Shown here: positions 1 to 64,000 of the stretch, in pieces
How positions within the stretch are numbered: the first letter of the stretch is position 1
Layout: every line of letters begins with the position of its first letter
NCBI GenBank assembly: GCA_949128115.1
Contig: CASBRS010000033.1
Span: forward strand, 62,001-126,000
Source of the DNA: Anaspis maculata
Lineage: Eukaryota > Arthropoda > Insecta > Coleoptera > Scraptiidae
Direction: 5' to 3'
DNA length: 64,000 nucleotides
The notes under the pieces: generated by a model
What the model saw: only the letters and a program-made list of their open reading frames with translations
Database searches by the model: none
What the model was told of the DNA's origin: nothing
Made by a program: the position numbers and the translations under genes

Positions 1-776
1 CAGAAGGTTTGTGTAAATGTGGTAAGTGAAAAGGTTAGGTTTTGTGGCAGATGTCACCCGTCGCGCAGTGTGATGCACGTCAAGTCAAAATGTTTAGTTT
101 ATTTGGGGAAAACAGATAAAAACGTGTTTCTCGGAGTGTAAATTTGCTGGACACCGTCTTCACGAGTTGGGGGGTCTTTGCTTGTGCTTTGGTAGTGGCG
201 GCCAGTGAGCCAGTGCATAAAATGACGCCAAAGGAAGTCAGCGGCAGCACTAAAAGGAAGTAGGACTGATAGTAGGAAGTACTACGTGCTCTACAACACT
301 AAAACAGCATACAAGCCAGAAGAAGATGAAGAAGGGAATACATACATGAAATGGTCAATATATTCATGTTTAGAAGATCTTCCAACACAGAGTGCACTCA
401 CGCGTCGTGTCTCGACTGCCTTGTCTTGTACAGTGCAACTCCATAAATCAATGTCCATGGAAGCGAATTTTCTCAACATCACTGGAGCCACTGGACAGGC
501 ATCTTCATTAAATTTTCTTCCCTTTAGTGCTGCCGCTGACTTTCTTTGGCGTCATTTTATACACTGGCTCACTGGTCGCCACTACCAGAGCACAAGCAAA
601 GAGCCACCAACCCGTGGAGACGGTGCCCAGCAAATTTACACTCCGAGGAACACGCTTTCATCTGTTTCCCCCAATAAAACTAAACATCTTGACTTGACGT
701 GCATCACACCGCACGACGGGTGACATCTGCCACAATACCTAACCTTTTCACATACCACATTCACACAAACTATCTG
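1..776. mobile_element. Palindromic MITE-like element, possibly cut by the window edge
   Basis: The first 260 bases are the imperfect reverse complement of bases 517-776, leaving a unique loop of about 255 bp. Matching blocks include GTTTGTGT at 8-15 with ACACAAAC at 763-770, and GCACTAAAAGGAAG near 247 with its complement near 517. The left arm begins at base 1, so the true end and any target duplication may lie outside the window. A 145-codon ORF inside is not protein-like. The structure fits a non-autonomous foldback or MITE element of unknown superfamily. Confidence 0.75.
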
Positions 777-1115
777 CGACGACGGTTATGGATTCCTACT
801 CATTCCTACCAACAAAAAATATTTTTTCCATAGCTTGCTCCAATGCAGATAGCCGTGAAATTGATTATACTAGGATGGGCACCATAGTCCAAATATATAA
901 AAAAAACTCTGGACTTTGTCATAAAGTTGTGAAATTTGCTACACATGTTCTTTCAATTATTCTCAACATACCTGGATGTGGGGCAGTCTCGACAGGTGGC
1001 GTATACAGGATGTTTTTTTTTAGTTGTAATGGGTACCCGGGATCATCCCTGTTACAATCGTGCTACCGAGGGGTAAACTACTGACGGAATTTTTGTACAC
1101 CGATTTCCAATTTTG
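777..1115. other. No gene seen
   Basis: AT-rich sequence between a palindromic element and a minisatellite. I see no coding, RNA or repeat signal. Confidence 0.5.
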
Positions 1116-1262
1116 TGATGATTTCCAATGATTTCCGAATGATTTCCAAAGATTTCCGAGGATTTCCAAAGATTTCCAATGATTTCCAAATGATTTTCAA
1201 ATGATTTCCAATGATTTCCAAATGATTTCCAAATGATTTCCAATGATTTCCAAATTATTTTC
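1116..1262. repeat. GATTTCCAA minisatellite
   Basis: About 13 tandem copies of an 11-12-bp unit, ATGATTTCCAA with small variants, run without interruption. The GATTTC core is also the building block of the larger satellite at 12.5-21.3 kb. Confidence 0.9.
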
Positions 1263-1369
1263 TCATTATTTCCACTTTCTTCAGTCGAAACTCATTGTGA
1301 TTTTTGCTATCAGAATGGGGTACTTGTCAATGAAACAGATTTGAATCAAAATTCTTTAAATCATCAATA

Positions 1370-1835
1370 TTTTGTTGTTTGGAGGCGGAAGCTGAGAGCA
1401 GCCACTAATCAACAGTAGCCTATTCTTTCCCATTTTTAGTCGGCTATCCATATAGCGAAAAAATTAGATCGTTATGTCTTCGGGTTCAAGTTTTTCATTC
1501 ATCTCTTACTTTGAGGGCGGCGTGTGGGGGCGGCAGCATTCGGGAAAGTAACTGTCGCACAGTCTGAGTTGGAGGCTTCCAAATGTGTAAGGAAATATGA
1601 AAAATCAGTGAAAATTATGAAAGTTGCATTTTTTGTTTGGGGGCAGGAGCTGGAGGCGGCGACTAATCAAAAGTGACCTATCTCTTCCAATTTTCAGTCA
1701 TCTATACATATAGCGGAAGAATTAGATCGTTAATCTTCAGGTTTATGTTTGACATTCATTTCTTACTTTGGGGGCGGCGTGTGGGAGCGGCAGAGTTTGG
1801 CAAAGAAATTCTTGCACAGTTTGAGCTGAGAGTTT
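1370..1835. repeat. Two tandem copies of a ~260-bp repeat
   Basis: A block starting TTTGTTTGG with a GGAGGCGG motif recurs 260 bp later. Both copies carry TTAGATCG and GGGGCGGCGTGTGGG in the same order. The copies have diverged noticeably and neither encodes a protein. Confidence 0.75.
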
Positions 1836-1866
1836 ATTCATTCATTTATTTATTTATTTATTTATC
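1836..1866. repeat. (ATTT)n microsatellite
   Basis: A run of ATTT/TTTA tetranucleotides at the end of the second 260-bp copy. Confidence 0.9.
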
Positions 1867-2423
1867 AACGTCTCGGTTTGGGGACCTCCGAAAATCCAAA
1901 AAATTGAAATTGGTTTTTCGGGAAATTTTTTGGCAGCATCCTTCGTGAGGTCCAGCAGATCACGGAACTCAACTTACTTTCGGAAAAAACCAACGGTCTA
2001 CGAAAAGTACATTTCGGGGACGCCACCTGGTTCGTGTCTTTGCTAAAGCCAACGTCTCGATCGCCTAGCGGCGAAGTGGAGTACCATCACATCAGAACGT
2101 TCCACGGAATTAATTTCTGCTTTTAGCGTACATGTATAACTGGTTGCTTGAATGAGGATGCAGCAATAATTGAAAATATGTTCGGTGCACGGACGAGGGG
2201 TGTTCGAGGCAAGGGAAGGGAAAAGTTTCTCTGCATTGATGGAGCAAAACCATGCCGGCACGTCAGAGTATTCATGAGCTTCCTGATTTTCGCGAAAAGA
2301 TGAGAATTTGAACGATATCCACTGAAAACATGGCTGGAGAACAGGAACGGAAAGAGGTCACAAGAGTCCCTGAACTATCATAATAAGGAACACCATACAC
2401 TTCCAGGACTTTCCGGGACTTCG
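1867..2423. other. Diverged repeat flank, no gene
   Basis: This opens with CAACGTCTCGGTTTGGGGAC, which resembles the middle of the 370-bp unit that follows (CGTCTCGGAACTG ... TTTGGGGACGCC), so it is probably a decayed copy. No coding signal. Confidence 0.45.
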
Positions 2424-4549
2424 ACATTTCCAGTGGGTTTTCACAGATAAATCTCGAAATATTTGGTACGAGGGTACTCGAGGCGGACACTAATTCGAAA
2501 ATTGATCAGGACTCGTTCGCAAATTGATAAGATTTGAAAAAAAAAGCAATCAGGCTTCTGTCGTCCATCAGATCAGATTGTTGACCAACTCGGGTCGCCA
2601 AATTGTTGCACATCAATAAAAAAAAAATGACCATGACCGGTGTGTGTTGATTATTTATGGTTTTCTTGTCGATCTGAACATCGCGAAGATGAAGAATAGG
2701 CTAGAAATTGGAAAGCTTCAACGTCTCGGAACTGTCCCGTTTATATCAATTCTTAAGTTTGGGGACGCCGCAGCCCCGAAAATTTTTCCAAATTTCGTCA
2801 TTTCCAGTGAGTTTTCACAAAATCCTTGATTTTTTGTCACGAGAGTACCTGAGGCGGACACTAATCCGAAAGTTGATCGGAAAATGATAGTTTTCAAACT
2901 GATAGATTTGAGGAAAATTCCGATCTGGCTTCTGTCGTCCTTCAGACCAGATTTTTGACCAATTCGGGTCGCCAAATTTCTGCCCATCAATGAAAAAAAG
3001 ACCATGACCGGTGTGTATTAATTATTTATGGTTTTCTTGTCGACCTGGACATCGCGCGGATGAGAAATCAGCTAGAAATTGGAAAGCTTTTGCGTTCGGA
3101 ACTGTCCCGTTCATATATATTCTTGAGTTTGGGGACGCCGCAGTCCCGGAAAAAAAATCATATCTCGTCATTTCCAGTAAGTTTTCACAAAAATATTGAT
3201 CTATTTGTCACGAGAGAACCCGAGGCGGACATTAATTCAAAAGTTGATCGGCATTCGTTTTCAAATTGATCACATTTGAGGAAAATTCCGATCTGGCCTC
3301 TGTCGTCCTTCAGATCAGATTGTTGACTAATTCGGGTGGTCAAATTTCTGCCCATCAATGAAAAAATGACCATGACCGGTGTGTGTTGATTATTTATGGT
3401 TTTCTTGTCCATCTGGACATCGCGAAGATGAGAAATCGGCTAGAAATTGGAAAGCTTTTGCGTCCCGGAACTGTCCCGTTTGTAGATACTCTTGAGTTTG
3501 GGGACGCCGCAACCCCGGAAAAAAATTCAAATTTTGTCATTTGCAGTGAATTTTCACAAAAACGATCTATTTGTCACAAGAGAACCCGAGGCGGAAATTA
3601 AATCGAGAGTAGTTGATCGGGACTCGATTTCAAATTGATCAGATTTGAGGAAAATTCCGATCTGGCTTTTGTCGTCCTTCAGATCAGATTGTTAACCAAT
3701 TCGGGTCGCCAAATTTTTGCTCATCAATAAAAAAAATTATCAAAACCGGTGTGTGTTGATTATTTATGGTTTTCTTGTCCATCTGGACATCGCGAAAATG
3801 AGAAATCGGCTAGAAAATGGAAAGCTTTTGCGTCCTGGAACTGTCCCGTTTATACATATTGTTACGAAGCTCGCGACCATCCCGGCTCTTTCTAGAGAAA
3901 TCTAGCATCACGCGTTGCATTCGGGAAGCATCGAGAGACTTCAGCGGTAGGTCACGACACGTCGAGACTTCTGGCAGAGGTGCCGTAGAAAATACGCGTA
4001 TATTCTCGACGCAGATACCAGAGAAATCCTCGTGTGCTGTAAACATCATCAGGAAGCATCCAGAACCTTCGATGCCACTATAAGAGAGGAGCTTGACCTG
4101 GCATCGAGAGAGTTTGGAATCGAGCGATCGTGGCGTCAACACCTTAAGCGACATTGTGAATTTCTGAGCGATTAATAATTCTGTGCGTTATTTAGTTGTA
4201 TCGGTAGCAGCTAATAAAGTGCAGTTTGTTTACAAGTAAATCAGCGCATTTAATTTCGAGATAGGCGAACCCGAATATCGTAACAATATTCTTGAGTTTG
4301 GGGACGCCGCAGCCCCGGAGAAAAATTCAAATTTTGACATTTCCAGTGAGTTTTCACAAAAATTGTGATCTATTTGTCACGAGAGAACCCGAGGCGGACA
4401 TTAATTCGAAAGTTGATCGGGATTCGTTTTCAAATTGATCAGATTTGAGAAAAATTCCAATCTGGCTTCTGTCGTCCTTCAGATCAGATTGTTGACCAAT
4501 TCGGCTGGCCAAATTTTTGTCCATCAATAAAAAAATTACCATTACCGGT
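2424..4549. repeat. ~370-bp tandem repeat array
   Basis: One partial and four complete copies end at ACCATGACCGG near 2630, 3001, 3369, 3739 and 4538, which gives a period of about 370 bp. Each unit contains TTTGGGGACGCCGC, CGAGGCGGACA and CTTCTGTCGTCCTTCAGA in the same order. The fourth copy is interrupted by a solo LTR and the array stops at the tail of the non-LTR retrotransposon. Short ORFs recur once per unit and look accidental. Confidence 0.9.
3860..4285 (+). mobile_element. Solo LTR, Gypsy-like, with 4-bp target duplication
   Basis: The insert begins TGTTACGAAGC and ends CGTAACA, the TG...CA ends of an LTR. It is flanked by ATAT at 3856-3859 and 4286-4289. Neighbouring copies of the 370-bp unit supply the empty site (a TATATTCTTGAG-like run), so both borders are firm. 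It contains AATAAA near 4212 and a CACTATAAGAGAG run near 4076 that could be a promoter element. A related LTR lies at 46778-47229 on the other strand. No internal region remains. Confidence 0.85.
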
Positions 4550-4605
4550 GTTTATTAATGTTATTATTATTACTATTATTATTATTAATGTTATTATTAG
4601 TGATT
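4550..4605 (-). repeat. TAA-repeat 3' tail of the retrotransposon
   Basis: On the plus strand this is a run of TTA and TTAATG units. On the element's strand it is the TAA-rich simple-repeat tail seen on several non-LTR clades in place of poly(A). Confidence 0.8.
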
Positions 4606-4631
4606 AAAACGACCAACAGGCCAGAGCCCAA

Positions 4632-7565
4632 TTACAGGTCGAGTTTAGAGAAGGCAGCATATACAGAAGCAGGAATGCAGAACAGGATGTCGACGTCACT
4701 CTCGATCAAGCTTCGATTTGAGTACATCCTGCTGAGAGGAGAAGATGCCATAAGATTTGTTCTGGCAAAAGGCAGCAGAAACAGAGCTTTTGATCTCAAA
4801 TGAGCACCAGGGACGCGAAAGTCAATCCTGCTCAGAATCTCAGCGCAGTCAACTCCCCCAAAAAGAATCTTGTGCAGGTAAATAACGGAGTGGGCAGCCC
4901 TGCGATTATTCAAACTCTGTAAGTGGAACCTGCTCTGCAGCTCACTGTTAGGGAAACCCCTAGGAGGATAGCCACTGTCCAACCTGAAGGACAGAAATTT
5001 CAAAAATCTTCGCTGCACTCTCTCTAGGCTGTTAATATGAGTCTTATATAGGGGGCTCCAAATAATAGAAGCATACTCAAGCTTCGACCTGACAAACGTG
5101 CAGTACAGCAGACGAAGCGTTGCGACATCCGCAAAGTCCCTTGAGTTTCGGATGACAAAACCCAGACTTCTGAACGCCGATTTGACGACATCGTTTATGT
5201 GCATTCTGAAGGAAAGCTCTGGGTCAAAACAAACACCAAGATCTCTGACGCTGCCAGGTCTAGAAAGTGTGTACGCACCCAGGTTGTAGTCATAGAAAGT
5301 TGGGTTGCGCTTCCGAGTGTAAGACTGTACGTAGCACTTCGAGGCATTTAGTGACAGAAAATTAGCTTTGCACCACTCATCAACCATGTCAAGATTTGCC
5401 TGAAGTAACCGACAGTCGGCGCGATCATCAATTCTGCAAAACATCTTCAGATCATCGGCATATAATAAATGTTTTACAGATAGATTAGCTACTATGTCGT
5501 CAGCATATATATCAAAAAGCTCAGGACCAAGATTAGAACCCTGTGGCACACCCGATGGCTGAAGGAACTCACTAGACCTACTACCGTTATGCTGGACAAA
5601 CAGGTGTCTGTCACATAAGTATGATTTCAAGAGCCTGACCAACGAAGGGGACAAGCCAAAGGCGGATAACTTATGCAGTAAAGTGTCGTGGTCCAGGGTA
5701 TCAAAAGCCTTTGAAAAATCGGTGTAAATAACGTCCACCTGACCACCAGAGTCAAGCACACCACCGATGAACTGGGTCTTACACATGAGATTGGACGCAG
5801 TTGAGCGTCCCCTAACAAAACCATGCTGATTTGGAGAAAACAACCTGGAGGTATCATTATAGAGAGAGGAATGCAGCACAGTCTCAAAGACCTTACTGAA
5901 GTTGCTCAAGAGGGAGATTGGTCTATAATTTGACATTTCATTTTTATTGCCTTTCATATGAACTGGACAAATACGTGTACGTTTCCATATTTTAGGGAAT
6001 ATGGATGTTCTCAATATCAGATTGAACATGTCGGTCAGAGGCTTCACGAAAACTGAGGAGCAGTCCCTAATGAGGAAGGCAGGCACAGAATCGGGACCAG
6101 TTGTCATTCCGGCCTTTAGTTTTCTCAAAGCATCAAGAACGTCACCCTCACCTATCACACTGACAATCAACAAACCACCGGACTCAGGGAATGCGCACGC
6201 AGGCCGTCGAGGCGATGTATAGGAGGGGCTCACAAAAACGGAGGAAAACCGCGCCGCAAAAGCGTCAGCGATGCCTTGAGGCGTATTGTACTCGACGCCA
6301 TCGTGAACCATCACTGGTGGAATGTCTCCACACTGCCTTCTGGAGTTGATGTTTTTCCAGAAGGTTGACGGATTATGGACGATGTCCCTCTCGATACGGA
6401 TGAGGTAGCTCTTATAGCTGATGTCGATTTCACGCTTGAGAAGCCCACGCAACTCCCTGAAGCGAGCCAGGTCAGCATCATTTCCACTCCTCAAAAACTT
6501 CCTCCACGCCCTGTCCTTCCGTCTAATGCAAGAGATAATTCTGCCGTTAAACCATGGTGGATATTTGCGGGTTGGCTGCCTCTTCAAAGGTATGTGCTTA
6601 TCAAACAAGGTATACAGTTTGGAATAAAAAGCCTCAACAGCAGTGTCAACGTCCTTCAATCCGCAAAGAAAAGTCCAATCGACCAAAGCGAGATCGGAGT
6701 AAAGCGCAGCATAGTTACCCCTTCTGAAGTTGAACTCACCCTTGCCCACGCCGATCGGACCCCTACTTCTCGCAAGACTGACGGACAACAGCACATCCAG
6801 GGCCGGATGATGGCTATCCTGAGGCAAAACAGCAATGGCAGACTTGGAAACCCGCAACACCGCATTGGAAAAAACCAAGTCCAGCGTCCTATCCATGCCA
6901 TTCCGAATGGTGTTGTATTGCTCAAGGTCAAAAAAACTAACAAGATTGTCGGACGCGACACGCTTCAAAGACGGAGTGTCCTCAGAGTATTCGGGAATGT
7001 TGAAATCACCCAGGATGACCAATTCCTCGGTGCCGCTGAGGAATGGTAAAGACATAATACAATCAAAGAGGGCAACATAATGATGGGGAGCAGTAGATGG
7101 GGGAATGTAGATCACAATAATGTAAACAGTACGGAAATTGACCTTAATCTTGACCCCCAGGATGTCAACAAAAAACAATTCCTGAGGAAACAAATCAAGA
7201 GATTTTATATTAATCACCGATGAGCCCAGGTTACTGCCCACAGCCAGCAGCACACCACCACCTCTTGAAGATCCAGTGGATGAAAAATCCCTGTCGCACC
7301 TGAAAACACAAAAGCTACGCAGATCAAACAGCTCGCCATCACATACGCCATCATTGAGCCAAGTTTCAGTCAAGACAAACACGTCAATGTGAGACATCGA
7401 CGATACCGACCGAGACAACTCAGAAACCTTCGAGCACAACCCCCTGACGTTCTGGTAGTAGCAGGAGACAAAAGGGCCAGGTCGCAGAATGGAGCCAGAA
7501 CCAGGTAGAAACGGAACAGGAGGGGAGGACAGCTGCGAGGCATCAGCCGCATTGACCGCTAATTG
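4632..7565 (-). CDS. Retrotransposon ORF2: endonuclease and reverse transcriptase
   Basis: This is the target-nicking and reverse-transcribing protein of the element. The open frame runs 977 codons from just after the ORF1 stop. A Pro/Ser-rich linker of about 35 residues leads into the APE-type endonuclease: YYQNVRGL at about residue 36, LTETWLND near 65, GDFN near 187 and DSHHPAL near 250. The reverse transcriptase carries NYRPISLL, DFSKAFDTLDH, SGVPQGSNLGP and the catalytic LLYADD near residue 702, all intact. No AUG lies between the ORF1 stop and the conserved endonuclease start. The first in-frame ATG falls inside the endonuclease, so ORF2 is likely made as an ORF1-ORF2 fusion by readthrough, or from a non-AUG codon. 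Confidence 0.92.
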   Translation of the reverse strand, partial: QLAVNAADASQLSSPPVPFLPGSGSILRPGPFVSCYYQNVRGLCSKVSELSRSVSSMSHIDVFVLTETWLNDGVCDGELFDLRSFCVFRCDRDFSSTGSSRGGGVLLAVGSNLGSSVINIKSLDLFPQELFFVDILGVKIKVNFRTVYIIVIYIPPSTAPHHYVALFDCIMSLPFLSGTEELVILGDFNIPEYSEDTPSLKRVASDNLVSFFDLEQYNTIRNGMDRTLDLVFSNAVLRVSKSAIAVLPQDSHHPALDVLLSVSLARSRGPIGVGKGEFNFRRGNYAALYSDLALVDWTFLCGLKDVDTAVEAFYSKLYTLFDKHIPLKRQPTRKYPPWFNGRIISCIRRKDRAWRKFLRSGNDADLARFRELRGLLKREIDISYKSYLIRIERDIVHNPSTFWKNINSRRQCGDIPPVMVHDGVEYNTPQGIADAFAARFSSVFVSPSYTSPRRPACAFPESGGLLIVSVIGEGDVLDALRKLKAGMTTGPDSVPAFLIRDCSSVFVKPLTDMFNLILRTSIFPKIWKRTRICPVHMKGNKNEMSNYRPISLLSNFSKVFETVLHSSLYNDTSRLFSPNQHGFVRGRSTASNLMCKTQFIGGVLDSGGQVDVIYTDFSKAFDTLDHDTLLHKLSAFGLSPSLVRLLKSYLCDRHLFVQHNGSRSSEFLQPSGVPQGSNLGPELFDIYADDIVANLSVKHLLYADDLKMFCRIDDRADCRLLQANLDMVDEWCKANFLSLNASKCYVQSYTRKRNPTFYDYNLGAYTLSRPGSVRDLGVCFDPELSFRMHINDVVKSAFRSLGFVIRNSRDFADVATLRLLYCTFVRSKLEYASIIWSPLYKTHINSLERVQRRFLKFLSFRLDSGYPPRGFPNSELQSRFHLQSLNNRRAAHSVIYLHKILFGGVDCAEILSRIDFRVPGAHLRSKALFLLPFARTNLMASSPLSRMYSNRSLIESDVDILFCIPASVYAAFSKLDL

Positions 7566-7568
7566 CTA
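7560..7568 (-). promoter_or_regulatory. Leaky stop context, UAG CAA UUA
   Basis: On the minus strand the ORF1 stop reads TAG CAA TTA. This matches the UAG-CARYYA type-I readthrough context known from tobamoviruses. ORF2 continues in the same frame with 42 open codons before the endonuclease. The match and the frame are seen directly; functional readthrough is inferred. Confidence 0.6.
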
Positions 7569-8870
7569 TCCGGCAACAGAACCGAGCAACTTCTCCCTCA
7601 GCCTGTCAGCCACTATGCCGTAAGCATGGCAGCTGTTATATTCGAACGCGGCATGATCAGTTTTTATATCGATGCTCTTTTTGTTTTTCAAAGAAATGCA
7701 GTTACAGCACTGTCTGACCTTGGCTTCACAGCTTTTCAAATCATGTGGGCCAGCGCATATGGGACAACTGACGGGGTTATCGCAGTTTGCCGAGCCATGG
7801 TGGAAAGAGTTACACTTAAAACATCGCAGTACAGAGATAGCGTCGTATACTACACAGTTGTCAAAACCTATTATAACATGTTTACAGCGGATGAGGGCTC
7901 TGTAAGTGTCAGCATCAACACCAATTGTCGCTTGGAAAATCTTTTTGTTACTCTTAGTAGGAGCGAACTTAATCAAGCTACACTTCGAGTCCTCCGCAAA
8001 AACTGAGCGATTCTGAGCCTTGAGAAAGCGGATAAATTCGCCCTCCTCAAGATCCTGCGTAACTCCTACAATGCGAACCTGAGGCTGAATTGATTTGAGC
8101 CCGCGAACATTATAATCAGAATTAAGTTTTTCCTCGGCAAGCTTCAAAAGTTTTACACGGTCCGCGGTGTCACTGCAGTTTATCAATATACCCGAATTGC
8201 GCAGATCCCTAACCTCACTGATGTTGATATCATTTTCTACGGGGTTAATTTTCTTCAGAATATCAGCCTTGAGTTCGGAGGCTGGAACATTCGCACTCTT
8301 AGACCTTATTACAACCTTTGCCTCAGTTTTTGAGGCAGCGCCAGCATAACTCCGAGGAGTGGCCGAACCAACCGGCTGCGACAATGCCGTGCCACAACCC
8401 AAAGCGCCAGCCGACTTACACTCCATAAGTGTGCTCAACCTCCCAATCTGCTCCCGAAGCTCTCCATTCTCACCCCTCAACAAGCGCACCTCCTCCAACA
8501 ACTCCGAAGCCTCCAGCCTACCTCCAGTCGCAACATCATCGCACTTACCGGATAGCAACTTCGAGAGCTTCTCCAGCTTATCCTCGACCAAAATCTCAAA
8601 CTTAAGATCGAAACCAGCCTGCAAATCCTTCCTGAGCTTATCGAACTTGGCATCGAAGAGAGAGGTCCACCCATCTTTCAGGTTCACCTCGCATCGCAAT
8701 TTGCAAGTGTCGCACAAATATAGAAAGCCTTTTCGCTCATTTAACAATTTGAATTCGGTGTCGCTCACTCCAACACAAGAACAATGATACGAATCACCAC
8801 AAACGCCCTCACAACGAATCAGAGCTCCTTTGCCGCGGCTAGTTCTACATTTAGCACAGCTACTAGCCAT
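7566..8870 (-). CDS. Retrotransposon ORF1: PHD finger and CCHC zinc-knuckle protein
   Basis: A 434-residue RNA-binding protein of the element. The start is the ATG at 8870 (context TTGCCATGG), because the PHD finger begins five residues later. The PHD ligands are C5, C8, C20, C24, H29, C32, C53 and C56, a C4HC3 pattern. A leucine-rich probable coiled coil follows at about 115-145, then a central domain. C-terminal knuckles lie at about 350-391 (CFKCNSFHHGSANC, CPICAGPHDLKSC, then CCNC). PHD-containing ORF1 proteins are a known type among non-LTR elements. The ORF ends in UAG, followed in frame by ORF2. Confidence 0.9.
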   Translation of the reverse strand: MASSCAKCRTSRGKGALIRCEGVCGDSYHCSCVGVSDTEFKLLNERKGFLYLCDTCKLRCEVNLKDGWTSLFDAKFDKLRKDLQAGFDLKFEILVEDKLEKLSKLLSGKCDDVATGGRLEASELLEEVRLLRGENGELREQIGRLSTLMECKSAGALGCGTALSQPVGSATPRSYAGAASKTEAKVVIRSKSANVPASELKADILKKINPVENDINISEVRDLRNSGILINCSDTADRVKLLKLAEEKLNSDYNVRGLKSIQPQVRIVGVTQDLEEGEFIRFLKAQNRSVFAEDSKCSLIKFAPTKSNKKIFQATIGVDADTYRALIRCKHVIIGFDNCVVYDAISVLRCFKCNSFHHGSANCDNPVSCPICAGPHDLKSCEAKVRQCCNCISLKNKKSIDIKTDHAAFEYNSCHAYGIVADRLREKLLGSVAG

Positions 8871-9567
8871 GGCAAGAGAATGAGATGAACGCACAAAAAA
8901 TAATACGACAAATTAGATGAAATGTTGTCAATAGATAAAACTAAAGAGTCTGTACATATATAAAATCAAATCTGTGTATAAATAAATAAAATCCGTGTAT
9001 AAATAAAATTTGCGTATAAAATCAGTGTACAAACAGAACAAAAACAACAACAAACGAAAACTCCAGCAGGACCGTGAGGCCGGGCGTAGCACAGAGTAGA
9101 GGTAGGTATTATGGTCTGTCACATTGGTGCAGAAGGTCAGAAATAAGGTAATATATATAATAGGTAAATAAATAAAGGTCAGTAGATAGCATACAAGCAC
9201 TGCGCCCAGCAGTGCGGTGCAACTGCACCGAAAATAAACAACATAAACAATAATCCACTCAGGTGTACGTTTACTATCAGCCAGAAGAAGACAAAAAGTA
9301 CGACCGCACAAAAACGCAAGAATATTATGGAACGAACTCACCAAACTGTAGAAACCGGCAGAATTCGGGCCAATGGGCCAGGAAAGCACCCAAACTAGAG
9401 GCCACAGCCCCCACACAGTTCAAAGGATCCAAAATCACAACCCAAAAAACCGAAAATACGCCAACAAACAGACCAAACCGCGGAGCACAAATCACACGAC
9501 CACTCACACACCTATCTTATCTTCTTCGTTTATATTATATAAACTGAACTGAACTGAACCTGAACTG

Positions 9568-10178
9568 CCTAATTTATACATATTGTCGGGAAGGGTTTAG
9601 GTTGACCCTTCTTGACTTTCTTGGGGGCTGGTGATTGCAAGCAGGGTGGAAGGTTTGGAAGAGAACACGATAAAGTTTTACATTGTTTTATTAACACACA
9701 TTTTAATCACACACCGATACCCGAGACGACATGAAGATAAGCTCGAACACAATCCGCCGTATAACAATAAAGTAATAATAAAATGAACAATTAATTATTA
9801 ATTAAGACGCCAACGGGCATAGCGGCCCGCCGAAATTGCAAAAATGAATTCGATGAAGAGCTATGGATACCTACTTCTAGATTTATAGGCAACGGGAGAC
9901 ATCGTAGACCAATCAGATTGATGCCCGTTTCCTGGTGCTGGTGAACTTAGTACCACACGAGACATAAACTGCAAAGCGCATCGTTTGCAGTATCAGCGTT
10001 TCCTGTGGAACCTCGTTCTTTTTGCTGAAGGCAATTTATGAATTATTATAATTTATACCTGATAAAATAACTCGTACCTCGGTATAAAGTATCATTAAAT
10101 TAATCTTTGAACAAATTAATCTGTGTATACCTATCTATCTACCTATCGCAGGCTTTTCCGGTGTGTGTGTGTGTGTTT
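9568..10178. other. No gene; microsatellites at the right edge
   Basis: AT-rich sequence without ORFs of interest. It begins TTTATACATATTG, close to the flank where the LTR entered at 3860, then TGTCGGG. CTAT and CTAC tetranucleotides lie at about 10128-10146 and a GT run at 10160-10178. Confidence 0.5.
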
Positions 10179-10186
10179 GTAGGTAT

Positions 10187-10788
10187 CACATACTTAAATA
10201 GCTATACCGCGCAAGAGAGACGTCCGACACCTGTAATTAAGGGCGCCGCCATCTTGATGGTTATTTAGGGACTTTGGGTGGTGTGGACTGGCACCACTTC
10301 GCTAGTTGGCCACTTGACTAAGCACGACATTATTTTATTTCTCCCTCAAAGTACGTGGAATCAACACTAATAACATCAAGTGAGAATCAACAGGTGAAGA
10401 AAAGGTGTGCGATCATTCCAGCATCCAAAAGTTCGGTTAACTACGTGATGTTTATTTACACTGTCAAAAAGCTCTCACTTGACGTTTCGTTTACTCAGAG
10501 TACAGTGACTCCCAACCATCCAACTCGATGTGAGTATTTCGTAATTTCAAGAAAACTAAATACACTTACGTGATGGTACTTGAGAAAACTGGATCGCTAT
10601 TGTAAAATTGCAGAAGGTTTGATCAGTTTCACGGGCCTTAGGATATTTTGTGGTAGCTATATAGCTCGGTATTTTGAGATACACTGGAAATTAACCATCA
10701 AGATGGCGTCATTCTCTAACTCCTTTTATTACGCGGCGCAGCAGAATGTGCAATAGGTTCATGAGCGGTATAGCTATTTAAGTATGTG
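10187..10788. mobile_element. hAT-type MITE with 8-bp target duplication
   Basis: The 602-bp element has perfect 24-bp terminal inverted repeats starting CACATACTTAAATAGC. It is flanked by direct GTAGGTAT copies at 10179-10186 and 10789-10796. Eight-base duplications with CA-starting ends are typical of hAT transposons. A second internal inverted match, CCATCTTGATGGTTA near 10250 and its complement near 10692, makes it partly palindromic. It encodes no transposase. Confidence 0.92.
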
Positions 10789-10796
10789 GTAGGTAT

Positions 10797-11520
10797 CGCC
10801 ACAGGTCCTGCGGTGTCCTGCCATTCGATATAGTGATATATATTTTGGTGGTATGAATGTTTCCGCGCAGTTATAAATCATATTTACCAAACATGCCCCA
10901 TTTTCCGCGCACAATGGAAGCCTTTCGGCGCTCGTTTATTCATGCGTCACTTCTTGGCCGGCGGCATCGCGAAAAAAACCATTAAGGGTTTTCGCTGATG
11001 CGACTTCTCTATAAGTATGCAAAATATGATATTGAATTGAGAATGGCCGGACGGTGAAAGTAGATATCTGAGTTGCCTGCCAAGGACGCGTATTCATGTC
11101 CCTCTGTAGCGTGTGGCGTTGAAAACGTTACATAAACGTGCGTAAGTCGAGGTTGGGCCAAAGTGTACTTCTAGCAAGAGTTCGATTGCCTTGATCTTGA
11201 CTCACAGTGGCTATTGAGGGCGAAAAAAAAAGAACACAAGTATTCGTTTCAAATTTCCAATTTATGACCGATTTTTCGTTTTCACTGGAACTCTCCAGTT
11301 CTTTTGTTTGCCTATACACCTTGATCATCTTCATTCGGAAGAACCGCCCCTTATCAAAAACCTGATGTGTCGTCTGCTCCTAAAATGAATTGGTCATCTT
11401 CTGAAAACTTCAAAAAATGTGAAATAAGTGACCGAATAGAGCAGATTTCAGCGTTTCAGGAAATTCTTGGAATTAGTGATGGAGATGGTGAACTTATAAT
11501 TTATAACTTATATAAGTTAC
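10797..11520. other. No gene seen
   Basis: Mixed-composition intergenic DNA. No coding or RNA signal recognised. Confidence 0.5.
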
Positions 11521-11521
11521 T

Positions 11522-12365
11522 GTGAAATCACCGTTATTTTACATTTTTCATATAACATGTGTCGACAAGACACAAAATATAACTTTCTCCACTCAGGACC
11601 AGATGGGGGGTGATCCTGTCAGATTCCTTGGAATTGTTATGGATCCCAGACTTTCATGGGCACCACATATAGATGACCTTGCTGGAAAGTTGAGCAAGGT
11701 GGTGTATCAAATCCGAAAAATTAAAGATCACGTGAACACGGAAACTGCTCTCACTCTATACCACGCCAACTTTTCGAGCTTGGTCAACTATGGCATAGTT
11801 TTGTGGGGTTTCTCACCACAGCTAGAGAGAGTTTTCAAAATCCAAAAAAAAAGTAGTTCGCATACTTTGTGGGGCTAAAATGGCAGATCACTGCAGACCT
11901 CTTTTCAAGTCCTTGGGACTGCTGACCGTTCCTGCATGTTATGTGTTTCAGTGTCTCTTGTATGCAAGAGAAAATTTAGAGATTTACACTGACAATGGTG
12001 ATTTTCACGAGTACAACACAAGAAATAAAAATAACCTGACCATACCTTTTCACAGAGTTAAAGCTTCTCAACAGTCAACAAACTACATGTGTACCAGACT
12101 TTTCAACAGATTACCAAGCTGCATCAAAACCCTTGATATAAGTCAGTTTAAGAAAGCCGTCAAGGTGCTTTTGACTGAGAGAGCGTTATATTCGGTACGG
12201 GAGTTTCTTGAGTGATACCTACTGTTCTATGGCGTCAACTCCTTGTTGTATTATTGTATATTTTGTTGTTGTTTAAACATTTTTTACTCGTCTTATATTG
12301 ACAAAGCCAATATTGTATGTCGCAGTGATGGTGAATAAAGATTATTCTATTCTATTCTATTCTAA
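11522..12365 (+). pseudogene. 5'-truncated non-LTR reverse transcriptase C-terminus, frameshifted
   Basis: Two ORFs (11522-11878 and 11880-12215) together give the C-terminal third of a non-LTR polymerase: RFLGIVMDPRLSWAPHI, NYGIVLWGFSP, then RLFNRLPSCIKTLDISQFKK. They are separated by a +1 slip in an A9 run at about 11845-11853. The 3' UTR ends AATAAAGATTATTCT followed by an (ATTCT)n tail to 12365. The tail differs from the TAA tail at 4550, so this is a different family. It is a dead-on-arrival copy. Confidence 0.88.
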
Positions 12366-12703
12366 AGACCCCCCCCCCCGCACGTTTACTATGAAAAAGT
12401 GGTTTTGATGCATTTGGCTGAATTTTTTTTATGTTGTAGACCTTGACTCGAGAAATATATTCCCAGAAAATTGGACTCCTCCTATAAACAGTTTTCCCCT
12501 ACACCCCTAACAAGGTCCAAATCAGGAATTGTTTCAAGATTTTTGAAGTGCGTTCTGACTCAACAAACACACAAGAATTTTCAAGGATTCCTAAGAATTC
12601 CAACGACATTTCCATAGATTTCTGAACATCTGTATAGGATTTCTAGGAATATTCTAAAAATCTCCAGGGACATCAAAAAATCTCTACGAGATTTCTTAGC
12701 CAT

Positions 12704-14469
12704 TAGTCCGGTGGACTAGGGTTATAACTCGGGTTATAACTATGCATTTTATGACTACGGAACACTTTTTTGCAGGCATGTTCAGAAAGCCATCATCTAT
12801 CATGTGAGAAGTGCTGCCAAGCAATTTTTTAATGTGGGGGGTTAGGGGGGCCCTTTTTTGACAACTTGAATCGTTTTTTGTCGATAAAATCCGTAATAAA
12901 AATGCTAAATAGAAAATTCCAACGGATTATTGAAAAGCAACTCAAAAGGTCACTTATGTGTGCTAAAAACTATTACAGGGTGAACAGGTTCCGAAAAAAA
13001 TGACTTTCCGTCAACATGCAATATAATAAAGAAAATATTGTGCCAAAGACCTTCATCTTCGTCATTGGAAAATGCCGATTGGCGTATTTGTTGATCATAT
13101 CCACCTTAACTGGTTGAGAATGGCACCCAACAGCGTCATTAGTGCCGGGGCAATATACAGGGTGGAAGAAGAAAATATTTTTGTTTTCATTTATTTCAAA
13201 AACCAAGATAGATGAAGTGAACAAAATTGAGGAATTGATGTTTCATTCAATGCATGTGAAGACACAACAAACCGTTTTGAAGTATCTTGAAGCGTTCCTG
13301 AAATATTTTTAAAAAACTGAAGAATATCATCAAAATTCTACTTTCTACTTTTATTACGTATTTTCCAGTATACAGATGTATATCCTCAAGTTATGCAACA
13401 AATTTCAAAATATACACAAATATACAATAAATCATGGTTAAAACTAAACAGCACCATCACCGGCATCAATCATGTGCGCGTTGTATACAGGGTGTGAGAA
13501 GAAATGGTTGTTTTTTTTTGCTGTATATGAAAAAACAAGCAAAAAAACGCGTGGATTACACATTCACGTCAGTAATTTACCTTATCAGGTGTCTTGGCTT
13601 GGTTTGTTTCCCCGGAAACTTTTTACCTCCCTAATTTTTCACTTTCTATGTCTTGATTTTTCTATTACAGCAAAGAAAACAACCGTTTTTTCTTACACCC
13701 TGTATATGACGCATTGATGCATACATGATTGATGCCGGTGAGTGATGTGGCTGTTTAGTTTTCACCCTAATTTGTTGTTAAATTGAAGTATACACTTCTA
13801 TATAATGGAAAATACGAAATCAAAGTAGAAAGTAAAATTTTTATGATATTCTTCAGTTTTTTCAAAGCATTTCAAAAACGCTGCAAGATATTTTAAAACG
13901 GTTCATTGTGTCTTCACACGCATTGAATGAAGCATCAATTTCTGAATTTCGATCACTTTATCTATCTTGGTTTTTGAAATAAATAATAGCAAAAATATTT
14001 TTCTCTTGCACCCTGTAAATAGCTCCGGCACCAATGACGCAGTTAGGTACAGTTCTCAACCAGTTCAGGTGCGTATGATCAACAAATATGCCAGTCGGCA
14101 TCTTTCAATGACGAAGCTAAAGGTCTTTGGCGCAATTTTTTCTTCATCATATTGCATGTTGACGGAAAGTCATCTTTCTCGGAACCTGTTCACCCTGTAA
14201 TAAGTCTTATCACACATAAGTGACATTTTGAGTTGCTCTTCAATAATCCGTTGAAGTTTTTTTTCATAGCCTTCTTATCACGGATTTTATCGACAAAAAA
14301 CGACTCAAGTTGTCAAAAAAGGGGCCCCCCTGGGCCCCCACATTGAAAAATTGCTTGGCAGCACTTCTCAAATGAAAGAGGAAGGGTTCCTGAACATGCC
14401 TGCAAAAAATTGTTCCGTAGTCAAAAAATGCATAGTTTGGGCAATATTTGGCGCTAGTCCACCGGACTA
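12704..14469. mobile_element. Long palindromic element A, 3-bp target duplication CAT
   Basis: A 1766-bp near-perfect inverted repeat centred at about 13587. Its ends are TAGTCCGGTGG and CCACCGGACTA, flanked by CAT at 12701-12703 and 14470-14472. Each arm carries AACTATGCATTTT, a GGGG...GGGGGGCCC block and three ACAGGGTG motifs. It sits inside the GATTTC satellite. No transposase is encoded, so it is a non-autonomous foldback element. A single arm of the same family is at 57240. Confidence 0.88.
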
Positions 14470-17390
14470 CATAGGAATCTTGGAAGATTTCTATAAGTTT
14501 TGTAGTTCTTAAAGACTTATACGGAATTTTCGTAGAAAATTCCACGAGGCTCCTGCGGATTATTCAGCATTTCCAAAGATTTCACTAATTTTCCATTGGA
14601 TTTTCAGGGATTTTGATTTCTACGAATATTTCTCTCGGACGTCAAAAAAGCCGATAATTTTCATGTAAATGTCCAGAACTATTAAGTGATAATTCAGTTG
14701 GAAACATCAGTCGCGAAACTTTCAGCGACAATTCTATGAATTTCTGAAAATTTCGGTAACTCATCAATAATTTCCAAGGATTCCCCAATATTTCAGTTTC
14801 CAGGGATTATAAAAATGCTTCTATGAGATTTTTGAGGATTTCTAAGGATTTATAAGCAGTTCTAGAGATTCTACGAAATTTCTAGAGATTTTGGTAGAAT
14901 TTCTAGATATTTCTACTTGATATCCAAAAGTTTCCAGAGATTTTCCAGGATTTCTACAGCATATCTAAAGATTTCTAACGATTTGTATGAAATTTCAAAA
15001 ACTCCATCGATTTCTATAAGTTTTTGGAACTTTCTACAGGACTTCCAGGGATCTCCAAAAATTTCTACGAGATTTTGTAAAAGTTCTTTGAGAATTTGAG
15101 GATTCTTGGAAATATCTTTACATTTTCCAATTATTTGTGTGGATTTCTCGGGATCATTATGATGTGTATCTCATTTCTAGAGATTGTTAAATATTCCCAC
15201 AGGATTTTTTTCTAATTTTCAGAAAGTGGAGATTTCTACAAGATAGCAAAAAATATTTACGAAATTTACAAGAATTCCTGTGAGAGTTTCTAGGGATTTC
15301 TGTACATTCCCACTGGATCTCTAAGGGTTACTGAAGATTCGTTTCGAATTCCTAGAGATTTCTGAATTTTCCTACGGAATTTGTAAGGATTTTTCAAAAT
15401 TCCCACAAGATTATTGGAGATTACAAAGATTTTTCGGGGTCACTACAGATTTTCATCAACTTTCAATTGTATTCCCTCTTTCAACTGAGCTCATCTCTAA
15501 GAATTCAGGAATTCCTAAAGCTTTGAACGGAATTCTTTTGAAGATTTCTAGAATATTTCGCGGAATTTTTGGAGATTTCTGCTGAGTTCCTATGGATTTT
15601 TGTTGATTAGTATGAAAATCCTGAAAGTTGCTCAGTATATTTGGAGACCTCTATTGATTTCTGCTGATTTCCACGAGATCTCCAGGGATTTCCAAGATAT
15701 TTTTGGGAGATTTCATGATTCTATGATCAGATTCTGGAATTTTTCAGACACTTTCACCAAATTTCTAGATATTTCCACAAGATCTCTAAGAGCTTCCAGG
15801 AATTTCCAAGGATTTTCACGGAATATCTAGAGATTTCTAACAATTCGTAAGAAATTCAAAAAATTCCCAAAAATTTCCAAGAATTGCCAGGAATTTTTGG
15901 AATTCTCTAAGAAATTTCCACAGATCTCCGAAAATTTATACAAGATTTTGCAAGAGTTTCCTGGAAATGTTGAGGATTCTCAAAAATTTCTATTTATTCT
16001 ACAATTATTTCTGCCGAATTTCCAGGAATCATAAAGATTTGTGTTATATTCTTAGGGATTCTTGATGATTCCCAAGAAATTTTTGAAGAATATTTGAAGA
16101 TTCATGAAGATTTTTACAGAATAAAACTGAACATATTTACAAAACTTCTAAGGATTCCTGTAAGAGTTTCTAAGGATTTCTGTACATTCCTTTTGCATAT
16201 CCAGAGATTTCTGAATTTCCCTAAGGAATTTATGAGGATTTTGGAAGACTTTTACAGAATTTCTTGGAATTTCCAGAGATATTAACGGGGTCCATGAAGG
16301 ATTCCTAAGGATTTCTGAAAATGTCTATAAAGTTCTGAGATTGAAGATGTGCATGTTATTTCTATTGTGCTTAAGATTTCTACAGACGAAGTGGAGATTT
16401 GCATAAAGTTTTCAAGATTCCCAAGATTTCTATGGAATTTTCAAAGATTCCTGGAGATGTCTAGAAATTTCTACAAAATTTACAAGAATTGCGGAGAGTT
16501 TAAGAAAATTCTAAATATTTCACGATATTCTTAGATTCACTAAATGTTTCCACAATCCATCACAGATCATCTCTGAAGATTTCTACAAGATCTCTGAGGA
16601 TTTTCTACCACTTTTCAACTTCACTCCCTCTTTCGACTGAGTTTCTTCTCAAGAATTGAGGAATTCCCAAAGATTTGTATAGGACGTTTTGAAGATTTCT
16701 GGAATATTTTAGGGATTTTTTGAGATTTTTGATGAATTTCTACCCAGTATTTTCCCTGTTGATCAGTATGGAGACCCTGAAAGTTGATCCAAATTTTTGG
16801 GAATCTCCATCGATTTTTGTGGATTTCCACGGTATTTCCAGGGATTTCAAGAATATTTCTGAGAGATTTTGATAATATTTCTTCAAACTTTCCAGGACTC
16901 CCAAGAATGTCTATGAATTTCTCGTGACTTTTACGGAATTTCCAGGAGTTTGTAGAGATTTGTATGAGATTTCTAGGGATTCCTGAAGATTCCCACAAGA
17001 GTTTTTAGAAACTTTCAGAGATTTGTGAAGATTTGAACAAGATAACTGAAAATATTTACGAAATTCCCAAAAATCCCTGTGAGAGTTTCCAGGGATCTCT
17101 GTACAATCACAGAATTTGTGAGGATTTTTGAAAATTCCTACAAGATTATTGAAGATTCCACAGATTGCTTGGGGTCACTACAGATTCTTGAGGATTTCTG
17201 AAAATGTTTAGGAAGTTCTGAGAATGTATATGTAATTTCTATGGTGTTCAAGATTTCTACAGCTAGAATGAAGATTCATATGAAGTTTCTGAGGTTTTCA
17301 AGATTTTTATGGGGTCTGTGAAGATTTCTGTAGAATTTCTGATCTGTAGAAATTTCTACAAGATTCCTTCAAATTTACAAAGAAAATTAG

Positions 17391-17458
17391 ATAGATAGAT
17401 AGATAGATTTATTTCCAACAGGCCGTGTACCCAATACAGGAAATGTTATTATGAAACG
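17391..17458 (-). mobile_element. Very short non-LTR retrotransposon 3' end
   Basis: A 68-bp insert in the satellite reads on the minus strand as a short 3' end followed by GGAAATAAATCTATC repeats. AAATTAG flanks it at 17384-17390 and 17459-17465, consistent with a severely 5'-truncated insertion and its target duplication. Confidence 0.7.
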
Positions 17459-18351
17459 AAATTAGGAAGTTCTAAGAATTTCTACAATATCCTTGGAGTT
17501 CCTGAAGGTCCTCACAATTCTTTACAGATCTCTTAATATTTCTACAAGATTTTTGAGAGCTTCTAAAGATTTCAACGTGATCTCTGAAGATTTTCTTTCA
17601 ACTTTCAACTGTATTCCCTCTTTCGACTGAGTTTATCTCTAAGAATTCAAGAATTCCTGAAGCTTTGTACAAAATTTTTTGAAGATTTCTAGAATATTTC
17701 CAGGAATTTTTGAAGATTTCTACTGGATCCCTAGAGATTTCTGTTGATCAGTATGGGAATCTTGAAAGTTGCTCAGTATTTTTGAAGACCTCTATCGATT
17801 TATTCTGTGATTAGATTCTGGAAATTCTGGAGACTTTTACGGAATATATAGAGATTTTTAACGATTCGTAAGAAATTTAGAAAATTACCAACAATTTCCA
17901 AGAATTGCCATGAGTTCTTGATATTCTCTAAAGGAATTCCACTGATCTCCAAAAATGTATACAAGATTTTGAAGAGTTTTTGGAAATGTTGAGGATTCTC
18001 AAAAATTTAAATTTGTTCTTCAATTATTTCTGCAAATTTTCCAGGAAACATGAGGATTTGTGTTGTATTCTTGAGGATTCCCAAAGATTCCCATGAGATT
18101 TTTGAGAAATTTTTAGAGGTTTGTAAAGATTTTTACGGGATAACTGAACATATTTACGAAATTTCTGAGAATTCCTGTGAGAGTTTGTAGGATTGTAGGG
18201 ATTTCTGTACACTCCTTTTTGGATATCCAGAGGTTTCTGAAACCTTCTACGGAATTTATGAGGATTCTGGAAGATCCTACAGAATTTCTAGGAATTTCCA
18301 GAGATATTAACGGGGTCCACGAAGGATTTCTGAGGATATCTGAAAATATCT

Positions 18352-20176
18352 GTCCGGTGGTTAAGCGCCAAAAAAAGCTCGAACTATGCATTTTGAGCTT
18401 AAGCAATGCGCTTTTGAGGTTCGACTGGGGATCCCCATACCTTAATTTCAAGAGTTGGAGACATCGGTGCACTCGATGCGGAGGGGGTCTGGGGGGCCCT
18501 TGAAAGTTGAAGGTGCGAGGCTTCCCACCAAATCACCATACCACCACGAAATTCCTACTTGGATGTCATTAAACGACTCTAACCTACACATTGACAACAT
18601 TTGTTACCATGTCCCAACAGTTCTTCACACTGAAAAAAATTAATTCTTATGACAGATCGGAAAAAACTGTTTTTCTCAATTCTTCATCCCCACAACGAAT
18701 AAACTGCCAAGTTTGGTGTCATTTTAGAATAAACGGCATCCTCTGGTTTCATTCACCGAGTCAAAATGTTTGTGATACCACCGTGCAAAGAATGGCACGC
18801 CAAGAAGTGAGCATTTTTGAGCACCTCATTTAACAGTAATTTCTTGGCTGATACCAATCGATATGATTGATAATTTTGACATGGATGAATAACTTGAACT
18901 CTTTTGTAACGGTAATACATGTTAATGAAACTCGACACGAGCGTGGAAGCCTGGGAAAAAATTTTTTCTCCAGCGGTCGAATTTATTTCACGCCTACAGA
19001 GCGTTAGTTTGTTGGACTCAGGCAGGCAGCGTTTGAATAGGTTCGGAGACAAAATTTCCATATCTGTCTATGCAGCTGAGTAGCATAATTCTGTAAACTG
19101 ATTTGAGAATCATCAAAGATTATTTTGACAGTCACTAGGTACTCCCATGGGGATTAACTGCAGGGATCATGGCTGACGACGGAGGGCATTCAACTTTCAA
19201 AGTGTTATTTTCTATTTTCCTCTACCAACCTTCAAGGTTGTTATCATTTTGTACGTGTAAGTTTTCTTATGTTTGGAGAAGAAATAATTTTATAAAAACA
19301 ACCGTGAAAATGACTGTCATATCGGCAGAAAATAAGATCTTGAACGTTGGATTTCCTCCGCCGTTAGCCATCACCTCTGCAGTTAACCACCATGTGGGTA
19401 CTGACCGGCAAAACAATCATTGATGATTCATAAATCGATTTCCAGAATTAAACTGCTCAACTTTTCAGAAAGATATGGAAATTTTGCTTCCAAAGCTATC
19501 CAAACGCTGCCTGCCTGAGCCCAACAAACTAACGCTCAGTAGGCGTGAAATAAATTCGACCGCTGGAGAAAATTATTTTTTTCCAAGCCTCCACGCTCGT
19601 GTCGAGTTTCATTCACATGCATTACCGTTACAAAAGAGTTCAAGTTATTGATTCATGACAAAATTATCAATCATATCGATTGGTATCAGCCAAGAAACTA
19701 CTGTTAAATGAGGTGCTCAAAAATGCTCACTTCTTGGCGTGTCATTTTTTGCACGGTGGTCTCACAAACATTCTAACTCGGTGAATGAAATCAGAGGATG
19801 CCGTTTACTCCAAAATGACACCACACCTGGCAGTTTATCCGTTGTGGGGAGGAAAAATTGAGAAAAACTGTTTTTTCCTATCCGTCATAAGAACAAATTT
19901 TTTTCAGTGTGAAGAACTGTTGGGACATGGTAACAAATGTTGTCAATGTGTAGGTTAGAGTCGTTTGATGACATCCAAGTAGAAATTACGTGGTGGTATG
20001 GTGATTTGGTGGGAAGCCCCACACCTTCAACTTTCAAGGGCCCCCCAGACCCCCTCCGCATCGAGTGCACCGATGTCTCCAACTCTTGAAATTAAGGTTG
20101 AGGGACCCCCAATCAAACCCCAAAAGCGCATTGCTTAAGCTCAAAATGCATAGTTAGGACGCTTAACCACCGGACT
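18352..20176. mobile_element. Long palindromic element D
   Basis: A 1.8-kb inverted repeat centred near 19262, with ends GTCCGGTGGTTAAGCGCC and its complement. It shares with element A the GTCCGGTGG end, AACTATGCATTTT about 30 bp in, and a GGGGGTCTGGGGGGCCC block about 130 bp in, so the two are related. The flanks match the unbroken satellite at 16311-16345, but a clean target duplication is not resolved. Confidence 0.82.
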
Positions 20177-20289
20177 TCTGAGATTGAAGATGTACATGTG
20201 ATTTCTATTGTGCTCACAGACAAAGTGGAGATTTGCATTAAGTTTTCAAGGTTCTTTAAGATTTCTATGGAATTTTCAAAGATTCCTAG

Positions 20290-20560
20290 AGATATTATAT
20301 AAATAATTTATTCAAATAAAATAAATTAACACCTTTCTATATAAAATAGATTGCCTAAGACAAAGGATGCCGCATCATAGTGAATTTTCTAATTAAGTTG
20401 AATAAGTAATTTGATAAGTTGGAATTTATACATAGAGTTAAATTTTAAATTGAGAACATATGGTGATTGGAAATTCTGATGGAATCCTTGAGTGCGGATA
20501 ATGCAATATCCTTTGCCCTTCTGGTCGATACATTAAATAACTGACAGAAATTTGTGCTAA
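20290..20560 (-). mobile_element. Probable retrotransposon 3' end in the satellite
   Basis: About 270 bp unlike the satellite. On the minus strand it has a short open stretch ending in a stop and then an AT-rich tail with AATAAA-like runs, as at the 3' end of a retroelement. The family is not recognised and the borders are approximate. Confidence 0.4.
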
Positions 20561-21278
20561 AAAATTTGGGAATGGTTCCCCGAGCTCAAAAATTCTACGG
20601 AATTTCCAAGAGGTGCAGAGAGTTCAAGAGAGTTCTAAAAATTTCTACGATATTCTTGAACTTGCTAAATGTTCCTACAATAATTTTTCACAGATCATCT
20701 CTGAAGATTCCCACAAGATCTCTGAGATTTTGGACTGAGTTTACTTTCAAGAATTCAGGGATTTCCAAAGATTTGTATGAGACATTTTGAAGATTTCTGG
20801 AATACTTTGAGGGACTTCATGATTTTCCGGATTTCTACGGATTCCTATTGATCAGTATGGGAATCCTAAAAGTTGCTCAAAATTTTCGGGAATCTCCATC
20901 GATTTTTTTTCTAGATCTCTACGGTATTTCCAGGGATTTCTAGAATATTTCAGAAAGATTTTGAGAAGATTTCTTTAGATTTTTAAGGACTTCCAAAAAT
21001 TTCTATGGATTTCTCATGATTTCTACGGGATTTCCCGGAATTTATAGAGATCCGTATGAGATTTCTGAAGACTCCTGAAGGATTTTACAAGATTTTTGCA
21101 AGAAAATCTCCTAAGGTATTCACGACACTTTTCAGGGTTCCTGTGCAAATTTCCAGATTGCCACAATATTTCCAAGGTTTTAAAAAAAATTTCACGAGGT
21201 TTCTATGGATTTCTGAGAAATTTGTATCGATTTTCAGAAAGCCCCAGAGATGAATCTTTGTCAGAGCTATTTGATAAT

Positions 21279-23156
21279 TAGTATGGGGGCATAGGTCGTG
21301 CCGTGTGCAGCTTCGTGAAGATATATAGGGATATGTCTTAGTCGATTCCTGGGGGGTCAAGGACCATGAAAAATGATGGTGGAATATTCGTATCTACTGC
21401 AGGCAAATATGGTGGAGGCGCCAAAATCGGCTTCATCTGGTAATAAGAAACTGGCTCTAGCTCGTTTGTTTTCCAACGGATTTCAACATCTGGGACGTCA
21501 TTTTGTAGACAAAAAAATTCTCTTCTTATTTCATACCTAAATTTACAAACGTCATTCCGTGAAACTGTCAAATCTGTATTTATAAGTCATGCTAAATTCC
21601 GCCCTTTTTTGAAGGTTATCCGATATTTTTGAAACCTGGCAGTATCATAGATCTTGAAGTGCTCTTTTAGAATTTTTACTTTTCCACTTCGTATCTTTGC
21701 CGTTTTGGCCGCGATATTGAAAAGATGGCGCCCAAAAAACAGTTTTTTGTCAATATCTTGAATTCAACTGACTCAAGATTTAAATGTGTGTATGCGGAGG
21801 AAAGCCCATTCCAATCTCTACAATTTGACATATCAGTCATTAATGTGCGATTTACGGTTCTTGAGTTAGAGCTTTCAGAACTTCCGGAAGCATCAACTTT
21901 CGGCATTCAATCAGCATGTTAAATTGATACCATCGTCATGTAGTAGGCAAATAACCCATCAATAGCTCTTGGCCATTAACCATAGATAACAAAAATTTAG
22001 AAAATCGATCATGGTGATGTTATTTGTGTAATTACAGGGTGAACTGTGAAAGCAAACTGACTTTAGAAAGAAATAAAGGTAATATAGCATTTGAAGGATA
22101 TCAGATACATTCGAAACTCATTATTATGATGAGATTTGGGGTCATCATTCAGAATATCCACTTTTCCACTTCGTATCTTTGCTGTTCTGGCGATAATTTT
22201 GAAAAAATGGCGCCCAAAAAAACATATTTTCGATTTTTTTTCGAAAATTTGTCATAAAACTTTAGAATTCATATCAAAAGTGAGGGTCTATTAAATTGTC
22301 TATAATTTGACGTCTGACTCACTCATGTGCGACTTACAGTTCTCAAGCTATACCTTCTCAAAGTTGATTTTCCCTTAGAGTTCACCCTGTAGTTGCATAG
22401 CAACCGTTACCATGCTTGATTTTCTGGATATTAATGGTCTGTGGTTGACAATTTATCATTATTTATGGTTAATTTGACTGCCACGTGGAGCTAAGCTCAA
22501 CTTGACATGCTGATTGGATGACAAAAGTTGATGCTTCAGGGAGCTCTGGAAGCCATAACCCAAGAACCGGAAATAGCACGTACACGAGTAAGGTGTCAAA
22601 TTGTAGATAATTGAATAAGCTTTCATTCGCATACAAACGCTTCCACCTCACATTGACTGAAATGAAGATATTGACAAAAAACTGTTTTTTGGGCGCCATC
22701 TTTCCAATATGGCGGCCAAAACGGCAAATATACGAAGTGGAAAAGAGAAAATTTGGAAAGGGCACCTCAAGATCTATAATACTGCCAAGTTTCAAAAATA
22801 TCAGATAACCTTGAAAAAAGGCCGGAATTTAGCATATCTTATGAAGACAATTTTGACAGTTTCCCGGAATGACGTTTGTAAACTTAGGCATGAAGTAAGA
22901 AGAGAATTTTTTTGTCTACAAAATGATGTTTCAGATGTTGAAATCCGTTGAAAAACAAACGAGCTACAGCCAGTTTCTTATCATCAAATGAAGCCCATTT
23001 TGGCGCCTCCACCATATCTGCCTGCAGCAGATGTCAATATTCCACCATAATTTTTCATGGTCCTTGATCGCCCAGGAATCGATTAGGACATATCTCTATA
23101 TATCTTCACGAAGCTGCACACGGCCAACCTTTTTTTGACCCTATGCCCCCTGACTA
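21279..23156. mobile_element. Long palindromic element B, 3-bp target duplication AAT
   Basis: A 1878-bp inverted repeat centred near 22205. The ends are TAGTATGGGGGCATAGG and, on the other strand, TAGTCAGGGGGCATAGGG, flanked by AAT at 21276-21278 and 23157-23159. Each arm holds AAGATGGCGCCCAAAAAAC and an ACAGGGTGAAC motif. The ends and duplication size match elements A, C and H although the interior is unrelated. Confidence 0.88.
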
Positions 23157-23159
23157 AAT

Positions 23160-24829
23160 ACCCATGCGAAAGATCCAAGTGAGTGAAACACATTGCTCTC
23201 CCTGAAGAATACGAAGTCTCGTCGATACACGTCGGTGGAAAATAATAATTCTTCATTAATTTATCCAAAGATTGATAACACCATACTATTCAAAATTCCT
23301 CGACCAGAGCCCAGCTTAATTTTCTCGTCACAACCACGACAGGATGACCATTAGAAAGCTGACTCCTCTCTTACTGCACTGCAAATAATTCTCGAAATCT
23401 TCGACTGAGAAATCAGCATGCTAGGAGTTACTAGGACACATGCACATGCTCGTGCGTAACTCAACGCAACCGGCCGCTGTAGTCAGTGTTGTGACGTTCT
23501 CGCCAATAACTAAATAAACTAGAAAATCCGCAGATAACAGAGTTCAGCAGCACAAAGTATTTGTAAGGAAAGCCAGTGCAACAGAAGGCATAAAAGCCGG
23601 AAGGATTATTAGCCGCTTATAAGGACACGCCGGAAATATGCTGTGCTTCCGAGGATAAAAGTGCGGCGCGCCGGCAGATAACACGCAAGAACAAATTGAG
23701 CGTATTTCTTACACGAGCGGCGAACACATGTTCTCTTTTTTTACTCGCGTGTTCCTCCGTCGTACTTATGGCCGGGATAACTCCGGCAGTTTCGCGAAAA
23801 ATATTAAAATACCTTGGCAATTTTTCAAATACTCATGCCCAAGCGGGATCCGTGTACCCTCGCAAAGTTTCGACAATCGATAATTTTCAGCTCGCACCCA
23901 GTAGCATGGCGCTTTTGTTGTAAAGAGCGATCATTACCGGACATAAAGCCGGAAAGTTTCCCCGGTTTCTCCCCGACTATAGGATTAAAGCTGTACGGAT
24001 ATACCTACTACAGGTCCTGCAATCCTGCAACGTCTTGCCGCCGTACGGCCGTTTTAATCTCCTGTAATGCCTTTTCGGAATTACCGTCAATAATTAACGG
24101 GCGGGCGCGAGTGTGCGTCTTCCGGCTTTCAAAAGATTGAGTTTTCTTTTTCTTATCTTTGCGCATAGCCTACGGCTTACAGGTAAGTCGGGTGTGATAC
24201 ACCCAAAAGAAAAGAGCCCGTCGGTTTGTCACGAAGTTGCGACGTCGGGATTAAAGTTTGAGGACCGCCGGTTCGGGCCCGAGGAGAGGGTGAAATGCAG
24301 AATCGGACCGTGGCAGGGCCTCACAAAACCGAACGATTAATTTTGATTATCTGCCGGTCCAGTTGGCGATTAATCAGAGGTCTTATTTGACACTATCGTA
24401 ATTGTCTTGACCTTTGGCGTTAAGATGGACCGGGGTTGATAAGGGATCGGTTCGGGGGATCGATGGGAAAAACAATGTCGTTCCATCTGTAACAACAAGC
24501 CATTATCGTCTCGATTATACCGTTCTGCTGTTAGTTATATCCACTGAATTGGCAATTTCACGTCAACGTTTGATGGGAAATTGGGACGATTTGCATCATT
24601 AAAATGTAACTTCAGCTTTCAGTTAGCGCAACTACCTATTTGTACTTGAAAAGACAGTTTGTGAGAGATTTATCATGACGAGCTGGAATTTGAATGAATG
24701 TCGTAACTTTATAGTGCGATTTTGTAAAAAAAACATTCCATAAACGCTCTGTTATGTAAAAAATCCCGTCGCCCATTGGCTGTTGCCTAAGTAATAACAG
24801 CGTAACAGGACCTAATTGGAATATTATTT
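23160..24829. other. No gene seen
   Basis: Apparently single-copy sequence, somewhat richer in CpG than its surroundings between 23.6 and 24.5 kb. ORFs are short, without recognisable motifs or splice-linked partners. It could hold regulatory DNA, but nothing specific supports that. Confidence 0.4.
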
Positions 24830-25700
24830 TGAAGAGAATGGCACCATTACAGTGATTTTTTGCTGGCTCCAGTCCTTTGCGATTGCCCTGGCAACAATGA
24901 TCGATTTGCGCGCAGTTGAAAGTTTATTCCTCACCAAGTTACCGTAACTTAGCCGAGCGATTTTTTGCTGCGCTTCAGAGTTGATTGATAAAGGAGAATT
25001 CCAGCTGCAAAGTTGGCAGGTACTGATAATAATTATATTGGTTATATCGCCTATTGGGAGCTGAAGACAGAGCTTTACATGCGACAAAGTTGGCAACAGT
25101 GATCGAGTGGCCAACTTTGGAATTATTCATCTCTCACAAGTTGCAGTAACTTTGGGAACGTTTTACTTCAAATTTGATCAATATAGGGTGATGATATACC
25201 TACCATCTCCGGCTATATGCAAAGTTGGTAATGATAATGATGATAGTTATTTTCGCGTTAAAACTCGTAGCTTCAGTGCTAAACGAGTCACAGAGTTGGT
25301 AACAGTGAAATAGCTCGGAAATTATTAATCTTGTACAAGTTGCAATAACGTCACCGTACTTTTTACTGAATTAACAGTTGATTAAAAGCGGGTGAGTCCA
25401 GCTAGAAAGCCGGTTATTCAATTCAAATATTACTTCACTCAGAAGCTCAAGAACTTGGTGCTCCACAAGGGACAAAGCTGGCAACAATGACGAATCCAAC
25501 AATTGGTTGTCCCACAAAAAGCTTAATTTACTTTCTAGTGACTTTTGCTTCGAAGTTTATAGATTAAGGTAGGTACCTTATTGTTGAAGAAATAACAATT
25601 TTGAAAGATATTCCATTTGAAACCTCCTAAATTCAGTAATTTTTGCCAAAGTCGGCACCACTCGACAATGATCGAGCGATGAATTTACCGAATCTTCATT
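24830..25700. repeat. Degenerate ~200-bp tandem repeat
   Basis: A block like GGCAACAATGATCGA followed by AAGTTGCAGTAAC recurs near 24889, 25090, 25296, 25478 and, weakly, 25660. The spacing is 180-206 bp. The copies are old and diverged. Confidence 0.6.
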
Positions 25701-27449
25701 AGAAAGCGTGTTGAGAGAAACTTTCTCTAGCCTCTATCATCTAGTGAAAACTTGTATTTTCGAGACTCTTCGCTCAAGCCTATTTGATAGTACCCTTGTG
25801 AAAGCTCCAAATTAGTGAAATACATTGCTCCTTAGCAGGATGCCAATTCCATCGTGCATTTCCTTTACAACTTCGTATTCCATCAGACCCAATCTCTATA
25901 ATTGAAATCAACTTCAATTGTCCTACTAGAATCCGAGAATGAATTTGCCGCATATTTTATCTCTTGGAAAGCTGCAGTAGCTGAAGGTTGTCCTCTCAAA
26001 ATTTTGTCTTCTTCTCACATTTCAACTGTTGTCAATGCTTCGAAAGAGGAACTGAAGAGACCGGATATCTTGAATTGGAACGTCTAATCAAACAGCTATA
26101 CTTTTTTTGTTGCTGAAAATTTCTTCAAAAACTCTACTTCTTCATCAGGGAGCTGTACGCTCAAAGCTCGATCACTTGAAGCTTGAGTAACAGTCAAAAA
26201 CTCCGTTGGAGGGGAAAAACTAACATTTTTCAAAGGTTTGAAACTGAAATATAAATACGTAACATCAGTCAAGCTTTGCAAGCGTTGGGAGCCCAAGCTT
26301 TGAGAACTTTGGATGGCGATCAAAGCTGATTCTGTCGCAAAAAGCATCAATTTTTTCAAAGAGCCTAAACTAACAGTCGAAAGCTTTTATTCAAAATTTT
26401 TACATCACATTTACTGTTTCAAGAGTTGATAGGAGAGAGCTTTAAAAGCTCCAAAAACTCGTGAACCGAAGATCATTCAGAGCTTTTAGGTCAAAATAAA
26501 CAGTAAAAATCAGTTAAGCTTCCACTTGAAGTTCCTAAAACTTAGCTTTTGAAATTCTGTCCCTCGAATAAAGTTTAATTTCTTGGAGAAAGCAACAATT
26601 TGCTCGGAAAGCTTTAGGCTCAAAGCACAAGTATTAGCAGTCACAGCTTCTCTAGGCTTGTCATAGCTAAACTGTGGATAGACGGAGCTTTGAAGGCTTT
26701 ACAAAATGTTCATTTTATCATAATTTTCGGAAGCATAAAATGAGCCTTGTAAGAATCAATCCAGCCTCGCTTCGGAAGCCACAAAAGCCGCGGTTTCGAA
26801 GTTTAGGTCACTGCTTTTTTTCGGTTCGAAACTTGAGCTTACTTGATTGCTCCAGAAGCTCAAAGTTGCAGTTTTCGAAGACAAAATTGTAACGAAGAAA
26901 AGCTTTCAAGAATCTTCAGATATTATATTTGAGTAAGATCACAATCAAAACGACTGCTGAAAAGACTGAGCTTTGCCAGAAAGCTTCTGGAGCTTCTGAG
27001 AGCAGCGGAGTTCATTCCGAACGCCAATCAACTGGAGCTCATTGTCGTACATAGAAAATTCTAGAATTTGGTGGAGCTTTCAAGCTTCCAAAAGTAGGTG
27101 GGAATGAGTATACCTATACAAAATTCACGTTTGTCAGCAAGCCTCACGAGTATTTAAGCTTTTCTATTTGAGCTCCAAACACTAAGAGCACTCACATAGA
27201 ACTCTGAAAAGCTTAGATTCCAAGATTTTTCAGCAACAGTTTCGAAAAGCTGCAAGAACGAAACAAATTAGCTCTGGAAGCTCAAACTATTTTTCTTTTT
27301 GAACAAAGCTTTCTTCGAGAGCTTCGCATTTCTCGTATTTTGGAGAAAAATTTAATAACATGCAGAACCGCTTTCTGTTGTCAAGCTTGAGTATAGCTTT
27401 TCCTATTCAGAGACTTGAGCTTGAGACTAGAGCTTCACTTATTAGAAGG
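25701..27449. repeat. AAGCTT-rich degenerate sequence
   Basis: GAAAGCTT, GAAGCTT and GAGCTTT recur every 15-40 bases, far above expectation. The same texture continues at 29.0-29.3, 33.1-33.5 and 47.2-47.7 kb. It is probably a decayed satellite. No gene seen. Confidence 0.55.
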
Positions 27450-27610
27450 CCAAAATACAGGGCCGTTCCTAGGGGTTTGAGCGCCCGTGTGCAAAGCGTC
27501 TATTCTCGCCCCCCCCCAAACCCTTTTTTCTATACTCGACCAAAAAGATGAAAGAATTCAGAATCCGTATCACTGTTCTATTTCCTATTTTTTCACAAAA
27601 GTAATATAAT

Positions 27611-27737
27611 AGCTGTATTACACTACACAATTTATTGTACAATTTATTTAGCAACCTGCCAAAATGCTGTCAAAAAACAATGCCATTGATTGTTTAACTG
27701 ACAGATTGTACAAGAAATTGTGTAGTGTAATACAGCT
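27611..27737. mobile_element. Short inverted-repeat MITE nested in the hAT-like element
   Basis: About 127 bp with ends AGCTGTATTACACTACACAA and its complement around a short loop. A target duplication is not evident. Confidence 0.65.
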
Positions 27738-28177
27738 TCAACAGACATGAATCTTGCAAAAAAACAACAATTCAGTGAATGAAAAAAAAAACATTAATAT
27801 CCAGGATATCAATGAATCTTGGATTTTTAAATACATTTCTGCATTTTTGATAGGAATTTTTCATTATCTTTCAGGGATCACAAGTGAATATCTAACTTTT
27901 ATACTTGTTAGGTAGAAGCATTCGCTTCTGGCGAACTGAAAGGATTCGCATTCGTCAGCGAAGAACGTTCGCGAAACGTTCGGTGACTTAGCCATTCGAC
28001 ACAGAAGGTTCAATTCGAACCAAAAACCAAATGAACCTTCGCGTGCTATAAAAAAAATACTAGAAATTGGACCATTCCTTTGCATTCTGTTTATTTTCCT
28101 TATCTGGGGCGGAGCTGGCTGCCATAGTTACCGTGGTCCGTGATTGTCTTTGTCTTGTGATACGGTTTTCTACGACT

Positions 28178-28785
28178 AAAGTTTATAGTCGACGCAAGCG
28201 GATACGGAACCGCATACGGTTACGCAAACGGTAGCGTGAGAACAACTGATAGTTTATAGTGAACGCTTTCAGAGGCGCACGCCTGCGTCGTAGGAGAAGG
28301 AATCATAGGGGATTTGTTTGCCTGAGTGTGCCGCTCCACTCCACATTGACATTGTTGTCCACTTAGCGATCCAAACCCAAATTCTGACTGGTGGAAACCA
28401 AGGTCATCTACGTATCATCCGCATCAACGCAAGAGTTGGATGTTGATCAACTCTTTGCGTATACGGGATACGGTTGCGAGTATTGCGTTCACTATAAACG
28501 ATTGCGGCGTTTTCACTTTGTCGAAGTATAGCCTTGCGTAACCGTATATGCGGCTTGGTTCCCTCCAATCAGAATTTGAGTTTGGATGGCTAAGTGAACA
28601 ACAATGTCAATGTGAAGTGGGGCAGCACACTCAGGCAAACAAATCACCTATGATTCCTTCTCCTACGACGCAAGCGTGCGTCTATGGGAGCGTTCACTAT
28701 AAACTAGCGGTTTTGTTTACGCTACCGTTACCGTTTGCGTAACCGTATGCAGTTCCGTATCCGCTTGCGTCGACTATAAACTAAG
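28178..28785. mobile_element. Nested palindromic element with GTTTATAGT ends
   Basis: Inverted arms about 250-300 bp long with ends GTTTATAGTCGACGCAAG and its complement. The motif GTTTATAGTGAACG is repeated again inside each arm near 28252, 28488 and 28690. It lies inside the hAT-like element, so it is younger. Target duplication not resolved. Confidence 0.7.
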
Positions 28786-28984
28786 CTTAACAACGGCAAA
28801 TTGCCTCGTATTGGTATAATTGGTTTTTGCATCGGGCGCTAAAGCGCCGGCCGGCTATAACGGGGGGCGCAAAGCGCCCTTTTTGAATTTTTTTCAGTCG
28901 GTCGAATTTTTGCGCCCCTGGCAAAGTGCGCCCGCGTGCGTCGCACGCCTTGAACGCCCCGTTAGGAACGGCCCTGCCAAAATA

Positions 28985-29440
28985 TTTTGGTTCTCGGAAT
29001 TATATTTTGATAAAAGTTGCAAGAAATCTGAAAATCCGATATTTCAGAAAGCTTGACATCAAGTCAACATTTGAAAACATAAACCTTCGCTAGGAAGCTT
29101 CAAAAGCTCATTCTGAAAACTGGTCTGCTTGTTTTGAAAAAATCGAGAATTTTGAGCAGCCTTCAAGCTTTTGAAAATAGGTATGCAAAGTTCATATTCA
29201 TCAAAAAAAGCTCTTGAACTTTAAGGTTCTTTCACAAGACGGGGGCTTGGGAAAGTAATTTAGCGAGAATAAATTCCGAACAAAAAGTACATGAGACCCG
29301 AGAGAGTTGACCCGAGAGTTGCCCAACTGAGATGTTGAACCAAAAAAAGTGAGCTCACCGTCTTATTTTTCTCGCAGGAGAGGGGTGGTGTAGCAATTCA
29401 ATATTTTTCACATGTAAATGAGATCTGACGTGTTGTGCTG
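28985..29440. repeat. Left arm of an inverted repeat flanking the 30-32 kb satellite
   Basis: This block, including TCGCAGGAGAGGGGTGGTGT near 29371, is the inverted counterpart of 32935-33300. The similarity resumes left of the hAT-like insertion at 27290-27449, pairing with 33355-33510. Confidence 0.75.
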
Positions 29441-29883
29441 CCGTGAAACTTTCTATATCATCAGGAACTAATGGAATCTATCTATCTTCTGGATGGTAAG
29501 ATGTAATAGTCAACTACCAAATGCTATGGCCTACGATACAGAATACAGAAAGAGCCCTGTCCTGATGAACAATTTTGAATAAAAATGGAGCATATCCTCG
29601 AACTCTGAGGCTAATTCAGCTCCATAGCAGAAAATAACGTGAGGAACTTTCACTTCCTCAAGACCTTATTGATCCTCTTCTTCATCTCATTTTAAGAGAA
29701 AGGTCGTTTCTTCCTCAGCGCTCTCGCGGATTTTTGAATGTTCATCATCAATTTCTATGATACTAGCTTTCCTAGAAACCTAGTCATTGTTTGCGCTTCT
29801 CCTAGGGTGATATTCTCAAAGGTGACTTGCATTCGCAGTGTTTTGTTATGAGATTATGTCGCAATTCGGGTTGAATTGCTTCT

Positions 29884-32240
29884 CACGATAGAATCTCAGA
29901 ATATTCCACAACCTTCGAGAGTGTTCTGGAATGTTCCACAATGATCTGGATGTTTCCGAACGTTCCAGACTATTCCCGAATATTCCAGAATATACCGGAA
30001 CATTCTGGAATGGTGCGAAATGATCTCGAATACTCTCAAATATTCTGTACTGTACCTCTACTAATAGGTGGCCTCACACCAAAAAGGCTTCAAATAGTCC
30101 ACAATGTTCCAGAACCTTCCCCTTTCTTTCAAACTTTCAAGAGTGTCCAGGAATAATCCACAATGATCTGGAATGTTCCGGGATGTTCTTGATCGTTTCA
30201 GACTATTCTCAAGCATTCTAGAACATACCGAAACATGCTGGAATGTAATGGAATGATCTCGAATGATCGCGAATTACCCGAACGTTTCAGAATATATCGA
30301 AACATTCTGGAATGTTGTGGAATGTTCCAGACTATTCCCGAACATTCCAGAACATACCGGAACATTTTGGAATGTTATAGAATGATCTCGAAGGTTCCAT
30401 AATGATTTGGAATGTTCCAGGATCTTCCAAACATTACGGAACATACCGAAACATCCTAGAATGTTGTGGAATGATCTCGAATGTTTCACAATGATCTGGA
30501 ATGTTCCGGGATGTTTTAGAACGTTCCAGACTATTCCCGAACATTCTAGAACATACCGGAACATTCTGGGATGTTGTGGGACGATCTAGAATATTCCACA
30601 ATGAATTGAAATGTTCCGGAAAGTTTCCGAACGTTCCAGATTCTCGAACATACCGGAACATTCTTGAATGTTGTGGGATGATAACGAATGCGCCGCAATG
30701 ATCTAGAATGTTCAGGGATGTTTCTGAACGTTCCAGATCATTCACGACTATTCCAGAATATACTGGAACATTCTGCAATGTTGTGAAATGATCTTGAAAG
30801 TTTCACAATGAGTTGAAATGTTACTGAATGTTGCCGAACCTTCCAGACTATTCCCGACAATACCGGAACAATCTGAGAGTTGTGGAATGATCACGAATGT
30901 TCCACAGTGATCTGGGATATTCTGGGATGTTTCCGAACGTTCCAGGCTATTCCCGAACATACCGGAACATTCTGGGATGTTGTAGAAATATCTTGAATGT
31001 TCCACAATGTTTTGCAATTTTCCAGGATTTTCCGAACATTTCAGAACATACCGGAACATTCTGGAATGTTGAGGAACGATCTCGAGTCTCCCACATTGAA
31101 TTAAGATGTTCTGGAATGTTTCCAAGCGTTCCAGACCATTCCCGAACATAGCCGAACATTCTGGGATGTTGTGGAATGATCTCGACTGTTCTACAATGAT
31201 CTGAAACGTTCCGGGATGTTTCGAACGTTCCAACGTTCCCCAAACATTCTAGAACATACCGAAACATTCTGGAATGTTGTGGAGCGATCCAGAATGATCC
31301 ACAGTGATCTGGAATGGTTCCGGGATGTTTCTGAACGTTCCATATCATTCCCGACCATTTCAGAATATACTGGAACACTCTGGAATGTTGTAAAATGATC
31401 TCGAATGTTCCACAATGATCTGGAATATTCTGTGATGTTTCCAAACGTTCCAGACTATTTCCGACCATTTTGGAACATACTGGAACATTCTGGAATGTTC
31501 TATTATGATCTTGAATGATCCACAATGATTTGGAATGTTACGGGATTTTCCGAACATCTAGGATCATACCGGAACATTCTGCAATATTGTGAAACGATCT
31601 CGAACGTTCCACAATGAATTGAAATGTTCTGGAATGTTTCCGAACGTTCCAGACTATTCCCGAACATACTTGAGCATTCCGAAACTTTGCGGATTGATCA
31701 CGAATGCTCCACAATAATCTGGAATGTTCCGGGATGTTTCTGAGCGTCCCAGATTATTCCGACTATTCCAGAACATACCGGAAGATTGTGGAATGTCATG
31801 GATCGATCTTGAATGTTCCACAATGATCTGGAATGTTCCGCGATGTTTCCGAACGTTGCAGGCGAACATTCCCGAACATTCTGAAACATACCAAAACATT
31901 CTGGAATGTCGTGGAATTATCTAGAATACTTTTGAATGTTCTGGACTGTCCTAGACATTCTAGAGGGCGAGAGTTCCAGCCCTTATATCTTTAAAAAACA
32001 CGCCCCCCAGATAAATCCGGGTATCTTCTTCATTGATGGGGGATGGAGGGCTACCACACCATATAACTCCTTTGATCGTACGGGGACTCGTTTGAGTTTT
32101 GGCACGCACAGTGTACACTTATTGTTATTATCCGAACGTTCCAGACTATTCCTGAACATTCCAGGACCTACGGAACATTCTGGAATGTTGTGGAATGCTT
32201 CCGAATACCCTCGAATGTTCTGGACTGCTCTAGACATTTC
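29884..32240. repeat. 110-bp satellite made of 10-bp GAAnnTTCnn steps
   Basis: About 20 copies of a roughly 100-110-bp unit, each recognisable by ATACCGGAACATTCTGG. Within a unit, GAA and TTC triplets alternate every 5 bp, so the unit is eleven 10-bp steps of GAAnnTTCnn with point changes. This pattern equals the heat-shock element consensus. Many overlapping ORFs on both strands are artefacts of the repeat. A non-satellite block splits the array at about 31965-32130. Confidence 0.92.
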
Positions 32241-32420
32241 TAGGAGACGAGAAACTTCCAGCCCTTATATCTTCAAAAGCACGCCCTTGAGGTAAAAACG
32301 GAAACCTTCTTCATCGATGAGACATAGAGGACTACCACACCATAATAACTCCCTTGATCGCAGCGGGACTCGTTTCCGAGTTTTAGCGGCACAAAGATCT
32401 GGCACTTTCTTTTATTATAT
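31960..32420. repeat. Two direct copies of a ~170-bp non-satellite block
   Basis: CCAGCCCTTATATCTT, ACACGCCC and GGACTCGTTT occur in order at about 31976-32110 and 32258-32372. An inverted fragment of the same block is at 53225-53330. Confidence 0.75.
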
Positions 32421-32544
32421 ATTATATCGATTATTACACACAACGTCCTTGATTATTAGATCTACAACGATAATATTCACTTATCTAAATCAAACAACAA
32501 AATCTGACAGCTGTCACTGCGGACTTCTTTTTTGTAATAATTAT

Positions 32545-32735
32545 TAAAATATCACTCGTGCTCGAGATTTTCCCAGATAATTTTGGCCAAGCGTTTTTCT
32601 CGGGCTGGTTGTCCCTAGATAAATGCCCTCCTCCTACGGAGTTTGGCATTTATAGCTACAACCAGCACTCGCGATCGCCTGGCCAAAATTATCGTGAAAA
32701 TCTAAGCACTTATGATATTACTGTTGATTATTAAA
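32545..32735. mobile_element. Short hairpin element
   Basis: Inverted arms including GATTTTCCCAGATAATTTTG and GCTGGTTGT...AGATAAATGCC pair with their complements around an 11-base loop. It is MITE-sized with no coding content. Confidence 0.6.
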
Positions 32736-32934
32736 CCAAATCGTACATCCGTTTAATAAAAATCCCTACCCTGTGTTGAAACACACAGGGGTTCGGCAAA
32801 ATTTCCGGTGTAGTGGAGGAAAGCATCCACCGGCGTCGGTGTTAGGCCTCGTTGCGGAAATAGGCCGACGTTAAATAAACAAAATTAAAAAAGACATTCG
32901 TTTGATTTTTTTTTTTTAAAACAGTACCCTAAAA
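32736..32934. other. No gene; local hairpins
   Basis: CCCTGTGTTGAAACACACAGGG at 32768-32789 and CGTCGG...AGGCCGACG near 32835-32872 can fold. No gene recognised. Confidence 0.4.
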
Positions 32935-33510
32935 AATATTGTAGATCTACTTCACATGCATAAAAAATTGAATTGCCACACCAACCCTCTCCTGCGAGAG
33001 AAATAGAACGATGGGCCGTACTATTCTCTTTTTGCTGCTCAAGACCTTGGTAGGGCAATTCTCGGGCTTCATGTAATTTTCATTGGGAATTTATTCTCAT
33101 TGAATTACTTTCCCAAGCGTTCCGTTCTATGAAAGAGCCTGAAAGTTCGAGAGCTTTTGTTGATGAATATTAATTTGGCGTTCCTATTCTCTAAAGCTTG
33201 GAGGCTGCTTGGAATTCTGGAATTTTCCAAAATGAGCAGACCAGTTTTCAGAATGATCTTTTGAAGCTCCCTAGCAAAGCTTGATTTTCGACCCAATCTC
33301 AACCTTCCCAAACCTTTGAAAGTCTTTATTGAAATGAAGTTTCAAAAACTGAAATGTTGGGCCTTCTAATGAGTGAATCTCTAGTCTCAAGCTCAAGTCT
33401 CTGATTAGAGAAAGCTTCACTCAAGTTCGACAACAGGAAGCAGTCTAGTTGTTACATTTCTTCAAAATACAAAAATGCAAAGCTTCCAGAGAAAGCTTGG
33501 TTAAAGAAGA
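32935..33510. repeat. Right arm of the inverted repeat around the satellite
   Basis: Reverse complement of 28985-29440 and 27290-27449. A third copy in this orientation is split over 47230-47660 and 48180-48255. Confidence 0.75.
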
Positions 33511-33589
33511 AGAACAAGAAGAAAAAATTATTACTTTCAATTCGATGTAGGCGTCAGAAGATATGTAATGCTATTTGAAATTTCAAGGT

Positions 33590-34255
33590 GTGAGTAAGGT
33601 GGGGGCGAATAGCTTGAAGATAAAAATTTGGTATCGCGTGTCTTAGATGTCCCTTTCATGATAAAAACCGACATGTTTCTGCTGGAAAATCTATTTGTCA
33701 ATTACCGGGAGTGAATAGGGGGAGAACTTTCTTTCCATTAACCAGAAGAAACTTTTGAGAAGGATTGAGCTTTTTTTGTATTCAACAGAAAAAGAATTTC
33801 GCCTTGAATTTGATGTATCACAAAACAGGTGATGCTACTTGAATTTCTGAAGTAGGGGTGGGGTGGGAGCGAAGGGGTTGGAGATGAAAATTTCACCATA
33901 CGTGTCTTAGATGACCCCGTATGAATGAAAAGCGACTTTTTTTGCTGGAAAGTCTATCTCTCAATAATCGGGAGTTTACAGAGGAAAAATTTTCGTTTCA
34001 TTACAAAGAACAGATTTTCACAATGGTTGGGGGTGGAGGAGACTATTTAACAGAATTAAAAATATATTGGGCAGAGAGAGAATTTTATTGTTTCCAATCT
34101 GATGAATCATAGGATAGGTAATGCTATTTGAAAATTTTGAGTAGAATGGAGTGGAGGCAAAGGGGTTGAATTGGACAATATGTGTTCTGGATGTCCCCCT
34201 CGAAATAAAAATAAATTTCGGCGGCAAGAAATCAGGGGTGAGGAGTCCTCAAATG
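33590..34255. repeat. ~250-290-bp tandem repeat, three copies
   Basis: Blocks carrying GTGTCTTAGATG, then GCTGGAAA, then CGGGAGT recur at about 33595, 33845 and 34130, with a further copy at 47768-47920. The last copy is partial. Confidence 0.65.
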
Positions 34256-35100
34256 AACAGCCTGTATGTAGTATTTTCCAAAGCATGATAGGTATCACAC
34301 ACTTTCTGCCCGCGACGTGAGATTGCGTGACATCACGTGAGCTTGGAGCATCACATTGATGATAACAGTGTGTTTCTGCTTCGGCAGTCGTCTGGAATTT
34401 ATCAACTGCTAACCAAGTTGACGGAGAAAAAATCACTAGCTCAGTTTCAGCCGGTGTAACCCGAGCTTTTGCGGTCGGATATATAGGAAACATGGAAATA
34501 TATAAAAAAGCAATACCCACGGCCTCGTCAACCTTCCGACTCTCTCCTGTTCCGGTCCTCGTCCTCTCTAATGCGATCAGCATAAATTTGCCTTATACAT
34601 TCCGGATTTTTGGATGGCTCGTACATGAAGCGATATGAGCAGTCTACCCGTATCCCGAAAACCCTGGAGTGCGAGTTATTGAAATGTGAACAAGAAACAA
34701 TAACAAAAGCAGAGAGGCAGAAACCGGGGCGTTGCATCTAATAAAAGTCAATTCCACCGCAGAGACAATTGGCCAATTTATCGAAGACACGCATATATAC
34801 CGACCCATTGATGCCAATCGCAAAATATGTCATTCCTTCGGGAACATCCCTCCTGCGTCGTTGATGAAGACAGCGCCGTTCCGGCAACTACTTTTTTTCC
34901 GCGTGACGTTCACTCTGAATCAGAGCCGAGTCTCGAAATTTACTTTTCAATTTTGCCGTTGAAACTTTCAAACAACGTGATGCGCGGTCCTCGGGAAACA
35001 ATTACGACAAATCCGCGGACGTGCCGTTTATTCCCTCTCTCTGGGTGCTCTCTGGCGCTGCTGCTGCTGCTGCAGTTGCACCAACTTTTCGGCATCAAAA
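34256..35100. other. No gene seen; CTG microsatellite
   Basis: Apparently unique DNA of moderate GC content. A (CTG)n run lies at about 35058-35073. Small ORFs show no motif. Confidence 0.4.
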
Positions 35101-35110
35101 GCTCGCCGGC

Positions 35111-36282
35111 ATGGGCGCCCGGAGGGGGGGGCAAGGGGGGGCACTTGCCCCCCCCTGGCTCCGGAGCAGCTGAATAAATTCTTCCTTACGAAAAAAAAAA
35201 AAATTCGAGAAAGGAAAAAAAAAATTCATTTTCGAAAGAAAAAACTTTGAGAAGGTAATTTACATTCTCTTGAATTGTTAGAGCAATTTGAAATTTCATT
35301 AGGCTTCTACCTCGTGTTTTCCTATTCGCGTTTTCCTAAACCTAATAGGTAATCGTTAAAGACTGCAAAACAAAGCAATACTTGAAATTTTCTGAACCTC
35401 TGGTTTAAAACACCAGGGGTTTTTTCAACATAATGAACGAGTGTAACAATTGACCTACCTATATCAATCATAGCAATACTTGAAATTTTCTAAACCTCTG
35501 GTTTAAAACACTAGGGGTTTTTTCAAGATAATGAACGAGTGTGACTATTGACCTGGCTATTTTGAGGTAAATTTTTATACATTTTGTACAAAATGACAAA
35601 TTTTAATAAATTTCTCTAAAGTCAAGTTCAATTTTCAAATATATTTCCTTATTTTTCGCACAATAATTATCATCACCATTACAGTAATGTATGGATAATC
35701 CGAACCCCCTATAATCCGAACTACTCTATAATCCGAACACCCCAATTCTGTGAAATGATATCTATAATCCGAACCCCTGTATCCTGTAATCCGAACTGTT
35801 ATTTATTTTTCTTTGTGCGTGCCTTCCGAAAGAATACCGAACAATTTAGGCGAGCTTGTAAGTCTTAGCTTTCATTGTAAGCTGTATTTGAACCATGTGT
35901 TCAACACATAAACATGTCACATTGATCTTCAACAAAAAGCTGATATTTTGCGTCAATTGGAGTTTGGATGTTCATACGCTACCCTGGCAGTACGCTTCAA
36001 TGAAATAATTTAAAATAAATCTTTCATGGATAATTTGCATATTTTTTAATGCATATTGGCTATCATTTAGTGTGAATTCTATAATCCGAATGTTTTTGTA
36101 ATCCGAACGGGGTCTGCAAACTTTCTGTTCGGATTATCCAGACATTACTGTATTATTATTCGAAAAATTTTTCGCCTGCGGCGCTAATCTAAAGGACTTC
36201 GCAAATTAGGCCAGGTAGGTATGTGACGTTCTCTAACTAAAGCTATTTGCCCCCCCCTGACAAAAATCCTGCGGGCGCCCAT
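35111..36282. mobile_element. GGGCGCCC-ended insertion with 10-bp flanking duplication
   Basis: The ends ATGGGCGCCCGGAGGGGG and, on the other strand, ATGGGCGCCCGCAGG are bounded by GCTCGCCGGC at 35101-35110 and 36283-36292. Long G and C tracts sit just inside each end. The 1172-bp element encodes nothing and contains a pogo-like MITE. A 9-10-bp duplication with these ends does not fit the families I know. Confidence 0.8.
35682..36150. mobile_element. Pogo/Tigger-like MITE, TA target duplication
   Basis: Ends CAGTAATGTATGGATAATCC and, inverted, CAGTAATGTCTGGATAATCC are flanked by TA on both sides, as for Tc1/mariner-pogo elements. The motif ATAATCCGAAC is repeated five or more times inside. 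It is nested in the GGGCGCCC element. Confidence 0.9.
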
Positions 36283-36292
36283 GCTCGCCGGC

Positions 36293-37180
36293 GTGACAAA
36301 AGTTCTTTAATCCAATGGAAGAGAGAGGAGCAAGGACGGGAAAGAGCCCGGGATCTTGTACGACACGTGTAAAATTCAAGTGCATTTCCCGAGGACCATT
36401 GTGATGCCGACCTGGAAGGAGCAGTGGAGTTTGCCAAAAATTCCAGACTCTGTCCGGAAGCGCGCTCTCTTTCTAGTCTCTCTCTTGTGCATCGGGTACA
36501 CGGCAGCGAACCCGATTTCGTCTTTTATTTGCGGGAGAGTGTTTTTTTGGTCGTTTTATATCCACCGCCGGCCAAGTCCTCAAAACTTGCCGGCTGGCTG
36601 CTAATTTGAAATTCACTCGTTTCACAATTGCACCTGGAATTCCAGAGGGAATGGTATTTTGTTGGCGCGCGCGCGCGCGCGCGAGCGGGCAATTCTGTGC
36701 ATTTAGTAATTGCGATATTTAGATATTATCGCTATGGCAGAGCAGAGGGGTTAATTATGCTCAGAGGTAATAAATCATTTCGAGAATGGAACGAAATGAA
36801 AAAGTTAAAAGTGCTTTTCTGCTTTTAAGGTTATGCTTTATGCTTGAACTGGATTATATACTGATGCAATTCACCTAAGTCGGTAGCTACCTACTTATTT
36901 AGTGACGAACAAGTAGGTATAATGTAAGTATATTAAGGGCAACTGAGGGCTGCAGTGTTTGAGGGCCCAAGGATGTTACAGGACTACATGCTTATTCAGT
37001 TTATAAAGCCCATGTCATATGCATCAGCATGCTATATCTTCAAACTGTACCTATAATCTTTTCTCCTGAATCCTCTTCTTTATCTACTTGCGATAACATG
37101 CACAGGTCAAGAGATGCAACATAGACCAGTAATTATAGACTTCCAGTAGAGAAAATATTTTTTTATTTCTGAAAATTCGC
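36293..37180. other. No gene seen; GC dinucleotide repeat
   Basis: Single-copy-looking DNA with a (CG)n run at about 36664-36683. ORFs of 60-80 codons lack motifs. Confidence 0.4.
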
Positions 37181-38283
37181 GTCCGGCGGAAAAAGACACG
37201 AATTGTGCACGTAGGAAAAAGAGCTTTTTGTATTTTTTTCATTGATATACACCTAAAAGTAAGTCGATTAGGAAGCGGAGGCATTCTTGCAAAGTCACTA
37301 GTAACTGAGTACGGCCCTGTCAAAATTTTAAAGAAGTTCTTGGAAATTTTCGAAAGTTTGTCCGATGGCTTTCGGTTATGCATCAATTCCTATGTATTCG
37401 AGGATAAGAAATCCAACAAAAGTGACCCCGAAGAGATAGTGCCGTTATTTTTGAAGATACAGGGTGAAACATGAATTTCGACCTAACATTTTTGAGGTAT
37501 TTCCGGATTTTTTTCCGAAGTGGTGGGGGAAGGGAGAAGCACCATTACTATTTCATCCTGGTTTTTGGGCCTTTTAGAACAAATTCAGAGGGGTAGGCAA
37601 TCGCGAACAGTGACTGGTGTTTCGGTACAGCTCCGCAAAAACTTTTTGTAACTGTTAGGTCATGTTCATATTTTCGAATGATAGAGACGTTTCAAGTTTG
37701 CATTTAGATGTGTAATAAATGGAAATATGATTTAATTGAAGTCGGTAAGGTAGCGCGATTTTTTTCATTGATACAGGATGAACCGCCTATGTCACTCGAT
37801 ATTTTAGAGTCATTTGATGATTTCATATATGTCACGATGCCTGCAGGAAGAGATTTCACTAACATTCTTCTTTCCACCTTACACACCTTAGATAACACAA
37901 TATAACATACCTGAAGACAACCTCAAAAGGTTCTGGGCAATACAGTACAGCCCAGCAAAGCGTTCCCGCAACCCCTAAATTATTTTCGCATTTCGCAACC
38001 GAACGGAACGGTTTTAGTGTGCATTCACACGTTTTCGTTAATGAGAAATACCATTTGATTGATGCCAAAGATATATGAGACCCTTAGTTTTTCCAATACA
38101 GGGTGAATGTGTGGCATGACTCGGTAGCCGAGAGATATTTTAAAATTTTTAGCGCACTGCTCCAAACGGAAAGGAGCTTAATATATGTTCTCGCTTTGTC
38201 CGTTTGTCTGTCCCGTTCGTCCGTCTATCCGTGCGTCCGTGTGTCCGTCCGTCCGGCACAGCATCTAGTCGTAGACGGAAGGA

Positions 38284-38930
38284 TGCGAAAAATTTCGATT
38301 TCAATGGGTAGCCAATTATGGTCTTGGGACCCAAACCAGGATAAATCGTGTTTTATAGTGTTCCTTTTGCATGCGGGAAATCATACCTTTACTCACCCAC
38401 TCTCACTTATACAGACTTATTAGATTCTTATGGGGTTGATCCGCAGGGGATGAACTCTGTGCAGTCGCGAACTACCCTAGGAAATTCAGGCCTTCGCAAA
38501 TATACTTCCTGCTTGCGAAGCAAAGACGCAGAACCGTTTTCGATAAGTAGGTATTTCGAATAAAACTATAATGCTCTGTTTCACAAAGGTGAAAAATACA
38601 TCTATTTATTGTAAAGGAAGGTTGTTTTTTCCAACTTAAGAGATAGAAGAAGTATTTATATCAAAAAGGCAATACCCACAATCCGACATATTTGTTTTAC
38701 AACTGTTTTTAGGTATATTCGCGGGCCCGAGCTTCCAAGGGTGGTCCACGATTGCACAGAGCTTTCCCCCGCGGATCAATCCCATAAGAATCAAATAAGT
38801 TTCTTATAAGTGGGAGTGGGCAAGCAAAGGTATGATTTCCCGCATGCAATAGGAACACTCTAAGAGAAGATGTTTGTTTCTTGGTTTGGATCCTCGTTTG
38901 GGTCCCATTAGTTGAAATTTCTCGCACTAG
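38284..38930. mobile_element. Inverted-repeat element nested in the loop of element E
   Basis: 38284-38510 pairs with 38705-38930 (for example GCATGCGGGAAATCATACCTT and its complement). One end reads CGCACTA, recalling the TAGT-type ends of other palindromes; the other end is mutated. Confidence 0.65.
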
Positions 38931-38984
38931 GTCATGAAGGCGCGCAAGCGCGCTTCTAACTGAAAGTCAGGTGGTCCTGAACAT

Positions 38985-39075
38985 TGAATAAACTTGAAGA
39001 TTAAATAATATCGAGAATTGAATAATTTCGAAAACTGAATAATCTCGAAAATTGAATAATCTCAAAGAATGAATA
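38985..39075. repeat. 17-18-bp minisatellite
   Basis: Five copies of GAATAATCTCGAAAATT with changes, inside the loop of element E. Confidence 0.75.
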
Positions 39076-40761
39076 CCTACTCACCCTTGAAATTATTCGA
39101 ATTATAATTTCTCCTCAACATTATTTTTTATCCGTTATTGTAGATTACACAATGAAAAAGAAATCAATTTTTGAGGTCATTAACATTTCATAGCTTGAAA
39201 TTTCCTCTTTCCAAAATCTGATATAAGATTCGGAGGCCACCATAAAACATGCTATAAAATGCGATTCCTTAATTGTTTGGCACACTTTGGCTGATTTGGA
39301 GAAAAAAATAAAAGTAACTGAAATGTTCCAGGAATATTTTCAAAAATTTCAATTTAGATCAGTCAAACGCTATTCCAAATAACAAAGTCACTATTGCAAT
39401 TTTGGAGTTTTAATTTACCGTTCTAACACTCAATAACAACGTAATCTAATGAGATGCACCCAGGTACTCATTTTACTTTCGGATTTCGATGAAGCTTGGA
39501 GCATAATATTAGGCAACAGAACATACAACAGTAACCTTCGCTGAGCTGAAGAGTGAGACGAATGATCGTACTCAATGCTAAAGAAAGAAAGGACCGACCG
39601 AACCTACTGCGCATTTTCCTAGTCAAATCTTGGTGGACATCTCTCTTCTAGAGTAAGGATCCTTTCGTCCAGGACTAGATGCTGTGACAAACGGACTGAC
39701 GGACGGACAGACGGATGACGGACGGGAACGAATGGACAGACAAAAGAACAAAGTGAGAATATAAAGCTCCTTCCCGTTTGGAGTAGTGCGCTAAAAATTT
39801 CAAAATATCTCTCGGCTACCGAGTCACGTTACACATTCACCCTGTATTGGAGAAACTAAAGGTCTTATATCTTTGGCATCAATCGAATGGTATTTCTCGT
39901 TAACGAAAACGTGCAAATGCACACTAACCGTCTCGTCCGGTTGCGAAATGCGAGAATAATTAATTTAGGGGTTGCGGGAACGCTTTGCGGGGCTGTACTG
40001 TATTGCCCAGAACCTTTTGAGGTTGCCTTCAGGTATGTATATTGTGGTATCTAAGGTGTGTAAGGTGAAAAAAAGAATATGAGTAAAACCTTTTCCTGCA
40101 GGCATCATTACATTGAAGAAATCATCAAATAGCTCTAAAATATCGAGTGACATAGACGTTTCACCCTGTATCAATGAAAAAAATCGCGCTACCTTACCGA
40201 CTTCAATAAAATCGTATTTCTTTTTATTAGAGATATAAATGCAAACTTGAAACGTCTCTGGCATTCCAAAATATGAACATGACCCAACAGTTACAAGAAG
40301 TTTTTGCGGAGCTGTACCAAAACACCAATCACTGTTCGCGATTGCCTACCCCTCTGAATTTGTTCCGAAAGGACCAAAAATTAAGATAAAATAGAAATGG
40401 TAAGTCTTCCTTCCCCCACCACTTCGGAAAAAAATCCGGAAATACCTCAAAAATGTTAGGTCAAAATTTACGTTTCACCCTGTATCTTCGAAAATAACGG
40501 CACTATCTCTTCGGGGCCATTTTTGTTGGATTTCTCAGCCTCGAATACATAGAAATTGACACATAACCGAAAGCCATCGGACAACCTTCCAAAAATTTTC
40601 TGGAAATTCTTTCAAATTTTGACAGGGCCGTACTAAGTTACTAATGATCCTACAAGAATGCCTCCGCTCCCTAATCGACTTACTTTTAGGTGTAGATCAA
40701 GGAAAAAAACACAAACAGTGTTTTTTCCTACGTGCATAATTCGTGTCTTTTTCCGCCGGAC

Positions 40762-41030
40762 CTATGGAACAGACCTCAACCAACTAAAAAGGGATGGTCA
40801 AAGCGAGAAACAGGATATTGCTGTTGAGTAGAGGCCGGAAAAAAAACACGCCAACGAGTCTCTCATTGGAGGAGATCTCTTGAAATTATCTTGTCAACTA
40901 CCAAATGTTTTGACCGGGGTAAAATTTGAGCGTCTTAACGACTACAAACTTGAGGGCAGTTTCTGTAAAAGTAGCCCTTGGACTAATTGTTTCCCAATTC
41001 AAAATGAAGCTTCACACTACCTTGCTTTCA
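40762..41030. other. No gene seen
   Basis: Intergenic sequence between a palindrome and a SINE. No supported feature. Confidence 0.4.
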
Positions 41031-41043
41031 TTTTGTCTGTTCT

Positions 41044-41365
41044 TTTTCTTTTTTTTTTGCCCTGCATCAACAGCTAGGTTATTAGCAGGTTTTTGCCGTC
41101 GGGGTTTTTCTTTAACGATAACAATGAGGACAATAACAACGAAGTACTGTGAGATTTACATCTTTGGATCAGTGGGGGATTTATCAGTGGGGTTTTGTTT
41201 CGAAGGCTTTCTCGTTTCATCCCTCTTCCCGGGGCATCACCGCACGATAGTAGATGCCTCAGTACTAAGGGAAGCGTGAAAAAGTCCATCTGGCCCAGTG
41301 CGGATTTGAACCCGGGACCTTCGCCTTCGAAAGCGAGGCCGAGCTCACCGTGCTACCGACTGGGT
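41044..41365 (-). mobile_element. tRNA-derived SINE with 13-bp target duplication
   Basis: On the minus strand the element starts CCCAGTCGGTAGCACGG (A box) and carries GGTTCAAATCC, a consensus B box. A unique body of about 240 bp and an A-rich tail follow. TTTTGTCTGTTCT flanks it at 41031-41043 and 41366-41378. The tRNA part does not fold into a proper T stem or anticodon stem, so it is the SINE head and not a working tRNA gene. Confidence 0.9.
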
Positions 41366-41499
41366 TTTTGTCTGTTCTGTTTTCCTTTTTCCAGCAAAAT
41401 TTTCACGGAAGAAAATTGGCCGTTTTTTGTATGGGCCTACTAGCCCAGACATTTCAGGTTTTGACCTGGAAAAAAATAGCGTGAGTCTGGAAATTGGTG

Positions 41500-43045
41500 G
41501 AACGCTTCCACTTTAACCCCTTAACCACATACTGAAAGTCCTGAAAAATCCTATGTCCGCTTCATCGGTTTTTGGCGGCAAAAAAGTGTAAGTGACATTA
41601 TTTTAGAAACTATTTATTCAAATACGCGTCGAAGTTTCAATACAGCTGAAAACTTTCGAAAATTATCTTCTTGGTCTATTGAAAAACATATTGAAAGTCC
41701 TGAAAAATCCTCTGTCCGCTTCATTGGTTTTTGGCGACAAAAAGGTTCAAATGACATTATTTTGGAAACTATTTATTGAAATACGAGTTGGAGTTCCAGT
41801 ACAGGTGAAAATGGCTAAAACTGGTCTCCTTTGTCAGTTGAACAACATACTAGAAGTCCTCAAGAATCCTATGTCCGTTTCATTGTTTTTTGGCGGCAGA
41901 AAGGTATAAGTGACATTTTTCACTACTATTCATTGAAATACGGGTTTAAGTTTTGATACAAGTGAAAATATCTAGTCTCTTCGGTCAGTTGAGCGGCATA
42001 CTGAAAGTTCTAAGAAATCCCATGTCCGCTTCATTGTTTTTAGGCGGAAAAAAGGTATAAGTGACATTGTTTTGGAAACTATCCAATTAAACAGGCGGTC
42101 AAGTTTTGATACAACTGAAAATTGCTGGAAGTAATCTCCTTGTTTAGTTGAGCAACATATTGAAAGTCCTCAAAAATCTTCTTTTCGCTTCATTAGTTTC
42201 TGGTAGCAGGAAGGTATAAGTGAAATTTTCTTTTGTTACTATTTATTAAAATACGGGTTGAAGTTCCGATACCTAAAAATTGCTGAAAATGGTCTCCTCG
42301 GTCAACTGAAGAACACACTAAAAATACTAAGAAAATCCCTGTTCGCCTCATTGTTTTTTGGCGAAAAAAAGTATAAGTGACATTGTTTTGGAAACTATTA
42401 TTTATTGAATCAGGCGTTGAAGTTCCAATATATCTGAAAATTGCTGGAACTGATTTCCTTGATCATGTAAGCAACATACTGATTGTCCGCTTCATCGTCT
42501 TTTGGCGGAAAAAAGGTATAAGATCATTTCTTGAAACTATTGATCAAAATATGTGTTGAAGCTGCAGGACAGTTGAAAATTGCTGAAAATGGTCAATTCG
42601 GACAAGTGCAGTCAACTAACAAAGGAGACCATTTTTAGCAATTTTCAACTGTACTGAAACTTAACCCGTATTTCAAACAAACAGTTTACAATAAAATGTC
42701 ACTTATACATTTTTGTCGCCAAAAAACATGAAGCGGGCATGGGATTCCTCAGAACTCTTAGTATGTTATTCAACCAACAAAAGAATACTATTTCTCAGCA
42801 ATTTCAGCTGTACTGAAACTTCAACTCATGGTTCAATAAATAGTCTCCAAAATAATGTCACTTGAACATTTTTGCTGCCAAAAACCGATGAAGTGGACAT
42901 TGTATTTCTTGGGACTTTCGATATGTTGTTAAGCTGACCGGGAAGACCATTTTTGGCAATTTTCAGCTGTATTGAAACTTGACCGCGTGTTCAATTCAAT
43001 AGTTTTTGAAACAAATGTCACTTATAACTTTTTTGGGGGCTTGCA
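41500..43045. repeat. ~158-bp tandem array that flips orientation
   Basis: Seven forward copies (marked by CGCTTCATTG followed by TTTTTGGCGG near 41560, 41719, 41876, 42029, 42186, 42344 and 42489) are followed from about 42600 by two and a half copies in reverse. The period is 145-159 bp. Confidence 0.88.
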
Positions 43046-43049
43046 ATTT

Positions 43050-44400
43050 GATGGCACGACTTCCAGCTTGGCCGCAACAACAACAGCTGAGGCAACAAGG
43101 GAGCTCACTGAAATTCTGAAAGCTCTGAAAAACACAAGGAGGCTCATCAGGGCTCCAACTAAAACATTATGACACAAGGGGGGCCCGATGGAGCTTCATG
43201 ACCCACGGTGAAAATTGTACGGGACTCAGCAGAATTTCAAATGATATAGACGACACAATGGAGCCAGACAAAGTTCTGTTTGACAAAATAAGGCAAAAAA
43301 GGCTCACCTCTGGGCTTACTGGTGCCCTGAAAGCCATGAAAAAACATGACGGAGCTGATCAAAACTACACTTGCAGACAAAGGGGGGGGACAACAAGGGC
43401 CGGAATATTATATGGAGACCGATAGGGCTCCGAATGACATGAAAGCACAAGGGTGCTTAGTGCTCCGGAAGTAACGCAAAATACAAGGAGACTGGCAGGT
43501 CTCAAAATAACATTGAAGACCCAAGAAGAAGGCCCAATGAAGCTCTGGATAACAGAAGATGATAGTAGAGGGCTCAATGGAATTCTGAGAGCTATGAAAC
43601 ACATAACGGCACTTGAGGACGCAAGGGGGTCCGATAGGAGGCTGAATATCACATGAAGGCACAAGGGGTTCACTAGTGCCCCAACAGCCTCGGAAAAATA
43701 AAAGGAAACTCAACAGAGCTTCAATCGACGTTGAAGACACAAGGGGGCCTACTGGAGATCTGTATAACATAATATAGACTTATTGGCACGTATTTTCTCT
43801 GGAAGTCTATCAGCTCTGGGGCTTATCAGAGCTTTGATTCCATTTCAAGAAACAAAGGGGCCCGGTAGGGCTCCGAATATGACATGTTGCCACAACGCTG
43901 CTTGCTGCTCCGGAAGTCACAGGAAATGCAAGGGGGCATAGCAGGACTTCAAATCACACCGGGGCCCAGTGGGGTTCTTGAAACACAAGTTTTCAAAATG
44001 GGGGCTTCTGGAACTCTCAAAGCTATGAAAAATATGAGAAGGGTAATTATAGGTCTCAAAATTACACTTAAGGACGTAAAAAGCCCGACAAGGCTTCGAA
44101 CACCACATGAAGGCACAAGGGGCTTACCAGTTCTCCGAAAGTCAAGGAACAATGTAAGGCGGCTCGGCAGAGCTCAGAAAAAATACAGGGAAACTGATCA
44201 GGCTAGGGTTCCGAATATGACATCGAAACACAAAGGTGCTTACTGCTACGAAAGTCACGGAGAAATGCAAGGGGCTCGCCAAAGGCTTTAAACTGCACTA
44301 AAGACACAAGGAGGCCCAATGGAGGTCTAGATAGCACAAGAACGCAACAGAGGGCTTGCTGGGATCCTGGTAGTCATGAAAAAACCTGAAGGGCTAATTG
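43050..44400. repeat. GGGCCC-type degenerate satellite, left block
   Basis: Irregular 50-70-bp units built around ACACAAGGGGGCCC, GGGCTC and TCTGAAAG. It is the inverted match of 51160-52350. ORFs are repeat artefacts. Confidence 0.8.
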
Positions 44401-44640
44401 AAACCTGTCCGGTCACGGTCACCTGAATTTCGTGTTTGGAGCCGGAGTAGTTTGTGTTTGAAGTCGCAGTCTTTCGTGTTCAAAGTCGACATGTCATTAT
44501 GAAAGTTGAAGTTTTCCATTTTTAAATTCAAAAATCGAGATATGAGTCGAAGCTGATCGCGTTCAAAGTCACAAGTGGAAAAAATCGTGTTGAAGTCGGA
44601 ATGTCGTGGTTGGAGTCAGAATGTCGAGATTGAAACAAAG
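44401..44640. repeat. GTTTGAAGTCG short repeat tract
   Basis: Repeats of about 20 bp around TGTTTGAAGTCG and AAAGTCGACATG, downstream of gene copy 1. The same tract lies at 48255-48600, 50930-51150 and 54600-54740. Confidence 0.7.
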
Positions 44641-45176
44641 CTTTTTAGTTTAAAGTTCCAGTTCTCATGCTTGAGGTCTGAATTGCTAATTTTTTCATCA
44701 ACAGATTACATTAGATTTCAACTCCTAAATTTTTTATTTTTCCCGCAAAAGTTTGAGGTTTTTTTTTTCATTCATTGGCTCGAAACCTGGGAGGATATTT
44801 CAAATCTTTTGGATAATCTGGAATAGTCATGAAACTGTGCAAAACTTTTCCAATTTGACCCACTCTGTATCTTCCCTAATAACAAAAAGGAATTTCACCC
44901 ATAGTGGTGTCACCAATTGGGAACACACTGTATAGGTCCTAATTGCATTATTGCTCCGGGTTATCTTCCATAGACTGTGGAATCAGGGATTCAATAAACT
45001 CAATGTCAAATATGAAGTAGGTGAATTGTGAATCGTATTATTGTTGCTGGTAGCGCGGTTTTTTTTTTCTCAAGAAAAAAAGTCTATCAAGTCATCCAGT
45101 GAAATTTTTTAATTTATCATTCATTGTAGACAAGTTTGACGTCTTGACGGCCTAGCCCGTCATCTTAACAGGCTGA

Positions 45177-45479
45177 TTAGCGGCCGTGTCCTGCGCCTGC
45201 TCCTCGGCCTGCTCCCCTGCCGCTGCCGTGTCCGCCATAGGTCTGAGGCTCTAGAATCACGAAAATTGAAAAATTATATTATCAGCTTTTATTCAAACAA
45301 TAACAATCAATTGAGTACGAGGATGAGTAGTGAGCTATTATTATCATCAAATGATTTCAAGAAAACACGAAATGAAACTTCAATCCAAACCTACTTTCTT
45401 GATCTGCTTGATCTGCATATGCATAAAGCACTGATTGAAGAACAATCACCAGAACCATCACAAAGAGCTTGAAGTTCAT
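45177..45479 (-). CDS. Secreted glycine-rich peptide, copy 1 (two exons)
   Basis: Exon 1 is 45479-45395 and exon 2 is 45250-45177, joined by a 144-base GT-AG intron in phase 1. The 52-residue product starts MNFKLFVMVLVIVLQSVLYA, a clear signal peptide with likely cleavage after AYA. The mature part of about 30 residues begins acidic (DQADQE) and ends in a basic Gly-rich tail, YGGHGSGRGAGR... ending GHGR. It differs from copy 2 by one silent base. The TATA position reads TACAAAA, unlike copy 2. Palindrome C sits about 175 bp upstream of the ATG. It could be antimicrobial, cuticular or an effector; function unknown. Confidence 0.78.
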
Positions 45480-45653
45480 GTTGTCCGAATTGGATAACTG
45501 TGAGCTTCAAATGGAATCTTGACGTCTTTTGTAGCAAAATCGCCATCAATAAAACCTTGTACGTAAGGATAATCAAGTACTCAAAACTGTTAGAAGTATA
45601 TAAACTATTTAACTACATGTAATGTGTTGAACAATAACTACAAGTTGTTATAC

Positions 45654-46269
45654 TAGTCCAAGAGCTGGCGACAAAAAAAAGTGCAACAGTTTTCTAAAGG
45701 CTGAAACTCTGGAATATGTTAGATTACTCAATTACATCCATGAAATAACTAGTCAGACACCGGTTCATTAGAACCTGCTCAATCGGCAGCCAAAAGAAGT
45801 CCGAAATGCCCGAAAGGACAGTTCTGACAACGCACAGCATTGTTGTCTGACGCACAGCTCTGTTGTCTGATGCAAATATATCAGCAGTTGCATCTGTTGT
45901 CTGAGTTACGGTTCAAATGAATCGCCCGTAGCGACATACAGATTTGGAGAAAAAATCAGAGAAGCCTTGCGTAATGGAACCATCTAATGAAGAGAGGTAA
46001 GTACCTAGGTGTGGTCATAGCCGTAACTCAGACAACAGCTGACAGCTGTGGGTCAGACAACAGAGCTGTGCGTCAGATAACAAAGCTGTGCGTTGTCAGA
46101 ACTGTCCGTTCGGGCATTTCGGACTTTTTTTGGCTGCCGATTGAGGAGGTTCTAATGAACCGGTGTCTGACTGTTTATTTCATGGATGTAATTGAGTAAT
46201 CTAACATATTCCAGAGTTTCAGCCTTTAGAAAACTGTTGCACTTTTTTTTGTTGCCAGCTCTCCGACTA
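45654..46269. mobile_element. Palindromic element C, 3-bp target duplication TAC
   Basis: A 616-bp inverted repeat with ends TAGTCCAAGAGCTGGC and, inverted, TAGTCGGAGAGCTGGC. TAC flanks it at 45651-45653 and 46270-46272. The inverted duplicate at 49911-49925 preserves the empty site with a single TAC (GTTATACC on that strand), proving the borders. Arms carry repeats of CTGTTGTCTGACGCACAG. Confidence 0.92.
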
Positions 46270-46777
46270 TACCCAGCCAGGAGTTATTTTCTATTGTGAA
46301 TTGTGGAACCACCAGTCATTTTGCTGAAATTTATTTTGCAATTTCTATTATAAAGACCCGATAAAAATATAAGAACTGTTTTTTCGGTACGAGCCGTGAA
46401 GTACATACGTCAATTATAACCTGGTTCCTGTGTCGCAATGTCCATTTTCTAGTGGGCAAAATATGAAGAAGTATAGACCATGCTTCTCTCACGTTATCTT
46501 TGAGAACAGAAATTCCAAAGGCATGCATCATCTGATAGATACATCTAGACGGCTACGGATCGGTTTTGCCAATTTTGATGAAAAAAAAACAATTGTCAAA
46601 CAAAAAAAATCCACCGCACTTGGTTTGAGGCACAATTGATTGTGATGTAAAATTCCATGTTATTTATAAAAATGCTAAATTTCACTCAAACTTTCACTCA
46701 ACTCACAACTGGCTGGCTCACAATTTGGCCACAATAAACAACAAAGTATGGGTAGAAAATAGGTGCTATAGAATATT

Positions 46778-47229
46778 GATACGGTATTCGGGTTCACCTA
46801 TTTCGAAATCAATCGCGCTGATTTACTCGTGAACAAACTGCACTTCATCCACTACTACCGATACAACTGAATAACGCACTCAGTTATTAATCGTCCAGAA
46901 ATTCACAATGTCGCTTGAGATGTTATCGCCACGGTCGCTTGATTCCAACTCTCTCCCGATGCCAGGTCGAGTTCCACTCTTATAGTGGCATCAAAGGTTC
47001 TGGATGCTTCCTGTTCGATTGTTGGAGTCTCCAGCACACAAGGATTTTTCTGGTATCTGTGTCGAGATGGATTCCAGAGCCGAATGGAATTGCGTACCTT
47101 CTACGGCACCTTCACCAGAACTCTCGACGTGTCGTGACCTACCGCTGCAATCTCTCGATGCTTCTCGAACGCGACGCGGGAATCTAGATTTCTCCGAAAA
47201 GAACCGGGATGGTCGCGAGGTTCGTAACA
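46778..47229 (-). mobile_element. Solo LTR related to the 3860 LTR
   Basis: On the minus strand it runs from TGTTACGAACCTCGCGACC to GAATACCGTATCA and aligns along its length with 3860-4285, with an extra stretch of about 25 bp. The final CGTAACA has become CGTATCA. No target duplication is visible, so the flanks have been rearranged. Confidence 0.8.
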
Positions 47230-47920
47230 TCATTTTTCCAAGCCTTTTTCTCACGAAAAAGCCTGAAAGTTCGAGGGCTTTTGTTGATGGATATGAACTT
47301 TGCATACCTTGAAGGCTGTTAAAAATTTTAGAATTTTCCAAAATAAGCTGATCAATGTTCAGAATGAACTTCCAAAGCTTCCCAGCAAAGCTTGATTTTT
47401 TCAAATGTCGATTTGATCTCGAGCTTCCTAAACTATCAGATTCTCAGATATCTGAAAGCCCTCGTTGAAATCAAGTTTCAAAAACTAAAATGTTAGGCCT
47501 TTTAATAAGTGAATAAAAATAGTTAATATAAATATAAATAAAAATAGTTAAGTGAATAAGTTAATAGAAAAAGCCTCACTCAAGCTTGACAACAGGAAGC
47601 AGTGTAGTTGCAACATCCCTCCAAAATACGAAAGATTCGAAGCTTTCCAAGAAAGCCTTGTTAAAAAAAATACAGTTGTAGCTTTCAGAGCCAATTTGTT
47701 TTATTCTTACGGCTTTTTAAAACTTTTGGAGGAAAAGCTTGAAATCGAAGCTTTTCAGAGTTTTATGTAAGTGCTTCTGAGCTGGGGTAGGGTAGCGGCA
47801 AAGGGGTTGGAGATAAAAACTTATTGAATCGATGTTTCCCCATAAATAAAAGCCCAATTGTTTTTGCTTGAAAAGCTATTTGTAAGGAGTCTGGAATCAG
47901 TGGGAGGGAAAAACTAGTCT
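47230..47920. repeat. Third copy of the 33-34 kb repeat family
   Basis: 47230-47660 matches 33105-33480 (GAAAGTTCGAG, GACAACAGGAAGCAG) and 47768-47920 matches the tandem units at 33590-34255. No gene. Confidence 0.7.
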
Positions 47921-47989
47921 TGAACTTACTGGCAATGTGGGCATTTTAGAAAAGATCAGGGGATGGGTTGAAATTTCTGAATTTATTTT

Positions 47990-48155
47990 TAACAGACGGC
48001 CTCGTAGCACAGGGGTCAGCATCTGCCTGTGGTACGTAGGTTTGCGGGCTCGTATCCCGCTGTAGTCTAGGTGTTGTGTTCGTATCACACTGCAATTTAT
48101 CTGTACTAAATATAAAATGTATCAGCAATAAAGGCGAGCTCCTATAGCCGAAAAA
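47990..48155 (+). mobile_element. Second, different tRNA-derived SINE
   Basis: GTAGCACAGGGGTC fits an A box and GGCTCGTATCC a slightly changed B box 33 bp later. An AT-rich body and an A8 run follow. The sequence differs from the SINE at 41044. No target duplication found. Confidence 0.6.
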
Positions 48156-48254
48156 AAACTGATAAGAAGAAAACAAACTTTTTTCACATGTAGAGAAAAT
48201 TAGATTGCTACACTACCCCTCTCCTGCAAGAAAAATAGCACGACGAGCCATACT

Positions 48255-48603
48255 ATGAGTCCAAGTTTTTTGCGTTTGAAGTCAAAATTGTGAAAAAGGG
48301 TCGAAGTTTTTGTGTTTGACGAAGTTTTGTAGTTGAAGTCGGAATGCTGAGATGAAAGTTTTTTTATTCAAAGTTGCAGTTTTCCAAGGTTAAAGTCCGA
48401 ATTATACATTTTTATCACGATTTCCGGATGAAAGCCCGGTTGAGAGTCAAATATTCAAGATAAAAGTCATGTTCTCATGACTTCATGTGAGGAAAGTTTT
48501 TGTGTTGAAGATCGAAATTTCAAGATTAAAGTCGGATATTCTTGTGTTTGAAGTCGGAACTTTGAAATTGGAATCAAAAATTCGAAGTCAAAATTCCATG
48601 ATT
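48255..48603. repeat. GTTTGAAGTCG repeat tract between the duplication arms
   Basis: Same 15-20-bp degenerate repeat as downstream of the peptide genes. It leads directly into the Gypsy relic. Confidence 0.65.
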
Positions 48604-49160
48604 TGATTCAGAGAAAGCAATCGTAGAGGAAGAAGACCACGTTGCTTTGGATGTGGAAAGGACGGACACCTGCAACGTGATTGCTGGCAACAGTACCGTT
48701 CAGCAGACTGTTCCATGCTGGAACGGGGAGCTGCTGATCAAGGAAGTCAACATCGTCCTGGAAAGGGTCATGGCAGTGGCAACACGGATGGTCTTTTTCG
48801 AAGACCAGCAGAGTGGCAACGTTGCAGTCAAGGCAATTGTCAATGAAACCTCAAGGAATTAGACTACGGCTGAGCTCAAGAAAGAGCAGCGCGAAAAACC
48901 AGCCATGGGTTCACTTGCTGAAAGAAAGGAACTTGGCCAGGACAGACCGGAATGGGCCGAGATATCTGATGGAGGGCTTGAATCCAAGGCTCTTTGGGCT
49001 CAGTGGAATTCTAGTATTAGGTAATACTAGGTAGTCAAGAGGATTAATGACGTCGTGTACAGAATCCAGCGAGCCCCGAGAGTCCACGTTGACCGCCTTG
49101 CACTTTACACTGGAAGTAACGATAAGCCTATTCGAGACGAACAGGCTCAAGAGGGGGCAG
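48604..49160 (+). pseudogene. Internally deleted Gypsy-like retrotransposon (gag knuckle, pol scraps)
   Basis: Three pieces survive in element order. At 48643-48684 is a nucleocapsid zinc knuckle, CFGCGKDGHLQRDC (C-x2-C-x4-H-x4-C). At about 48919-49024 is a pol linker with RPEWAEISDG and KALWAQWNSS, typical of the stretch before integrase. At 49037-49068 and on to the stop at 49166 is the integrase C-terminus, VVYRIQRAPR followed by VHVDRLALY. Protease, most of reverse transcriptase, RNase H and the integrase core are missing. A purine-rich tract, AGAGGGGGCAG, immediately precedes the LTR. Confidence 0.85.
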
Positions 49161-49383
49161 TGTTATGAGCGGCGATTCTGGAGGACACGCGATGTTCCAG
49201 ACACTTCCCATTGGGTCGCAGCGTACAAGTGTGTGGAGTTCTGGACATTTCCAGAATATACGCGATGGCTTAGCGATCAGAATACGTGGAGACTTGACCG
49301 TGCGAGTAAGACACATCTGTTCATTTTGGTGGAGGTGCCGGCTCCGCCGCACGTTGGGATTGCACTCGAAATACGCACAATAA
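49161..49383 (+). mobile_element. 3' LTR of the deleted Gypsy-like element
   Basis: It starts TGTTATGAGCGGCGATTC directly after the polypurine tract. The first 80 bp match the LTR at 59446 at about three bases in four. The right border is placed where the inverted duplication begins and may be later. Confidence 0.7.
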
Positions 49384-50025
49384 TGTTCTATAGCACCTAT
49401 TTTCTACCCATACTTTGTTGTTGGCCAAATTGTGAGCCAGCCAGTTGTGACTTGAGTGAAACTTTGAAAGAAATTTTACATTTTTATAAATAACATGGAG
49501 TTTCACATCACTATTAATTGTGCCTCAAACCAAGTGCGGTGGACTTTTTTGTTTGACAGTTGTTTTTTTTTAATCAAAATTGGCAAAACCGATCCGTAGC
49601 TGCCTAGATGTATCTGTATGTAGTGGCATGCCTAGGCGTATGTAGATGACGCATGCCAAATTTGGAATTTCTGTTCCTCAAAGATAACGTAAGAGAAGCA
49701 TGGTCTATACTTCTTCATATTTTGCCCACTAGAAAATGGACATTGCGACACAGGAGGCAGGTTATTAATGACGTATGTACTTTACGGCTCGTAGTGAAAA
49801 AACAATACCTATATTTTTATCGGGTCTTTATAGGAATTGCAAAATAAATTTCAGCAAAATGACTAGTATTTCCACAATCAACAATAGAGAATAATTTTTG
49901 GATAGGTATAACCACTTGTAGTTATTGTTAAACATATTACATGTACTTAAATAGTTTATATACTTTTAACAGTTTTGAGTACTTGATTATCCTCACGTAC
50001 AAGGTTTTCTTGATGGCGATTTCGC

Positions 50026-50032
50026 TATAAAA
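50026..50032 (+). promoter_or_regulatory. TATA box of peptide gene copy 2
   Basis: TATAAAA lies 54 bp before the ATG, with TCACAGT near 50056 at the expected start-site distance. Copy 3 keeps TATAAAT at the same place; copy 1 has TACAAAA. Confidence 0.7.
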
Positions 50033-50079
50033 GACGTCAAAGTTCCATTTGAAGCTCACAGTTATCCAATTCGGACAAC

Positions 50080-50382
50080 ATGAACTTCAAGCTCTTTGTG
50101 ATGGTTCTGGTGATTGTTCTTCAATCAGTGCTTTATGCATATGCAGATCAAGCAGATCAAGAAAGTAGGTTTGGATTGAAGTTTCATTTCGTGTTTTCTT
50201 GAAATCATTTTATGATAATAATAGCTCACTACTCATCCTCACACTCAATTAATTTTTATTGTTTGAATAAAAGCTGATGATATAATTTTTCAATTTTCGT
50301 GATTCTAGAGCCTCAGACCTATGGCGGACACGGCAGCGGCAGGGGAGCGGGCCGAGGAGCAGGCGCAGGACACGGCCGCTAA
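50080..50382 (+). CDS. Secreted glycine-rich peptide, copy 2 (two exons)
   Basis: Exon 1 is 50080-50164 and exon 2 is 50309-50382, with a 144-base intron (GTAGGT...TTCTAG) splitting a Lys codon in phase 1. The 52-residue product has a strong signal peptide (about residues 1-22), then an acidic DQADQE start and a Gly/Arg/His tail ending GHGR. Half the tail is glycine. Upstream TATAAAA and a short 5' UTR, and downstream ATTAAA near 50447, complete a compact gene. Copy 3 confirms the frame: the AGxG motif, the splice phase and the final H-x-x-stop all align. Size and composition resemble secreted antimicrobial or effector peptides, but no known family is recognised. Confidence 0.82.
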
Positions 50383-51159
50383 TCAGCCCGTGAAGATGAC
50401 GGGCTAGGCCGTCAAGACGTCCAACTTGTCTACAATGAATGATAAATTAAAAAATTTCACTGGATGACTTGATAGACTTTTTCTCTTGAGAAAAAAAGGG
50501 GTACCAGCAACAATAATACGATTCACAATTCATCTACTCCATATTTGACATTGAGTTTATTGAATTCCTGATTCTATAGTCTATGGAAGATAACCTGTGA
50601 GCAATAAGGCAATTAGGACCTATACAGTGTGTTCCAAATTGGTGACACCACTATGGATGAGATCCCTCTTTGTTATTAGGGGAGATACGGAATGGGTCAA
50701 ATTGGAAAAGTCTTGCACAGTTTCATGACTATTCCAGATCATCTAGAAGATTTCAATTATTTTCCCTGGTTTTGAGCCAATGAATAAAAGAAAATAAAAA
50801 CCTCAAATGTTTGCGAAAAAAATGAGAAATTCAGCAGTTGAAATCTAATGTAATCTGTTGATGGAAAAATTAGAAATTCAGACTTCAAGCATGAGAACTG
50901 CCACTTTAAACAAAAAAGCTTTGTTTCCATCTTGACATTCTGACTCCAACCACGACATTCCGACTTCAACACGATTTTTTCCACTTGTGACTTTGAACGC
51001 GATCAGCTTCGACTTATATTTCGATTTTCGAATTTTGAAATGGAAAACTTCAACTTTCATAATGACATGTCGACTTCGAACACGAAAGACCGCGACTTCA
51101 AACACAAACTACTTCGGCTTCAAACACGAAATTCAGCGTGACCGGACAGGTTTCAATTA

Positions 51160-53940
51160 GACCTTCAGGTTTTTTTCATGTCTACCAGGATCCCAGCAAG
51201 CCCTCTGTTGCGTTATTGTGCTATCCAGACCTCCATTTGGCCTCCTTGTGTCTTAAGTGCAGTTTAAAGCCTTTGGTGAGCCCCTTGCATTTCTTCGTGA
51301 CTTTCTTAGCGGTAAGCACCTTTGTGTTTCCATGTCATATTCGGAACCCTATTCTGATGAGTTTCCCTGTATTTTTTCTGAGCTCTGCCGAGCCCCCTTA
51401 CATCGTTCCGTGACTTTCGGAGCACTAGTAAGCTCCTTGTGCCTTCATGTGTGTTCGGAGCCCTGTCGGGCTTTCCACGTCTTTAAGTGTGATTTTGAGA
51501 CCTATAATCACCCTTCTTATATTTTTCATAGCTTTGAGAGTTTCAGGAACCCTCATTTTGAAAACTTGTGTTTTCAAGAGCCCCTGTGATTTGAAGTCCT
51601 GCTATGCTCCCTTGCATTTCCTGTGACTTCCGGAGCAGCAAGCAGCGTTGTACCAACATGTCATATTCGGAGCCCTACCGGGCCCCCTTAAAATGTAATC
51701 GAAGCTCTGATAAGCCCCAGAGCTGATAGAGTTCCAGAGAAAATACGTACCACTAAGTCTATATTATGTGATACAGATCTCCAGTAGGCCCCATTGTGTC
51801 TTCAACGTCGATTGAAGCTCTGTTGAGTTTCTTTTATTTTTCCGAGGCTTTCGGGGCACTAGTGAACCCCTTGTGCCCACATGTGATATTCAACCTCCTA
51901 TCGGGCCCCCTTGCGTCCTCAAGTGCCATTATGTGTTTCACAGCTCTCAGAATTCCATTGAGCCCTCTTTCATCATCTTCTGTTATCCAGAGCTTCATTG
52001 GGCCTTCTTCTTGTGTCTTAAATGTAATTTGGAGACCTGCTAGTCCCCTTGTATTTTGCGTTACCTTCAGAGCACTAAGGACCTTTGTGCTGTCATGTCA
52101 TTTGGAGCCCTATCGGTCTTCATATAATATTCCTACTCTTGTTGTGTCCCCCCCCTTTGTCTGCAAGTGTAGTTTTGATCAGCCCCGTCACGTTTTTTCA
52201 TGGCTTTCAGGGTGCCAGTAATCCCAGAGGTAAGCCTTTTTAGCCTTATTTTGTTAAACAGAACTTCGTCGGGCTCCATTGTGTCGTCTACATCATTTGA
52301 AATTCTGCTGAGTCCCGTACAATTTTCACCGTGGGTCATGGAGCTCCATCGGGCCCCATTGTATCCTAATGTATTATTTGGAGCCCTGATGAGTCTCCTT
52401 GTGTTTTTCGTAGCATTCAGGATTTCAGCAAGCTCCTTTGCTGCCCTAGTTGCCCTTCAAGGGCCCCCTTGTCTCTTCAACGTCTTGAAGCTCTGCTGAG
52501 CCCCATAGCATTTCTTCGTGGCTTACGGAGCTCCATCGAGTTCCCTTGTTTCTTCATGTACCGTTTGGAGTCCTGATGAGCTCATTTATTCCTTCTGTAG
52601 CTTTCAGAATTCCAGTGAGCCCCATTGTACCTTCCTGCGTTGTTAGAGGTCCTAGTAGCCCTCTAGGAGCCCCCTTGTTTCTTCAAAGTCTTTTGAAGCC
52701 CTGCTGAGCCTTATAGCATTTTTCCATGGCTTACGGAGCTCTATATCCGGTCCCCTTGTTTCCTCATGTATCGTTTGGAGCCCTGAGAGACTTCTCATTC
52801 CTTCCGTAGATTTGAGAATATCAGTCAGCCCCCTTGTTGCCCTAGTTGCCCTCTAAGGGCATTCTCGTTCTTTTAACGTCTTTTGAAGCCCTGCTGAGCC
52901 CCCTAGCATTTTTCCGTGACTAACGGAGTTCTATCGGATCCCCTAATGCCCCCATGTATCGTTTGGAACTCTGAAAAGTCCTTTTTTTGTAGCCTTCAGA
53001 ATTCCAGTGAGCCCCCTTGTGCCTTTTTACGCTGTTAGAGGCCCTAGTGATCTTTCGTGGGCCCCATTGTTTCTTTAACATCTTTTGAGACCCCCGTGAG
53101 CCCCCTCGCCTTTTTCTATGTCTTTTGGATTAGAGCATTAGTGAGTTTCTTGTGCTTTCATGTGATATTCGAAGCCATATCGGCTCCTTTGTGTCCGAAA
53201 GGGTAGTTTGGAGACCCAATTAGCCCCCTTATCCCTAATCGATGAAAACGGTTTCGATTTTTACCTAAAGGGCGTGCTTTTGAAGATATAAGGGCTGGAA
53301 GTTTTTCGCTCTCTAGAAATGTCTAGAACAATCCAATCCAGAACTTATGTTTTTTCACAGCCAGCGATCTGGATTCAAGCAAACTTCATTGGGCTTCTTT
53401 GTTTCTTCAACGTGTTTTGAAGCTCCGCTGAGCCCCCTCACATTTCCCTTGACTTTTGGTGAGAAAATAGGCACCTTGTGTTTTCAGGTGACGTTCACAG
53501 CCCTATCAAGCCCTTTTGTGTCCTCAAGTGTAGTTCAGGGTCCTAATTACCCCACTCATGTTTTCTCTTGACTCTCAGAGTACTAGAATAATAAGCTTCC
53601 TCTTGCTTTGTTTTGTTATAGAAGGCTCCATGTGGCCCCCTCATCCTTTATGTCCTCACTACAAAAGTTAATATCAATATCTTTAGTTTGAAACCCTGCT
53701 GAGCATCATTGCTTTTTCCCGTGGCTTCGGAGCTCTATCGGGCTTCCTTTTGTCCTCATGTGTTGTTTGGGGCCCTGATGAGCCCCTTTGTGTTTTTTGT
53801 GGTTCTAAGAATTCCACCAAAAGCCCTTGTGCCTTTATGTGATATTTGGAGCCCTATTGAACATCCTTGTTTTCTTGTCTTTTCTGAGCTCTTTTGAGCC
53901 CCCTTTTGTCTTCATGTGAATATAATGAGTCTCTTAACAC
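51160..53940. repeat. GGGCCC-type degenerate satellite, right block
   Basis: The complement of the 43-44.4 kb satellite (AGCCCCCTTGTGTC, GGAGCTC) extended to 2.8 kb, with longer 170-180-bp periodicity near 52.4-53.1 kb. ORFs are artefacts. Confidence 0.8.
53225..53330 (-). repeat. Fragment of the 32-kb block
   Basis: Reverse complement of about 32215-32330 (CTTCCAGCCCTTATATCTTC). Confidence 0.75.
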
Positions 53941-54375
53941 GTTCACTGCCACCGAAATTTTGCGATTTTTCTTACCAGGTCATTTATGTCATGTTATAGT
54001 GCAATGAAAACTAAGCCCTCTAGCACAGGTCAAAGTTCGAAATACACCTTGGTTTTTCGAAAAATTACGAAAAATTGAGTCTAACATAATAATTTTTTGG
54101 GGGCCAAATTTCGCATATATCAAAAAATCGAAAGAATGTCCATGCAATTGTCACCTCCTAGCTCGTGATGGACCGCTGCCCTTGTCAATATGCAGCGTAC
54201 TCAAGCCAGGAACCTGAAAAAATGAAAACTCCCTGCTGGTCCCATGAGACCAGCGTGGCAGTGAACGTGTTAACGTTTCGAAGCCTTAGTGGTTCAATCA
54301 TGCATGCTTTTTTTTCGGTTTTCTTGCGAATGTTCCGTGTGACTAATTATCCGGCCACGCATCGACAAGTGTCGT
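53941..54375. other. No gene seen
   Basis: Non-satellite DNA between the satellite and a minisatellite. No coding support. Confidence 0.4.
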
Positions 54376-54600
54376 TCCTTTTGCGACGAATTTTCCGCGC
54401 GACAAATTGTCCGTGCGACGATGTCCGCGCGACGAATTGTCCGTGCGACAAAATTGTCCGCGCAACGAACTGTCCGCGCGATGAATTGTCCGTGCGACGA
54501 ATTGTCCGTGCGACAAAATTGTCCGCGCGACGAATTGTCCGCGCGACGAATTGTCCGCAACGAGTTGCCAGCGACAAATTGTCCGTACGACGAATTGTCC
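54376..54600. repeat. 16-bp CGCGCGACGAATTGTC minisatellite
   Basis: About 13 copies of GCGACGAATTGTCCGC and close variants. Open frames on both strands (Arg/Asp/Cys-rich) come from the repeat. Confidence 0.9.
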
Positions 54601-55199
54601 TAGAACCGAAATTTAGACTTCAAACACAAAAACTACGACTTTAAACAAGAGCAGCTCCAATTTTTTCTCTGGATTTTGAGTTTCAAACACCGGAAACATC
54701 GACTTCCATATATCGACATGTCGACTTCAAACACGAGAAACGTTGGCATGCTCATGGCATTTTTCATTATCTTCTCAGCAATGTATCAGAACTCATACAA
54801 AATTAAGTTTTGCGCTTGAATTTTCATTTCCACTGCTGAATTTTTCAATCTTGCCGCAACATTTTTTGGTTTTTATGAACCCCAATTTAACCCACTCTGC
54901 ATCTCCCATAATAGCAAAATTATCTATAGAGGTGTTATCAATTTGGGACACACTGTAGGTCCTAATTGCCTTATTGCTCACAGGTTATCTTTCATAGACT
55001 GTGGAATTAAAAATTCGGTATTTTCAATGTCAAGTATAAAGTAGGTGGATGGTGAATCATATCATTGTTGCTACTAGCGCCATTTTTCCGGGTAAAAAAA
55101 GTCCATTGGTTCATCCAGTGGAATTGTTTTATTCATCATTCATTGTAGACAGTTGTACGTCTCGACGGCCTGGCCTAGCTCGTCATCTTCACGCACTAA
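54601..55199 (-). repeat. 3' flank shared with gene copies 1 and 2
   Basis: Matches 44400-45150 in order: GTTTGAAGTC tract, GGACACACTGTAGGTCCTAAT, then the 3' UTR with CTACAATGAATGAT and AATAAA near 55126. It shows that copy 3 was duplicated with its surroundings. Confidence 0.8.
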
Positions 55200-56577
55200 T
55201 TAGCCCCTGTGCATTCTGCCTGTTACAAAGTCCGGTCTATGGGTCGTGTGTCCCATTCCTTGGCCTGCTTTGTCGCTTGTGTGCATTCTGTCTGTTCCAA
55301 AGTTTGGTCTATAGGTCGTGTATCCTGTTTCTCGGCCTGGTCCCCCGCCAGTGTGCATCCTGTCTGTTCCAAAGTCCGGTCTATAGGTTGTGTATCTTGT
55401 TCCTCGGTCTGGTCCCCCGCCAGTGTGCATTCTGTCTGTTCCAAAGTTCGGTCTATAGGTCGTGTATCTTGTTTCTCGGCCTGCTGCCCCGCTTGTGTGC
55501 ATTCTGTCTGTTCCAAAATCCGGTCTATAGGTCGTGTATCTTATTCCTTGGCCTGCTCTCTCGCTTGTGTGCATTCTGTCTGTTCCAGAGACCGGTCTAT
55601 AGGTCGTGTATCTTATTCCTTGGTCTGCTTCCCCGCTTGTGTGCATTCGGTCTGTTCCAGAGACCGGTCTATAGGTCGTGTATCTCATTCCTCGGCCTGC
55701 TTCCCCGCTTGTGTGGATTATGTCTGTTCCAAAGTCCGGTCTATAGGTCGTGTATCTCATTCCTTGGCCTGCTTCCTCGCTTGTGTGCATTCTGTCTGTT
55801 CCAAAGCCGTAACGGTGTGTCGGAGGCACTAGAATCACGAATATTGAAAAATTCAATTGAAGCCTAGATTCTACATTGGATAAAAATCTGTTTGGAGGCT
55901 CGTACGGTTAGCTAGTCTGAGAGCTAAGCGGCCGATTTGAAATAATAGCATTTTAACACGGAAGTGGCACATTTTTGTTTTTTAGATTGCTCTAAACGTC
56001 TTGCTGATAGGGCAAGAGACGTCGCCTAGCTGGCAACTGGTTGTCTTAGGCGGTGCAGTTATTTGAAGTGATAAGAAAATCATAAGCTCCATTTATGAAG
56101 GGTAGTTACATTAACATTCAACGTGAGCCGAGAACGGCAATGAAATTTCACTCAAAAGTTTTCGACAAGTTTGAAGCATTTTCGACTTCAATGATTGTGC
56201 TATTATTGAAACGCGGTAACAATAATTGGAGCATGCTTACCAGAAAAGGTCCAAGCGACATTAATTTGCTCAGCTTTGAAAAACCTGTCTCAAAGTTGCA
56301 ACAAGTTAAAGAGCTCAGGGCATATTTCCGAGCGTATTTCAACCTTCAAGGAAGAGTTTGGCGCTAATTATTTTTGCAAAAAACTTCTCTTGGTCCCCAT
56401 TCGATAAGCGTTAGCCAATCAATGTATGTATCATGAACAAATCAATAAATAAATAAATAAATAAATGAATGAATAATTACTTCTGGGATCATTACCTGTA
56501 GTTTGAGCCACTGATTGAACCGATGATGGAACAATCATCAGAACCACGACAGCAAAGAGCTTGATGTTTATGTTCAT
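55200..56577 (-). CDS. Secreted repeat protein, copy 3 of the peptide family (two exons)
   Basis: Exon 1 is 56577-56496 and exon 2 is 55828-55200, with a 667-base GT-AG intron in phase 1. The 236-residue product begins MNINIKLFAVVVLMIV, a signal peptide probably cut after QSVA. It then holds about nine tandem 24-residue units, RYTTYRPDFGTDRMHT plus a variable eight-residue tail such as SGEAGRGM. It ends HRG-stop, aligning with HGR-stop of copies 1 and 2. The DNA period is 72 bp. The core of each unit is conserved while the tail varies (SEEAGQGM, SGEADQGI, GGGPDRGT). Arg residues between units might allow processing into many peptides. TATAAAT lies 59 bp upstream. Function unknown. Confidence 0.75.
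55203..55826 (-). repeat. 72-bp coding minisatellite
   Basis: About 8.7 copies of a 72-bp unit (CCTATAGACCGGACTTTGGA on the minus strand) form exon 2 of gene copy 3. Since 72 is a multiple of three, other frames also stay open. Confidence 0.92.
55829..56495 (-). other. Enlarged intron of gene copy 3
   Basis: The last 35 bases match the 144-base introns of copies 1 and 2 (TCGTGATTCTAG). The middle 500 bp are unrelated, with an (AAAT)n run near 56442-56466, so a repeat probably inserted here. A 90-codon ORF on the plus strand at 56095-56367 is not recognised. Confidence 0.65.
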
Positions 56578-56629
56578 GTTGCTATATTTGGATAAGCTTG
56601 GTATGAGCTTGAATTGAAATTTTGATGCC

Positions 56630-56636
56630 ATTTATA
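56630..56636 (-). promoter_or_regulatory. TATA box of gene copy 3
   Basis: TATAAAT on the minus strand, in sequence aligned with the copy 2 promoter (GGCGATTTC before it, ATCCAA before the ATG). Confidence 0.65.
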
Positions 56637-56779
56637 GTGAAATCGCCATTTTAAAAACCTTGTGCAAGTAAGAATCCTATTCGAGTGCTTAAAAATGGAA
56701 AAAGTCGATAAACTATTCAAGCGCATGTGAAACTCGATAAAAAGTTGAGCAATAACCACGAGTAGGCACCTGTTTAAAA

Positions 56780-57000
56780 ATTATTAGCTATTGTGAATCG
56801 CGAAAGTAGTTATGATTCTGCTGTAATTTATCCTGCAAATCCAACAAAGACCTCATGAAATAATCTTGGTACTATTTTTTGATTACTGGCCTTGAAATAC
56901 CCACGTTGTCACTAACCTGGTTCCTAAATCGCAATGTCGATTTTTTAGTGGGCAAAATATCAAGAAGTAAAGACCATATTTCTCTCACGTTGATCGCGCG
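56780..57000. repeat. 5' flank shared with gene copies 1 and 2
   Basis: CCTGGTTCCTAAATCGCAATG and TAGTGGGCAAAATAT match 46425-46495 and, inverted, 49690-49760. This is the far limit of the duplicated block. Confidence 0.75.
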
Positions 57001-57239
57001 GGTCTCCACAATTCACTCACCGTCGACCATAGACATGACCAACAGTGAGCATTACTAACGGTGCGATTGGAAATAAAACGCTAAAAATGGAACTACAATA
57101 AATCGACTTTATTTCTTTTGCGGACAGAGTTGCAAATTGCCTTGAATGTACTGATTTTGACGAAGAGTTCCCGTTTTTCGGCCCAGCATGTGCCGCCACT
57201 GGCATGGCAGCGAGAAAACTGAAGCAAAAGTTGTAGCTA

Positions 57240-57885
57240 TAGTCTGGTGGACTAGCGCCAAATATTGCCCAAACTATGCATTCCACGACAACGGAACAAT
57301 TTTTCGCAGGCATGTTGAGAAAGTCTCCCTCTATCATTTGAAGAATGCTGCCAAGCAATTTTCTAACGTGGGGGGCCAGGGGTGCCCCTTTTTCACAACT
57401 TGAATAGTTTTTTGTCAATAAAATCCGTGATAAAAATGCTAAAGAAAAAAACTTCAACAGGTTATTGAACAGCAACTTAAAATGTCACTTGTGTGATAAG
57501 ACTTATTACAGGGTGAACAAATTCCGAGGGAAATGACTTTCCTTCAACATGCAATATAATGACGAAAAACTTGCGCCAAAGACCTCTAGTTTCGTCATTG
57601 AAAGATGCCGATTGGCATATTTGCAGATCATACCCACCTGAACTGGTTGAGAACCGTACCCAAATGCGTCAATGGTACCGGCGCTATGTACAGGGTGGAA
57701 GAGAAAAACATGCTTGTTCTTATATTCATTCCAAAAACCAAGATAGATAAAGTTGACGAAATTCGGGAGTTTATGCTTCATTCAATGCGTGTGAAGAAAC
57801 AACAAACCGTTTCGAAATACCTTGAAGCGTTCCTGAAATATTTTGGAAAAACTGGAGAATATCATCAAAATTTTACTTTCTATAC
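57240..57885 (+). mobile_element. Single-arm copy of palindrome family A
   Basis: It starts TAGTCTGGTGGACTAGCGCC and follows the arm of element A for about 645 bp, including GGGGGGCCAGG and two ACAGGGTG motifs. No inverted partner follows. Confidence 0.75.
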
Positions 57886-58439
57886 TGGTCACAATTTGAA
57901 GTGGGTCACCCAAAACATTGTTCGGTTTTTAATCTCTGTCAATCACTTGAAAATCATCAGATTTGGAAATAACTCACACCAACTTCAAGATAAATTCTTC
58001 TTCTTTCACCATCTGCGAGTGATTGTTGGCTCATGACAGCGATATGTTCAATACAGGGTGATAAAAATGCCTTGTAATTTTGTACTTTTTTGCAATGGTA
58101 CAGGAACTTTCGTGGCCACCCTGTAATTTTGAATTTTGCTCTATTTGGTAACCAATAGTATGAGGAGCTCATGGCTTCTCAGCTTGATGCTCCAAGTTGC
58201 ATAGTTACGGAAATAAGATTTCTTTTAAATGAGGTGATTTTTCGCGCTGCACTGCTTCAAATTTTCACAGGTGGCTTCAAATATTTATTCAAGTGGGTAT
58301 TCAAGTTGAGTCGATCAATTTGACAGTTGATAATGTTGCTATAAACAGTTTTTCTCTGAGCTTAGCAAAAGTTACTTTGTAAAAATTGTAACAATAACAA
58401 TAATAATGGAACATGGCAATATTACGACTTAATCTTTCC

Positions 58440-58665
58440 TGAATAATGAAATCAATGCAATGATATGGCTAAACTTATCGCCCGATATCAATCCAATTGA
58501 GAACATATGGTATGCTCTCCAAAGAAGACTGTAAGCACTACCAGTAGTACCAGTACAACTCACTACAAGACAAGAACTTATTGGATGCTCTAACCGCGAC
58601 GTGGAAAGAAATCCCTGTGGCAACTATCAATAACCTGTTCAAGGTTATAGCCCAGGAATAATAGA
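58440..58665 (+). pseudogene. Tc1/mariner transposase C-terminal relic
   Basis: A degraded frame gives LSPDINPIENIWYALQRRL, the conserved block holding the last catalytic acidic residue (the E of NPIE). A stop and then ATWKEIPVATINNLFKV before a stop match the family's C-terminal tail. The rest of the transposase is absent. Confidence 0.85.
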
Positions 58666-58699
58666 CATTGACCCGGAACAAAATCCGAACCGGAATTTT

Positions 58700-58990
58700 T
58701 TCGTTTTATATCATTCTATGATATGCCCTGAACATGCCATGGAAAATTCCGCACTGTAACCCATCTGCGTTACAAGATATTGACGAAAGAGGGCGCACCA
58801 CACCGTTTTTATGATTTTTTCCATTTCAAACCCGAAAAATGCAAGAATCATGAAGATTTTTTAATTCAGTGTCACTCTATGGCATGCCCTGGATATATCC
58901 TGAAAAATTCATCCAACTACCTCTTGTGGTCTCGGAGATATTAGTTACTTTTTCTCGGCTTTCACCATATTATCTGACTCAAAAAAAATG
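58700..58990. repeat. Inverted repeat, left arm
   Basis: Pairs with 60380-60660 (GAAAGAGGGCGCACCACACCG against CGGTGTGGTACGCCCTCTTTC). The arms enclose a solo LTR and an ORF relic. Confidence 0.75.
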
Positions 58991-59169
58991 CATGAATTAT
59001 GAGGACTCTTCTATCTAGCAGAACTGTCAGCTTAATGGTACAGATTTAATGGACATATTGCCATAAATATGTGCCACAGTTGTATTCAGAGAAAGGAGAG
59101 TATAATATGTACAATTATTAATTTTTTCTACACTCGAAAATTATTCAAATTTGATTTTTATGCGTTACA

Positions 59170-59446
59170 TATTACAGTAATTTCCATAGTGGCCCGGAAT
59201 ATGGTTTTCTAGGCGATTCCCGAATAATCACACACCTTTCGCGTGCTTCCCGTGTGTTCTTATCACCGCCGCAAAAATGGACATATGTAGCTTCTTGACC
59301 CACTGCTGAAGTCTCCATACAGTTGTACGGGAAAAAGCCTACACGCGCGCTCTGGAACACAACAGAATGCTCCGCACTTGTACACTGCGATCTAACGGGA
59401 AGAGTCTAGAAAGATCGCGTGTTATCCCGAATCGCCGCTCGTAACA
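59170..59446 (-). mobile_element. Solo LTR related to the 49161 LTR
   Basis: On the minus strand it begins TGTTACGAGCGGCGATTCGG and resembles 49161 for about 80 bp. The 3' end near TACTGTAATA is approximate. No target duplication or primer-binding site was found. Confidence 0.6.
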
Positions 59447-59679
59447 GTATTGTCGCAGTAGTGTAGTATCGATAAACCTGATTTTCTCATTTCATGCCTC
59501 CCTCTCTTCCATGAAATCACAAACCGGCAGAAAAGCTTCCTGCTTCACCAGATCAGCTGGTTTGCCTTTGTCGCGAACAATTATGGTTGATGGTGAACAA
59601 AGTCAAGGCATTCTTTGTGATAGCGTCCATCGTCCATCAGTAGCAGGCGAAGTCGAGTTATCCCCTAGGCGGACTGGGA

Positions 59680-59890
59680 CTCTACTGCTTAATTCATCCA
59701 TTCTTTCTAGTGCAACTTGTTTGACGAGGTTGACATTTTGTCCCGTTCTTCATATTTACTGAATGATATTTTTGCCTTCTGGACTTCTTCGCTTGTTTGA
59801 GCACCTTATCGGGATTGGCCTCTTCTCCACATATGAAACAGTCGTTTTCGGCCTCGTATTTAGATACCTACTTGATACCGAAGTATACGA
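59680..59890 (-). pseudogene. CxxC-containing ORF fragment
   Basis: On the minus strand an open stretch reads ENDCFICGEEANPDKVLKQ followed by a basic KKSRRQK run, and stops after about 60 codons. It looks like a zinc-binding piece of a repeat-encoded protein; the family is uncertain. Confidence 0.35.
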
Positions 59891-60379
59891 GCTCGCTTAG
59901 CACATTTGTAATTTTCACCTAGAGGAAATTGCACCATATAATGAATTGAGTATAATATAATCCATTTTCCAATCTTGCGAATCGGTTTGTCGCTATATGT
60001 CGTTCACAGGCCTTTTTTTCTTATACATCCCTACTTGATTGAAGAAGGCAAATATTTTTACCTTTGAAATATTTCCTTCTCACAACAAATTCAGTTTCTA
60101 ACTTTCTACCGATTTATGGTCCGTTTTTCGAGGCGCGATGATGGATATTAATGACTGGGGAGAGAAGATTATGACAGTCAAAACAAATGGACTAAATTAT
60201 TCCAAAATGTGGGAATACATCATGCAGATCAAGGGTTTTTTGGTTAGTTACGAGCGTGAAGATGTCATACATGTTTAAAAATTACTATTTTGCTTCTTCT
60301 TGGACACTATTTTTTATGACTATGACTATGACTTTCATGATTTATGAAATAAGATGCCTCGTGTAGTGACAGTGGAGGT

Positions 60380-60660
60380 GCCAGTGCTATTGGTTGAAGA
60401 AATCCTCATAATGTTTGCATTTATTGGGATACTATTGAGAAAACCAGGAAAAAGTAAGTATATCAACAAAAATTGGCCTCTATCTCCAAGACCGCAAGAG
60501 GTGGTTTGATGAAATTTTCAGAATATGTCCACGGCATGTTACAGTGTAGCACTGATTGAAAAAATCTGTATGATTTTTGCATTTTCTGGGTTATAATTGA
60601 AAAAACTCATAAAAACGGTGTGGTACGCCCTCTTTCGGCAAAATCTTGTAACTTGCTAGA
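60380..60660. repeat. Inverted repeat, right arm
   Basis: Reverse complement of 58700-58990. Confidence 0.75.
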
Positions 60661-61204
60661 AGATGATAGAAAGCTCGGAAACGCTAATCGGAGGCTAATG
60701 AAAGCACCGTCTTCAAATGCGACAGTCAGTATTGAATTGGAATGCGAAGTGGCAACGAGTGCAAAACAAGCGAAGTACCTGCAATATCTTCCAAGTAGAT
60801 AATTGTTGGCGTGTGTTTATTGTAGTCCGCAGAAATAAACAGTGTGTGTTTTAAATCGATCGTCTCCTGGTGATCGTTGTCATGAGTTTTCACGACAATG
60901 ACTCTCGCTTCCAGAAGCTGTATATCAAAGATCATAGGTCACAAAAAGTTGAATCACAAACTCAACTGTAGAAAATTTCATTGGCTTCAAAATGACTTCC
61001 CACATTTTTTGCTCTCAGATAACTCAAAGTCAGGATATTCGGCAAAAACCACGCTGGTGCACTTCTTGTTGATGATGACGACATGAGGCCAACATTTCCG
61101 AAAAGGAGGAAAGAGTATGTTGAAACCTAAATTACTCATATCGTTTCAAGCTAGTTTCGAGCCAGTGAATAATTATTTTCTTATTGTTTTGCCTGGCTCC
61201 TGGA
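60661..61204. other. No gene seen
   Basis: Short ORFs on both strands without recognisable motifs. Confidence 0.4.
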
Positions 61205-61207
61205 TTA

Positions 61208-62842
61208 TAGTACAGGAAAAATAGTAGAAAAATCGGCAAAACCTCGGAATAAATATGGACGTCATGAAAATTTGATATTCTGTTTAGAATTGAGTGCTCT
61301 ACAACATGTCCAAAATCGCCAAAAATCGCACACGGGGGTTTTGAGTTATTGGAGGGGGGGTGAAAAATTCCAGGTAAACATGGAGGGGATGGAACCCGTC
61401 AATCCATTGGATGCGGATATATTATAGTTCGACGTATCATATTCCATTGATACCATTTTGGCACAAAAAGTGTCCATCATTGTTGAAGGGGAGTAGTGGG
61501 GGGGCGAAGCTCTGCTAGGTGGTCCATTTTGTTTTTCTGGCCTTGTAGAACCGATCACGACAAGTTTGGTATATTTTCCGACTAAATTTAATCTCCTGAA
61601 CTCGTTTCCGATGTGTAAATTCATATGAAAACAAGTTTGAACAAGTTAACTTGAGAAAACTTGTTTTTTCTTTGACAATTTTGACGAATTTTTTATTTAC
61701 TGTTGGAGGTGTTCATTTTCAGAAAATTTTCAGGGACCATCAAATTGAAGTGTATTCTCCACAAAAATCATCCACCCGATGTATAATTTTGTTTCTCGAG
61801 TTTAAAAAATCGATTTGAACTTGAGCCGGCGCTGCGCGTCGTCTACTACTGACCAAAACACTACAGCGTGCACCTTTAAATGAAAACACCTCAAACTATT
61901 GGAGAAATAACAACTCATCTTTGAAAATTAAAGGATTTGTGCAGAACTGAATTCCCTATACCATGAACAAAATCGCCATGAATCGTAATGCAGGATTTTG
62001 AGTTATTCGAAGAGAAAGATACTCTACGAACTGTTACCTCTCCCCTTAAATTACTCAAAACCCTGCAGTGCGATTCATAGCGATTTTGTTTATGTTATAG
62101 GGAATTCACTTCTCCACAGATCCTCCAATTTTCAAAGATGAGTTGTTATTTCTTCGATAGTTTGAGGTGTTTTCATTTAAAGGTGCATGCTGTAGTGTTC
62201 TGGTCAGTAGTAGACGACGCGCAGCGCCGGCTCAAGTTCAAATCGATTTTTTAAACTCGAGAAACAAAATTATACATCGGGTGGATGATTTTTGTGGAGA
62301 ATACACTTCAATTTGATGGTCCCTGAAAATTTTCTGAAAATGAACACCTCCAACAGTAAATAAAAAATTCGGCAAAATTGTCAAAGAAAAAACAAGTTTT
62401 CTCAAGTTAACTTGTTCAAACTTGTTTTCATCCGAATTTACACATCGGAAACAAGTTCAGGAGATTGAATTTAGTCGGAAAAGATACCAAACTTGTCGTG
62501 ATCGATTCTACATGGCATTAAAAACAAAATGGTCCACCTAGCAGAGCTTCGCCCCCCCCCCCACTACTCCCCTTCAACAATGATGGACACTTTTTGTGCC
62601 AAAATGGTATCAATGGGATATGATACGTCGAACTATAATGTATTCGCATCCAATGGGTTGACGGGATCCATCCCCTCCATTTTTACCAGCAATTTTTTAC
62701 CCCCCCTTCAATAACTCAAAACCCCCGGATGCGATTTTTGGCGATTTTAGATATGTTGTAGAGCACTCAATTCTGAACAAAATATCAAATTTTCAGGACG
62801 TCCATATTTTTTCCGAGGTTTAAATCTATTTTTCTTGTACTA
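61208..62842. mobile_element. Long palindromic element H, 3-bp target duplication TTA
   Basis: A 1635-bp inverted repeat centred near 62025. Ends TAGTACAGGAAAAATAG and, inverted, TAGTACAAGAAAAATAG are flanked by TTA at 61205-61207 and 62843-62845. Arms include GGCGCTGCGCGTCGTCTACT and its complement. No protein is encoded. Confidence 0.88.
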
Positions 62843-62845
62843 TTA

Positions 62846-64000
62846 GGAGTCCTGCATCAAAAGCGAGTGATCCCGGTCAAGATCCGGGTGAGAGGCGCTC
62901 TCGGGTGGCAACGGCTAGGAGAAATTTTGAAAATTCATAACGCCCAACTGAAAAATGTTGAGAAACTGACGCTGCAGACTTGAGTTGATTCTTTGATTGT
63001 GTTACTTCTTGCCGAACTCGGTTCAAATCCCTCGAATGGACGGGAAGAACAGAAATGGAGTTAGTCCAGTCACTATGTCTTTCCACTTCGGAAAAAATAG
63101 TAGAGGGTTGAAATTTTGTACACACGTTCCTCTGACGGTCATAAATAAGCTATAGAAATTCTCCTAAAATCCGAGCCCAGGAACCTATGATAATGGCCAT
63201 CAAGTGTTAAAAACTCGTTTCTTCAGCGAAGAAGTTCTTGCCTTGACTCAAAATTTTTCTTTTTGCAATTGAATGAATTCATATGACCGTCTCAACAATT
63301 GCCATATACGATTTTATTATTTGCAGAGGAGGCGGATCCAAGATGGCGGCCAAAAAGATAAAACAGTTGACTAGCTTTTTTCTGAAAATAATAGACCTAG
63401 ACATTAAATGATGATCATATTTTATTTCTTACATGATTTTCGATTGAAAACTCAAGTTATACTTCAGAATCTCAAAAAATCACCAACTTATTGAGAAAAG
63501 AAGGATTTGGTGAATTTTTCAGTTTTTTCAGGAAATTTTGAAAACGGTTGAAGATATTCCAGAATGGTTTACGGCACCTTAAACAGCATCAAATCAGAAA
63601 TATATTCTGGTATTTTCACATCTTCAGCTTATTTGGTTCCTGAGATAGGAGTTTTTGTTTATCAATTTTTTTTCACCTTCAGGCTATGAATTCGACTGGT
63701 TTCCCCCTTGAAACATAATAAAAAGCAAAATTTTATTTTTTTATCTCTGAAGCCAAAAGAGCTGGATTTATGAAAATTACCATATAGATTCGCAATTTTA
63801 TGCTTCTGATTGTGCTGAGGCCATTCAAGAAAAGCTTGAGCCGTTTCGAAATATTTGTAAAAAAACAAAAAATCAAAAAAAATTCCTTTTTTCCCTAATA
63901 AATCAGTGGTTTTCTTAGGTACTGGAGTGTAACTTGGTTTTTCCATTGAAAATTATGAATAAGATGAAATTTGACCATCAACCAATGTCCACAATTGCTA
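62846..64000. other. No gene seen
   Basis: AT-rich DNA. CCAAGATGGCGGCCAAAAAG near 63340 recalls the AAGATGGCGCCCAAAAAA motif of element B, so an old related repeat may lie here. Confidence 0.4.

Follow-up and report, generated by a model that had tools for sequence, protein, structure and literature searches.

Gene models

We identified three genes, here called A, B and C, in a window of 64,000 nucleotides from contig CASBRS010000033.1 of the beetle Anaspis maculata (Table 1). Each has two exons, the first of which encodes the signal peptide, and a phase-1 intron; this arrangement is common to all three, as are the upstream DNA and the 3' region. The coordinates, strands and phases proposed for them in a first-pass annotation are all correct at the sequence level, as is the common intron ending. 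All three introns are GT..AG and end in TTCGTGATTCTAG; 24 of the last 25 nucleotides are kept, with a score that none of 1000 shuffles reached, and phase and place are kept while the lengths differ. A 20-base pattern spanning the acceptor, written from the three genes themselves, has three matches in the window with up to three mismatches, exactly at A, B and C (mean of 0.01 in 100 shuffles).

The three proteins begin with MN and end in HGR-stop (A and B) or HRG-stop (C), in agreement with the MN start and H-x-x-stop end noted previously. By the usual rule for such sites, the signal peptide is predicted to be cleaved after A-x-A or S-x-A. With its first donor gene C encodes 236 residues; two further phase-1 donors would give 241 or 255. 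The expectation that an ORF caller would be blind to the family holds for A and B, which are absent as such from the ORF lists, but not for C, whose second exon would be visible to it, with over 200 open codons. Two-exon genes for 52 residues are easily overlooked by annotation, and a confirmed case would show gaps in gene sets. We consider it probable that A, B and C are nuclear genes that look intact and form a small family encoding predicted secreted peptides.

Table 1. Features of the A, B and C loci (positions in the window)
Feature	Position	Strand	Remarks
Inverted-duplication arm with A	43180..46504		outer limits of inverted repeats found; interrupted
Poly(A) signal of A	45108..45113	-	ATTAAA, +64 after stop
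Gene A coding span	45177..45479	-	exon 1 45479-45395, intron 45394-45251 (144 nt), exon 2 45250-45177 including stop; 52 residues
TATA-box position of A	45528..45533	-	TACAAA, from alignment
Foldback (MITE-like) insertion upstream of A	45654..46269		two 237-nt arms; not in B
Inverted-duplication arm with B	49677..52357		outer limits of inverted repeats found; interrupted
Upstream block of B and start of exon 1	49686..50119	+	similar to C 56991-56529
TATA box of B	50026..50031	+	TATAAA, 54 nt before ATG
Gene B coding span	50080..50382	+	exon 1 50080-50164, intron 50165-50308, exon 2 50309-50382 including stop; protein identical to that of A
Poly(A) signal of B	50446..50451	+	ATTAAA, +64 after stop
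Downstream block of C	54882..55204	-	resembles A and B
Poly(A) signal of C	55128..55133	-	AATAAA, +67 after stop
Gene C coding span	55200..56577	-	exon 1 56577-56496, intron 56495-55829 (667 nt), exon 2 55828-55200 including stop
Tandem array in C exon 2	55208..55806	-	Tandem Repeats Finder: 8.3 copies with a period of 72 bases; eight complete units of 24 residues
TATA box of C	56631..56636	-	TATAAA, 59 nt before ATG

Shared flanks and the inverted pair

About 410 bp of upstream DNA is common to the three genes. In pairwise blastn the 5' block matches at 5.9e-62 between B and C; between A and C an element inserted in A splits the match into two (3.4e-31 and 2.9e-19). In the TATA-region promoter proposed as a common feature, the box is TATAAA in B and C, but the corresponding position of A reads TACAAA. 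The common 3' region is confirmed by matches of 1.4e-67 (A-C) and 2.9e-72 (B-C), and a poly(A) signal follows the stop in each gene. Profiles of the two blocks, built from A, B and C so that the scores of those three are by construction, did not find either block a fourth time in the 64-kb window at E 10 or better.

Duplicated blocks had been suggested for all three genes. For A and B there is such a block, of kilobase size and decayed (186 mismatches in 2545 aligned bases), but the similarity of C is limited to the gene unit and its close flanks. The A and B proteins are identical over their 52 residues; their 159 coding bases differ at a single, synonymous site, where the flank rate (170/2041, about 8%) would predict 13.2 differences. 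Fisher tests of this contrast give p values of 4e-5 with the flanks as reference, 0.004 with all nearby non-coding DNA and 0.027 with just the intron and 3' part. The longest identical run between A and B, 168 bases, reaches 46 bases into the intron and has a probability of 0.0002 under even drift, so gene conversion may account for part of the coding identity.

Divergence of gene C

Between B and C, matches per aligned bases are 163/215 in the distal upstream DNA, 111/154 in the proximal promoter, 41/52 in the signal-peptide codons (41/69 with gap columns counted) and 74/87 in the first 88 nt after the stop, compared with 9/18 in the remainder of exon 1 and 46/74 in exon 2, the latter scattered across 629 columns. 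The 23-nt 5' UTR has 12/23 in the automatic alignment, and a block that lies farther out than the B poly(A) signal (50561-50680, 95/111) is conserved as much as the 3' UTR; conservation therefore does not simply run along gene parts. These counts replace per-region identities from a gap-tolerant aligner, which were dropped since shuffled sequence averaged 0.73-0.84 by the same measure.

As judged from these alignments, the predicted gene unit (upstream block, signal-peptide exon, phase-1 intron, exon 2 and 3' region) has been copied at least twice. The inverted pair arose in one of these events, and A and B have the same predicted peptide despite about 8% drift in the flanks. In the paralogue C the putative control and export parts were kept, and the predicted protein is a signal peptide related to that of A/B followed by eight 24-residue repeats. 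In their mature parts, A/B and C can hardly be aligned. As anatomy, this supports a predicted secreted-peptide family with a shared control and export part and a fast-changing mature part.

The rapid evolution claimed for the family fares less well than its anatomy: the shared control and signal part and the very different mature part are present, but "rapid" rests on three paralogues and on a pN/pS of 1.22 among the C repeat units in the coding frame, a neutral-like value that does not demonstrate positive selection. Lower pN/pS values occur in three of the five remaining frames of the array, namely 0.63 and 0.38 (with stops) and 0.42 (antisense, without stops), and the substitution pattern does not set the coding frame apart. 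Codon position 2 shows an excess of change, but not a significant one (0.17).

Open frames are expected on several frames of the array from its 72-base period, which raises a very unlikely explanation: that the genes are non-working copies carried by repeats or a mobile element, their open frames being due to chance and the period. This explanation would fit a region filled with repeats and element remnants, the altered TATA box and upstream insertion of A, and the conservation beyond the poly(A) signal. Against it are the identity of the A and B proteins despite about 8% drift around them, the retention of the poly(A) signal, the reading frame and the splice sites in all three genes, and the presence of just three copies in 64 kb.

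Possible nature of the products

If A, B and C are working genes, exon 1 would be a fixed expression and export cassette and exon 2 the changing part, and the product would be released through the ordinary secretory pathway to act as a cysteine-free extracellular effector. Neither mature chain contains cysteine. Both also lack dibasic pairs and R-x-[KR]-R sites, so the chains, about 30 residues in A and B and about 210 in C, are probably used whole. The target may be a microbe or a host, or else some secreted material, for example silk or glue.

A structural secretion (silk, glue, egg coat or cuticle), with a material built from the Gly-X run of A/B and the repeats of C, seems unlikely to us. 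Gly-X alternation is strict in A/B, with a probability of 0.0006 at its composition, and C is a repeat chain without cysteine; A/B, however, is very short for a material. AlphaFold2 models C exon 2 as a beta stack with a best pLDDT of 71.7, against 41.3 and helices for the antisense frame of the array. The five models nevertheless span 71.7 to 27.8, no solved structure matches the model at E 0.001 (best 0.16), and AlphaFold2 is known to overpredict such stacks (PMC11795689). We therefore did not accept the model as evidence of fold, despite the worse antisense control.

Kappa-B-like sites near the promoter are a criterion of inducible insect antimicrobial peptide genes. Two degenerate patterns had no match in the upstream 182 nt of A, a scan that stops short of its insertion, or in 430 nt of B and 423 nt of C; a sigma-70 promoter scan was set aside as unsuited to this kind of genome. 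Counting against the genes encoding inducible haemolymph antimicrobial peptides, with A/B a Gly-rich cationic peptide and C a multi-unit precursor, are the net charge of just +1 in A/B, the lack of dibasic or furin sites between the units of C, the lack of protein similarity in the searches made and, for the two patterns and the stretches scanned, the lack of a kappa-B-like match. A short, Gly-rich secreted chain with Arg and His, and the net charge of +8 in C, would suit such a role, as would the parallels with known antimicrobial precursors given below; on balance we regard it as somewhat improbable. The immune or effector role suggested in the first-pass annotation was not borne out by a homologue, a match to the two kappa-B patterns, or a dibasic or furin site.

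Searches for relatives

Among 5.8 billion proteins the A/B protein had no candidate, and of the 3267 candidates that shared words with the C protein, none reached E 10. Ten stretches of viral contigs fit a pattern of C, none of which was confirmed, and the intron-end sequence had no match there. Against PDB sequences C had none and A/B had 11 matches up to E 10, the best being the Gly-Arg tails of SmD1 (0.0014), taken as low complexity. Pfam gave nothing for A/B and, for C, just Flocculin_t3 at 20 bits, below the cut-off of 21.9 and with no single stretch passing; Rfam gave nothing at gathering score, and peptide strings of the family had no literature match.

Comparison with known secreted families

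Families that keep the switch and export tag and rebuild the product are already known, for example among insect salivary effectors and other secreted peptides. The present genes appear to be of a kind known elsewhere; the family itself matched nothing in the searches made. The layout is closely similar to that described for the clustered SSSGP-1 genes, which encode small secreted proteins of the Hessian fly salivary gland (PMC2955719). As described there, promoter, UTRs and signal peptide are conserved and the mature part changed, most groups have one intron, and an inverted copy encodes a protein identical to that of another gene. The same order of conservation holds between B and C except for the 5' UTR. 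The present three genes differ from that account in being spread over 11 kb with repeat-rich spacers, in their introns of 144 and 667 nt, in the mature part of about 30 residues in A/B and in the tandem repeat of C. With due reserve, we slightly prefer an exocrine, salivary-type secretion to a haemolymph antimicrobial.

The Camponotus hymenoptaecin precursor also has a single early intron and tandem secreted units, but these are 97 residues long and follow EAEP and RR or KR sites, whereas those of C are 24 residues without a dibasic site (PMC3415428). Drosophila Baramicin A is a secreted chain with repeats of similar length (23-residue IM10-like peptides), separated by furin (RXRR) sites that C does not have (PMC8423362). 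The Nasonia nasonins share the phase-1 intron after the signal peptide, and nasonin-2 has duplicated mature domains, but they are cysteine-stabilised and defensin-like, unlike the cysteine-free mature parts here (PMC2853521). The KQY and KHI cassette effectors of the pea aphid combine a conserved signal-peptide part with divergent coding parts; KQY1a, however, has 37 exons, 33 of them of 15 bp or less, against two in A, B and C (PMC7495047).

A bolder proposal, which we think possible but doubtful, is a new family with an exchangeable exon 2, around which the 3' region, the promoter and the signal-peptide exon would be a fixed cassette, the mature module having been rebuilt outright and not just mutated, to give a 30-residue Gly-X peptide in A/B and an adjoining 24-residue-repeat beta-stack protein in C. 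The second exon has a short in-frame resemblance to one C repeat unit, whose score was reached by 0 of 2000 codon shuffles for A and 24 of 2000 for B, and this would be compatible with a rebuilding that began from a single ancestral unit. If this proposal is true, the adjacent genes A, B and C would present an exon 2 rebuilt by tandem expansion while its surroundings stayed fixed.

Other features of the window

The region surrounding the genes is rich in repeats and element remnants. Elsewhere in the window a LINE protein (4632-7439, minus strand) has one weak relative in bacterial genome contigs, none in viral contigs, and 1284 relatives at E 0.001 among 7995 scored candidates. Six of the 120 relatives listed have a species name, five entries from beetles and one from a moth, which points to an insect-like element and to nothing narrower; the best identity among the 120 is 48%.

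Gene structure and the shared splice acceptor

Genes A, B and C look like a genuine three-member family encoding secreted peptides, as judged from sequence. The first-pass annotation had described them as two-exon genes, and its structures were borne out at all three loci when these were read as spliced genes. In A and B, which lie on the arms of an inverted duplication, exon 1 contributes 85 coding bases and exon 2, after a 144-nt intron, a further 74 including the stop; their products are the same 52 residues. In gene C the coding bases number 82 and 629, on either side of a 667-nt intron, and the product has 236 residues; splicing from either of two more phase-1 donors would extend it to 241 or 255. 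Of the 10 donors tested for A and B, one runs on into the common Gly-rich tail. TATAAA lies 54 nt upstream of the ATG in B and 59 nt upstream in C, and A has TACAAA at this position. Poly(A) signals follow the stop by 64 nt (A and B) and 67 nt (C).

A 20-base pattern spanning the acceptor, composed from A, B and C themselves, occurs at these three places and nowhere else in the 64 kb (up to three mismatches), with a mean of 0.01 matches in shuffled sequence. Between B and C, 24 of the last 25 intron bases are identical, a score reached by none of 1000 shuffles.

Features of the window
Feature	Position	Strand	Remarks
Gene A	45479-45177	minus	inverted duplication
Gene B	50080-50382	plus	inverted duplication
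Gene C	56577-55200	minus	24-residue repeats in exon 2
LINE-type element	4632-8894	minus	two frames
Tandem array	2420-3860		370-base unit, 3.9 copies
Overlapping tandem arrays	30195-31839		periods 89-209 bases
Foldback (MITE-like) element	45654-46269		upstream of A; ~0.6 kb, 237-nt arms; inverted-repeat scan

Comparison of C with A and B

Upstream, gene C resembles A and B over about 410 bases; the similarity also takes in exon 1 and the intron end, runs about 300 bases past the stop and then fades (126/285 over 50681-50980). Matches number 12/23 in the 5' UTR, 41 of 52 aligned bases in the signal-peptide codons (41/69 columns counting gaps), 9/18 in the rest of exon 1, 74/87 in the first 88 nt past the stop and 95/111 in the block beyond the poly(A) signal. 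Region by region, the common part is thus the whole unit minus the mature coding part, and conservation extends outside the functional pieces. Exon 2 of A has only a short in-frame resemblance to that of C, its score reached by 0/2000 codon and 0/1000 dinucleotide shuffles; for exon 2 of B, one base unlike A, the counts were 24/2000 and 13/1000. A common origin of the second exons is possible.

Divergence between A and B

The arms of the inverted duplication differ by 186 mismatches in 2545 aligned bases, and an independent scan resolved the duplication into eight inverted repeats with 89-96% complementarity, reporting the foldback element as a ninth. The coding bases of A and B differ at one of 159 positions, synonymously, compared with 6/144 in the intron, 14/159 in the promoter, nine in the first 178 bases downstream and 170/2041 in the pooled promoter and downstream flanks. 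Such near-identity amid drifted flanks favours selection on the peptide. Two observations speak against it: the longest stretch of identity, 168 bases at 50043-50210, reaches 46 bases into the intron and is itself improbable under even drift (0.0002), and compared with the intron and 3' part alone the coding difference gives p 0.027. Local gene conversion may thus have added to the coding identity.

The foldback element is bordered on both sides by GTATA, which is present in single copy in B. Together with the changed TATA box, its insertion may have altered expression of A. By eye, 48607-49165 in the spacer between A and B resembles zinc-knuckle-like remnants of a gag-pol retroelement.

Mature peptides

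Signal-peptide cleavage in A/B and C is presumed to follow a small-residue rule. The A/B mature chain would then have about 30 residues, a net charge of +1 and a strict C-terminal Gly-X run (probability 0.0006 given composition). That of C would have about 212 residues, a net charge of +8 and eight full 24-residue units. Nine of the 24 columns of these units do not vary, and columns 9-17 make up nine of the 15 variable ones. No cysteine, dibasic pair or furin site occurs in either mature chain.

Among the C units the residue is altered in 15 of 18 variable codons. The coding frame has a pN/pS of 1.22. Three of the five other frames give lower values, and one of these three is open on the opposite strand; this pattern across six frames of the repeat units gives no sign that selection holds the C protein. 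A 275-codon open frame antisense to the array (55040-55864) is likely a by-product of the 72-base period. In an antisense frame, though, the units have a pN/pS of 0.42, below the coding frame.

AlphaFold2 modelled C exon 2 alone as a beta stack, with mean pLDDT over five models between 71.7 (best) and 27.8 (worst); the antisense frame of the array, used as a control, came out as helices (41.3). AlphaFold2 is reported to build confident yet unrealistic beta-solenoids from repeats (PMC11795689). The C model matched no solved structure at E 0.001 (best 0.16). We take the beta-stack fold as a hint.

Comparison with known families

The family is ordinary in kind. No relative was found in the searches made, and its function we can only infer. 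The closest published pattern we found is SSSGP-1, the small secreted salivary gland protein genes of the Hessian fly, which A, B and C resemble in layout, the basis of the comparison. There, seven clustered genes include one inverted copy whose protein is identical to another, and promoter, UTRs, signal peptide and intron are conserved while the mature part has changed (PMC2955719). Repeat-bearing antimicrobial precursors share the tandem layout of C but are cut at sites that C does not have.

Other elements

The LINE-type element carries a reverse transcriptase frame of 935 residues (RVT_1, E 7.6e-34); upstream of this lies a frame of 442 residues with a PHD-finger match slightly below the cut-off. 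Its named relatives, six among the 120 matches listed, are all insects. By eye, 58470-58660 resembles the end of a Tc1-type transposase.
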